39,639 bases of DNA. Origin: Gracilibacteraceae bacterium (GTDB lineage: Bacteria > Bacillota > Desulfitobacteriia > Desulfitobacteriales > Syntrophobotulaceae). The stretch spans positions 1 through 39,639 of the forward strand of contig JAISAH010000130.1 in the NCBI GenBank assembly GCA_031266805.1, written 5' to 3'. The position numbers were made by a program, and so were the translations under genes. The notes under the pieces are model-generated. The model did no database searches, was not told where the DNA came from, and saw only the letters and a program-made list of their open reading frames with translations. Positions 1 to 39,639 of the stretch are shown in pieces. Each line of letters begins with the position of its first letter. Positions within the stretch are counted from its first letter, which is position 1.

Positions 1-584
1 GGGGAGGGGGCGGGGAAACGCGCCAGAACCACGCCCTTGCCGGGTATCTGCCGCGTTTCCCGGCCCAGACGCCGCGCCGCCGCGTAATTGTAATCATCCC
101 CGTTCATCAACAGGAGCCAATCAGTGCGGCGCGCCGTCACTCGCTCCGCCGCCCGCAGCAGCCTGTCCCGGAAATCCGGGCGGGCGTCGGAGCGAGCCTC
201 CGCCGCGAATAAATACCCGTGGACTGTATTCATCACTTGGAGCGGCCCCAGTCCCGGCCCCAGTCCCGGCCCCATCGCCGCCAGACGCAGGAAAAAAGCC
301 GCCAATGAGGTATGTACGCTCAAAAGGGCGTATTTTTCCCGGCGGAGCAAGCGATAAAACCATAACACGCCGCGCCAGTTGCTCAGGGAAGTCATGCTTT
401 TTTCCAGCGGCGCCGACCACACGGCGTCGGCCGCACCCGCCGGCAAATCAGCCGCCGGTCCGCCCGCCGCGGCATGGACGATAAAGCCGCGTTCGCGTAA
501 AAAAGCGAGATAGGGCAGATGAAACTGAGCCAAATGACGGAAAGTCGAGGCGGCGTATAATATTTTCGTTTTGTCGGTCGTCAT
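1..584 (-). CDS. Glycosyltransferase, family 4-like N-terminal domain (partial, 3' end outside window)
   Basis: The minus strand read from the ATG at 584-582 stays open for 194 codons to the window edge. The product begins MTTDKTKILYAASTFRHLAQ and continues with FHLPYLAFLRERG and VHAAAGG. This is the usual first Rossmann strand and helix of GT4-type sugar transferases that build surface polysaccharide. A later NTVHGYLF segment matches the region where such enzymes carry a conserved TxHG. About half of a normal 370-400 residue enzyme is present. The C-terminal donor-binding half lies outside the window, so donor and acceptor cannot be inferred. The ribosome site before the ATG is weak, which suggests translational coupling to the small gene ending 34 bases upstream. 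The family call is fairly secure from the N-terminus alone. Confidence 0.72.
   Translation of the reverse strand, partial: MTTDKTKILYAASTFRHLAQFHLPYLAFLRERGFIVHAAAGGPAADLPAGAADAVWSAPLEKSMTSLSNWRGVLWFYRLLRREKYALLSVHTSLAAFFLRLAAMGPGLGPGLGPLQVMNTVHGYLFAAEARSDARPDFRDRLLRAAERVTARRTDWLLLMNGDDYNYAAARRLGRETRQIPGKGVVLARFPAPS
244..274 (+). repeat. 12-bp tandem repeat inside the glycosyltransferase gene
   Basis: The unit GGCCCCAGTCCC occurs about 2.6 times head to tail. Read on the minus strand it encodes a GLGP-GLGP stretch following an alanine-rich helix. The repeat length is a multiple of three, so copy changes keep the reading frame. It probably arose by slippage. Confidence 0.8.
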
Positions 585-618
585 AAGCTTTGCCGGGAAT
601 ACAGCCCCAGCCTTCTCA

Positions 619-852
619 TTATACTACTTCCGCCGCTTTCGGAGCGGTGGGGTCGCCGCCTGCGCGCCGGAATTTGACCCCGTAGACTTTTTCCGCGTTG
701 CGCACGGCATCGGCATAATAAGCCGCGATCTCATCGACCGTCATATTCTTGGTTTCTTCTTGAATTTGCAAGCGAATATCGTGGATTTCTTTCATGGCCT
801 TTGGTTCTTCCCGTTCTCTAATCATTTCAAGGTAAATTTTCGGCACTGGCAT
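619..852 (-). CDS. Small hypothetical protein, 77 residues, charged and helical
   Basis: The ATG at 852-850 follows GAGGG with 9 bases between, so it is preferred over an in-frame TTG two codons upstream. The protein starts MPVPKIYLEMIREREEP. It then reads EIHDIRLQIQEETKNMT and VDEIAAYYADAVRNAEKVYG. This EIH-x-IR...EETK-x-MT pattern is one I associate with small conserved hypothetical proteins of Bacillota and cyanobacteria, some next to toxin genes. No such partner is visible here. The protein has no membrane segment or cysteine cluster and is probably mostly alpha-helical. It is the first gene of a minus-strand pair with the glycosyltransferase. The function is unknown; that it is a real gene is supported by the ribosome site, the upstream promoter-like sequence and the non-random composition. 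Confidence 0.7.
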   Translation of the reverse strand: MPVPKIYLEMIREREEPKAMKEIHDIRLQIQEETKNMTVDEIAAYYADAVRNAEKVYGVKFRRAGGDPTAPKAAEVV

Positions 853-878
853 AAGCAAATTCCCTCGCTTTCAACGTC

Positions 879-887
879 ATTGTAGCA
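879..887 (-). promoter_or_regulatory. Extended -10 promoter candidate for the small gene and glycosyltransferase
   Basis: On the minus strand the sequence reads TGCTACAAT, an extended -10 element with 5 of 6 matches to TATAAT. The -35 region is poor (TGGATT at about 17 bases), as is common for extended -10 promoters. Transcription would start near 872, about 20 bases before the ATG at 852. Confidence 0.5.
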
Positions 888-959
888 CAAAAATATTGGG
901 AAATCCATGTTTCTTTGTTATAGGACGCTCAGATTTGTTTTCCCGCAGTCTATCCAATG

Positions 960-968
960 TGGTATACT
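960..968 (+). promoter_or_regulatory. Extended -10 promoter candidate for the sigma-54 activator gene
   Basis: TGGTATACT is an extended -10 element with a weak -35 (TTCCCG) 17 bases upstream. A second candidate, TGGTAAAAT, lies at 1061-1069. Either would leave a leader (roughly 70-170 bases) before the ATG at 1144. A TTGACA at 1080-1085 lacks a matching -10. The 291-base gap from 853 to 1143 holds these divergent signals and no gene I can support. Confidence 0.35.
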
Positions 969-1143
969 GCTGAAAAATACATCGACATGAATGTGTTTTA
1001 CGCCTCTGAGGAAGAATTTAGGGACTGGCGGAAATAAATATGGCGAAAAGCGGGCAAAGGTGGTAAAATAAAAATGTTATTGACAGTTCCTTAAATCCTT
1101 CGCGCGCAGCCATGGCACATACTCTGTCGCTGAGGTGATGGAC

Positions 1144-2601
1144 ATGCTCCAATATCAGAATTTTCCGATTATGAATGAGCGGGACTTCTTCCGTTCTGTT
1201 TTTGATTCTATGACGGACGGCGTGATTATCGCGAACAAGGAAGGTCAACTTGTATATGCCAATGAGGCGTATGCAACTCTTTACGGGAAACCACTGGAAG
1301 AACTGATTGGCAAAAAACTCACGGAACTGGTGAAAAATCCGCTGATTTTTGACGTGATCGCGAGCGGCAAGCCCAAGGAAGGCATCCGCCTCATGATACG
1401 GGGCAATAAAGAAACATATTTATCCATATCCCCGGTGTTCAATAAAGAAGGGGAGATCATCTGCGGCGTCACGATATTTAAGGAAGTGGAAGACCTCCGG
1501 CGCAAGATGCTGGACTACCGCGCCCGCTTGCACAAACTCCGCGACGATTTGCATACCCAGCATCAGGCATATATGACTTTCGACGATATCATTGGCGACA
1601 GCGCGGCGATCCGTAAGACGGTGACGCTGGCCAGGCAGGCGGCGGAGAAGAACCACGCCGTGCTGCTGCAGGGCGAGAGCGGGACCGGCAAAGACGCGTT
1701 CGCTCAGGCGATCCATAACGCGGGTTTTCGCACGGGCCGGCCTTTTGTCGCTTTGAACTGCGCCTGCCTGTCAGAAAACCTGGTGGAGTCCGAACTGTTC
1801 GGCTATGTGAGCGGAGCGTTCACCGGCGCGGCTAAAGGCGGGAAACCAGGGCTTTTCGAGATCGCGGACGGCGGTACTCTGTTTTTAGATGAGATCGGCG
1901 ACCTGAAGTTCGAAATGCAGGCCAAGCTTTTGCGTACTTTGGAAACCGGCGAGTTTTCCCGGGTGGGCGGCACGAAACCCATCAATGTCAACGTGCGTTT
2001 GATATGCGCCACACATCAGAATATTGAAAAAATGGTTTATGCCGGCACCTTCCGGGAGGATCTTTACTATCGCCTGAGCGTCCTTTTGCTGGAGATACCC
2101 GCGCTCCGGGAAAGACCGGGAGATATCGAGGGTTTGGCGGAGCATTTCCTGAAAGCGCAGAATGACTCGTTCGACCGGTTTTTTCACCCGGACACTTTGG
2201 CGTTTTTCCACTCTTACCCCTGGCCGGGCAATATTCGCGAACTGCGCAATACCATCAGCGCTATTCTCTGTTTCACCGACAGCAATATCCTGAGACCGGA
2301 GCATTTGCCGCCGCGATTGCAGCGCCTGAACTCCGCGCCCGCGGCGGATGTCATACCGCTAAACCCCTCCAGCTTTGCAGGCTTAGGCTTGCAGAAAGAT
2401 TCTCCGCTGTCAAACCATCGCACGCGTCAGGATTTGGAAGCCAGTCTCATGGCGAGCAAAATCAAAATCTATGGCCACAGCGTACAGGCCAAGAAGCGAA
2501 TCGCCCAGGAAATGGGCATCTCGCTGGCTACTCTCTACAATAAAATGCGCTTTTACGGCCTGACTGGTTTGCGCTCCGGGCAGCAGGCCGCGGATCGCTG
2601 A
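1144..2601 (+). CDS. PAS-domain sigma-54-dependent transcriptional activator
   Basis: This 485-residue enhancer-binding protein has three parts: an N-terminal PAS sensor (about residues 12-110, with DSMTDGVIIANKEG and YANEAY), a short helical linker, and a full AAA+ domain (about 145-375). The AAA+ domain carries Walker A GESGTGKD near 175, the sigma-54 contact loop GAFTGA near 225, Walker B GTLFLDEIGDL near 245 and the conserved YPWPGNIREL. A Fis-type helix-turn-helix sits at the C-terminus (AKKRIAQEMGISLATLYNKM). There is no receiver domain, so it should respond to a small molecule through PAS, not to phosphorylation. The ATG at 1144 fits the AGGTGA ribosome site better than the upstream GTG and ATG codons. 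It precedes a sigma-54 promoter and a transport operon, which it most likely activates in response to the imported substrate. Confidence 0.93.
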   Translation: MLQYQNFPIMNERDFFRSVFDSMTDGVIIANKEGQLVYANEAYATLYGKPLEELIGKKLTELVKNPLIFDVIASGKPKEGIRLMIRGNKETYLSISPVFNKEGEIICGVTIFKEVEDLRRKMLDYRARLHKLRDDLHTQHQAYMTFDDIIGDSAAIRKTVTLARQAAEKNHAVLLQGESGTGKDAFAQAIHNAGFRTGRPFVALNCACLSENLVESELFGYVSGAFTGAAKGGKPGLFEIADGGTLFLDEIGDLKFEMQAKLLRTLETGEFSRVGGTKPINVNVRLICATHQNIEKMVYAGTFREDLYYRLSVLLLEIPALRERPGDIEGLAEHFLKAQNDSFDRFFHPDTLAFFHSYPWPGNIRELRNTISAILCFTDSNILRPEHLPPRLQRLNSAPAADVIPLNPSSFAGLGLQKDSPLSNHRTRQDLEASLMASKIKIYGHSVQAKKRIAQEMGISLATLYNKMRFYGLTGLRSGQQAADR

Positions 2602-2602
2602 T

Positions 2603-2629
2603 TTCTATAAATTCTATAAATTCTAGAAA
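2603..2629 (+). repeat. Three 9-bp direct repeats, candidate enhancer site
   Basis: Two copies of TTCTATAAA are followed by TTCTAGAAA, the last containing the palindrome TTCTAGAA. They begin just after the activator's stop codon, about 130-155 bases upstream of the -24/-12 promoter. That is a normal distance for binding of a sigma-54 activator. The phasing of 9 bases is slightly below one helical turn. The regulatory role is inference; the repeat itself is plainly visible. Confidence 0.45.
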
Positions 2630-2758
2630 AATCACGCCATGTAACAGGGCAGCCGCGTTTCGCTGCGATGAGCGCGCGTATTACGCGGATCGCGACGCCG
2701 GCGGTCTAGCAGCGAATCAACGCTTCATTAGCCAGATTATTTTCGCAATTCACAAAGC

Positions 2759-2775
2759 TTGGCATGGATCTTGCG
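2759..2775 (+). promoter_or_regulatory. Sigma-54 (-24/-12) promoter
   Basis: The sequence TTGGCATGGATCTTGCG has the invariant GG and GC dinucleotides in the spacing required by sigma-54 and matches the TTGGCACG-N4-TTGC consensus with one change. Transcription would start near 2786, leaving a leader of about 40 bases with the ribosome site AGGAGG before the ATG at 2825. It sits directly downstream of a sigma-54 activator gene, which makes the assignment strong. Confidence 0.87.
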
Positions 2776-2824
2776 ATTCTATTAAAGATGTAGTTCAATT
2801 ATATCTTGATAGGAGGAATTTACC

Positions 2825-4021
2825 ATGTCTGTTGAACGTTCTGTGCGCACCCCTATTTCTTTGACCGAACTGGAAAGACGCTGGAAACTCATTCGGGCGG
2901 CGATGAAAGAAAAAGGCGTGGACGGGCTGCTCGCCAGCGACGACAACAAGTGGCTCGGCGGATACGTGCGCTATCTGTGCGACATTCCCGGCGAACATTG
3001 TTACCCGAAAACAGTGTATTTCCCTATTGATGAAGAGATGTATCTGTTCAACAGCGGCGGCGAACCTCTGCCGCCCTCGCCGCCGGAATGGGCGGTCCGC
3101 GGCGTCAAACAGCGCCAAATGCGCCCTTATTTTCGCACGCTGAACTACACGGACCCTATGGACGCGGAACTGGTCGCGGACGCCATCAAGCGGCGCGGCG
3201 ACAAGCGCGTGGCTATCCTCGGCGCCGGCAAGTTCCCCCTTTTCCTCTACAAATATATCGAGGAAAAACTGAGCGGCGTCGAGCTGGTGGACATGACCGA
3301 TGAAATCGACGCGATAAAGGCGGTCAAAAGCCCGGAGGAGATCGAGCGCTGCCGCGAAGCCTGCCGGGTGCAGGACATCATCTGCGCGGCCATGCCGACG
3401 ATCATCCGCCCCGGTAAATATGAATACCAGATCCGCGGCGAAATCGTCAAGATCCTGTTCGATCTCGGAGGCGAGGAGTTCCTGATCATGATCGGCTCGT
3501 CGTCGCCGGGTTCCCAGACCGGTCAGTTTCACCCTTTTTACCAAAACCGGCAGATCAAAAAAGGCGACCAGGTATTGATCATGATCGAGGTCAACGGACC
3601 CGGCGGTTATTACGGCGAGATCGCGCGCACCTGGTCTCTGGGCGAACCGCCGGAGGAACTGGTCAAGGCTTACGCCGCCGCGGTCGAGGCTCAGCATCTG
3701 GCGGCCCGGCTGCTCAAGCCCGGCGTCCTGCCCTATACCGTGGCGGAACAGGTGAATGAGTTTATGGTCGGCAAAGGCTATCTGGCCGACAAACGCCTGA
3801 TGATCCACGGTCAAGGCTACGACCTCGTGGAGCGTCCCGGTTTCCAGCCCGGCGAAACCATGCTCCTGCAGAGCAATATGTTCCTTGCCGTACACCCTAT
3901 CGCCCTCACCCCTGATTTCCAGACCTACGCCTTCAGCTGCGACGATTATCTGCTGACGGAACAGGGCGCGGAACTGATCCATAAGACGCCGCAGGAGATC
4001 ATCGTCGTGCCTTGCTACTGA
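2825..4021 (+). CDS. Creatinase-like M24 (pita-bread fold) hydrolase lacking the metallopeptidase ligands
   Basis: The 398-residue length and two-domain plan (creatinase N-terminal domain to about 165, pita-bread catalytic domain after it) match the aminopeptidase P / creatinase family. The five metal ligands of M24 peptidases look replaced. The first Asp pair aligns with Glu255 and Glu265 (IEVNGPGGYYGEIARTW). The HGxGH motif reads HGQGYDL, with Tyr332 at the ligand position. The last Glu positions fall in FLAVHP and SCDDY. Creatinase itself is a metal-free member of this fold, so the protein may be a C-N hydrolase or similar enzyme and not a peptidase. It is the first gene after the sigma-54 promoter and is followed 22 bases later by a TRAP transporter, suggesting that it acts on the imported compound. 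The alignment was made by eye. Confidence 0.8.
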   Translation: MSVERSVRTPISLTELERRWKLIRAAMKEKGVDGLLASDDNKWLGGYVRYLCDIPGEHCYPKTVYFPIDEEMYLFNSGGEPLPPSPPEWAVRGVKQRQMRPYFRTLNYTDPMDAELVADAIKRRGDKRVAILGAGKFPLFLYKYIEEKLSGVELVDMTDEIDAIKAVKSPEEIERCREACRVQDIICAAMPTIIRPGKYEYQIRGEIVKILFDLGGEEFLIMIGSSSPGSQTGQFHPFYQNRQIKKGDQVLIMIEVNGPGGYYGEIARTWSLGEPPEELVKAYAAAVEAQHLAARLLKPGVLPYTVAEQVNEFMVGKGYLADKRLMIHGQGYDLVERPGFQPGETMLLQSNMFLAVHPIALTPDFQTYAFSCDDYLLTEQGAELIHKTPQEIIVVPCY

Positions 4022-4043
4022 TCCTCAGCCAAAGGAGAAGGCC

Positions 4044-4547
4044 ATGAAGATTTTGGACAAGATCATCCTGTTTTTTGAGGAATACTTTCTCTGCCTGCTG
4101 TTCATTCTCATGCCTGTCATCTGTTTCTTCCAGGTTTTATGCCGCTATGCCCTGCATTTATCGGCTCCCTGGACCGAGGAGACGATGCGCGCCCTCTTCG
4201 TCTGGGCGACCTTCATCGGGGCGAGCCTTGGCGTGAAATACGGCTCCCACCTAGGAGTGACGGCTATCGTCAATCTGTTCCCTTACCGTATGCGCACCGC
4301 TTTCCAGGCTTTGATCTATCTGGCCTGCACCTGCATTTGCCTTTTCTTAACCTACAGCAGCCTGAAAATGGTGATAAACCAGACCGTCCTGAATCAACTG
4401 CTGCCGGTCACCCGCCTGCCGGTCGGGCTGACCACCGCTTGTATGCCGGTCGGTTTCGCCCTGATGTCCATCCGTTTCCTCATGCGGGCTGTCGGCGAGA
4501 TCCAGGCGATCTCGCACCCTCCCGCGACGGTAAAGGAGGAACTATGA
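4044..4547 (+). CDS. TRAP transporter small permease (DctQ)
   Basis: A 167-residue membrane protein with four predicted helices, beginning MKILDKIILFFEEYFLCLLF. It contains the family's conserved core around the second helix (RYALHLSAPWTEETMRALFVWATFIGA, interrupted here only for display as two halves: RYALHLSAPWTEE and LFVWATFIGAS). DctQ joins the large permease to form the membrane part of a Na+-dependent solute importer. The ribosome site AAAGGAGAAGG precedes the ATG. Its stop codon overlaps the DctM start in an ATGA, indicating coupled translation. Confidence 0.92.
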   Translation: MKILDKIILFFEEYFLCLLFILMPVICFFQVLCRYALHLSAPWTEETMRALFVWATFIGASLGVKYGSHLGVTAIVNLFPYRMRTAFQALIYLACTCICLFLTYSSLKMVINQTVLNQLLPVTRLPVGLTTACMPVGFALMSIRFLMRAVGEIQAISHPPATVKEEL

Positions 4548-5839
4548 CTGCCGGAAGCACTATCCTGCTGATTTCATTTTTTGCCGGTCTGCTGTTCAAC
4601 GTCCCCATCGCGATTGCGCTCGGCATTTCCAGCGTGCTGTCCATTTTGCTGGCGACTAATCTGCCCGATGTGGCGATCGTGCAAAGCCTGTACGGCAACG
4701 CCAATAACTTCACTCTGATGGCCGTGCCCTTCTTCATTCTGGCGGGAAACCTCATGCAGTCCGGCGGAGTCTCCAAACGGCTGATCAATTTCGCCAAGTT
4801 GCTGGTGGGGAGTTTTCCCGGCGGCCTTGGCCACGTCGCCATCCTGACGAGCATGATCTTCGCGGCGATTTCCGGTTCCGGCCCGGCCACCGTGGCGGCG
4901 CTCGGCCTGATCATGATCCCCAGCATGGTGCAGGCCGGGTACGACAAGAACTACGCCGCCGCTTTGCAGGCCGCTTCGGGCGGCATCGGCGTCATCATCC
5001 CCCCGAGCATTCCCATGGTGGTGTTCGGCGCTCTAACCGGCACCTCCATCGGGGCGCTTTTCGCCGGCGGATTCGTGCCCGGCATCCTGATCGGTCTGAT
5101 GCTCATGGCGGTGAACTATTTCATCTCGGTGCGCAAGGGTTATATCGGCGAAAAGATCGAAAAAACCCCGCTCATCCTGCTGAAAGCGCTAAAAGAAGCT
5201 TCGCTGGCCCTGCTCATGCCGGTCATCATTTTGGGCGGCATTTACTCCGGCGTGTTCACCCCCACGGAATCCGCCGGCGTCGCCTGCGTTTACGGCTTTA
5301 TCGTCGGCACCTTCGTCTACCGGGAGATCAAACTGACGCAGTTCAAGAAGATTTTGGTCGATTCCGCGATCATGTCGGCGGTTTGCATGATCATCATGGC
5401 GATGTCCGCCCCGTTCGGCTGGATGATCACCGTCGAGAATCTGCCCTCCCGCCTGGCGGAAATCTTTATGGCCAATTTCAACACGCCAATCAAATTCCTG
5501 ATCGCCTGCAACGTGCTCTTTCTGTTCTTGGGCTGCTTCATGTCCAGCACCGCCGCCCTGATCATCATCACGCCGATCATGATGCCGATGGTATTGCAGA
5601 TGGGGATCAATCCCGTGCATTTCGGCCTCATCATGGTCACCAACCTGGAGATCGGCATGATGACGCCGCCGTTCGGGGTCAACCTTTTTGTGGCCTGCGG
5701 TATCGCCGAGACGCCAATAGAAAAGGTGGCCGGCAAGATCCTCCCCTTCGTGGCTTCCACAGTCGTAGCCCTGTTTCTGATCACGTTCGTGCCCTGGCTG
5801 GTCCTGATCGTCCCCAGACTCATGGGGATGCCTGTCTGA
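4544..5839 (+). CDS. TRAP transporter large permease (DctM)
   Basis: A 431-residue protein of about 12 membrane segments. The true start is the ATG at 4544 after AAAGGAGGAACT; the reading frame is open further upstream, but that part overlaps dctQ in another frame and is not protein-like. Typical DctM landmarks are present: FNVPIAIALG near the N-terminus, AISGSGPATVAALG, the GIGVIIPPSIPMV hairpin, and LEIGMMTPPFGVNLF near the C-terminus. It forms the transport channel with DctQ and takes substrate from the DctP protein encoded 45 bases downstream. Confidence 0.95.
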   Translation: MTAGSTILLISFFAGLLFNVPIAIALGISSVLSILLATNLPDVAIVQSLYGNANNFTLMAVPFFILAGNLMQSGGVSKRLINFAKLLVGSFPGGLGHVAILTSMIFAAISGSGPATVAALGLIMIPSMVQAGYDKNYAAALQAASGGIGVIIPPSIPMVVFGALTGTSIGALFAGGFVPGILIGLMLMAVNYFISVRKGYIGEKIEKTPLILLKALKEASLALLMPVIILGGIYSGVFTPTESAGVACVYGFIVGTFVYREIKLTQFKKILVDSAIMSAVCMIIMAMSAPFGWMITVENLPSRLAEIFMANFNTPIKFLIACNVLFLFLGCFMSSTAALIIITPIMMPMVLQMGINPVHFGLIMVTNLEIGMMTPPFGVNLFVACGIAETPIEKVAGKILPFVASTVVALFLITFVPWLVLIVPRLMGMPV

Positions 5840-5884
5840 ATTTTCTTAAAACAACGAGGTGAAACAAAGGAGGTTCAAAAGGTT

Positions 5885-6916
5885 ATGGGTAAAAGGAATC
5901 TGTTTTTCGCGTTATCTCTATGTCTCATCGCGCTCTTGGCAGTCGGCTGCGGCGGCGGAGCGCCCGCCGCGAACACCCCGGCGGCGGGGCAGGACGCCGC
6001 CACCGAGCCGGTCACCATCATCTTCGCTATGGACAATACGACTGGCGGTCCCTGGGATCTGGGAGCAAAAAGACTTATGGAATTAGTGGAGGAAAAGGCG
6101 CCGGGACGGGTCAAATTTGAGTATTACCCGGATGGTCAGCTTTCCAACAACGATCAGCGCACGACGATCGAAATGGTGCAGACCGGCTCGGTGCATCTCG
6201 CCTGTGTGCTGCCCTCCATCTACGAGCAGTTCGATCAGCGCTGGCAGGTCTTCTCTCTGCCCTATCTGTTCTCCGATTTTGAGACGGCCCGGGCGGCCTG
6301 CGACGGCGAAGCCGGCCAGTATTTGATGAGCCTGCTGGAGGAAAAACAATTGCACGGTCTGGCGCTCTGGGAACACGGATTTCGCCATCTGACGACCGGC
6401 AGCAAGGAGATCCATCTGCCCGGCGATGTGGCCGGCATGAAGATCCGAGTGATGGACAGCCCGACGTTTATTTCCATGTTCAACCTCTTGAAAGCCCAAC
6501 CGACGGTCACTTCCATGGGCGAGCTTTTCACCGCTCTGCAGCAGCACGCCGTTGACGGACAGGAAAACCCCCTCAGTTCCATCGCCGGTCGCAAATTTAA
6601 CGAAGTCCAGGATTACCTCATGCTGTCGTCGCATTGCTACGCCCCGGTCATTCTTTTGTCCAATAAGACCTTCTGGGACGGTCTGCCGGAGGACGTCCGG
6701 CAAGTCTTGAACGAGGCAGCCCTTGAATCGACCGAGTACCAGCGGCAAGTCTCGGAGGATTATGAAACCACTCTGAAAGAAGAACTGACGCAAACCATGA
6801 CCATCATCGAATTTACGCCGGAGGAGATCGCCGCCTGGCAGGAAGCCGTGTATCCTGTTTATGACGAGTTTCGGGATACGATCGGGGCGGATATCTGCAG
6901 CCTGTTTGGGATTTAA
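5885..6916 (+). CDS. TRAP transporter substrate-binding lipoprotein (DctP)
   Basis: The 343-residue protein starts with a lipoprotein signal (positively charged MGKRN, hydrophobic stretch, lipobox LLAVGC), so it should be anchored outside the membrane. The mature part has the classical DctP signature: KRLMELVEEKAPGRVKFEYY, the ligand-binding arginine region MKIRVMDSPTF, and the AVDGQENPLSSI segment. This is the classical carboxylate-binding DctP type, distinct from the pair at 30.8-35.2 kb. The ribosome site AAGGAGG is 11 bases from the ATG. It completes the TRAP set with the two permeases upstream, under the sigma-54 promoter. The substrate cannot be told from sequence, but a carboxylate is expected. 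Confidence 0.93.
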   Translation: MGKRNLFFALSLCLIALLAVGCGGGAPAANTPAAGQDAATEPVTIIFAMDNTTGGPWDLGAKRLMELVEEKAPGRVKFEYYPDGQLSNNDQRTTIEMVQTGSVHLACVLPSIYEQFDQRWQVFSLPYLFSDFETARAACDGEAGQYLMSLLEEKQLHGLALWEHGFRHLTTGSKEIHLPGDVAGMKIRVMDSPTFISMFNLLKAQPTVTSMGELFTALQQHAVDGQENPLSSIAGRKFNEVQDYLMLSSHCYAPVILLSNKTFWDGLPEDVRQVLNEAALESTEYQRQVSEDYETTLKEELTQTMTIIEFTPEEIAAWQEAVYPVYDEFRDTIGADICSLFGI

Positions 6917-6932
6917 TAAGGATCAGACCTGA

Positions 6933-7810
6933 ATGGGATTAACGCGCTTTCACAAAATATTATTTCTGCTTTGCTTTTTAGTCACCACCGGCGAAGGATA
7001 TAACATTTTCCTTTACGGCGCCGTATTGCCGCTGCTCGCGGCGGAATGGGGCCTTAGCGCCGCGGCAGCCGGGATGGTCGGCTCGTCTCGCTGCTGACGC
7101 TGGAACGTTTCGGCTGGCACGTGGTTCTGTGGCTGGGGGGCGTAACTTTGCTCTTGGCGCCGTTCCTGCAGAAATATCTGCCGGCGGATACGCGGGAGCG
7201 AAGTGAAGGGCAATCCGCGGCGGCCGAGCCGGGAAACGCGCTCTTCCGGGTCGGCGCCCGGCGCAATCATTTTTGTTTCTGGACAGCTTGTTTCATGACC
7301 CTCTTTTTGATATACGGGCTCGGCACCTGGCTGCCGGAACTTATGCTCCGGAGCGGCAACAGCATGGACTCCAGCCTGATATTTCCTATCGTCATGAATA
7401 TCGGCGGCATCATCGGCTCCTTCCTCTTCGCTTCTCTGGCCGACCGCAAATTGGGAGCGCGTAAGACGCTGGTGGCGCTTTATGTCTTGAGCGCCGTCAG
7501 CGTTTACGCGCTGGGAATCCACGCGCCGGGGCCGGCTTTATTTGCCGTCCTTTTTTTGGCGGGCGCCGGCGTTTTTGGCGCGCAAAATATCGCCAACGCG
7601 TATGTGTCTTCTTACTACCCCGCTTCCCTCCGCACGACCGGTCTCGGCTGGTATAACGGCATCGGGCGCGCCGGCGCGATCTGCGGCTCCGCCGTCTGGG
7701 GGATCCTGCTGGACTGGTCGCTGCCGGTGCCGACCACCTTTCTTATTTTCGCCCTGCCGGCTTTGGTTGGCGGGCTGGCTTTCCTGAGCGTCCGGGAAGG
7801 TCCCTCGTAA
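6933..7810 (+). pseudogene. MFS transporter (AAHS-like) broken by an internal deletion and frameshift
   Basis: From the ATG at 6933 the frame reads MGLTRFHKILFLL, then GEGYNIFLYGAVLPLL and WGLSAAAAGMVGSSRC before a TGA at 7092-7094. This is the first helix of an aromatic-acid/H+ symporter type MFS protein. From about 7082 another frame continues LVSLLTLERFGWHVVLWLGG and stays open to 7810, giving the middle and last helices (GTWLPELMLRSG, GIIGSFLFASLADRK, GLGWYNGIGRAGAICG). Roughly 110-130 residues, covering helices 2 to 5, are missing and the frame changes at the join near 7080. The protein could not be made in functional form. It follows dctP by 16 bases, so it was probably a last gene of that operon. 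An assembly error is possible. Confidence 0.8.
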
Positions 7811-7829
7811 AACTTATTTTTAAAACCCC

Positions 7830-7858
7830 TTCACAACATCTGCCGTACATGTTACAAT
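7830..7858 (+). promoter_or_regulatory. Sigma-70-type promoter of the riboflavin operon
   Basis: TTCACA (5 of 6 matches to TTGACA) and TACAAT (5 of 6 matches to TATAAT) are separated by 17 bases, with a TG at the extended -10 position. Transcription would begin near 7865, just ahead of the FMN riboswitch. Confidence 0.8.
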
Positions 7859-7885
7859 AAAGTCTGGTTCTTACCTTAATAATGA

Positions 7886-8051
7886 TTCTCTGGGGATAGG
7901 TGTAATTCCTTACCGGCGGTACAGCCCGCGAGCCGCAAGGGAAATGCTGATCAATCAGTGCTTCCCAAGGCAGATCCGTTGTGATTACGGAGCCGACAGT
8001 TATGATCTCTCCGATATCGTCTGAGATCTTACAGTCTGGATGGAAAGAGAT
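7886..8051 (+). promoter_or_regulatory. FMN riboswitch (RFN element)
   Basis: The conserved core is plain: GGTGTAATTCC, then ACCGGCGGTACAGCCCGCGAGCC, and later GCCGACAGTTATG and CAGTCTGGATGGAAAGAG. The P1 stem pairs CTCT (7888-7891) with AGAG (8046-8049). FMN binding would favour the downstream terminator and shut off riboflavin synthesis genes. The element lies between a strong promoter and ribD, as in other Bacillota. Confidence 0.96.
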
Positions 8052-8097
8052 GGTTTCTCCGGGACTTTTGTTCCGGAGTGATGTCTGTTTTACGTTC

Positions 8098-8130
8098 GCC
8101 CCGGGGAATTTCCGGGGCATTTTGTTGTTT
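8098..8130 (+). terminator. Intrinsic terminator of the FMN riboswitch expression platform
   Basis: GCCCCGG and CCGGGGC form a 7-bp stem with a 7-base loop, followed by ATTTTGTTGTTT. An earlier hairpin at 8057-8078 (CTCCGG/CCGGAG) lies between the aptamer and this stem and is part of the switching region. The terminator ends about 18 bases before the ribD start. Confidence 0.8.
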
Positions 8131-8148
8131 GAGGGGTAAAAGTAAAAC

Positions 8149-9270
8149 ATGGCTGAAGAAAACTATATGCGCCGGGCGCTGGATTTGGCCGCGCGGGCCA
8201 GAGGGCGCACCAGCCCCAACCCGATGGTCGGCTGCGTCGTCGCCTCGGGCGGCGCGGTCGTCGGCGAGGGTTTTCATCAAAAAGCCGGCGAACCGCACGC
8301 CGAAATTCTGGCTTTGCGCGCGGCCGGCGCCCGGGCCGCCGGAGCCGACGGTTACGTCACCCTAGAGCCATGCGCGCATTTCGGCCGGACGCCGCCCTGC
8401 TGCGACGCGCTGATCGCGGCCGGCGTTCGGCGCGTCGTCTGCGCCATGACGGATCCGAATCCGCTTGTCGCCGGGAAAGGCCTGTGCCGGCTGCGCGCGG
8501 CGGGTATCGCCGTGGAAACGGGGATGCTGGCCACGGAGGCGGCGCGGCTCAACGAGGCGTTTATTAAAACCATGACGCGGGGGCTGCCTTTTGTCCTCTA
8601 TAAAAGCGCCATGACCTTGGACGGTAAAATCAGCGCCGCCTCCGGCGACGCCCGCTGGGTCTCCGGCCCCAGCGCCCGCCGGCGCGCGCACGAGCTGCGC
8701 GCATACCATGACGCGGTCATGGTGGGCAGCGGCACGTTAAGACAGGACGATCCGGCCTTGACGTGCCGGCTGCCCGGCGGGCGCGACCCCGTGCGTATAA
8801 TCGTAGACGGCGGGTTATCGGTCTCGGACGACGCTCAGGCGCTTATCCCCCGCTCCCCCGCTTCCCTGTGCGTTCTGGCCGCGTCAGCCCGCGCCCCGGC
8901 TGACCGGCGCGCGGCCCTCGGCGCCCGCTCCGGCGTCGAGGTCTGGCCGTACTCGGAGACGGAGCATGTGCCGCTGCCGGAGCTCATGCGCGATATAGCG
9001 CGGCGGGGCTGGAACAGCGTATTGCTGGAAGGCGGCGGTGAGCTGGCCGGACATATGCTCGCCGCCGGCCTGATCGACAAGGTCGAGTTCATAATCGCCC
9101 CTAAATTTATCGGCGGCGCCGGCGCTTCTCCCCTCCAGGGCCTGTCGCTTGCGCGGATGGCGGACGCGATCCCTCTCCGCGATCTGGAAACGGAATTTAT
9201 CGGCCCCGATCTCAAAATAAGCGCCTATATCGGCCCGGGAGCGCCGCTCCCTGAATCCGGCCCCTTGTAA
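8149..9270 (+). CDS. ribD: Bifunctional diaminohydroxyphosphoribosylaminopyrimidine deaminase / 5-amino-6-(5-phosphoribosylamino)uracil reductase
   Basis: The 373-residue protein carries out the second and third steps of riboflavin synthesis from the GTP-derived pyrimidine. The N-terminal deaminase domain (to about residue 145) has the zinc site residues in PHAEILAL and PCAHFGRTPPCC. The C-terminal NADPH reductase domain contains KSAMTLDGKISAASGDARW, a helix-start pattern typical of RibD, and VLLEGGGELAGHML. The length equals that of the usual family member. The ribosome site GAGGGG lies just after the riboswitch terminator. It is the first gene of a four-gene operon and ends 12 bases before ribE. 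Confidence 0.97.
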   Translation: MAEENYMRRALDLAARARGRTSPNPMVGCVVASGGAVVGEGFHQKAGEPHAEILALRAAGARAAGADGYVTLEPCAHFGRTPPCCDALIAAGVRRVVCAMTDPNPLVAGKGLCRLRAAGIAVETGMLATEAARLNEAFIKTMTRGLPFVLYKSAMTLDGKISAASGDARWVSGPSARRRAHELRAYHDAVMVGSGTLRQDDPALTCRLPGGRDPVRIIVDGGLSVSDDAQALIPRSPASLCVLAASARAPADRRAALGARSGVEVWPYSETEHVPLPELMRDIARRGWNSVLLEGGGELAGHMLAAGLIDKVEFIIAPKFIGGAGASPLQGLSLARMADAIPLRDLETEFIGPDLKISAYIGPGAPLPESGPL

Positions 9271-9282
9271 GGAGGTAATCGC

Positions 9283-9930
9283 GTGTTTACCGGTATCATC
9301 GAAGAAGTCGGCAGCCTGGAGCGGATCGATCAGCGGCGGGAGAACGCTTTGCTCACGATCAAGGCGGAAAAGGTGCTTGCGAGCACGAATGACGGGGACA
9401 GCATCGCCGTGAACGGCACCTGTCTGACGGTCACCTCCCTTGGCGGAGGACGTTTTACCGCCGACGCCATGCCGGAAACCCTGCGCAGTACCGCGCTGGG
9501 TGCGCTGACGCCGGGCGCGCCCGTTAATCTGGAACGGGCTCTCACCCTCTCCTCCCGTCTCGGCGGGCATATCGTGAGCGGTCATGTGGACGGCGTCGGT
9601 GTTCTGCGGCGGCGCGCCGCGGCCGGCGTCGCGGAGACGCTGACCGTTGAGGCGCCCCCCGCCCTGCTGCGCCAGATAATCCCCAAAGGCTCTGTCGCTC
9701 TGGACGGTATCTCCCTTACGGTCGTGACGGTGGAAGCGGCGGCGTTTACCGTCGCCATCATCCCGCACACGCTGCGCGAAACCACCCTCGGCCGCGCGCG
9801 GCCTGGCGCCCTTCTCAATCTGGAGACGGATATTTTAGGAAAATACGTGGAGCATTTTCAGAAGCAGGGCGCCATCCCCCCACAGGAGTCAAGTCTGACG
9901 CCGGAATTCTTGCGGCGGCACGGCTTCTGA
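9283..9930 (+). CDS. ribE: Riboflavin synthase, alpha subunit
   Basis: This 215-residue enzyme dismutates two 6,7-dimethyl-8-ribityllumazine molecules to give riboflavin. The canonical N-terminus MFTGIIEEVGSLERI is present. The two homologous lumazine-binding repeats are visible (VNGTCLTVTS with GGHIVSGHVDGVG in the first, LDGISLTVVT in the second). The start is a GTG eight bases after AAGGAGG, which overlaps the ribD stop region. The gene is often called ribE in Bacillota and ribC in proteobacteria. Confidence 0.97.
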   Translation: MFTGIIEEVGSLERIDQRRENALLTIKAEKVLASTNDGDSIAVNGTCLTVTSLGGGRFTADAMPETLRSTALGALTPGAPVNLERALTLSSRLGGHIVSGHVDGVGVLRRRAAAGVAETLTVEAPPALLRQIIPKGSVALDGISLTVVTVEAAAFTVAIIPHTLRETTLGRARPGALLNLETDILGKYVEHFQKQGAIPPQESSLTPEFLRRHGF

Positions 9931-9959
9931 ACCATATTTGAACCGCAAGGAGGAAAATA

Positions 9960-11183
9960 ATGGATACCGTTTTCAACACCATTGAAGAAGCGCTGGCGGA
10001 TATCAGCGCCGGAAAAATGATCGTGGTCGTGGACGACGAAAACCGGGAAAACGAAGGCGATCTCATCATGGCCGCCGAAAAAGTCACGCCCGACGCCGTT
10101 AATTTCATGGCCACCAACGGGCGGGGACTGATTTGCGCGCCCCTGACGGCGGAAAAACTGACCGCCCTCCGGCTGGGCCAGATGGTGGATCTCAATACCG
10201 ACCCCCACGGCACGGCTTTTACCGTCAGCGTAGACGCTTCGACCGCCACGACCGGCATTTCCGCTTATGAACGGGCGGAAACCATCCGGGTCCTCGTCGC
10301 TCCAGGCAGCCGGCCGGATGATCTGCGCCGCCCGGGACATATTTTCCCGCTGCAGGCACGGGAGGGCGGGGTCCTCGTCCGCACCGGTCACACGGAGGCG
10401 GCGGTGGATCTGGCGCGGTTGGCCGGACTGACGCCGGCGGGCGTATTGTGCGAAATCATGAAAGACGACGGGACGATGGCGCGCGTCCCCGATTTGGCTC
10501 TTTTTGCCCGAAAACACGATCTGAAATTCATAACGGTCAAAGACCTGATCCTCTACCGCCGCCGGCACGAAAAACTCATTGAAGTCACGGAGCGGATCGA
10601 TTTGCCGACGGAATACGGCCATTTCAGCGCCGTCGCCTATCGCAGCCATATCGACCATCAGGAGCATCTGGCTATGTTTCAGGGCGATATCAGCGACGGC
10701 GAGCCTGTACTCACGCGCGTCCATTCGGAATGCCTGACCGGCGACGTTTTTCACTCCCGCCGCTGTGACTGCCGCGACCAACTGGCGGCGGCGCTGGCTC
10801 AGATCGAGCGGGCCGGGCGCGGGCTGCTGCTCTATATGCGGCAGGAAGGCCGGGGCATCGGTTTGTTCAATAAAATCAAAGCCTATAAACTGCAAGAAGA
10901 AGGGCGCGACACCGTCGAGGCCAACATCGATTTGGGTTTCGCCCCCGATCTGCGGGACTACGGCATCGGCGCCCAGATCCTCGTCGATCTCGGGGTGAAA
11001 AAAGTCCGGCTGATGACGAACAACCCGCGCAAGATCGTGGCGCTGGAAGGATATGGGATCGAAGTGCTGGAACGCGTGCCGATCGAGATCCCGCCGCGCC
11101 CGGAAAACAAGAAATACCTGGTCACGAAGAAATCCAAACTGGGCCACTATCTATCCGGAAGCAGCGACGAAGGAACCGTGTAA
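9960..11183 (+). CDS. ribBA: Bifunctional 3,4-dihydroxy-2-butanone-4-phosphate synthase / GTP cyclohydrolase II
   Basis: A 407-residue fusion supplies both precursors of riboflavin. The N-terminal synthase domain (about 1-200) has the acidic metal-binding loop [11 protein letters not shown] and [16 protein letters not shown]. The C-terminal cyclohydrolase domain (about 205-400) has the zinc cysteines in [14 protein letters not shown] and the catalytic RQEGRGIGL. Both active sites look complete, unlike some RibBA proteins where one half has decayed. It starts with ATG after AAGGAGGAAAAT, 29 bases downstream of ribE. Confidence 0.97.
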
Positions 11184-11243
11184 GAACGACACCGAAATTT
11201 CGCGTTCCGGTCAGAAGCCAAATAATTATTCGGAGGGGAAATC

Positions 11244-11717
11244 ATGCCTAATGTTATCGAAGGAAAACTCATCGCTCAGGGCCTTAAATTCTGTCTCGTC
11301 GCCTCCCGTTTCAACGAATTCATCACGAGCAAACTCATAGGCGGCGCGGAAGACGCGCTATTGCGCCACGGGGCCTTGCCGGAAAACATAGATCTGGTCT
11401 GGACGCCAGGCGCGTTTGAAATCCCGCTGGTCGCTAAAAAAGCGGCTCTGTGCAAAAAATACGACGCGATCGTCTGTCTGGGCGCCGTCATCCGCGGCGC
11501 GACCCCTCATTTTGATTATGTGAGCGCCGAGGTCAGCAAAGGCATCGCCCAGGTCACGCTGGCCACCGGGATCCCCGTCAGTTTTGGCGTGCTGACCACG
11601 GACAATATTGAGCAGGCGATCGAGCGGGCGGGCAGTAAAGCAGGCAACAAAGGGTTTGACGCCGCGATGGCCGCCATTGAGACGGCGAATTTGCTGAAGC
11701 TGTTCCCGCCGGCGTAA
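11244..11717 (+). CDS. ribH: 6,7-dimethyl-8-ribityllumazine synthase
   Basis: At 157 residues this is a normal-length lumazine synthase, which condenses the RibD- and RibB-derived products and feeds ribE. It assembles as a hollow capsid in many bacteria. Recognisable segments are [43 protein letters not shown] with the catalytic histidine, and [15 protein letters not shown]. It begins with ATG after CGGAGGGG and ends the riboflavin operon proper. Confidence 0.97.
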
Positions 11718-11754
11718 AGGCAGTTGGAATTGGGATAGAAAAGGAGAGGTAAAT

Positions 11755-12135
11755 ATGGCAAGAAAAGGAATAACCGCGCGGAACTTGGCGAGCGCGGGCC
11801 CTTATTCACACGGAGTAGACGCGGACGGGCTGATATTTTTATCGGGACAGACGCCGGTCGATCCTAACACAGGAAAACTGGCCGCAGGGGATATTAAGGC
11901 GCAAACGGAGCAAGGGTTTAAAAACCTGTTCAGCGTGTTAGAGGCAGCCGGGCTGACTTCTGACGACGTGCAAAAAGTCAACGTTTTCCTCACGGATATG
12001 AACGATTTCCCGGCGATGAACGAAGTGTACAAAATGCAATTTGCCGAACCCTATCCGGCGCGGACCACTGTGGGCGTCGCTTCTTTGCCGTTAGGCGCGC
12101 GCGTTGAAATCGAGGCGATCGCAAAAATTCGTTGA
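11755..12135 (+). CDS. ridA: RidA family enamine/imine deaminase
   Basis: This 126-residue protein hydrolyses reactive 2-aminoacrylate and related enamines released by PLP enzymes. The conserved arginine and glutamate are in PARTTVGVASLPLGARVEIEAIA, with the family's VFLTDMNDF and ASAGPYSHG-like SAGPYSHGV segments. It starts with ATG after AAGGAGAGG, 37 bases after ribH, so it is probably co-transcribed with the riboflavin operon. The next gene's promoter overlaps its stop codon. A link between RidA and flavin synthesis is not established; the adjacency may be chance. Confidence 0.93.
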   Translation: MARKGITARNLASAGPYSHGVDADGLIFLSGQTPVDPNTGKLAAGDIKAQTEQGFKNLFSVLEAAGLTSDDVQKVNVFLTDMNDFPAMNEVYKMQFAEPYPARTTVGVASLPLGARVEIEAIAKIR

Positions 12136-12161
12136 CAAAGCAAGAGATTCCGTGCTAACAT
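12132..12161 (+). promoter_or_regulatory. Sigma-70-type promoter for the NUDIX gene
   Basis: A perfect TTGACA at 12132-12137 overlaps the ridA stop codon, and TAACAT follows after 18 bases as a moderate -10 (4 of 6). Transcription would start near 12168, about 30 bases before the NUDIX start, separating this set from the riboflavin operon. Confidence 0.55.
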
Positions 12162-12199
12162 GTCCCTTAATTATATGAAAGTTTTCAACTGGAGGCGGC

Positions 12200-12760
12200 A
12201 TGGAAAAAATGAGTCCGGAGCGGGAGTGGCGGGAACTCGCGGAAACTCCTGTGAGTACGGATACAATCTACGACGGCAAGATCCTCCGGGTGGAAAAAGA
12301 CACGGTCCTTTTGCCGGACGGGAAAAAAGCGACGCGGGAAATAGTGCGGCATCCGGGCGCGGTGGCGGTCGTCGCCGAATGGGAGGGGAGTTTTCTCTTT
12401 GTGCGCCAGTACCGTTACGCTCTGGAAGCGGTCACGCTGGAGATCCCGGCCGGCAAACTGGAGCGGGGCGAGGAGCCGCTTATTTGCGCGCGCCGCGAGC
12501 TGCGGGAGGAAACGGGCTATGACGCGGAGCTGGAATTTTGGGGTATGTTTTACAGTTCGCCTGGTTTTTCTGATGAAAAAATGTATGTTTACGGCGCCCA
12601 CAGTCTCGTCTGGTCGCCGCTGGCCGCGGACGACGATGAATTTTTGCGTGTGGTCCGCCTGCCGCGGGCCGAAACTTTTGCCCGTCTGCGCGGCGGTGAG
12701 TTTATCGACGCGAAAACCGTACTCGGTCTCCTGATCTTTAAGGCGCGCGCGGGTTGCTGA
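12200..12760 (+). CDS. NUDIX hydrolase, ADP-ribose pyrophosphatase type
   Basis: The 186-residue protein contains a complete Nudix box, GKLERGEEPLICARRELREE followed by TGY, which binds the metal used to split ADP-ribose into AMP and ribose phosphate. The N-terminal YDGKILRVEKDTVLLPDGK and VRQYRYALE are typical of the ADP-ribose pyrophosphatase branch. It starts after GGAGGCGGC. Its last codons overlap the earliest possible start of the next gene (TTGCTGA). A NUDIX-xerD-nucleoside phosphorylase order is common in Bacillota. Confidence 0.92.
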   Translation: MEKMSPEREWRELAETPVSTDTIYDGKILRVEKDTVLLPDGKKATREIVRHPGAVAVVAEWEGSFLFVRQYRYALEAVTLEIPAGKLERGEEPLICARRELREETGYDAELEFWGMFYSSPGFSDEKMYVYGAHSLVWSPLAADDDEFLRVVRLPRAETFARLRGGEFIDAKTVLGLLIFKARAGC

Positions 12761-13698
12761 GGCGGAGGGCGGGAAATATCAAAGAATTGATCGCGGAGTA
12801 CTTACTGTACTTACAAATGGAGCGGGGGCTCAGCCAGAATACCCAAATGGCTTACAAGCGGGATATCGGCAAGCTGGCCGAGTTTTTCACGGCGCGGCGG
12901 CTGAACGCGGAAACCTGCACGGCTTCCGAATTGACGGAGTTTTTATCGGAATTAAGGCGGCAGGGAGCGGCCAACCGTTCGGCGGCGCGCTGTGCCGCCG
13001 CGCTGAAAGGCTTTTTTGCTTATCTGGTTGACGAACAAATTCGCGAGGACGACCCGACGCTTTATCTCGTGAATCCCAAAACGGAAATGACGCTGCCGGT
13101 CGTGCTGACGCCGCAAGTCATCGGCCGTCTGCTCGCGCCGGACACGAGCGGGAAACCGGCGGCCCTGCGGGACAACGCGATGCTGGAGGTCCTTTACGGC
13201 AGCGGTTTGCGCGTATCCGAGCTTACCGGTCTCAGCATGAATGATATATCATTTGAATTGGGATATTTGCGCTGCCGGGGCAAGGGCGACAAAGAAAGGC
13301 TGGCGCCGCTGGGAGAACCGGCGCTGAAAAGCTTGGCTGTTTACAGCGCGGAGGGCAGACACGCGCTGCTCGCCAAAAATCCGCGGCCTACGGTCACGGA
13401 ACGCAACAGCCTTTTTTTGAACGCGCGCGGCCGGGTCCTCACCAGGCAAGGGGTTTGGAAAATCGTCAAAAAACGCGGACAACTGGCGGGACTGGATGTT
13501 TCCCTCTATCCGCATTTGTTCCGGCACAGTTTCGCCACCCATCTTCTGGACGGGGGCGCCGATCTCCGATTTGTGCAGGAAATGCTCGGCCACGCCGACA
13601 TATCGACCACGCAGATTTACACCCATCTGACCGGCAAGCGTCTGTGGGAGGTTTTCCGTCAGGCGCATCCCCGCGCGCGCGGCGCGAAAACCGAGTGA
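12754..13698 (+). CDS. xerD: Tyrosine recombinase, XerD type
   Basis: Up to 314 residues. The N-terminal SAM-like DNA-binding domain (IAEYLLYLQMERGLSQNT) is followed by a catalytic domain with all conserved residues: Arg in LYGSGLRVSELTGL, Lys in GKGDKERLAPLG, His and Arg in HLFRHSFATHLL, His in LGHADISTTQIYTH and the nucleophile Tyr in the same segment. XerD with XerC resolves chromosome dimers at dif; the genomic setting is housekeeping, not a mobile element. The start is unclear. The TTG at 12754 overlaps the NUDIX stop, while the good ribosome site GGCGGAGGGCGGG at 12761-12773 points to a start at an ATC (12778) or TTG (12787), giving the family's usual MKELI-like N-terminus. Confidence 0.93.
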   Translation: MLRRRAGNIKELIAEYLLYLQMERGLSQNTQMAYKRDIGKLAEFFTARRLNAETCTASELTEFLSELRRQGAANRSAARCAAALKGFFAYLVDEQIREDDPTLYLVNPKTEMTLPVVLTPQVIGRLLAPDTSGKPAALRDNAMLEVLYGSGLRVSELTGLSMNDISFELGYLRCRGKGDKERLAPLGEPALKSLAVYSAEGRHALLAKNPRPTVTERNSLFLNARGRVLTRQGVWKIVKKRGQLAGLDVSLYPHLFRHSFATHLLDGGADLRFVQEMLGHADISTTQIYTHLTGKRLWEVFRQAHPRARGAKTE

Positions 13699-13730
13699 CA
13701 TGAGTGACACTACAGAAAAAAGGAAAGGAG

Positions 13731-13749
13731 CGCCGGGATTTGCCCGGCG
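13731..13749 (+). promoter_or_regulatory. Hairpin between ribosome site and start codon of the nucleoside phosphorylase
   Basis: CGCCGGG and CCCGGCG form a perfect 7-bp stem with loop ATTTG. The ribosome site AGGAAAGGAG ends one base before the stem, and the start codon at 13759 lies nine bases after it. Linear spacing (28 bases) is far too long, but with the hairpin folded it becomes about ten. The folded state could therefore be needed for translation. No in-frame alternative start lies nearer. Confidence 0.55.
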
Positions 13750-13758
13750 AATGTATGT

Positions 13759-14610
13759 ATGCTGACTGAAGAAAAAATGATGGCGCGCTTGAACGTAGCC
13801 AGGAATTTTGTGGAAAAGAAACTGCTCCGGACGCCGGATTTTGGCCTTATCCTCGGCTCAGGCCTGGGAGGGTTCGCGGAAAACGTGACGGAGCAAACGG
13901 TGGTCCCCTATGAGGATATCCCGCATTTTCCCCTATCGACCGCGCCCGGGCACAAGGGCAATATGGTGCTGGGAAACTGCGGCGCCGCCTATGTAATGAT
14001 CATGCAGGGCCGGCTGCACTACTACGAAGGATATAATATGGAGGAAGTGACGTTTCCCGTGCGCCTGATGGAAGTCCTCGGCGTGAAAAACCTCGTCGTC
14101 ACGAACGCGGCGGGCGGGATAAACGAAAGTTATCGGCCGGGTCAGCTCGTGCTCATGCGCGACCATATCAATCTGCTGGGCGTGAATCCGCTGCGCGGGC
14201 AGAATCTGGACTTTTTCGGCCCGCGTTTTCCCGATATGAGCTACGCTTATGATAAAAACTGGCGGCGGGAGACTTTGGCCGTCATGGCGGAAATGGGCTG
14301 GCAGGGACAGGAGGGCGTTTACGCGGCAGTGCCCGGGCCGAGTTTTGAGACGCCGGCGGAAATACGTTATTTACGCGCCGTGGGCGCCGATCTTGTCGGT
14401 ATGTCCACAGTGCCGGAAGTTATAGTGGCCGGACACGGAAACATGCGGGTCCTCGGCATCTCCTGCGTGACCAATATGGCGGCCGGAGTGCTGGAGCGAA
14501 AACTGACGATGGAGGAAGTGCTGGAAACTTCGGCCCGCGTGGCCGGCGATCTTTACGCTTTACTCAGATCCGTACTCGCCCGCCTGGACAAAAGCGCCCG
14601 GCGCGGGTGA
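13759..14610 (+). CDS. Purine-nucleoside phosphorylase (trimeric type)
   Basis: This 283-residue enzyme cleaves inosine and guanosine with phosphate to the free base and ribose 1-phosphate. Landmarks of the trimeric PNP/MTAP family are clear: LILGSGLGGFAE for phosphate binding, IPHFPLSTAPGHKGN, MQGRLHYYEGY, VTNAAGGIN, GPSFETPAEIR, and the VGMSTVPEV and SCVTNMAAG motifs. The length is standard. Its start is preceded by the unusual hairpin described above. It sits after xerD, as in many Bacillota, where it contributes to nucleoside salvage. Confidence 0.95.
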   Translation: MLTEEKMMARLNVARNFVEKKLLRTPDFGLILGSGLGGFAENVTEQTVVPYEDIPHFPLSTAPGHKGNMVLGNCGAAYVMIMQGRLHYYEGYNMEEVTFPVRLMEVLGVKNLVVTNAAGGINESYRPGQLVLMRDHINLLGVNPLRGQNLDFFGPRFPDMSYAYDKNWRRETLAVMAEMGWQGQEGVYAAVPGPSFETPAEIRYLRAVGADLVGMSTVPEVIVAGHGNMRVLGISCVTNMAAGVLERKLTMEEVLETSARVAGDLYALLRSVLARLDKSARRG

Positions 14611-14661
14611 TCATAAAAAAACGGCGCCGGAGAGAGCGGCTCGCGGCGCGGGAGGCGAAAA

Positions 14662-15714
14662 ATGAGCGGCGGAAGCTTCTTACGCAAGAAAGGCGTCGAC
14701 CTTTCTGTAAAAATTTACCTGATTGACGCTATGAGCGCGATGGCGCTCGGACTTTTTGCCTCTTTACTCATCGGCACGATTTTCGCCACGCTGGGAGAAA
14801 AAATCGGGGGCTCCATATTGGCCGATTATAGCGCCGGGGCGGCGGCGGCCGCTTTTTTCACGGAGATAGCCGATTTCGCCCGAGGCGTGACCGGCGCCGC
14901 CTTGGGACTCGCTATTTCCCACGCCCTCAAAGCGCCGCCGCTCGTCCTCTTCAGCGCCGCGGCCGTCGGCGCCGCGGGTTACGCGCTGGGCGGCCCGGTC
15001 GGCTCTTATGTGGCGGCTATCGTCGCCGCCGAATGCGGGAAACTCGTCTCCAAAGAGACGCGGGTGGATATTCTCGTGACCCCGGCGGCGACTTTGCTGG
15101 TCGGCGTCGCCACGGCCAAATTTGTCGGACCGGGAGTATCCGCCGTTATGACGGCGCTGGGGACTTTGATCATGAAAGCGGCGGAACTGGAGCCGTTATG
15201 GGTCGGCGTGATCGTGTCCGTCTTGGTCGGCATAGCGCTGACGCTGCCTATCAGCAGCGCCGCCCTCTGTTTCATGCTCAATCTCGGCGGCATCGCGGCC
15301 GGCGCGGCCACAGCCGGCTGCTGCGCGCAAATGGTCGGGTTCGCCGTCATGAGTTTTCGGGAGAACCGCTGGGGAGGCTTGGTGGCTCAAGGACTCGGCA
15401 CTTCGATGCTGCAAATGGGAAATATTGTAAAAAATCCGCTCATCTGGATACCGCCGACTTTGGTCTCGGCCGTCACAGGGCCGGTGGCCACGGTTGTCTT
15501 CCGCTTGGAAAACATTCCGGCGGGCGCCGGCATGGGGACCTGCGGTCTCGTCGGCCCTTTCGGCGTGGCAGCGGCGACGCCGGGCGGGCCGCGGATGTGG
15601 CTGGGTCTGATTTTGGTCTGTTTTGTGCTGCCGGCGGTCCTCACGCCGCTCGTCGCCGCTCCCTTGCGCCGACTCGGCTGGATAAGGGAGGGGGATTTGA
15701 AATTACCGGAATGA
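14662..15714 (+). CDS. PTS-EIIC-like integral membrane protein
   Basis: A 350-residue hydrophobic protein with about nine or ten membrane segments, rich in Gly and Ala. It starts MSGGSFLRKKGVDLSVKIYL and contains FASLLIGTIFATLG, GAAGYALGGPVGSY, ALTLPISSAALC and GMGTCGLVGPFG. These resemble the PTS_EIIC_2 family of stand-alone EIIC-like proteins. There is no EIIA or EIIB domain in the protein or nearby, so phosphotransferase activity is doubtful and the substrate unknown. The ribosome site is GGGAGGCG. Its stop codon lies inside a 44-base tandem repeat that leads to coaE. Confidence 0.8.
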   Translation: MSGGSFLRKKGVDLSVKIYLIDAMSAMALGLFASLLIGTIFATLGEKIGGSILADYSAGAAAAAFFTEIADFARGVTGAALGLAISHALKAPPLVLFSAAAVGAAGYALGGPVGSYVAAIVAAECGKLVSKETRVDILVTPAATLLVGVATAKFVGPGVSAVMTALGTLIMKAAELEPLWVGVIVSVLVGIALTLPISSAALCFMLNLGGIAAGAATAGCCAQMVGFAVMSFRENRWGGLVAQGLGTSMLQMGNIVKNPLIWIPPTLVSAVTGPVATVVFRLENIPAGAGMGTCGLVGPFGVAAATPGGPRMWLGLILVCFVLPAVLTPLVAAPLRRLGWIREGDLKLPE

Positions 15715-15751
15715 GGATGGAATGAGGATGGAATGAGGATGGTATGAGGAT
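15708..15751 (+). repeat. Four 11-bp tandem repeats forming a chain of ATGA junctions
   Basis: The unit GGAATGAGGAT is present three times and then once as GGTATGAGGAT, ending at the coaE start codon. Each unit contains an ATGA at which one reading frame stops and another begins. The membrane-protein gene ends in the first, three four-codon frames (ATG AGG ATG xxx TGA) follow, and a fifth frame overlaps the coaE ATG. Each unit also carries GAGGAT, which can serve as a ribosome site. Confidence 0.85.
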
Positions 15752-16345
15752 ATGTATATAATCGGGCTGACCGGCGGCATTGCCAGCGGGAAGAGCAGCG
15801 TGGCCGCCTGGCTCAGAGAGCGCGGCTTGGACGTTTATGACGCCGACCGCGAAATCCACGCGCTTTACGCCGATCCGGCCGTGCGGGAACTGATCGCCGA
15901 ACAGTTCGGGGCGCGGTACGCAGGCGCGGACACCGCCAGCCGCCGCGAGATAGGAAATCTGGTTTTCGCCGATCCGAACGCTTTGCGCCGTCTGGAAAAT
16001 ATTCTCTATCCGGCTTTGAACGCCAATTGGCGGGCGGCGGTGGCAGAGACAGCCAAAAAAGGCGCGGCGGTTTTGTTTTACGACGTGCCTCTCCTGTATG
16101 AGAAAAATCTTGCGGGCAATGTGGACGCCGTTTGGGTCGTGTACGCCACGCCGGCGCAGCAGCTCAGGCGGGCGATGGAGCGGAGCGGGCTCACGGCGGC
16201 GGAGGTCAAATCGCGTATGGCGGCGCAAATGCCGCTGGACGACAAAATATGGCGCGCGGACGCCGTCGTCTGGAATGACGGCGCCTGGGAGGAAACGGCA
16301 GCGCAGCTGGCGAAACTTCTGACCTCACTCCCGAGCGGCGTTTAG
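15752..16345 (+). CDS. coaE: Dephospho-CoA kinase
   Basis: The 197-residue enzyme phosphorylates dephospho-CoA in the last step of coenzyme A synthesis. The P-loop GGIASGKSS near residue 8, the DADREIH segment and the lid-region RRLENILYPAL are characteristic. The length is normal. The ribosome site is the GAGGAT of the last repeat unit. The final 21 bases overlap the 3' end of the convergent aconitase gene. Confidence 0.95.
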   Translation: MYIIGLTGGIASGKSSVAAWLRERGLDVYDADREIHALYADPAVRELIAEQFGARYAGADTASRREIGNLVFADPNALRRLENILYPALNANWRAAVAETAKKGAAVLFYDVPLLYEKNLAGNVDAVWVVYATPAQQLRRAMERSGLTAAEVKSRMAAQMPLDDKIWRADAVVWNDGAWEETAAQLAKLLTSLPSGV

Positions 16346-18241
16346 CAGCCCGCCGGCGCGAATCAGCTGTTTTTGCCGCTCGGACAAATCGTGGCGCAAT
16401 CTGATCTTCTCCCCTGTTTCCACGATCAGAGCCGGGAAAGGCTCGTCTCCGCTCACCGCCGCGCCGAGACCGGTCAGGCTCAAAGTCTGCCCTGCGCGCA
16501 GGCGCTCAAAATCGGCGTCCTCGGCAAACAGGAGCGGCAAAATGCCGCTGTTGATCAGGTTGGCGCGGTGGATACGCGCGAAACTTCGGGCCAGAACGGC
16601 GCGAACGCCCAGATACATAGGAACGAGAGCGGCGTGCTCGCGGCTGGAGCCCTGGCCGTAATTCCAGCCGGCCGCCACGGCAGAGGGGCCGGCCGCTTTG
16701 GCTTTGGCGGCGAAACCGGGGCTGACCGGCGCGAAAGCGTGTTCGGCCAGAGCCGGGATATTGGAGCGCAGCGGCAGCACTTTAGCGCCGGCCGGCATGA
16801 TATCGTCCGTGGTGATATTGTCGCCCAGTTTGGCGATCACGGACAAAGACAGCATGTCCGGCAAGGGCGGCGCCACAGGCAGGGGTTTGATGTTCGGCCC
16901 GCGCGTGATCGGGGTTTCCGGGTCGCCGGGCGGGATGATCATCGAGTCGTCCACCCGGAAAATTTCCGGCGCGGCGACGGCGGGCGGCGCCGCGCCGAGA
17001 GAGCGCGGGTCGGTGACGACGCCGCTTAATGCCGAAGCGGCGGCGGTTTCCGGGCTCACGAGATAAATGCCGGCGTCGGCCGTGCCGCTGCGCCCGGCAA
17101 AATTGCGGTTGAAAGTCCTGAGGGATACGGCGCCGGAAGCCGGCGCCTGCCCCATGCCGATACACGGTCCGCAGGCCGGCTCCAATACGCGCGCCCCCGC
17201 GTCCAAGAGATCGGTCAGCGCGCCGTTTAAGGCGAGCATCGTCAGCGTCTGGCGGGAACCGGGCGCGACGACCAGACTGACGCCCGGATGGGCGGAGCGG
17301 CCTTTGAGGATGGCGGCGGCGGTCATGAGATCCCGGTAGGAGGAATTGGTGCAGGAGCCGATGCAAACCTGCTGGACGGGCGTCCCGGCCAATTCAGCCG
17401 CCGGCGACACGAGATCCGGCATGTGCGGCCGGGCGGCGAGCGGTTGCAGCGCGCCGAGGTCGATATCCAGCGTTTCCGCGTATACGGCGTCCGGATCCGG
17501 GGCGAGCGGGCGCCAGTCCCGTTCCCGTTTTTGCGCGCGCAGGAAAAGCCGTGTTTGCTCGTCACTCGGAAAAATCGACGACGTCGCGCCCAGTTCCGCG
17601 CCCATATTGGTGATGGTCGCGCGTTCCGGCGCCGTAAGCGTCGCTGTTCCCGGCCCGCCGTACTCAAAAATTTTACCCACGCCCCCTTTAACGCTCACGC
17701 GGCGCAGCACCTCCAAGATAATATCCTTAGCCGACACCCAGGGCGGCAAGGCGCCGCAGAGCCGCACCAGCACGACTTGCGGGTCGTTCAGGTAAAAAGA
17801 GCCACCGCCCATCGCCACCGCGACGTCCAGACCGCCGGCCCCTATGGCCAGCATACCGAGACCGCCGCCCGTCGGCGTGTGGCTGTCCGAGCCGAGCAGA
17901 GTTTTTCCCGGCACGCCAAAGCGTTCCAAATGCACCTGGTGGCAGATGCCGTTGCCGGCGCGGGAAAAATAAACCCCGAAACGAGCGGCGGCGCTTTGCA
18001 GGAAAGCGTGGTCGTCCGCGTTTTCAAAACCGTTCTGCAAGGTGTTGTGGTCGATATAACTCACGGAAAGTTCGGTGCGGACGCGCGGGAGACCGATAGC
18101 TTCAAATTGCAGATAAGCCATGGTGCCGGTGGCGTCCTGGGTCAGAGTCTGATCGATTTTGATCCCGATTTCCCCGCCGCCGCCCAGTTCCCCCGCGGTG
18201 AGATGCTCGGCCAGTATTTTGTGTGTAAGCGATTTTCCCAT
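16325..18241 (-). CDS. Aconitate hydratase (short, single-chain type)
   Basis: A 638-residue aconitase of the compact type found in anaerobic Bacillota, interconverting citrate and isocitrate. The [4Fe-4S] cysteines are in CIGSCTNSS and EPACGPCIGMG. Substrate residues appear in LLGSDSHTPTGGGLGMLAIG, and the swivel domain motif GWNYGQGSSREHAALVP is near the C-terminus. The ATG at 18241 is chosen because GGAGG lies seven bases upstream; an upstream ATG at 18271 has no ribosome site. It is the last gene of the long minus-strand cluster, 99 bases after the D-2-hydroxyacid dehydrogenase, with an inverted repeat at its ribosome site. A related hydro-lyase on another tricarboxylate is possible given the context. 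Confidence 0.9.
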   Translation of the reverse strand: MGKSLTHKILAEHLTAGELGGGGEIGIKIDQTLTQDATGTMAYLQFEAIGLPRVRTELSVSYIDHNTLQNGFENADDHAFLQSAAARFGVYFSRAGNGICHQVHLERFGVPGKTLLGSDSHTPTGGGLGMLAIGAGGLDVAVAMGGGSFYLNDPQVVLVRLCGALPPWVSAKDIILEVLRRVSVKGGVGKIFEYGGPGTATLTAPERATITNMGAELGATSSIFPSDEQTRLFLRAQKRERDWRPLAPDPDAVYAETLDIDLGALQPLAARPHMPDLVSPAAELAGTPVQQVCIGSCTNSSYRDLMTAAAILKGRSAHPGVSLVVAPGSRQTLTMLALNGALTDLLDAGARVLEPACGPCIGMGQAPASGAVSLRTFNRNFAGRSGTADAGIYLVSPETAAASALSGVVTDPRSLGAAPPAVAAPEIFRVDDSMIIPPGDPETPITRGPNIKPLPVAPPLPDMLSLSVIAKLGDNITTDDIMPAGAKVLPLRSNIPALAEHAFAPVSPGFAAKAKAAGPSAVAAGWNYGQGSSREHAALVPMYLGVRAVLARSFARIHRANLINSGILPLLFAEDADFERLRAGQTLSLTGLGAAVSGDEPFPALIVETGEKIRLRHDLSERQKQLIRAGGLLNAARE

Positions 18242-18251
18242 AAATAATCCT

Positions 18252-18285
18252 CCGGCTGAAATTTCCGGCAATATGAATCAGCCGG
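18252..18285 (-). promoter_or_regulatory. Inverted repeat overlapping the aconitase ribosome site
   Basis: CCGGCTGA at 18252-18259 is the exact inverse of TCAGCCGG at 18278-18285. The inner arm overlaps the GGAGG of the aconitase gene, so folding of the leader would hide the ribosome site. A weak promoter-like TTCCAA-N16-TATATA lies just upstream on the minus strand. It could be an operator or a leader hairpin. Confidence 0.45.
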
Positions 18286-18340
18286 CTATATACAGTTTAA
18301 CAAAAAAATTGGAAGCTTACAAGGAGAGAAATGGGAACTG

Positions 18341-19300
18341 TCAGACCGTGTTCTCCGGCTGCCCCGCCAGATACCGCTCCAAGTTGCGGACGGCGATATC
18401 CATCAGGCGCTGCCGGGATTCCTTGGCCGCCCAGGAGATATGCGGGGTGATGATGCAGTTTTTGGCGGTGAGCAGCGGGTTGTTCGGGCGCACCGGCTCC
18501 ACTATCACCACATCCAGCCCCGCGGCGTACACCTTGCCGCTGTTCAGCGCCGCGGCCAGATCCGGTTCGTTGATCAGAGGGCCGCGGGAGTTGTTTAATA
18601 TTATGACTCCGTTTTTCATGCGGGCAATGCTGCCCCGGTTGATCATGCCCCTGTTCTCAGGGGTCAGATTACAGTGGAGAGCGATCACATCCGCCTCCGC
18701 GTACAGTTCTTCCAAACTGACGGCACAGGCGTATTCCTCCGGGTCTTTGATCGGAAAAGCGTCGTGGGCCAATACCTCCATACCGAAAGCGTGAGCCAGT
18801 TTTCCGGTGCTGCGCCCGATGCGCCCGTAACCGATGATCCCCATCGTTTTCCCGACCAGCTCCATCAGAGGGTAATCCCAGAAGCAGAACTCGCCCGCTT
18901 CCGCCCAGCGGCCCTGCCGAACCGCTTCCGCGTGATGTCCTACCCGGTTGCAGATTTCCAGCAGGAGCGCCATGGCGAATTGGGCGACTGTTTCCGTGCC
19001 GTAAGCCGGAATATTGGTCACCGTGATCCCCCCGGCTCGGGCGGCCTTAACATCCACTACATCGTATCCCGTGGCCAAAACGCCGATATAGCGCAATTGC
19101 GGGCAAGCCGCCATGGTCGCTGCGCTGATCGGCGTTTTGTTGACCAGTACGGCTTCGGCGCCACCGATCCTGGTCTGGATAAGAGCTTCGTTCCGTGGGT
19201 CGGTCAGATCATAGACAGTCAGGTCTCCTTGTCGGGCGAAACCTTCCCAGCTCAGATCCCCCGGGTTTTCCGTGTGGCCGTCCAAGATCACTATTTTCAT
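18341..19300 (-). CDS. D-2-hydroxyacid dehydrogenase (glycerate/hydroxypyruvate reductase-like)
   Basis: The 319-residue NAD-dependent enzyme has the Rossmann motif IGYGRIGRSTGKLAHAFG, the catalytic arginine region NSRGPLINEPDL, and the catalytic histidine in ITPHISWAAKESRQRL. ATGYDVVDVKAA and NIPAYGTETVAQFA are typical of glycerate dehydrogenase-like members. The ATG at 19300 follows AAGGGGG; an upstream in-frame codon has no better site. It would reduce a 2-keto acid or oxidise a D-2-hydroxy acid within the catabolic cluster. The exact substrate is not predictable. It follows a decayed permease fragment and precedes aconitase. Confidence 0.92.
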   Translation of the reverse strand: MKIVILDGHTENPGDLSWEGFARQGDLTVYDLTDPRNEALIQTRIGGAEAVLVNKTPISAATMAACPQLRYIGVLATGYDVVDVKAARAGGITVTNIPAYGTETVAQFAMALLLEICNRVGHHAEAVRQGRWAEAGEFCFWDYPLMELVGKTMGIIGYGRIGRSTGKLAHAFGMEVLAHDAFPIKDPEEYACAVSLEELYAEADVIALHCNLTPENRGMINRGSIARMKNGVIILNNSRGPLINEPDLAAALNSGKVYAAGLDVVIVEPVRPNNPLLTAKNCIITPHISWAAKESRQRLMDIAVRNLERYLAGQPENTV

Positions 19301-19406
19301 CAGCTTTACCCCCTTCCGCGAGAAGATTGCCGCCTCCCGCAATAACGCTGACTACCAACTTCGCTTCAGCCCGGCTTTTTCCTGCTGCGTCTGGCGGTCC
19401 GAGGAA

Positions 19407-19590
19407 CTAAATCAAGCCGGCGCCTATCAATAAAGCCAACCAAATAAAAACTGTCAGGATCGAAAAAACGGAAGAGTAAACAACTTGCTGTCCCGCCAGC
19501 TCGGCGTCTCCACCCAATTGGTGGGCTACAGCGTAAGAAAAATCGGGAATACGGCGCTAAACGCCATTAGCATTATTGTCAAGCTAATTT
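19407..19590 (-). pseudogene. Frameshifted C-terminal remnant of an auxin efflux carrier (AEC) family permease
   Basis: On the minus strand one frame reads LTIMLMAFSAVFPIF, then hits a stop. A second frame continues SYAVAHQLGGDAELAGQQ and VVYSSVFSILTVFIWL before a TAG at 19409-19407. Adding one T to the T5 run near 19548 joins them. The GGDAELA followed by a hydrophobic helix is the usual end of AEC-type malate/auxin carriers. About 55 residues remain of a protein that is normally about 310. The upstream end overlaps the last codons of the dehydrogenase gene, implying a deletion at that junction. Confidence 0.65.
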
Positions 19591-20487
19591 CCTGCTGCGC
19601 CCGTTCACTCCGGCCAATTGTTCGTAAAACTTGACGATAGCGACACAGTCTTCCTCGCCCCAACCTTGAGACATGCCCACATTCAGCAATTCGTAAGCGT
19701 TCGCGATCACCGGCAAAGGCATACCGATCTGATGCGCCATATCCAAAGCCAGACCCACATCTTTCCGAGCCGTCTCCAGCTTGAACCGCGGCTCCGCCAT
19801 ACTGCCGTCCAAGACCCAAGGAATTCGCTTGTTCAAATGATAAGAGCGGGCGCCGCTGGTATTCAGGATCTGATACAGCAAGTCCGGATCCACGCCGGCT
19901 TTAACGCCAAGCATAAAGCCCTCTGTCGTAGTCACCATGTTGCTGATGGCGATGGCGTTGTTTACCAGTTTGACGGTCACTCCGGCGCCGGACGGCCCGG
20001 CCCGATGTATGACGCCTTTGCCGCCCAGCGCCTGGAACACGGCCTCGCCTTTGGCCACATCCTCGTCGTCGCCGCCGATAATCAGCGTCAAAGTGCCGTC
20101 ATAACAATTGGCAGGGCCGCCGCTCACCGGCGAGTCAACAAAGCCCACCCCGCTTTTTTTCCCTGCTTCATAACATACCCTGGTAGTCTGAAGATCAACG
20201 CTGCTCAGATCAATACAAACAGTGCCAGCCTTCGCGTTTTTCAGCACCCCGTCCTCGCCCAGATAAACATCGGTCACCGCTTTGGAATGCGGCAAAGAAG
20301 AACAGATGATATCGCAGTTTGCCGCGACTTCAGCCGCGCTGCCCGCCAGCGCCGCCAAGTGTTTAAAGCCCTCCGCGACTTCTTTTCTGAGCTCAAAAGC
20401 CAGAACAGAAATGCCGCACTCCGCCAACCGATTCACCATGTTGCCGCCCATCAGCCCCAATCCTATGAAACCAACTTGCTGCGCCAT
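19579..20487 (-). CDS. Beta-hydroxyacid dehydrogenase (3-hydroxyisobutyrate dehydrogenase family)
   Basis: At 302 residues this NAD(P)-dependent oxidoreductase matches the tartronate semialdehyde reductase / 3-hydroxyisobutyrate dehydrogenase family. The GFIGLGLMGGNM dinucleotide site, DSPVSGGPANCYDGTLT substrate loop, and the catalytic lysine in GAGVTVKLVNNAI are intact. The ATG at 20487 gives the standard MAQQVGFIG start behind GGGAGG; earlier ATGs at 20505 and 20526 are less likely. It begins 28 bases after the SDR stop. Its last ten or so codons run into the permease remnant, so the C-terminus may not be ancestral. Substrate is unknown. Confidence 0.92.
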   Translation of the reverse strand: MAQQVGFIGLGLMGGNMVNRLAECGISVLAFELRKEVAEGFKHLAALAGSAAEVAANCDIICSSLPHSKAVTDVYLGEDGVLKNAKAGTVCIDLSSVDLQTTRVCYEAGKKSGVGFVDSPVSGGPANCYDGTLTLIIGGDDEDVAKGEAVFQALGGKGVIHRAGPSGAGVTVKLVNNAIAISNMVTTTEGFMLGVKAGVDPDLLYQILNTSGARSYHLNKRIPWVLDGSMAEPRFKLETARKDVGLALDMAHQIGMPLPVIANAYELLNVGMSQGWGEEDCVAIVKFYEQLAGVNGRSRKLA

Positions 20488-20515
20488 TTTTCCCGCGCCT
20501 CCCATTTCGCTTCCC

Positions 20516-21301
20516 CTAGATTCCATTTTTTGCCTGCCAGGGCTTCGCAGTGTCCTGCAGCAGCATCTTTCCGCCTGTCACCTCGACGATTTCCCCCGTG
20601 ATGTAGCCGGCGGCGTCGGAAGCGAGAAATACATAGACCTGAGCGATCTCTTTCAAGGTTCCCATGCGCCGCATGGAAATCTGTGAGACTATAGCCTCCA
20701 GCTCTTCCGGCGCGCGTCCGGCCTGGATATCAGTCATCACGCTGCCGGCAGCCACGGCGTTTACCCTGATATTGTAAGGCGCCAGCGCTCCGGCCGCCAG
20801 TTTGGTCAAAGAGTTCATGCCGCCTTTGCTGGCGGCGTAAGACGCCCTTGTGGAGATGGTGATTCTGCCGCTGAAAGAAGAACTGTTCAGGATCACTCCG
20901 CCCCGCTCTTTCATGTGGTTGCCGGCGGCTTTGATCCCCCACATCACGGAACTCAGGTTGACGTTGATTACCTTCATCCAATCTTCCGGATCGACTTCCA
21001 GGATCGGCGAATTGATTATGATACCCGCGTTGTTCACCCAAATATCGATCTGTCCGAAACGGGCCGCCGCGTTATCCGCAAAGTTTTGCACTTCCTCGCA
21101 GTTCGCCACGTTCACCACTTGGGCGTACACATCATAACCGGCCGCGGCAAACTCCCGGCGAACCGCCTCCGTCTTTTCCGGTTTGGTGCCGCAGATGGCG
21201 ATCCGGCAACCTTCTTCGGCGAATTCTGCCGCGATCGCTTTCCCAAAACCGGAATTGCCGCCGGTGATAACGGCCACTTTTCCGCGCAGATTCAAATCCA
21301 T
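20516..21301 (-). CDS. Short-chain dehydrogenase/reductase (classical SDR)
   Basis: The 261-residue protein has the cofactor motif TGGNSGFGKAIA, the structural NNAG, the catalytic serine in NSSSFSGRI and the YxxxK pair in YAASKGGMNS. It ends with the usual GYITGEIVEVTGG. It is a cytosolic NAD(P)H-dependent oxidoreductase of an alcohol or keto group, resembling 3-oxoacyl-ACP reductase and gluconate dehydrogenase-type members. It lies between the DUF6282-like hydrolase and the beta-hydroxyacid dehydrogenase, with short gaps suggesting one transcript. The substrate cannot be assigned. Confidence 0.93.
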   Translation of the reverse strand: MDLNLRGKVAVITGGNSGFGKAIAAEFAEEGCRIAICGTKPEKTEAVRREFAAAGYDVYAQVVNVANCEEVQNFADNAAARFGQIDIWVNNAGIIINSPILEVDPEDWMKVINVNLSSVMWGIKAAGNHMKERGGVILNSSSFSGRITISTRASYAASKGGMNSLTKLAAGALAPYNIRVNAVAAGSVMTDIQAGRAPEELEAIVSQISMRRMGTLKEIAQVYVFLASDAAGYITGEIVEVTGGKMLLQDTAKPWQAKNGI

Positions 21302-21355
21302 CGCGCCTCGCTCCTTACAGAATAATGCTTCGCCTTGATCAGCGCTTCCTTATTC

Positions 21356-22264
21356 TTATTCCGTTGCCAAACCCAGATACCGCGCCGGGTTCACCTGCAC
21401 CATTTTCCTGACCTCATCAGCGGAAAAACCGATATTCAGCATAGTGGCTATATACATCCGCATCAGTTCCGGCTCCGGGGGATTCCAAGGACCAAAGGCG
21501 TCGGAACTCATGATAGCGTGATCCACGCCCACCGCCTCAATGGACTTGGCGATGACGCGCGGATCGACCCGGACGTGCATCGGCATGCAAGCGATAAAGG
21601 TATGCTCGATCCAGGCGCCTGTCGCGGCCGCTTCCACCTGCTGCTCCACCGTAGCGGCCACGGACTTGATATGGGGATGCGAGAAGGTGAAGCGGACGCC
21701 TTTTACCGCCGCCAACTCGGCCAGCTTCAATGTTTCCGCCGGACTGAGATGACCGGAAGAAACCGCCATGCCGTAATGCTCGGCGATATCCATAATGTCG
21801 GACACTTCCGGTTTGACCCGGCCGGCTGCATCCAAAACGGTGACGCCGCCGTTTTCTCTGCGCACCATATCGTCAACCTGGGGACAAAAAGCCCGGATCC
21901 GGTTCAGCGTGACGCCGCTTCTTTCGATATCATTCCGGGAACTCCAGGTGGGCATAAACACGACTTTCCCGCCCAGTTCCCCCGCTAGGGCCACCGCCGT
22001 CGGACTCAGGCCGCCGACAGTGTAGTTCAGCGTGACCGAACCCATGACCAAAACGTCTTGGGCCAGCCGCGAGAGTTCATAAGCCTGCATTACCGTGGGC
22101 CAGACGTGGGATTTCAGCACATAGCCGCGGATCCCGCACTCTTTGGCCATAACCGCCCAGTCATAATTGCTGATCCGCGAATCATAACTCAGTGACAACT
22201 CCGGGTAAGAATGAGCATGGACATCCACTGCCCCGCGCAGCAATTCTTCTACCGCTAATGACAT
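21356..22264 (-). CDS. Amidohydrolase-like protein, probable DUF6282 family
   Basis: A 302-residue protein with the metal-binding VDVHAHSYPE near the N-terminus, further histidines in VLKSHVWPT, SSGHLSP and TFSHPHIKS, and an aspartate in MSSDAFGPWNPP near the C-terminus. It ends with MVQVNPARYLGL, the usual last helix of TIM-barrel metal-dependent hydrolases. I recognise this as the family called DUF6282, but the name should be verified. Such proteins are found beside MmgE/PrpD and UGSC genes in catabolic clusters, as here. The reaction is unknown; hydrolysis of an amide, lactone or similar bond is a reasonable guess. It starts 28 bases after the MmgE/PrpD stop. Confidence 0.8.
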   Translation of the reverse strand: MSLAVEELLRGAVDVHAHSYPELSLSYDSRISNYDWAVMAKECGIRGYVLKSHVWPTVMQAYELSRLAQDVLVMGSVTLNYTVGGLSPTAVALAGELGGKVVFMPTWSSRNDIERSGVTLNRIRAFCPQVDDMVRRENGGVTVLDAAGRVKPEVSDIMDIAEHYGMAVSSGHLSPAETLKLAELAAVKGVRFTFSHPHIKSVAATVEQQVEAAATGAWIEHTFIACMPMHVRVDPRVIAKSIEAVGVDHAIMSSDAFGPWNPPEPELMRMYIATMLNIGFSADEVRKMVQVNPARYLGLATE

Positions 22265-22292
22265 AGTCGCGCCTTTCTGACAGAATATTGGG

Positions 22293-23645
22293 TTAACTCA
22301 GGGTACTCAGATAGCCGATAAAAGCCCGGCAGGAACCGAAAGCGCTTATGTCTTTCAGTTTTGCCAAAAATTCCCTCGTTTTTTCCTCGCCCAGCACCGG
22401 CGCCACCTGAAAACGGCTCTTATTTTCCAGCATGGCCTGGGAAAGGGGAAACTCCGGAGACCCGCTGGGTTTTGGCGTCTCGGCCATGAAAGTCCGACCG
22501 CCCTTCGTGGTCACTTCCGCCCGATAAGGCCATTCCCGAGGGTATCTGGCGGTCATCGCCTCATCGGCGGCCACGCTCACTAATTTCGCGTAAGCCGCCG
22601 CCTCCGGACTGCGGATGGCCTCCGGCGTAAAATCACTGATCGACAATCCGCCTTTGAGAAGGTAGGCGGCGATATTGTAATGGATGCTGAACTGCGCGTC
22701 CAGTACGGTGTCCGGCCGCGGCCGGTCCCCTTCCTCCGCCGCCATTTTGAATGTGACGATCCGGATCTGAGCCAGATCCTCTTTTTTCAGCTTATTCTCC
22801 GCCAGACAGGCGGCCGCGGCGTCTACGGCTCCGTGCATGAAGCGGCAGGAGGGATAGGGTTTAAGGCTGGCGCCGAGGAATCGGTATTCCGTGCCCAGAC
22901 TGCCCAGAAGGATATCTTCATCCCACTCTCCCGCTTCGCATCTGAATAGTCCGAATTGACCGGTCAGACTTTCTCCGGGATCAGCGAAACCTTCTTTGGC
23001 CAGCAGCGCGGAAGTGACGCCGCTTTCCGCCGATTTTGCCGCGTGATAGGCGCTGTTGACGATACTGCCGTCGATTTGGTATTGACGGTAGCCGCAGGCC
23101 GTGTCCGCCGCCAGACGGAGAGCCGCGCAAGTCCTTTCACCGTCAAGTCTTAGGAGCTTCGCGGCGGCCGCGGCTACTCCCAGCGGATTGCAGGTGCCGG
23201 TAGGATGAAAACCTCTGTCATAATGCCGCGGATTGATCGCTGTCGCCACCCTGGCCGCGACTTCATAGCCGAGGATCACCGCGGTCAGCATTTCTTCGAT
23301 CGAGGCGTCCAGCCACTCGCCGACGGCCAGAGCGCTCATGATCACCGCCGCTCCGCTGTGTACGGTGCCGGATTCCAAGACGTCGTCAAAAGTATTGTTT
23401 CTGGCCAGATAAGCGTTGACCGCCGCCGCGTCGCGCGCCGAGATCTTTTGGGGCGAGAGCAGCACCGAGGCCTGCTCGGCGGCGCCAAAACCGCGGTATA
23501 CCCCGGTCAGTGTATCGGCAAAAGGTCCTTTGACGCCGGCGACGCCGCAGGCAAAAACGTCCATGATCAATTGCCGCAAATATGGAAAATCTTTGCTATT
23601 GACTTCGGTATTGGCTACAAAATCCGCCAGCTTTTTAGTCGCCAT
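22293..23645 (-). CDS. MmgE/PrpD family protein
   Basis: This 450-residue protein belongs to the MmgE/PrpD family, whose characterised members are 2-methylcitrate dehydratase and iminodisuccinate epimerase or lyase. Family features are MDVFACGVAG near residue 30, SGTVHSGAAVIMSALA, GYEVAARVATAINPRHYDRGFHPT (shown here as its two halves GYEVAARVATA and HYDRGFHPTGT) and SLKPYPSCRFMHGAVDAA. It may dehydrate a hydroxy-polycarboxylate. The ribosome site is AAGGAGAT. It follows the UGSC gene after a 115-base gap with two strong hairpins and precedes the DUF6282-like gene. With aconitase at the cluster's end, a tricarboxylate route is conceivable but unproven. Confidence 0.9.
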   Translation of the reverse strand: MATKKLADFVANTEVNSKDFPYLRQLIMDVFACGVAGVKGPFADTLTGVYRGFGAAEQASVLLSPQKISARDAAAVNAYLARNNTFDDVLESGTVHSGAAVIMSALAVGEWLDASIEEMLTAVILGYEVAARVATAINPRHYDRGFHPTGTCNPLGVAAAAAKLLRLDGERTCAALRLAADTACGYRQYQIDGSIVNSAYHAAKSAESGVTSALLAKEGFADPGESLTGQFGLFRCEAGEWDEDILLGSLGTEYRFLGASLKPYPSCRFMHGAVDAAAACLAENKLKKEDLAQIRIVTFKMAAEEGDRPRPDTVLDAQFSIHYNIAAYLLKGGLSISDFTPEAIRSPEAAAYAKLVSVAADEAMTARYPREWPYRAEVTTKGGRTFMAETPKPSGSPEFPLSQAMLENKSRFQVAPVLGEEKTREFLAKLKDISAFGSCRAFIGYLSTLS

Positions 23646-23686
23646 TTCAATCTCCTTAGAACTCGTCGGAAAATGGGGAGACCTGG

Positions 23687-23733
23687 ATTCCGGAACGAGT
23701 CCGGAATGTACCCGCAGGGCGGCGCCCTGCGGG
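23687..23733 (-). promoter_or_regulatory. Two perfect hairpins between the UGSC and MmgE/PrpD genes
   Basis: ATTCCGGA/TCCGGAAT (23687-23694 with 23700-23707) and CCCGCAGGGC/GCCCTGCGGG (23711-23720 with 23724-23733, extendable by one pair) are both perfect. Neither is followed by a T-tract on the minus strand, so they are not standard terminators. They could modulate transcript stability or partial read-through. Confidence 0.6.
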
Positions 23734-23760
23734 TGGAGAGGTTAAGTGAAAACCGGAAAA

Positions 23761-25416
23761 CTATTCTTCGATCTTTTTCGTGATGGAGAAGCCGACGCCG
23801 GTGGTGTAAGAGGACTTCGTGGCCTCGCCGCCGGTGACGATGATCCGGAACCAGTCGGGGCTGGATACGATAGGCAGCGTGGCGCCGGTAGTGTCGGTGA
23901 AGATCCAGCGCAAACCGCGGATGACCCGTCCGGTTTCATAGGTGTTGGCAAAAACGGATGCGGGCTGAACGGCCTTGCTGAACAGATAGGCCTGGACATC
24001 CTGTTTATTCCATCCGTGCTTGGCAATGATCTGCGCATGATCGGGGCACAGCAGCACCGCGTTATGGGTGAAGCGGCCGACGAACCAGGCGCGGTTCGCG
24101 TAAGAAGCCAGCCCGTTGATGGTGTAGGCGTAACTGTTCAGGATGCCTTCCGGAGTTTCGTTTTTCATATCGAAAATCTCCAGCTGCGATTCCACGCCGA
24201 ATACAGTAACCGTACTCTCATCCTTGCTGTAACCCATATCAACATGGTAAGGGCTCCACGGGCTGTTCTCCTCGTTCTCAGCCAGACACATGCTGTACTT
24301 GATCGGCGCGCCCAAAGTGTCAAGATCCAGTTCGCCGACATAAGCGTGACCGATGTTCATGATGATCAGACGAAGCGCGCGGCCGATCACGGTGTTCACC
24401 GCGGATTGCGAACCGGGGCCCAAGGCGCCGCGGCCGGAGCAGATGTTCAGTTTTTTTGCAATCGGGCCGTTGACGACCAGAAGAGGAGCGTGAGGGCCGG
24501 TGGAAGTGGTGACAGTCCTTAACCGATATTTGTCGTCCGTCATCGCCTCTACACTGGCGATCAGGATTGGCAGATGCGCCGGCGCGCAACCGGCCATCAC
24601 GGCGTTGACAGCGATTTTTTTCACTGTAGCGAAACCCTGTCCCGGATCCATCACCGCGACGATATCGCTCGGTTTCCGCTTCGTGCCTTTCAGCATGGCG
24701 TTTACCCGTTCCGCTGTAGGAGGGATGAGGGGGAAGCCGTCGCCCCATCTCTCGGAAAGGAAGAGCTCGTTCATTTTTTCCCAGGCGGCAAACTCGCTGG
24801 CGCCGGAGACCTCGACGGTTTCGGCGTCTTTCTGGGCTATAGCAGCCATATCTTCTTCCTGTCCCTGGGATTTTGCCTTGCCGCCCTTGTCTCCCTTTGT
24901 GGTCAGATTATTGACCAGCTGATCCGTTATCTGGTCGATGGCCGTCCAAATCTCATCTTTGCTGAGATTGGTGATGGTGTTGCAGGGCATGATCGTATAT
25001 TTATGATCCGGCATACCAAAGCTGGCGCAAGTCAGTTTCACGTCGTCCTCGAAAGGAACGCTTTCCAGCGAAGTACAGGGGACGCCTCTCTTTTCCATCT
25101 GAACCAAATCGTGAACCAGCCAGGAAGTGCAGGAACCGCAGTCGCCGGTGCTGCCGATGATCACGTCGCAAGCCGCGGGAACAATGTCGTGCGTTTCCGG
25201 TTTGCAAGGAAAGTCATCGTCAAAGAATTTGATAGTGACGTTCTTGTATAATTTTGCCAAATTATCGCCGGCCCTGCGCAGGGCTATATCGCCGCCGCTT
25301 TTGCGGTTCCAGTACAGACCGATGGTTTTTCCATCCAAAGTATCGGGGCGTTTCGCAATCGGATAAACGATGCTGGTTTGAGCTGACTCAGGGGTTAAAA
25401 GCGTTAATTTTTCCAT
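23761..25416 (-). CDS. UGSC-family protein (cysteine form) fused to a conserved C-terminal domain of unknown function
   Basis: The 551-residue protein has two parts. Residues 1-175 form a UGSC-type domain: GLYWNRKSGGD, KFFDDDFPC, and the key motif GSTGDCGSCTSWLVHD, in which Cys93 (codon TGC) stands where homologues carry selenocysteine. A charged linker (about 175-200, GDKGGKAKSQGQEED) joins a second domain, with WGDGFPLIPPTAERV, MAGCAPAHLPIL, GRGALGPGSQSAVN, and a C-terminal TGGEATKSSYTTGVG. The CxxC-like CGSC suggests a redox or thiol role, but the reaction is not known to me. The second half seems related to the partial protein at the window's right edge. It starts after AAGGAG and lies between an MBL-fold hydrolase and MmgE/PrpD. 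Confidence 0.82.
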   Translation of the reverse strand: MEKLTLLTPESAQTSIVYPIAKRPDTLDGKTIGLYWNRKSGGDIALRRAGDNLAKLYKNVTIKFFDDDFPCKPETHDIVPAACDVIIGSTGDCGSCTSWLVHDLVQMEKRGVPCTSLESVPFEDDVKLTCASFGMPDHKYTIMPCNTITNLSKDEIWTAIDQITDQLVNNLTTKGDKGGKAKSQGQEEDMAAIAQKDAETVEVSGASEFAAWEKMNELFLSERWGDGFPLIPPTAERVNAMLKGTKRKPSDIVAVMDPGQGFATVKKIAVNAVMAGCAPAHLPILIASVEAMTDDKYRLRTVTTSTGPHAPLLVVNGPIAKKLNICSGRGALGPGSQSAVNTVIGRALRLIIMNIGHAYVGELDLDTLGAPIKYSMCLAENEENSPWSPYHVDMGYSKDESTVTVFGVESQLEIFDMKNETPEGILNSYAYTINGLASYANRAWFVGRFTHNAVLLCPDHAQIIAKHGWNKQDVQAYLFSKAVQPASVFANTYETGRVIRGLRWIFTDTTGATLPIVSSPDWFRIIVTGGEATKSSYTTGVGFSITKKIEE

Positions 25417-25502
25417 GATAATGACTCCTTCTCAATCTTATTCGCTGACGTTTCATGATTCCCAGGGGCTTCGGTTCTGGGGGCTCCGGCGCGCGGTACG
25501 TT

Positions 25503-26276
25503 TCAAGGGGACATAAGACGCCCCTCCTTTCTGAAGACATTACTGTCGTGCGCAGGCAAAACGGTAACGCCTTCTTTTTCTATCATCTGCTGAATTTTTT
25601 CCATGGAAGCCCAAACATCAGCCGTATTGTTAAAAACCCCTCCGGGAATTCCCGTTTCTAAATTTTCAGAGGTATTGACAATATCGCCAGGGAGCAAAAA
25701 CTTCCCTTCGGGCGTGTCGACCAGCACGCCCTGAGAACCCGCCGTATGCCCCGGCAACGGAACCAATGCCACGCCTTCGTCGGCTTTTGTGTCGCCATCT
25801 ACTAAAATCAGCCGGTTATAGTAACGTAAAAAGTAAGGGAGACGATCTTTGTAGCACACTTCATAAAACTTGTGATCCGCGCGCAGCGGCGCGACAGCGT
25901 ATAAGAACTCACGCTTTTGCAGATATATTCTGGCGTTAGGCACATACAGCATACCAATAGCGTGATCCCAATGCAAATGGGTCAATATCGCCGTATCAAT
26001 ATCCTCAGGCTTCAAACCGTGGACGGACAAGGCGGCAGTCAAAAGCTGATCTTCACGAATGCTAACCGGGTTATGCTCCGCGCTCAAACGTTCTGCTTCC
26101 GGCCCCGGACCCGCGTCGACAAGAATATGGCGGCCGTCTTCGAGATTTGTCAGCAACCAGGCAATGAGCGGCGAGGGTACGATTCTTCCGACGTCATTTG
26201 CCACGCCAAAACGACTGATCAAAGTCGCCATCGTCATATCCAGCGTTCCCAAATTTAGCGGAGCTATTTTCCACAT
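25503..26276 (-). CDS. MBL-fold metallo-hydrolase, N-acyl homoserine lactonase-like
   Basis: The 257-residue enzyme has the metal motif LTHLHWDHAIG (HxHxDH), a further histidine in LPGHTAGSQGVLV, an aspartate in LLPGDIVNT and HDSNVF near the C-terminus. Overall order and size resemble the lactonase branch of the metallo-beta-lactamase fold, with two metals expected. In this catabolic setting it more likely opens a lactone or thioester intermediate than quenches quorum signals; that is inference. It begins ATG after GGGGGGCGGCGGG. It sits 70 bases after the AtoE-like gene, the gap holding a perfect hairpin. Confidence 0.9.
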   Translation of the reverse strand: MWKIAPLNLGTLDMTMATLISRFGVANDVGRIVPSPLIAWLLTNLEDGRHILVDAGPGPEAERLSAEHNPVSIREDQLLTAALSVHGLKPEDIDTAILTHLHWDHAIGMLYVPNARIYLQKREFLYAVAPLRADHKFYEVCYKDRLPYFLRYYNRLILVDGDTKADEGVALVPLPGHTAGSQGVLVDTPEGKFLLPGDIVNTSENLETGIPGGVFNNTADVWASMEKIQQMIEKEGVTVLPAHDSNVFRKEGRLMSP

Positions 26277-26301
26277 TTCCCGCCGCCCCCCTTTCGGTAC
26301 G

Positions 26302-26327
26302 CTGAGGGGAAGACGGCTTCCCCTCAG
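26302..26327 (-). promoter_or_regulatory. Perfect 11-bp hairpin between the AtoE-like and MBL genes
   Basis: CTGAGGGGAAG and CTTCCCCTCAG are exact inverse copies around loop ACGG. There is no following T-run on the minus strand. Its likely role is transcript stability or partial termination within the operon. Confidence 0.6.
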
Positions 26328-26346
26328 ATCGTCTCACGGTTTTGCC

Positions 26347-27786
26347 TCAGAAAACCACAAGGAAGAAGAAGGTGCAGACGATATACGTCCCTATGCAGAA
26401 TACAAGTGTATAAGGAAGCATTTTTCTGAACTCGACGTGGCAAAGAGCGACGTGAGGCAGGCACCAGAAAGGTTGAATGGCGTTGGTGGTCAGATCGCCG
26501 AAGGTGTAGGAGAGCAGCAGCGCCGGAATGTCGATATTCAGTTTGGCCGCAACATCTAAGAGATAGGGAGCTTCAATGACAAATTTTGACCCCCCGGAGG
26601 GAACCGCCAGATTCAAAATCGACGAGTAGATATAAGCGACAAACAAGAAGGTATCCGAGGTGGAAACAGTGAGGAAGGCGTTGGAGATGACGTCAGACAG
26701 GCCGGTATAGACGATTATGCCGAAGATTCCCGCATAAAGAGGAAACTGAACGATGATGCCCCAGCAAGCGCCTGTCGTCGCTATGGCTGCCTGGGTAAAG
26801 CGTTCGGGGGTGCCGCACAGCAGGAAGCCGGCCATGAGCGTGACAAAAATGAAATTATTCAAAGTTAAGCCGTCTATCCCTTGTGTAGCAAACAATCTGA
26901 CGCACCAGACCGCCCCGAATATGCCAACAATATAAGACAGTATCCGGCTGTTATTGATCCAGTTCGCGAAGGTGCTGCGATCCGGGTTCTGCTCATACAT
27001 TGAGGTGACCTGAGCCATGTCGTCCAACAGTCCCTTGGTCGCTCCCTGCATTTTCGAGCCGTTTTTCGGCACCAGCAAGCATACGGCGACAAAAATCATG
27101 ACGAATATGATCGCGATCAAAACCAGATGTTTCCAGCCAAGAACGGTCGTAGTGAGAGGATAGACGTCAGCCAAATAGTCCCGCGCAGTATCACTGGCGG
27201 CTAAACTTTTCAGATATCCCGGAGTATTGCCGTAAAGCGGAGCGGCTTGGGAGATGCCGATTCCCGGGATAGTGCAGCAATAGGTGGCGGCGACCAGAGC
27301 CGGCCCGTGAATAGGATATCCTTTTTCCTTGGCCGCCAGCAGGACGTTGCGCAGCATGGCGATTCCCACCATCATGCCGATGCCCCAGTGGAAGTAAATA
27401 AGGATCCAGGCACTGATAAGGACCAGAGCATAGGCCTGGAACCAGTTGTTCGGCAGCACGGCCACTTTCCGGATCAGCTTCTGCACCGGCGGGGCGACAG
27501 CCACAATATTGCCGGTGATCATGATCATGCTCATCTGCATGGCAAAAGTCATCAAACTCCAGAAACCCTGGGTCCAGGAGTTCATGACGCTGGTCTGCCC
27601 TTCGGCGCTGTCAAAAAAGAGCGGAGCGTTAGTGAAGATCAGCGCCAGGACGATGACAATGACCGTGAGCAGAAAAGCCCACACCATTGAATTCGGCGTG
27701 TAGGTTTCAAAAAACCAGATAAACTTTTCCACAAAGGTTTTTTTCTTGTTGTTATCAGCATTCTCCGTATTCGTTTCCGATGTCAT
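26347..27786 (-). CDS. atoE: Short-chain fatty acid transporter, AtoE family
   Basis: A 479-residue membrane protein with about 12 helices beginning FVEKFIWFFETYTPNSMVWA. The family is recognised by FHWGIGMMVGIAM, GYPIHGPALVAATYCC, IVQFPLYAGIFGI and, near the C-terminus, AVPSGGSKFVIEAPYL and TFGDLTTNAIQPFWCLPH. AtoE-type proteins move short-chain fatty acids such as butyrate or acetoacetate. Here it could export a CoA-transferase product such as acetate or take up a short-chain substrate. It follows the 3-hydroxyacyl-CoA-dehydrogenase-like gene by 42 bases, with ribosome site AGGGGAG. Confidence 0.92.
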   Translation of the reverse strand: MTSETNTENADNNKKKTFVEKFIWFFETYTPNSMVWAFLLTVIVIVLALIFTNAPLFFDSAEGQTSVMNSWTQGFWSLMTFAMQMSMIMITGNIVAVAPPVQKLIRKVAVLPNNWFQAYALVLISAWILIYFHWGIGMMVGIAMLRNVLLAAKEKGYPIHGPALVAATYCCTIPGIGISQAAPLYGNTPGYLKSLAASDTARDYLADVYPLTTTVLGWKHLVLIAIIFVMIFVAVCLLVPKNGSKMQGATKGLLDDMAQVTSMYEQNPDRSTFANWINNSRILSYIVGIFGAVWCVRLFATQGIDGLTLNNFIFVTLMAGFLLCGTPERFTQAAIATTGACWGIIVQFPLYAGIFGIIVYTGLSDVISNAFLTVSTSDTFLFVAYIYSSILNLAVPSGGSKFVIEAPYLLDVAAKLNIDIPALLLSYTFGDLTTNAIQPFWCLPHVALCHVEFRKMLPYTLVFCIGTYIVCTFFFLVVF

Positions 27787-27828
27787 ATAATTCTCCCCTT
27801 TTCTGATAGATTTGATGGATTATCAGAA

Positions 27829-28785
27829 TCACAGCTTGCCGTGATACTTCAGCAGCAATACCAGCCCCTGATCACGAAAAGCTATTATCTCTTCATTGGT
27901 TCGTCCGTGCCTTTCATCCCGCAAGGCAAGAGCCTCATCCATCATAGGCGTCAACTTTTCTTTCAGTCCATCTGGGTATTTTTTCCAATCGGCCATATCG
28001 CGCCACCACATCTCTTGCGCGTCGCTATACTTCCTGACATTGCCGGCAAGGCCTTCATCCCCCCCGGTCAGATGAAAAACCGCGAAATGTCCCAGCAAAC
28101 CCCAGCGCAGCCCGGGACCGTAGACTACTGCGCGGTCTATTTCATCCATACTGCAAACTCCGCGGTCCAGCAGGTCCAGCGCTTCTCGGTACACCGCCAT
28201 CTGTATCCGGTTGGAGATGAACCCCAACGCCTCCTTGCGCAGGATAATCGGCTCCTTGCCTATCTCCATGTAGAAATCATAAGCCTGTTGCAGCTTTCCT
28301 TCATCCGTCACGTCGCTTCTGGTCATTTCAACCAGCGGAAGCAAAAACACAGGGTTGTACGGATGAGCGCCCACGAACCTCTCCGGGCGTTTAGCCCGCG
28401 CCGCGATGTCCGAAATAAGAAACCCCGAGGTACTGGAAGCGACGATCGTATCAACGCGGCAGTTCGCATCAATGATTTTCGCCATCTCCTGCTTTATCTC
28501 CAATTTCTCCGGCCCGCTCTCCTGCACAAAATCGGCGCTTTTCAGGGCTTTGCTCACGTCTGACGTCATCGTGAAATTTTTCATGAAGATCTCGACTTGC
28601 GCGGGGGTGTACACCTCCGCCTTCACCAAAAAGGCAAAGTTGTCACGGATCCTCTTTTCCGCGTGCGGGAACAGATCTTCGCTCAAGTCATACAGGGTCA
28701 CATCCAATCCGGCCATCAAAAAGTTGGTAGCCCAACCCGTGCCGATCAGCCCGGAACCGAAACAGCAGACATTCTTGATTTTCAA
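27829..28785 (-). CDS. 3-hydroxyacyl-CoA dehydrogenase-like enzyme (possible carnitine dehydrogenase type)
   Basis: The 318-residue protein has the NAD motif CFGSGLIGTGWATNFLMAG, the SSTSGFLIS catalytic-serine region, the histidine in FVGAHPYNPVFLLPLVE, and a C-terminal helical domain with GFISNRIQMAVYREALDL and GLRWGLLG. The HPYNPVFLLPLVEM and GPGLRWGLLG forms are those of members acting on free 3-hydroxy acids, such as L-carnitine dehydrogenase and gulonate dehydrogenase-like (lambda-crystallin) proteins, more than of fatty-acid beta-oxidation enzymes. Together with BKACE upstream this suggests oxidation of a 3-hydroxy acid to the 3-keto acid. It starts ATG after GGAGGGG. The exact substrate is inference. 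Confidence 0.87.
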   Translation of the reverse strand: MKIKNVCCFGSGLIGTGWATNFLMAGLDVTLYDLSEDLFPHAEKRIRDNFAFLVKAEVYTPAQVEIFMKNFTMTSDVSKALKSADFVQESGPEKLEIKQEMAKIIDANCRVDTIVASSTSGFLISDIAARAKRPERFVGAHPYNPVFLLPLVEMTRSDVTDEGKLQQAYDFYMEIGKEPIILRKEALGFISNRIQMAVYREALDLLDRGVCSMDEIDRAVVYGPGLRWGLLGHFAVFHLTGGDEGLAGNVRKYSDAQEMWWRDMADWKKYPDGLKEKLTPMMDEALALRDERHGRTNEEIIAFRDQGLVLLLKYHGKL

Positions 28786-28849
28786 CCCCTTATCCCCTCC
28801 TTTGTTCCAACTTTTACATGAAGTGGTCTTAGTATTAGCAAGCGTACTA

Positions 28850-30163
28850 TTAAATACGCGAGGGCAGCCACAGGGTTATCTGCGGGAAGATAGCCATCAA
28901 CACCAGCATTATCAAGATGATGATGACAAACGCGGGTACTCCCCGGTAAATTTCGCCGGTGGTGACATTCGGCGGCACTACGCCCATGAGGTAGAACAGG
29001 GATGTAGCGAAAGGAGGTGTAATAAACGAGGTCTGGAGCATGACGACGATCATCATCACTGTCCAGAGGGTATCGAAACCGAAACTGTTCAGAATAGGCA
29101 GGAAGATCGGCATGATGATCAGCATGATGCCAAGCCAGTCAATGAGCATCCCCAGAATAAAGACGATCAGCAAGACGGCGATCAGTGTGCCCCAAGGACC
29201 GAGACCGATGCCGAGGATTGCTTTCTCAACAACAAAATTGCAGCCAATGCCGAAGAAAACGGCTGTGAAGATATTGGCGCCCATAGCGATGAAATAGACC
29301 ATCGTGCTGGTCTTGAGGGCGGAGACAGCGGCGTTGAGAATAGTTTTCCAGTTCAGCTTCCGGTAAGCCAAGGCCAGGATGATGCTGCCCAGCGCGCCTG
29401 TAGCCGCCGCTTCCGTCGGAGCGCAGACGCCGCCCAGGATCATACCAAGAACAGCGACGATCAGGAAGAGGAAGGGCACCAGCGCCAGCAAGCCTTTCAG
29501 GAGCGAGGCCTCGGCGAAATCGGAACTCTCGTAGTCAAAGGTGTCCTTGATCATATCCTTGCGCAGCCTGACGACGAAAAAAGTATAGAGAATGTACATA
29601 ATACCCAGACCGACGCCGGGGACGATCGCCGCGCTAAAGAGTTTGACCACGGAGATGCCGGCCGCCGGCCCGAAGATCACGAGCATGATTGAAGGCGGGA
29701 TGAGAATCCCCAGTGAACCACCCGCGGCGACGATGCCCGTAGCCAGACTGTGATTGTAGCCGCGTTTTAACATAGCAGGCAAAGCCAGAAGACCCATAGC
29801 TGTGACCGAAGCGCCGACGACCCCGGTGCAGGCGGCGAAGATGATGCAGAGAACGAGGGTGGCAATGCCGACGCCGCCTTTGATCTTGCGCATCCAGTAG
29901 CCCAGACAGTTGAAGGCTGTCTCCGCGACGCCCGAGGTGTCCAGCATCGCCCCCATGAAAATGAACAGCGGGATGGCGATATAGGTGTAATTCTGAAAGA
30001 CGCCGAAGGTCTTGGAAGCCAAGAGCGGGACAACCATTGGGCCCCAGCCGGTCAGCCCGAAAATCAAACCCATCCCGGCCAGAGTAAAAGCGACCGGGAA
30101 GCCCATGAATACGCCTATGAATACGCCGGCGAACATGAGGACGGTTATTAGCTCGACGCTCAT
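28850..30163 (-). CDS. TRAP transporter large permease (DctM), second system
   Basis: A 437-residue, roughly 12-helix protein with GFPVAFTLAGMGLIFG, the VTAMGLLALPAML segment, GGSLGILIPPSIMLVIFG and QTSFITPPFATSLFYLMG. It differs clearly from the 4544-5839 DctM and is nearer to the FcbT3/TakM type. The start codon overlaps the DctQ stop in an ATGA. With DctQ and the DctP protein encoded upstream it forms a full Na+-dependent importer. Confidence 0.94.
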   Translation of the reverse strand: MSVELITVLMFAGVFIGVFMGFPVAFTLAGMGLIFGLTGWGPMVVPLLASKTFGVFQNYTYIAIPLFIFMGAMLDTSGVAETAFNCLGYWMRKIKGGVGIATLVLCIIFAACTGVVGASVTAMGLLALPAMLKRGYNHSLATGIVAAGGSLGILIPPSIMLVIFGPAAGISVVKLFSAAIVPGVGLGIMYILYTFFVVRLRKDMIKDTFDYESSDFAEASLLKGLLALVPFLFLIVAVLGMILGGVCAPTEAAATGALGSIILALAYRKLNWKTILNAAVSALKTSTMVYFIAMGANIFTAVFFGIGCNFVVEKAILGIGLGPWGTLIAVLLIVFILGMLIDWLGIMLIIMPIFLPILNSFGFDTLWTVMMIVVMLQTSFITPPFATSLFYLMGVVPPNVTTGEIYRGVPAFVIIILIMLVLMAIFPQITLWLPSRI

Positions 30164-30699
30164 AGTTCATCCTCCTCGATGGCGGCAGCCGGGGTAAAAT
30201 AGGCGCTCATGCTGCGGAGCAGTTCGACGGCGCCCTGTAAGAGGAGAACGATCATTGAGATCAGCAGAACCATCCGGCAGGGCCACATCAAGGGCAGCCA
30301 GGAAGTCTGCGCCGAGCTTTCGGCATGGATATACGAATTGACTAGGGCGGTCTTGCAGGACCCGATCATGAAGAACATAAACGGGAAGAAGAATACCATG
30401 TAGCCAATAAGGTCGAGAACGAACTTGCCGCGGGCTGACACCTTCTGATAGATGATGTCCGCCCGGACATGACCGTTTTCCTTGAGGACATAGGCGCCGC
30501 CCAGAAAGACTGAAGAACCGGTGAGCATCCATACCAGCTCGATGCCCCAAATGCTCGCGCCCGAAAGAAAATACCTGTTCACAACATCATAGATAAAGAT
30601 GAATACTAAGGGATAGATCAAGAAACAGGCGAAATAAAAAATGCATTTGTTCATCTGGCTGATCGTCTTATCACACAATTTAAGGATTCTCAATATCAC
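30160..30699 (-). CDS. TRAP transporter small permease (DctQ), second system
   Basis: At 179 residues with four helices it contains the conserved RYFLSGASIWGIELVWML and GGAYVLKENGHVRADIIY segments of the larger DctQ subtype. The start is a GTG seven bases after AGGAGG. The last four bases overlap dctM, so the two permeases are translationally coupled. The gene follows the DctP gene by 75 bases. Confidence 0.92.
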   Translation of the reverse strand: MILRILKLCDKTISQMNKCIFYFACFLIYPLVFIFIYDVVNRYFLSGASIWGIELVWMLTGSSVFLGGAYVLKENGHVRADIIYQKVSARGKFVLDLIGYMVFFFPFMFFMIGSCKTALVNSYIHAESSAQTSWLPLMWPCRMVLLISMIVLLLQGAVELLRSMSAYFTPAAAIEEDEL

Positions 30700-30774
30700 A
30701 CCTTCACCTCCTCAGGAAGATATGCGGTCGAAGAACTCTTTTAGATCAGAACATCCTCGACCGCGCCGTTTTTT

Positions 30775-31884
30775 CTATTCCAGCATCCACTGCGGCCAGG
30801 GCAAGTTCATAGAATCGGAGTATGAAGCGTAGTTTTTCGCGAATTCTTTCTGGGAATCTACAACCCGTTTCATCCAAGGATTGGTTTCAGATTTCTGCTC
30901 CAGCCACTCCTGCACCCACTGATTCATAGTGTTCACGGCGTCATCCGAAAGGAAACAGACTTCGATGCCGGCTTCTTCGATAGCCTTCATGGCGGTGATA
31001 TTATCCATTCTCTGAGCGCCGTAGTTATTGAGGATGGCTTCGGCGCAGGCGGACTCAACGACCGCTTTGAGGTCATCCGGCAGAGCTTCCCATCTATCCT
31101 TCCGGATAGCGATGGCGTTATTACCGCTGGGTTGGTGGATGCCGGGGCGGATGACGTATTTGGCGACATCCTGAAAACCCATGGAGAGGTCGGTACTCGG
31201 CGTGGAGTACTCGCCGGCGTCAATAACGCCGCGCTCCAAACCAGGGACGATCTCCGTGGCGGGCAGTGCGTTGATAGAAATGCCGTGATCGGCGAGCACG
31301 CTGCCGAAAATCGGCATAAATCTCACAATAATGTTCTGCATATCCGCTATCTCGCGAATCGGCTTGTTACTCCACAGGAAATCCTCGCCGTCTACAGCCA
31401 AAGTTAAGAGAATATGCTGGTTCATGTCATAGTAGTCGGCCATCTCCTGCCAAAGTTCCATACCGCCGCCGTATCGAAACCACAGAGCTTGATCGATCGG
31501 TTGAGAGAACAGACCCGGCGTCGATGTGAAAAGAGCGAACGCCTCGTCAATGCCGGTAAGCTGCCCGCCGTAAAAATTTACGCCGTCAACAATGCCGTCG
31601 CGCAGAGCGTTGCCCATTTCACTATTAGGGAAGATAGCGTCCGCCGAATAATACTCTATCTGCAGGCGGCCGTTGGAAAGTTCCATGATCCGTTTCATGA
31701 GAGCTCGGGTGTAATTATCCTGTGTGGTGCCGGCGCTTTGAAAACCCTGGATCTTCCAGGTGATCACCTCGCCGGCCGCCGGCGAAGGCGTGTTGGCCGC
31801 CGGCGCCGCTGCAGGAGAACTGCAGCCGGACGCAACCGCGACGACAAGACAAAGAATACAGAGAAGCGTTAAGGTTTTCTTCAT
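30775..31884 (-). CDS. TRAP substrate-binding lipoprotein (DctP), TakP-like, copy 1
   Basis: The ATG at 31884 follows GAGGAGG and gives a clean lipoprotein signal (MKKTLTLLC, lipobox VASGC). Mature protein 369 residues in total, with WKIQGFQSAGTTQDNY, FRYGGGMELWQEM, LERGVIDAGEYSTPS and VIRPGIHQPSGNN. These are the landmarks of the TakP subgroup, whose characterised member binds 2-keto acids. A keto or hydroxy acid is therefore a fair guess for the ligand. A second, very similar binding protein is encoded at 34124-35239. This copy directly precedes dctQ and dctM. Confidence 0.92.
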   Translation of the reverse strand: MKKTLTLLCILCLVVAVASGCSSPAAAPAANTPSPAAGEVITWKIQGFQSAGTTQDNYTRALMKRIMELSNGRLQIEYYSADAIFPNSEMGNALRDGIVDGVNFYGGQLTGIDEAFALFTSTPGLFSQPIDQALWFRYGGGMELWQEMADYYDMNQHILLTLAVDGEDFLWSNKPIREIADMQNIIVRFMPIFGSVLADHGISINALPATEIVPGLERGVIDAGEYSTPSTDLSMGFQDVAKYVIRPGIHQPSGNNAIAIRKDRWEALPDDLKAVVESACAEAILNNYGAQRMDNITAMKAIEEAGIEVCFLSDDAVNTMNQWVQEWLEQKSETNPWMKRVVDSQKEFAKNYASYSDSMNLPWPQWMLE

Positions 31885-31969
31885 TGACGGGGTCCTCCTC
31901 ATTTGTTTATTATTGATAACTCTTTTCCCAGGTCTGGGTCGCTTCGCTTGCGGCGACTGCTTTGCAAAC

Positions 31970-32977
31970 TCAGACCGGATCGTACCGGCGGGGAGCGCCA
32001 AGGCCAAGCATCTCTCTGGCTTGGGCGACTGTAGCGATCGGGCGGCCCAGTTCCCTGGCGACCCGCACGACCCGCTCCACCAACTGAGCGTTGCTCGCCG
32101 CCGGTTGTTTGGGCCCGTACATCGGATTGTCTTCCATGCCCACGCGGATATGATGGCCGAGAATTATGCCCAGCGTCACCATAGCGTTCTGACTGCCGCC
32201 GATACCGATGATGCTAAACAGAGTCTCCGCCGGCAGGATTCGGGCCGCCTGCAACATGATCTCCACGGTCGGATAAAGACCGGTGCCGCCGAACAGCATT
32301 TGCACCCAATAAGGTTTATCCAAAACCCCGGCGCTTATCATATTGTAGATATGCTTGGCGTTGTGCATGTCAAACATTTCCAGCTCCGGCTTGATCCCGT
32401 TTTTACGCATTTCCCGCGCGGTTTCAATGCAGTCGTCCCACGTCATAAGATAGTCCATATGGTAGTCGACCGCCGGGCGGGGGCATTTGAGCGGCGCTTC
32501 CCGATCCTTTGTGGAGTTCAAATGAGTCAGAGAGGTAATATCCATGCTGGCCAATTCCGGCCGGGCGGCGATCGACGGCCAAATCGGGTCGGAAACCGTT
32601 TTTTCTTCCTTGAAGATCTGGCGGCCGCCCATACAGGTGTTGTTGATGATCACATCCGGGCATTTTTGCCGTACCAGATAGTTGACTTCCTGAAAGTCTC
32701 TGGGCTTACTCGTCGTCGCGTAAAGGTGGAGCGGGTCGCGGGCATGGATATGCACCGACACAGCTCCGGCATTATAGGCGTCATAAGCCGCCCCCGCCTG
32801 TTCTTCCGCGCTCTCCGGCAGATTGGGATTGGCTTCTTTGCCGTGGACGCCGCCGCTGAGAGCGCAGCTGATGATCATAGGAGACATTTTTGTCAGACCG
32901 TGACGAGCAATCTTGTTCACATAGTCCATTGTTTCCCGATAACTGCCTAACAGATAATCCTTGATTCCTTCCGTCAT
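31970..32977 (-). CDS. 3-keto-acid cleavage enzyme (BKACE, Kce family)
   Basis: The 335-residue zinc enzyme condenses a beta-keto acid with acetyl-CoA and cleaves it to acetoacetate plus a shorter acyl-CoA. The metal histidines are His76 and His78 in VSVHIHARDP, and a conserved glutamate is in PELEMFDMH. Also typical are ISCALSGGVHG, INNTCMGG, and HHIRVGMEDN near the C-terminus. The protein has about 30 extra residues before the first strand (family members usually begin at the position of Ile35); the ATG behind GGAGGGG supports this longer form. The neighbours (3HCDH-like enzyme, CoA-transferases, thiolase) can supply its substrate and use its products. Confidence 0.92.
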   Translation of the reverse strand: MTEGIKDYLLGSYRETMDYVNKIARHGLTKMSPMIISCALSGGVHGKEANPNLPESAEEQAGAAYDAYNAGAVSVHIHARDPLHLYATTSKPRDFQEVNYLVRQKCPDVIINNTCMGGRQIFKEEKTVSDPIWPSIAARPELASMDITSLTHLNSTKDREAPLKCPRPAVDYHMDYLMTWDDCIETAREMRKNGIKPELEMFDMHNAKHIYNMISAGVLDKPYWVQMLFGGTGLYPTVEIMLQAARILPAETLFSIIGIGGSQNAMVTLGIILGHHIRVGMEDNPMYGPKQPAASNAQLVERVVRVARELGRPIATVAQAREMLGLGAPRRYDPV

Positions 32978-33054
32978 GAAACGCCCCTCCTTCGTTTGCG
33001 GTAACAGCTTTCGTTGCGGATCGCGTGATTGATGATATACCCTCAGTGATTTTA

Positions 33055-34104
33055 TTAGAATATATCCTCATAGCCTGCCAGTACATCGTCAAAACGCGAC
33101 AGGCAGCCCATATCGTTTACCCCCTTTCTGGCTTCGGCTTCTTTCACCAGCTCGACCACTCTGGTGTTCACCGGGGTGGCAATACCATGTTTTCGGCCAT
33201 ACGCCGCCACATGCCCGTTGATGAAATCAATTTCGGTGGGCAGCTTTTTTTCCAGATCTTGCAGCATACTGGCCTTGCCGTTCCGCCTGGGATCGTACCA
33301 ATGGAAAAAGATTTCCCTGACCCTGCGCATCTCACTTCTGTTTTTCCAGTACAAACTTTCAATATCGGTGTCAAAGGCGGTCAGCATCTTATGGCCTTCG
33401 GCATGGCACACCTCAAGGCACTCTTTGGCAATTATCGCTTTCGCCGTCAGGGCTTTAGGGTTGTCGATTACCTCGCCGTAGGTGCAGTTCAGCGCGGCGG
33501 AAAGACCGCTGCCAGAAGCGTTGACAAGCAACTTGGTCCAGCGCGCGTCCATCAAGTCTTCCATCACATTGCACTTGCCCACGTTGTCCAGTATGGTGGC
33601 CACTGCCTTTATACGCGGGGTAATGCCGCCGCTTAGCTCGCCCAAGTCAAAGGCGGCCTTCTTAAACGCATCGTAGGGAGCTATTTCAGCCGAAACACCC
33701 GGCGAAAGCCAAGTGCCCGGAAAGAGCATGGCGCCGCCTATGGTACGCTCCTGCCCCACCGTCTCGGCCACCGAAGGTTCGGGGATGCCGTTCTGCAGCG
33801 CGCACACTATGCTATCTTCGTTCAAATATTTCAGCAGATTGGGAAGAACCACCGGGTTGGTAGTTTGTTTGTTAAGCAGAAACACCAAGTCGTAAATCCC
33901 TTCCATTTTGTCCGGGGTAAAGGCTTTCACCGAAATGGTAAAGGTTTTATCATCCTCCACATGTTTTATCGTGGCTCCTCTTTCCTGCATGGCCGCCACA
34001 TGCTCTTTGTTGGCGTCATACATCAACACGTCACAACCTGCCTTTGTCAGGTACGCGCCAATAATCGTACCCATCGAACCAGCGCCAATAACTGCAATTC
34101 TCAT
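33055..34104 (-). CDS. Ketopantoate reductase family (ApbA/PanE) oxidoreductase
   Basis: At 349 residues it is longer than the usual 300-310 of PanE. The N-terminal NAD(P) site VIGAGSMGTIIGAYLTKAG is standard, followed by FLLNKQTTNP and CALQNGIPEP, and the catalytic lysine region DARWTKLLVNASGSGLSA. Many ApbA/PanE homologues in catabolic operons are not pantoate enzymes but reduce or oxidise other 2-keto or hydroxy acids. The operon position, between a TRAP binding protein and BKACE, supports such a role. It starts 19 bases after the stop of copy 2 of dctP. Confidence 0.9.
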   Translation of the reverse strand: MRIAVIGAGSMGTIIGAYLTKAGCDVLMYDANKEHVAAMQERGATIKHVEDDKTFTISVKAFTPDKMEGIYDLVFLLNKQTTNPVVLPNLLKYLNEDSIVCALQNGIPEPSVAETVGQERTIGGAMLFPGTWLSPGVSAEIAPYDAFKKAAFDLGELSGGITPRIKAVATILDNVGKCNVMEDLMDARWTKLLVNASGSGLSAALNCTYGEVIDNPKALTAKAIIAKECLEVCHAEGHKMLTAFDTDIESLYWKNRSEMRRVREIFFHWYDPRRNGKASMLQDLEKKLPTEIDFINGHVAAYGRKHGIATPVNTRVVELVKEAEARKGVNDMGCLSRFDDVLAGYEDIF

Positions 34105-34123
34105 AACAAAAACCCTTCCTGTT

Positions 34124-35239
34124 TCAGTTCAGCATCCATTGGGGCCAAGGCAAATCCATGGAATCGGAATATGCCGCATAGTTCTTCACGAATGCTTTCT
34201 GCGAATCGACGACCCGCTTCATCCAAGGATTGGTTTCGCATTTCTGCTCCAGCCATTCCTGAGCCCATTGGTTCATGGTGTTCACAGCGTCGTCGGAGAG
34301 AAGGCAAACTTCGATACCAGCTTCTTCGAAGAACTGCATAGCCTCAATGTTTTTCATCCTCTGGTCGCCAAAGTTGTTGAGGACGGCCTCGGCGCAGGCT
34401 GCTTCAACGACTGCCTTGAGGTCATCTGGCAGGTTGTCCCATCTATCCTGCCGGATAGCGATGGAATTATTACCGCCGGGCTGGTGTATACCGGGACGGA
34501 TGACATATTTTGCTACATCCTGGAAGCCCATGGAGCGGTCAAAATCCGGTGTAGAGTACTCACCGGCGTCGATAACGCCGCGCTCCAAACCGGGGACGAC
34601 TTCCGTGCCAGGCAGAGCAACCACGGAGATGCCATGGTCGGCGAGTACGCTGCCGAATATCGGCATGAATCGGACTGTCAAGCGTTGCATATCCTCGATC
34701 TCATGAATTGGCCTGTTGCTCCACAAGAAGTTTTCACCGTCTACGACACCGCTTAACAGGATATGCATATTCATGTCATAGCTATCAGCCATCTCCTGCC
34801 AAAGCTCCATACCGCCGCCATATCGAAACCACAGAGCCTGGTCGGTCGGACGGGCAAACAGGCCCGGCGTGGAGTTGAAGAGAGAGAAAGCCTCGTCAAT
34901 GCCGGTGAACTGTCCGGCATAAAAATTGATGCCGTCGACAATACCATCGCGCAGAGCGTTGCCCATTTCACTGGTGGGAAAAATGGCATCTGCCGGATAA
35001 TAGTCGATCTGTAACCGTCCGCCGGAAAGTTCCGTGATCCGCGCCATGAGATTTCTGGCATAGCTGTCGTTTGTGGTGCCGGCACTGTTGAATCCCTGGA
35101 TCTTCCAAGCAATGACCTCGTCAGCGGCCGGCACCGAATCCGAAGGCGCCGATGAAGGCGCATTAGCAGGCGAACTGCAACCGGCGGCAGCCATGAGACA
35201 GGCACAAAGGAAGCATAGGGACATCAGGATTTTTCTCAT
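34124..35239 (-). CDS. TRAP substrate-binding lipoprotein (DctP), TakP-like, copy 2
   Basis: This 371-residue protein is a close paralogue of the one at 30775-31884: nearly every conserved block is shared, such as GIVDGINFYAGQFTGIDEA against GIVDGVNFYGGQLTGIDEA, and the C-terminal DLPWPQWML. The ATG at 35239 follows GGGGAGG and gives a lipoprotein signal with lipobox AAAGC. There is no second dctQM set beside it, so it probably shares the permease pair encoded downstream. The two may bind different but related acids. They most likely arose by tandem duplication. Confidence 0.92.
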   Translation of the reverse strand: MRKILMSLCFLCACLMAAAGCSSPANAPSSAPSDSVPAADEVIAWKIQGFNSAGTTNDSYARNLMARITELSGGRLQIDYYPADAIFPTSEMGNALRDGIVDGINFYAGQFTGIDEAFSLFNSTPGLFARPTDQALWFRYGGGMELWQEMADSYDMNMHILLSGVVDGENFLWSNRPIHEIEDMQRLTVRFMPIFGSVLADHGISVVALPGTEVVPGLERGVIDAGEYSTPDFDRSMGFQDVAKYVIRPGIHQPGGNNSIAIRQDRWDNLPDDLKAVVEAACAEAVLNNFGDQRMKNIEAMQFFEEAGIEVCLLSDDAVNTMNQWAQEWLEQKCETNPWMKRVVDSQKAFVKNYAAYSDSMDLPWPQWMLN

Positions 35240-35274
35240 TGAGGGCCTCCCCTTTTTTAATGTCGCTCGGTCGT

Positions 35275-36588
35275 TCAATAGACGCCGGCTGCTTTGGCCT
35301 CATCTGTGAGCATGTCGCGAAAATCAGGATGCGCCAAGCTGATCATTGCCCGGATACGGCCTTGCATACTCAGGGGTTTCAGATTAACGCAACCGAACTC
35401 TGTAGCAACATATTGCACATCGGAGCGGGATGTGGTTACAGCCGATCCAGGCGGCAGATGCGTGACGATGCGGCTTGATCGCCCGTTCTTGGTCTCATAA
35501 GTCGAAGCGATGGCAATAAACGATTTTCCTCCTTTCGACAGTTGGGCGCCGCGGACAAAATCAACCTGACCTCCGATTGCGCTGTGCTGCCGCCCGGCGA
35601 TATTGTCCGCGCAGACCTGGCCTAAGATGTCAATCGCCATGGCCGTATTGATGGAGATCATGTTGTCGTTCCTGGCTATGACCGCAGGATCATTGACAAG
35701 AAGCGACGGCATAAAGTACACGTCGGGATTGTGATCAAGGAACCGGTACAGGTCTTTTGACCCCAAGGCAAAACTGGTTACCGTTTTATGCGGCAGATAC
35801 TGTTTGCGTGAATTGTTCACAATTCCCATTTGCATGAGTTCCATCAAAGAATCTGAGATCATTTCCGAATGGATTCCCAAGTCGTTTTTCTTTTTTAACC
35901 CGTAGCCCACAGCAGTGGCGACTCCGCCTGTTCCCAACTGGATGCAGGCGCCGTCGGATATTTGCTCCAGCAAGTAATTAGAAATACTCTGCATCACCTC
36001 GTCTATCGGGATACTCGTCTCAAGTCCCGGCATATCCTCGTCGACTTCGACGATTGCGTCCGCTTCAGAGACATGGATCAGGTTTTGCTCGCCGTACACA
36101 TACGGCATTTGCCTGTTGACCTGCAGGACAATGGATTTGGCCGCTTCTCTGACAAAAGTGTGCATTGATACTCCGGCAGAGCCGAAACTCATATAGCCGC
36201 TCTCATCCGGGGAAGAAACATGTAAAAAAGCTACATCCGCCGGCGCTGTCCGCTTGCAAAAAATATCAACCTCACTGTAGGACAGGCTCGTATAATCCGC
36301 GAGCCCGCGTTTCTGCATCTGGCGTTCAGACGGACCCATAAAAAACGTGAGGCATTTGAAAGCTCTTGGGTTCTTCCCGCTAAAGAGAGAGTTGGGGTGA
36401 GTCACCATAAAACAAGCTATGGTAACATTTTCCACTTCGTTCTCACGCGCGCTAAGCGCCTCTGATAATGTGTAGGCAATACTCGAAGAACAGCCAATAT
36501 ACACGATGTCGCCGCTTTTGACAGCTTTCGCCGCTTCCTGCGGCGTTTTCAGCTTTTCTTTGTATTCCTTTTCCCATGACAGACTCAT
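35275..36588 (-). CDS. Acetyl-CoA hydrolase/transferase family CoA-transferase
   Basis: A 437-residue single-chain CoA-transferase of the 4-hydroxybutyrate / butyryl-CoA:acetate type. The catalytic glutamate is Glu242 in GIHSEMISD, and GGVATAVGYGL (CoA-loop region) and IGGQVDFVRGAQLSKGG near the C-terminus are conserved. The residue after ISD is Ser where many homologues have Gly. The enzyme would move CoA between acetyl-CoA and a carboxylate, activating a substrate without ATP. It follows the thiolase gene by 27 bases with ribosome site CAGGAG. The acceptor acid is unknown. Confidence 0.9.
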   Translation of the reverse strand: MSLSWEKEYKEKLKTPQEAAKAVKSGDIVYIGCSSSIAYTLSEALSARENEVENVTIACFMVTHPNSLFSGKNPRAFKCLTFFMGPSERQMQKRGLADYTSLSYSEVDIFCKRTAPADVAFLHVSSPDESGYMSFGSAGVSMHTFVREAAKSIVLQVNRQMPYVYGEQNLIHVSEADAIVEVDEDMPGLETSIPIDEVMQSISNYLLEQISDGACIQLGTGGVATAVGYGLKKKNDLGIHSEMISDSLMELMQMGIVNNSRKQYLPHKTVTSFALGSKDLYRFLDHNPDVYFMPSLLVNDPAVIARNDNMISINTAMAIDILGQVCADNIAGRQHSAIGGQVDFVRGAQLSKGGKSFIAIASTYETKNGRSSRIVTHLPPGSAVTTSRSDVQYVATEFGCVNLKPLSMQGRIRAMISLAHPDFRDMLTDEAKAAGVY

Positions 36589-36615
36589 TGGTATTTCTCC
36601 TGTTCCGTGAAATGA

Positions 36616-37806
36616 TCAACCTGTCATTTTTTCCACGATAACTGTGGTCCCCATCCCGCCGCCGATGCATAAAGTAGCGAGACCGAGGCGACTCTCAGGA
36701 CGGCGCGCCATCTCATACAGCAATGTTACAATAATGCGCGCTCCCGAGCAGCCGATAGGATGACCCAAAGCCACCGCGCCGCCGTTCACATTGACCTTGG
36801 TCATGTCGAAGCCAAGGTCCCGGGCGACTGCGACTGACTGCGCGGCGAAAGCCTCATTCGCTTCGATCAGATCCATATCGTCAATACCGCGGCCTGCTTT
36901 TTTCAGAGCATTTTTGGTAGCCGATACAGGCCCGATGCCCATAACACGGGGATCAACGCCGCTCTGCCCCCAGCTGATAAGCTTGGCCATAGGCCTTAGG
37001 TTATACTTTTGCACAGCTGCTTCTGAGGCGATCAACATAGCGGCGGCGCCGTCATTGAGACCGGAAGCGTTGCCGGCGGTCACACGGCCGCCGTCCGGCA
37101 TGAACGCCGGTTTGAGTCTGGCGAGACTGGCTGCGCTTGGGTCCGGTCTGGGAAACTCATCGACTTTGAAGTTTACTGATTCTTTTTTTACCTTCACCGG
37201 GATCGCCACGATCTCCGCGTCGAACAGGCCCGCAGACTGGGCGGCAGCCGTCTTCTGCTGCGAAGAAAGAGCAAAAGCGTCCAGCTCCTCGCGGCTGATC
37301 CCCCACTCATCACAAATATTCTCCGCCGTGATCCCCATATGGTAATCATGAAACGCGTCCGTCAACCCATCCTGGATCATCGTGTCGACCAGCGTACTCA
37401 AACCCATGCGGGCGCCCCAGCGATACGAGGGAGCAACATATGGCGACGCTGACATATTTTCCGCCCCGCCGGCAACAATAATATCCGCGTCGCCCGCCCC
37501 GATAGCGCGGGCGCCTTCGATCAAGCTTTTCATACCTGAACCGCAAACCATGCCCACGGTAAACGCCGGGGTTCCGACAGAAAGCCCGGCCTTTATGGCT
37601 ATCTGCCTTGCCACATTCTGCCCCAATCCCGCCGTCAGCACGCATCCCATAATCACTTCATCAACTTGCTCCGGTTTAACACCGCTTCGAGTCAGAGTCT
37701 CCCTGACGACAGCCGCGCCCAGATCGACCACTGGCGTGTCTTTCAGCGCTCCGCCAAAACTGCCGATCGCTGTACGGCAGCCATTGACTATATAAACACT
37801 CTGCAT
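36616..37806 (-). CDS. Acetyl-CoA C-acetyltransferase (thiolase)
   Basis: The 396-residue thiolase has the nucleophilic cysteine Cys88 in VGMVCGSGMKSL, the ENMSASPY loop, NEAFAAQSVAVAR, and the GHPIGCSGARI and CIGGGMGTT motifs holding the catalytic histidine and second cysteine. It splits acetoacetyl-CoA to two acetyl-CoA (or the reverse). The ATG at 37806 is favoured by GAGGG just upstream over an in-frame codon four residues earlier. It lies between the two kinds of CoA-transferase genes, the usual arrangement for acetoacetate use. Confidence 0.96.
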   Translation of the reverse strand: MQSVYIVNGCRTAIGSFGGALKDTPVVDLGAAVVRETLTRSGVKPEQVDEVIMGCVLTAGLGQNVARQIAIKAGLSVGTPAFTVGMVCGSGMKSLIEGARAIGAGDADIIVAGGAENMSASPYVAPSYRWGARMGLSTLVDTMIQDGLTDAFHDYHMGITAENICDEWGISREELDAFALSSQQKTAAAQSAGLFDAEIVAIPVKVKKESVNFKVDEFPRPDPSAASLARLKPAFMPDGGRVTAGNASGLNDGAAAMLIASEAAVQKYNLRPMAKLISWGQSGVDPRVMGIGPVSATKNALKKAGRGIDDMDLIEANEAFAAQSVAVARDLGFDMTKVNVNGGAVALGHPIGCSGARIIVTLLYEMARRPESRLGLATLCIGGGMGTTVIVEKMTG

Positions 37807-37836
37807 ATTCACCCTCAACTAATCTGATGTCCGCCC

Positions 37837-38496
37837 TCAGGACTCCATCGTTTTCAAACCGGCACTGACAATCAGAGACGCTTCCGTGACCGCCCGAACT
37901 TCCTCAACAGTAAAGTCCGGGTTGATCTCAGTTAAGATCAGGCCTTGCTCCGCCACTTCAATGACAGCCATTTCTGTGATGATCAACGTCACGACTCCCA
38001 CGGCGGTCAAAGGCAAGCGGCATTGTTTCAGTATTTTTGGCGCGCCTTTCTGCGTGTGTTCCATCGCGACAATGACTTTTTTGGCGCCCACCACCAGATC
38101 CATCGCGCCGCCCATGCCGGGAACCATCTTGCCCGGAACGATCCAATTAGCGATATTGCCGTGTTCATCGACTTCAAGCGCGCCGAGTACTGTGGCGTCA
38201 ACATGGCCGCCGCGAATGAGAGAAAACGAGACGGACGAATCAATGAAGCAGCCGCCAGGAGCGACGGCGGAAGGCCTGCCGCCGGCGTCAACCACATACA
38301 GCGGCTCGCTGCCGGCGGCGCCGGTGACGCCCACGCCGATGATCCCGTTTTCCGATTGCAGAATCACATGCACGTCTGCGGGAAGATAATCCGGGACCAT
38401 AGTCGGCAGGCCGATGCCGAGATTGACGACATCCCCGTCTTTCAGCTCTTTGGCGACTCGCGCGGCAATATAGCCTTTGATCATATCCTTGTCCAT
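37837..38496 (-). CDS. 3-oxoacid CoA-transferase, subunit B
   Basis: This 219-residue subunit carries the catalytic glutamate Glu49 in [11 protein letters not shown] and the [13 protein letters not shown] and [20 protein letters not shown] signatures of the B subunit. With subunit A it transfers CoA from an acyl-CoA to acetoacetate or another 3-oxo acid. Its start codon overlaps the stop of subunit A (TGATG), so the subunits are made in step. A GGAGG lies inside the end of the A gene. Confidence 0.95.
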
Positions 38497-39185
38497 CACA
38501 TCCGACCTCCGTCCACGATATAATCCACGAATACGCCCGACGTCATGACGTTCTCCGGCTCTATCCCCCCGATCTCCACAATATGATCCGCTTCGGCAAT
38601 GACCACATCCGCCGCGGTAGCCATAACCATATTGAAATTGCGGGTCGTCCCTTTATACCAAATATTACCATTAACGTCGGCTTGATGGCCACTGATTATC
38701 GCAAAATCCGCGCGGAGCGGCTTCATGAGCAAATAGGACTTTCCGCCGATCTCCTGAACCAATTCGACATATTCCGACTTATTCTGAACGACAGTGCCAA
38801 CCCCAGTCGGCGTCAAAACACCGCCCAAGCCCGCGCCGCCGGCGCGAATCATCTCAACCAGCGAACCTTGAGGAATGAGATCCAAGTCTAAGGATCCTTC
38901 GCTCATCTGCCGGGCGACTTCCGGATTGAGGCCCACATGCGACGCGATTAGGCGCTTGATCTGGCGATTATGGACGAGCTTGGCCACCCCGTAGTATTCC
39001 TCGCCCAGCGGCCCGCCTGGCATTGCCGCGTCGTTGCCGATCATTGTAAAACCGCTTTTACCGCTCTTGCTCAAGGCGTCAATAATTTTATGCGCGTTGC
39101 CGCAGCCCATAAAACCGCCGAACATAATGCGCGCCCCATCAGAAATGAGAGCGACAGCGTCTTCAATCGAAATCAGTTTTCCCAT
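38496..39185 (-). CDS. 3-oxoacid CoA-transferase, subunit A
   Basis: The 229-residue alpha subunit starts [17 protein letters not shown] and includes [27 protein letters not shown] and [19 protein letters not shown], all typical of AtoD/ScoA-type subunits. The ATG at 39185 gives the normal family N-terminus; the reading frame extends to 39254 but that part overlaps the upstream gene and lacks a ribosome site. It binds CoA and pairs with the B subunit encoded directly downstream. Confidence 0.95.
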
Positions 39186-39210
39186 ATCAATACCCCGCCT
39201 GTTACTGTCT

Positions 39211-39639
39211 TCAACCCCACTGCCAATTGATCTTTCTGGTATTCGGCGTCCCATGCACGCTGTCGATCCACAGGCACTGACTGGAAGCCGAGCCCCAACC
39301 GCCGGATACTAAAATCTGCAGACCTTGGCCGGGCATCATGGCCGGTACCAATGACTCGTCGTCATCCGGATCCGCCACCTTGCTCCAATGGTTTTTGTAA
39401 GTTACAGACAAACCGCCTGTGCGTTTCACATCGCCCACTCGCCGCTTGCACATGTCGATCACAGCGTCCCGGAATTTGATCTTGTCCCAGCCTTGCTCGG
39501 TAAGCAGTTTCACCGCCTGGGGATTGATGACGAAGATCTTCGGATTGGCAGCCCGGAAGTTGCCAAGCTGGATAATGGAATCCTTGATGACGAACATGCT
39601 GTTCTCAAAGGTCTGGTTGCCGATAGCCGCGTTGATCTG
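39211..39639 (-). CDS. Partial gene: protein related to the C-terminal domain of the UGSC fusion protein
   Basis: The frame is open from the window edge to a stop at 39211, giving 142 C-terminal residues; the start lies beyond the window. It contains INAAIGNQTFENS, VKLLTEQGWDK and LQILVSGGWGSASS. These line up weakly with AVNTVIGRALR, IIAKHGWNKQDV and RIIVTGGEATKSS in the second half of the 551-residue UGSC protein at 23761-25416. The relationship is by eye and remote. It is the first visible gene of the minus-strand cluster and lies 25 bases before subunit A of the CoA-transferase. Function unknown. Confidence 0.6.
   Translation of the reverse strand, partial: QINAAIGNQTFENSMFVIKDSIIQLGNFRAANPKIFVINPQAVKLLTEQGWDKIKFRDAVIDMCKRRVGDVKRTGGLSVTYKNHWSKVADPDDDESLVPAMMPGQGLQILVSGGWGSASSQCLWIDSVHGTPNTRKINWQWG

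Follow-up and report, generated by a model that had tools for sequence, protein, structure and literature searches.

The UGSC protein encoded in the window, meaning the whole 39,639-nucleotide stretch of Gracilibacteraceae DNA analysed here, has an N-terminal domain that is very probably a homologue of the selenocysteine-bearing domain of GrdB, a relationship seen by profile comparison and a new result of this analysis. Its gene is one of six that come last in a long series of co-directional genes, and we put at roughly one in two the probability that these six are the downstream part of an operon-like run for the uptake and oxidative breakdown of an organic acid or lactone, including a cleavage step by UGSC. 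With 255 sequences, UGSC is one of the more abundant selenoprotein families of the Global Ocean Sampling data (PMC2398784), and a 2026 review counts it among the selenoproteins of largely uncharacterised function (PMC13188914). Homology to the reactive domain of GrdB and PrdB suggests a testable chemistry for UGSC, and the beta-keto acid cleavage enzyme (BKACE) operon a testable metabolic setting.

The gene run

The initial annotation had singled out six consecutive genes at 19579-26276. All six are open and follow each other on the minus strand, and Pfam agrees with the families that had been named, every match being above the Pfam cut-off. They do not stand alone as a module; together they close, at its distal end, a run of 19 complete genes. 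The run extends on one strand (minus) from 39185 to 19579 with intergenic gaps of -11 to 115 bp, the beta-hydroxyacid dehydrogenase and SDR genes overlapping by 11 bases. Upstream of 26276 it continues on the same strand with no gap above 115 bp up to 39185, and 25 bp past this point a further gene is cut by the contig end, so the original boundaries were arbitrary. That this is a long operon-like run is highly likely. The features are as follows.

19579..20526, minus strand, beta-hydroxyacid dehydrogenase with NAD_binding_2 and NAD_binding_11 domains (PF03446+PF14833), last gene of the run
20516..21301, minus strand, short-chain dehydrogenase/reductase (SDR; PF13561), with YxxxK, read by eye, which we take to be the SDR motif
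21356..22264, minus strand, DUF6282 protein, metal-hydrolase-like (PF19799, 186 bits)
22293..23645, minus strand, MmgE/PrpD family protein (PF03972+PF19305)
23761..25416, minus strand, UGSC fusion of 551 aa, PF24696 (residues 6-172) plus an orphan C-terminal domain (about 205-551)
25503..26276, minus strand, metallo-beta-lactamase-fold (MBL) hydrolase, lactonase-like (PF00753; HxHxDH read by eye)
26347..27786, minus strand, short-chain fatty acid transporter family protein (SCFA_trans, AtoE-like)
27829..28785, minus strand, 3-hydroxyacyl-CoA dehydrogenase-type protein, under the cut-offs of its closest NCBIfam models, among them carnitine 3-dehydrogenase
28850..31884, minus strand, TRAP transporter: DctM (28850-30163), DctQ (30160-30699), DctP (30775-31884)
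31970..32977, minus strand, BKACE (PF05853, 241 bits)
33055..34104, minus strand, ketopantoate reductase-like (PanE/ApbA) dehydrogenase
34124..35278, minus strand, second TRAP solute-binding protein DctP
35275..36588, minus strand, acetyl-CoA hydrolase/transferase family CoA-transferase; nearest the butyryl-CoA:acetate CoA-transferase model, below cut-off
36616..37818, minus strand, acetyl-CoA C-acyltransferase (thiolase), above the TIGR01930 cut-off
37837-38499, minus strand, 3-oxoacid CoA-transferase subunit B, above the TIGR02428 cut-off
38496-39185, minus strand, 3-oxoacid CoA-transferase subunit A, above the TIGR02429 cut-off
39211..39639, minus strand, second gene for the UGSC partner domain, of which the contig end leaves only the C-terminal part (35.7 bits and E 9e-11 with the A6 profile, among the 303 open stretches of the window)

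The gene run, these families, the relationship of UGSC to GrdB and PrdB and the selenocysteine form of its relatives are what the sequences themselves show. BKACE, 3-oxoacid CoA-transferase and thiolase all occur in the single run, the combination by which we recognised BKACE-based acid catabolism; the BKACE itself matched four named BKACE models, in each case under the cut-off. The product of 19579..20526 is closest among NCBIfam models to 2-hydroxy-3-oxopropionate reductase, under that model's cut-off. The MmgE/PrpD protein reaches 18.3 bits against the NCBIfam prpD equivalog (2-methylcitrate dehydratase; cut-off 458), and its closest solved structures are iminodisuccinate epimerase (2hp3) and a bacterial IRG1-like protein (7bra). 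The MBL hydrolase gives 93.1 bits with the AHLLactAiiA equivalog (cut-off 375), and the solved structures nearest to it are 4-pyridoxolactonase (3aj3) and AHL lactonases. In DUF6282 the residues HxH (16, 18), K51, H172, E177, H196, E220 and D255 are invariant among 12 aligned proteins; all 12 therein hold the set HxH, Lys, His, His, Asp, presumably the metal ligands of the amidohydrolase superfamily. A sequence search found no relative of DUF6282 among solved structures, and the literature searched held no mention of it.

The UGSC domain and its relation to GrdB and PrdB

PF24696 matches the UGSC protein with 101.6 bits (cut-off 25) over residues 6-172 only, while the NCBIfam UGSC equivalog NF041046 gives 89.4 bits against a cut-off of 125. 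The motif in the window is Cys-Gly-Ser-Cys (C93-G-S-C96), with the codon TGC for C93 at 25138-25140. The description of this product as a thiol-motif protein was sound as to family, with two amendments: the protein is a fusion, and its motif carries cysteine, not selenocysteine.

In hhalign comparisons UGSC matched the GrdB profile with a probability of 97.1, E 5.7e-11 and a score of 78.9, with the first residue of its motif opposite the Sec and Cys aligned to Cys. As controls, sixty column-shuffled GrdB profiles scored at most 31.0 and the reversed profile 19.5, and with the motif columns masked the score was still 56.9. The match spans only about 98 columns, with the first approximately 70 residues of UGSC unaligned. 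For PrdB the probability was 89.4 and the score 46.9 (shuffles at most 20.0), and masking the motif lowered the probability to 24.8. A relationship with Asp/Glu-racemase-type Cys proteins was also considered and is unsupported, with a profile score of 14.2. The window genome yielded no GRDB family gene in a search whose controls gave no match either; the same family is matched in 43 of 119 genomes of the phylum.

The structure model of the fusion is of high confidence, with a pLDDT of 92.9 and a pTM of 0.93. Its N-terminal domain is Rossmann-like and aligns with LarB, PurE, B12-binding, SDR and receiver folds (Z 8.7 to 11.4 among the 50 matches listed); thioredoxin is absent from these 50, which alone does not decide against such a fold, and the domain is not evidently thioredoxin-like. 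The 2008 discoverers called the UGSC fold likely Trx-like and listed a UGSC/Unknown_1 fusion (PMC2398784). On their suggestion UGSC would be a thiol-disulfide oxidoreductase of the thioredoxin type, reducing or protecting other enzymes, which the UxxC/CxxC motif would also suit, and its position among these genes would be incidental. With GrdB homology, the Rossmann-like model, the conserved partner domain fused or adjacent and the catabolic loci all speaking against it, this is very unlikely. Alternatively, the Cys or Sec of UGSC could serve redox-neutral covalent catalysis in an isomerase, lyase or carboxylase-like enzyme instead of reductive cleavage, much as Rossmann-like enzymes of the LarB and PurE types do by a different chemistry. 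The model fits LarB, PurE and the remaining folds about equally, and the neighbours in UGSC relatives handle carboxylates (TctC receptors, CaiB-type CoA-transferases, PEP mutase/isocitrate lyase). We nevertheless think it rather unlikely, given the profile homology to GrdB and PrdB, whose reactions, according to a review, are reductive deamination and the reductive cleavage of a ring, and given that the conserved C-x-x-C pair suits disulfide formation.

The C-terminal partner domain

The last approximately 340 residues of the fusion match no Pfam family, and Cys277 within them is invariant in 58 sequences, making this domain a clear structure and assay target. We assume that Unknown_1 of PMC2398784 is the same domain. 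At least 122 copies occur in one Chloroflexota genome.

In glycine-type and D-proline reductases a carbonyl partner activates the substrate. The partner domain as such a GrdE- or PrdA-like pyruvoyl proprotein was rejected, since it gave a probability of 0.1 with each profile while GrdE and PrdA match one another at 99.6; a substrate-activating carbonyl partner is for this reason not evident. A class I fumarase-like fold was not accepted either. The top seven Foldseek matches are fumarate hydratases, which we take to be class I, with a best E of 0.0089, and none reaches 0.001. In a second structural comparison chorismate mutase came out best, with a Z of 5.8 across some 90 residues, and neither comparison gave a convincing solved fold.

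Selenocysteine forms among the relatives

Of 55 UGSC stretches, 45 have TGA as the first codon of the motif, and in most relatives a SECIS-like hairpin comes after it. The hairpin following the motif has a mean z of -2.28 in 43 TGA forms and -0.34 in nine Cys forms, as scored with mononucleotide shuffles on sequences related to each other, and the nine include the window's own copy (L003) and a probably spurious frame (L038). The window gene has TGC and shows no SECIS-like hairpin (z +1.68).

Recurrence of the genes in other genomes

The idea that the six genes form a self-contained, conserved system has to be given up outside the genus. No locus there holds more than three of the six families, among 84 loci, 19 UGSC and 20 DUF6282 loci of the phylum and follow-up loci. 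One congener (G299) has four of the six before its contig ends, and its retention of the order SDR-DUF6282-MmgE-UGSC at 91-97% identity shows that the run is stable within the genus. Its MBL protein, 77% identical, is on another contig beside a DctM 31% identical to that of the window.

Co-occurrence had been proposed as the check on a shared function, and its outcome is mixed. UGSC lies next to DUF6282 in 2 of 48 loci against 0.17 expected (P 0.013), modestly above chance and in a minority of loci. This is the fair figure because the plasmid loci L027 and L028 were picked once both families were known to match them, which inflates the count to 4 of 50 against 0.33. The clusters in L027 (Natrinema) and L086 (Natrialba) are closely similar, and their pairing therefore counts as one event. 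The pairing is seen in Chloroflexota and haloarchaea. A Dehalococcoidia locus (L076) has MBL, UGSC, DUF6282 and the UGSC partner domain in a row, and haloarchaeal loci L028 and L232, which may be one lineage, share UGSC, DUF6282, BKACE and PanE with the window. MmgE/PrpD is unsupported as a regular partner. It is near UGSC in seven loci against at least 3.3 expected (P 0.05), expected counts for this family being lower bounds from capped copy numbers, and this is not clearly above chance because MmgE/PrpD is hugely expanded in those genomes (at least 44 matches in 11 of 48). BKACE was near UGSC in only one of 84 loci at the threshold used.

SDRs and hydroxyacid dehydrogenases are ubiquitous. 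This, the ceiling of three families outside the genus and the near-chance proximity of MmgE to UGSC would be expected if the six were a chance assembly of unrelated catabolic genes with no joint pathway. The tight co-directional spacing of the run, the order conserved in the congener, the UGSC-DUF6282 pairing in Chloroflexota and haloarchaea and the four-gene row in L076 make such an assembly improbable. The gene neighbourhoods of UGSC relatives vary widely, and their substrates may accordingly differ. These counts rest on the best 80 of at least 588 relatives (79 distinct loci) and hence apply to the family members closest to the query; genes in the loci were called as simple longest frames, with some shadow frames in GC-rich loci. 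A phage origin was rejected, with no match in phages and, in viral contigs, 42 pattern matches and no confirmed relative.

A possible catabolic route

The suggestion of a catabolic route holds in so far as lactone or amide hydrolysis and alcohol oxidation fit the families and their neighbours, and lacks support in treating the six genes as a self-contained unit. No described pathway with this set was found in the literature searched, as had been stated. In the route that we favour, the TRAP transporter would import an organic acid, the MBL and DUF6282 hydrolases would open lactone or amide-type bonds, MmgE/PrpD would shift a hydroxyl or double bond and the dehydrogenases would produce a beta-keto acid by oxidising a beta-hydroxy group. 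BKACE would then pass the acetyl end to acetyl-CoA, giving acetoacetate and an acyl-CoA, and CoA-transferase and thiolase would lead to acetyl-CoA.

The UGSC fusion would perform a step beyond those of ordinary hydrolases and dehydrogenases. The C93 thiolate (a selenolate in most relatives), on a Rossmann-like domain as in GrdB, would attack an electrophilic carbon and expel a leaving group while the C-terminal domain holds the substrate; C96, or C277, would resolve the thioether so that a carbon-heteroatom bond is cut reductively, and recycling of the disulfide would call for a thiol reductant. We consider this step conceivable, at somewhat below even odds.

Comparison with known systems

Among described pathways the one most similar in design is oxidative deoxyribonate catabolism, which in Pseudomonas simiae and others uses a lactonase, SDR, BKACE and beta-hydroxyacyl-CoA dehydrogenase together with acetoacetate to acetyl-CoA genes and transporters, in partly co-directional clusters (PMC6365646). 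The window likewise has a lactonase-like protein, SDR, BKACE, a 3-hydroxyacyl-CoA dehydrogenase-type protein, acetoacetate steps and transporters. Compared with that route, it adds UGSC (two genes), DUF6282, MmgE/PrpD, a PanE-like protein and a second hydroxyacid dehydrogenase, has TRAP instead of MFS transporters, and none of the 19 genes of its run encodes a glycerate kinase.

The window protein belongs to the UGSC family (PF24696/NF041046) and is the same kind of fusion as in PMC2398784, but is a Cys form without the SECIS hairpin, falls under the NF041046 cut-off and sits inside a BKACE-type run. With GrdB and PrdB it shares a homologous domain, an aligned U/C-G-T/S-C motif and a matching flanking pattern; it differs in having Cys instead of Sec and a partner domain unrelated by profile to GrdE and PrdA. 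We tentatively suggest that UGSC and its partner domain could be a third, unrecognised branch of GrdB/PrdB-kind selenol/thiol enzymes, cleaving bonds reductively without a pyruvoyl proprotein in the breakdown of organic acids. Such a branch would span Bacteria and haloarchaea and have radiated, as in the Chloroflexota genome with its many partner-domain copies, and in the lineage of the window sulfur would have replaced selenium and the enzyme would have become part of a beta-keto acid operon.

Extent and content of the gene run

The initial annotation proposed a module of six genes at 19579-26276. All six are present at these coordinates on the minus strand and their family names hold above Pfam cut-offs; the boundaries did not stand, the interval being cut from a longer unit that reaches 39185. 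From 39185 to 19579 the genes lie on one strand with intergenic spacings of -11 to 115 bp, and number 18, or 19 counting one truncated at the contig edge.

39211-39639: open frame, incomplete at the contig end, matching the UGSC partner-domain profile (35.7 bits, E 9e-11, 303 open stretches)
Upstream part of the run, minus strand: SCFA transporter; 3-hydroxyacyl-CoA dehydrogenase-type protein; TRAP DctM/Q/P; beta-keto acid cleavage enzyme (BKACE); PanE-like reductase; second DctP; acetyl-CoA hydrolase-type CoA-transferase; thiolase; two 3-oxoacid CoA-transferase subunits
19579-26276, minus strand: beta-hydroxyacid dehydrogenase (HIBDH below), SDR, DUF6282, MmgE/PrpD, UGSC fusion, MBL-fold hydrolase
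18341-19300: 2-hydroxyacid dehydrogenase, next after the run beyond a 278 bp gap and outside it
4139-5839, plus strand: DctM permease (566 aa) of a second TRAP system, on the strand opposite to the run; the DctM model does not cover its first 143 residues, perhaps a fused DctQ-like part

The only other match to the partner-domain profile among the 303 open stretches is the UGSC fusion itself, so with the contig-edge frame this family is represented twice in the run. Judged from sequence, the run is very probably operon-like and catabolic. Scores fell below equivalog cut-offs for the MmgE/PrpD protein against prpD (18.3 bits, cut-off 458), the MBL protein against AiiA (93.1, 375), the beta-hydroxyacid dehydrogenase against 2-hydroxy-3-oxopropionate reductase (231, 397) and the UGSC fusion against NF041046 (89.4, 125). 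The six genes can be assigned to families, mostly without equivalog support, and the models do not give exact reactions.

The UGSC fusion and its partner domain

Residues 6-172 of the fusion form the UGSC domain, while from about residue 205 onward no Pfam family matched; across 101 members scanned UGSC alone recurred, the rest being scattered and weak. In haloarchaea the partner domain is encoded as a separate gene. AlphaFold models were confident for the whole fusion (pLDDT 92.9, pTM 0.93) and for the partner domain alone (94.9, 0.93). Among the matches listed for the UGSC domain are many Rossmann-like folds, with Z from 8.7 to 11.4 and no family standing out; no structural match to the partner domain was convincing (Foldseek E 0.0089 and Z 5.8 at best). 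Invariant residues of 58 partner domains include Cys277, E380 and W387 (fusion numbering).

One Chloroflexota genome (G351, MAG JACPQD01, 5.0 Mb; loci L032-L034, L039, L054, L072, L074, L085, L088) carries at least 122 partner-domain copies, all 122 scored of 216 first-look candidates being matches. At L034 the domain sits beside family-5 ABC solute-binding proteins.

Probable relationship to selenoprotein reductases

A profile of 37 UGSC sequences was compared with profiles of GrdB (16 genomes of the phylum) and of 11 PrdB-type sequences, with the Sec codon read through. UGSC matched columns 326-426 of GrdB (probability 97.1, E 5.7e-11), Sec being aligned with the first motif residue and Cys with the second Cys, and matched PrdB with a probability of 89.4. 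Column shuffles (60 each) scored at most 31.0 (GrdB) and 20.0 (PrdB), reversed profiles 19.5 and 18.6, and Asp/Glu racemases 14.2; the partner domain reached a probability of 0.2 percent against GrdB. With the motif masked the scores were 56.9 (GrdB) and 30.9 (PrdB). These profiles make homology of UGSC to GrdB very probable. The papers found to name UGSC together with glycine reductase or GrdB deal with selenium use, selenoproteomes or metalloproteomes; in their available parts UGSC and GrdB are listed as separate families, and one such paper describes PrdB as sharing homology with GrdB. Within those parts, with preprints and subscription papers partly covered, no connection with UGSC is drawn, and under the same coverage no title since 2018 concerned the function of the UGSC family. 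Three loci (L267, L268, L269) encode PrdB-like selenoproteins with UPxC in place of UGTC, possibly a second PrdB-type subfamily.

A motif search gave 55 UGSC stretches, of which a few frames may be spurious; 45 have TGA at the first motif position, and the ten Cys forms include the window's own copy. The 42 bases 3' of the TGA are mostly more stably folded than their shuffled versions, with z below -1 in 36 of 43 (mean -2.28), compared with a mean of -0.34 for nine Cys forms and +1.68 for the window copy. This supports use of Sec by the relatives and a change from Sec to Cys in the window line. Among the best listed, the nearest relatives of the window copy come from Chloroflexota and further phyla, at up to 55% identity, while those inside the window's own phylum are near 33%, which suggests transfer.

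Our preferred reading, with a probability of about 0.5, is an acid-catabolism run in which the UGSC thiolate would cut a carbon-heteroatom bond reductively. The thiolate cleavage step itself is tentative.

Co-occurrence across genomes

The 299 phylum genomes include 14, the window's own among them, with relatives of P0005, apparently the fusion, and 22 with DUF6282 above cut-off. A congener (G299) keeps the order SDR-DUF6282-MmgE-UGSC at 91-97% protein identity on a contig of 3976 bases that ends inside UGSC; its MBL relative (77%) is on a different contig. Elsewhere in the phylum, 19 regions with UGSC all lack DUF6282, and 20 with DUF6282 all lack UGSC.

A further survey (tblastn, E 1e-10) covered 84 loci, of which 5 are plasmid records and the other 79 are named loci in genomes, taken from the best 80 of at least 588 relatives. 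Near UGSC we found SDR 12 times, MmgE 8, DUF6282 4, HIBDH 2, and MBL, BKACE and PanE once each. Chance expectation was derived from copy number and locus length for the 48 loci with genomes searchable whole. Of the six-family co-occurrence that the initial annotation proposed to survey, DUF6282 with UGSC came out modestly above chance (2 seen against 0.17 expected, P 0.013); MmgE was not clearly above it (7 seen, at 6 loci, against at least 3.3, P 0.05). The best partial likenesses are in Dehalococcoidia (L076: MBL, UGSC, DUF6282, UGSC partner domain, Amidohydro_2), Chloroflexota (L230: two DUF6282, UGSC partner domain, MmgE and, by eye, a UspA-like protein) and haloarchaea (L028 and L232: UGSC, DUF6282, BKACE, PanE).

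MmgE/PrpD is hugely expanded in the genomes behind UGSC loci, with at least 44 matches in 11 of 48 and 286 first-look candidates in one. A TRAP DctM relative lies near 5 of the 20 DUF6282 loci of the phylum (L180-L199), which suggests that DUF6282 has its own link to TRAP uptake. In another congener (G300, locus L219) an MBL relative (41%) is grouped with a CoA-transferase and a thiolase, so the CoA half of the route may have MBL as a travelling companion.

Comparison with deoxyribonate catabolism

Oxidative deoxyribonate catabolism is described as a genetically demonstrated pathway in the available part of its report (PMC6365646). Because the window carries additional enzymes and lacks a glycerate kinase, that pathway serves as an analogy rather than an identification. 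The run follows the same design, the steps common to both, as far as that part of the report describes them, being lactonase, SDR, BKACE, beta-hydroxyacyl-CoA dehydrogenase and acetoacetate to acetyl-CoA.

Follow-up and report, generated by a model that had tools for sequence, protein, structure and literature searches.

Gene content of the locus

The window, i.e., the whole stretch of 39,639 nucleotides that was analysed, contains a series of recognised genes that run from 39639 down to 16325, all on one strand (-). Read from 39639, the series opens with the C-terminal ~143 residues of a divergent second paralogue of the domain here called Unk1 (39205–39639), which is cut by the contig end and was not recovered when the organism's own genome was searched with the Unk1 alignment. 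This partial gene lies ahead of genes for a CoA-transferase subunit, a thiolase and an acetyl-CoA hydrolase/transferase, which are followed by a dctP gene, a ketopantoate-reductase-like (PanE/ApbA) gene (33055–34104), a gene for a beta-keto acid cleavage enzyme (BKACE; 31970–32977) and the TRAP transporter genes dctM, dctQ and dctP (28850–32007). Domain matches identify the TRAP genes and those that come next, encoding a 3-hydroxyacyl-CoA/carnitine-dehydrogenase-like protein (27829–28785), an AtoE-like short-chain fatty acid transporter (26347–27786) and a lactonase-like hydrolase of the metallo-beta-lactamase fold (25503–26276).

The gene of interest, a UGSC-Unk1 fusion, occupies positions 23761–25416 (-). 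Directly downstream of it is a gene for an MmgE/PrpD family protein (22293–23645), followed by one for a DUF6282 protein (21356–22264) and, again by domain match, by a short-chain dehydrogenase (SDR) gene (20516–21301) and a gene of the 3-hydroxyisobutyrate-dehydrogenase family (19579–20526). The last genes, down to 16325, encode a D-2-hydroxyacid dehydrogenase and a member of the aconitase family. An FMN riboswitch (RF00050, 83.7 bits) located at 7882–8055 (+) is unrelated to the UGSC-Unk1 gene.

A UGSC domain with cysteine at the selenocysteine position

The fusion gene has an ATG start and encodes 551 residues. Its N-terminal part (residues 6–172; 24901–25401) matches the UGSC family profile PF24696 (E 6.9e-29; 101.6 bits against a Pfam cut-off of 25), thus confirming the family assignment that the earlier note had made from the sequence, while the score against the NCBIfam equivalog NF041046 (89.4 bits) falls below the cut-off of 125. 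The family motif [U/C]-G-S-C is represented by C93-G-S-C96, embedded in the segment D92-C93-G94-S95-C96-T97 (25126–25143). Residues 91–99 read GDCGSCTSW and are encoded by ggc gac tgc ggt tcc tgc act tcc tgg; the selenocysteine position, C93, is therefore specified by TGC, as had been stated.

The second part of the protein (23764–24837) was described in the earlier note as an uncharacterised domain, and residues ~200–551 indeed returned no Pfam, NCBIfam or PDB match by sequence. A metagenome study of the Global Ocean Sampling (GOS) data, published in 2008, reported a fusion of UGSC to a domain named Unknown_1 (PMC2398784), and by the description given there the C-terminal domain of the window protein is taken to be Unknown_1 (Unk1). 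The window protein thus shares with that system the N-terminal family, above the Pfam cut-off, and the fusion itself, and differs from the UGSC family in its score below the equivalog cut-off. The same study counted 21 cysteine against 255 selenocysteine homologues of UGSC, and it proposed a thioredoxin-like fold for UGSC and a restriction of Unknown_1 to a few aquatic organisms (PMC2398784). A review of 2026 still places UGSC among the selenoprotein families of largely uncharacterised function.

The motif cysteines to which the note had drawn attention proved to be well conserved. Among 146 UGSC copies, position 93 is selenocysteine in 117, Cys in 22, Met in six and Gly in one (Sec or Cys in 139/146), and position 96 is Cys in 135. 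The in-frame TGA of fused selenocysteine frames is that of the motif codon, and further in-frame TGAs are rare. In a tree built on Unk1, and hence on sequence free of the motif, the window protein falls within a set of 15 rows, 14 of them selenocysteine forms (SH-aLRT 100 in a tree made by a quick method with long branches included). Its nearest relatives on this tree are from Chloroflexota, with up to 55% identity, and at least 12 changes, counted on supported branches, are required to explain the cysteine state.

The organism's own genome, which is 95% complete, yielded neither a selB over cut-off nor a tRNA-Sec above the gathering score; the candidate that came closest, at 46 bits, is a tRNA-Ser. 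Together with the TGC codon at C93, these results mean that the window holds a cysteine version in a host without selenocysteine machinery, and selenoprotein status for the window protein was accordingly rejected. Among 60 further relatives a copy (cut; 93% identity) is present in just one, which is a congener, and the gene is thus sporadic in its own lineage.

Six further UGSC-Unk1 fusions (L007:6719–8443, L173:5653–7338 and L234–L237) form a single clade in which both motif cysteines have been lost, the motif reading DMGTS. Two of these lie by aconitase X, with DUF126 annotated beside it, and four by a shared FAD oxidoreductase. This clade is possibly a non-thiol descendant of the UGSC-Unk1 enzyme.

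Kinship and predicted fold of the UGSC domain

GrdB, component B of glycine/sarcosine/betaine reductase (PF07355), contains the segment VILTSTUGTCTRCGATMVKEIERAGLPV, to which VIIGSTGDCGSCTSWLVHDLVQMEKRGVPC of the window protein is similar. When chosen profile pairs were compared with hhalign, UGSC matched the selenocysteine domain of GrdB with 97.2% probability (E 3.4e-11, 143 columns), with C-G-S-C-T of UGSC falling on U-G-T-C-T of GrdB, and the match persisted at 93.7% when the six motif columns were masked. Controls gave at most 2.5% for 30 column shuffles, 5.9% for a reversed profile and at most 4.5% for 14 unrelated neighbour families, while flavodoxins scored 2.3% (18.7% masked) and the Asp/Glu racemase family PF01177 0.2%; the highest of all controls was GrdE, at 22%. 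The match to the D-proline reductase subunit PrdB, at 88.4%, was weaker than that to GrdB. Profile comparison thus places UGSC as a relative of the selenocysteine domain of GrdB and PrdB. The relation to the PF07355 nucleophile domain of glycine/D-proline reductase is one of remote homology only, visible by profile-profile comparison, as single-sequence HMM scans miss it and give no direct PF07355 match. A sequence search of the PDB with GrdB and PrdB returned no convincing solved relative, and a partial literature search found no link between UGSC and glycine reductase.

UGSC and GrdB are alike in the aligned U-G-[ST]-C-T motif of the homologous domain and in an ensuing E+xGxP segment. UGSC differs from GrdB in lacking the latter's ~260-residue N-terminal part, in having Unk1 rather than GrdE as its partner, and in that many of its hosts are not Stickland fermenters. 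The short form represented by PrdB (PF07355) resembles UGSC in being a short UxxC/CxxC nucleophile subunit paired with a separate substrate-activating protein, although that protein, the pyruvoyl subunit PrdA, is replaced by Unk1 in the UGSC-Unk1 system.

In an AlphaFold2 model of the fused protein (pLDDT 94.3, pTM 0.94) strands alternate with helices, and the motif is situated between a strand (residues 85–91) and a helix (residues 94–109). Foldseek searches with this model returned flavodoxin-like domains at low TM, and the fold of UGSC is therefore predicted to be flavodoxin-like; membership of the flavodoxins or of the Asp/Glu racemases themselves was rejected on the profile scores given above. 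The model also bears on the suggestion, in line with the guess of the 2008 study, that the protein resembles thioredoxin and acts as a thiol oxidoreductase or peroxidase, Unk1 being either an accessory domain or a target. A CxxC/UxxC motif at a helix N-terminus and a strong preference for selenocysteine would suit such an enzyme. However, the beta-alpha-beta-alpha-beta-beta-alpha topology of thioredoxin, with its beta hairpin, is not seen in the predicted model, no thioredoxin appears within the top 50 Foldseek matches, and the profile match to GrdB, the catabolic gene context and the near-obligate partner domain likewise speak against a thioredoxin-like protein, which we consider improbable; a thioredoxin fold was rejected on the topology and the Foldseek results.

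UGSC and Unk1 as near-obligate partners

The Unk1 alignment was scanned over one genome per species, yielding at least 588 confirmed relatives; the 80 best loci among these were retained and combined with plasmid loci and the window. In this set, 52 Unk1 copies share a reading frame with an upstream UGSC, three are in frame with a downstream UGSC and 70 have an adjacent UGSC; as only best matches were retained and some loci overlap, these figures are copy counts rather than rates. Four or more of the 'fused' frames, having a second TGA in the stretch that separates the two domains, probably represent split genes. Nine copies are without a nearby UGSC, and several of these, among them the partial copy of the window, are fragments or lie at the end of a contig; a search for the UGSC motif near lone Unk1 genes found none, with two of these loci (L033 and L088) being cut by contig ends. 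In the reverse direction, a UGSC model searched over 249 genomes of the window's phylum detected UGSC in 12 genomes, and Unk1 was present at 21/21 UGSC loci outside the organism's own genome. Computation thus shows UGSC and Unk1 to be near-obligate partners, whichever domain serves as query.

The claim that the C-terminal domain also exists separately is borne out by free-standing genes (e.g., in L002, L004, L010 and L011), which nearly always lie by a UGSC gene, and the two domains are fused or adjacent at nearly every locus. The earlier picture of two joined domains was sound as to the fusion, although incomplete, as Unk1 is a near-obligate partner and the fusion had been reported in 2008 (PMC2398784). 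While that study confines Unknown_1 to a few aquatic organisms, Unk1 as traced here occurs in many bacteria and in haloarchaea. New relative to its account are the GrdB/PrdB kinship and predicted flavodoxin-like fold of UGSC, the near-obligate pairing, the occurrence of a cysteine form inside a selenocysteine clade and in a genome without selB and tRNA-Sec, the conserved residues of Unk1 and the catabolic gene context.

Two variant arrangements were also observed. At four haloarchaeal loci (L004, L172, L177 and L178) two different Unk1 genes flank a single UGSC gene, possibly encoding a heteromeric complex, while an Arthrobacter UGSC protein (L011:7982–8797), located within a trxB-trxA-Unk1-UGSC array, possesses an extra C-terminal NifU-like domain.

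Conserved residues of the Unk1 domain

Residues D226, G317, G345, R346 and E380 are invariant in 127 Unk1 copies, and C277, the sole near-invariant Cys of the domain, is retained in 124 of these. From this pattern of conservation, an active site seems a better description of Unk1 than a scaffold. Modelled alone, the domain reaches a pLDDT of 93.2; neither sequence nor structure searches gave a convincing solved relative, and a comparison with viral structures produced no match. Profile scores of at most 1.1% (GrdE 0.2%) led to the rejection of Unk1 as a relative of GrdE, GrdB or PrdB.

Foldseek searches with Unk1 alone returned weak matches to class I fumarases (E 2e-3, prob 0.57, TM 0.22). 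A fumarase identity was rejected, as the PF05681 profile scores 0.1%, the matches consist of one redundant enzyme group plus M. jannaschii at TM ~0.2, and the CQDTG motif is not found, C277 being the only near-invariant Cys. These matches, the flavodoxin-like fold and the retention of C277 could nonetheless suit a non-redox lyase or isomerase, in which Cys93 (or Sec) would act jointly with Cys277 in covalent or acid-base catalysis, in the manner of maleate isomerase or the Asp/Glu racemases and with no net reduction. Dehydratases and dehydrogenases are encoded nearby (MmgE/PrpD, aconitase family), and many of the hosts are, judging from the lineages named, presumably aerobes in which a Stickland-type terminal reduction is not needed. 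Against such an enzyme stand the lack of profile kinship to Asp/Glu racemases (0.2%) or fumarase (0.1%), and the conserved resolving Cys at +3 combined with the preference for selenocysteine, which indicates redox turnover. We regard a lyase or isomerase as rather unlikely, if the most credible of the alternatives.

Gene context in other genomes

UGSC-Unk1 genes sit in carboxylic-acid catabolic clusters that include TRAP, BKACE, MmgE/PrpD and CoA transferase genes. MmgE/PrpD genes are found near seven other UGSC-Unk1 loci, and DUF6282 genes adjoin UGSC-Unk1 at six (L002, L023, L030, L041, L172 and L174). The haloarchaeal clusters L172 and L174 have in common with the window not only DUF6282 and Unk1 but also BKACE, PanE and a TRAP-type binding protein, while TctC receptors, type III CoA transferases, SDRs and MmgE/PrpD recur at other loci. 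This context of transporters, CoA transferases and dehydrogenases fits the import and breakdown of carboxylic acids.

A single Chloroflexi MAG (JACPQD01; L012–L016, L021, L027, L029, L048 and L086) contains more than 12 UGSC-Unk1 copies, often near genes for family 5 solute-binding proteins, which suggests substrate diversification. Such variety would also be compatible with a reductive dehalogenase or similar C-X-cleaving enzyme acting on halo- or otherwise substituted carboxylates by the same covalent chemistry, with a leaving group other than an amine; moreover, a GrdB/GrdE-like pair is the proposed C-F-cleaving system for fluoroacetate in Synergistota (PMC10838667). As none of the genes identified in the window is a haloacid gene, and as the evidence is identical to that for the reductase-like reading proposed below, from which only the substrate differs, this specific variant appears a long shot.

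A proposed reductase-like enzyme

The earlier note had suggested a thiol-dependent enzyme of unknown reaction. Thiol or selenol chemistry is indeed likely, and the placement of UGSC beside the GrdB/PrdB selenocysteine domain allows a concrete reaction class to be proposed. In glycine and D-proline reductases a chalcogen (Sec) attacks an activated carbon to form a Se-C bond, a thiol then generates a selenenylsulfide, and a dithiol reduces the latter (PMC10298544). We consider the chances about even that UGSC-Unk1 is a two-domain catabolic enzyme that works like, without being, the substrate-specific component of these reductases. What computation shows is the identity of the domains, the homology of UGSC to the selenocysteine domain of GrdB, its close pairing with Unk1, the conserved residues, the fold that is predicted and the gene context; the reaction, the role of Unk1, the substrate and the reductant are inferred. 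Searches of the organism's own genome for GrdB (PF07355) and for the pyruvoyl proteins GrdE/PrdA (PF09338) found neither, and UGSC-Unk1 would thus at most work like the Grd/Prd class rather than be a member as defined. For the same reason, and because Unk1 gave no profile match to GrdE or GrdB, its role as a functional counterpart of the pyruvoyl subunit is a putative one. The six-member clade without both motif cysteines, the probably aerobic nature of many hosts and the fact that the GrdB relation shows by profile-profile comparison alone count against the proposal.

In the proposed enzyme, the UGSC domain would bear the chalcogen nucleophile (Cys93 in the window protein, selenocysteine in most relatives) at the helix N-cap after the central strand of the flavodoxin-like fold. 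Unk1, through Asp226, Arg346, Glu380 and Cys277, would bind and activate a small carboxylic acid, thereby standing in for the pyruvoyl subunit GrdE/PrdA. Cys93 would then attack the activated carbon and displace the leaving group, after which Cys96, whose conservation suits a resolving thiol, would resolve the adduct to give a Cys93-Cys96 disulfide (in Sec forms, a selenenylsulfide). Regeneration would require a dithiol donor, for which the thioredoxin system is the probable candidate, and the released acid would pass to the CoA-transferase, dehydrogenase and BKACE that are encoded nearby.

A TrxB-like gene is found no more than 6 kb from 8/19 Cys-type and 4/81 Sec-type loci (Fisher 1.3e-4), and trxA is also present at two loci. 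The association is significant by locus count but is lost on phylogenetically independent pairs (p 0.375); it was therefore rejected as evidence for the reductant and is at best a hint.

In a broader and somewhat less probable formulation, which we hold tentatively, UGSC-Unk1 would constitute a third lineage within the glycine/proline reductase superfamily, spread over bacteria and haloarchaea. The place of the pyruvoyl subunit would be taken in it by a new activating domain of unsolved fold, and diverse carboxylic acids would undergo Sec- or Cys-dependent reductive bond cleavage in settings other than Stickland fermentation. The kinship with glycine and proline reductase, if it extends to cleavage of a bond in small acids, would give a widespread and unexplained selenoprotein family its first testable function. 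Expression of the cysteine form in E. coli should need no recoding, as this form derives from a genome without selenocysteine machinery, and the GrdB/PrdB placement together with the near-obligate partner would move the family from 'function unknown' to a testable reaction class.
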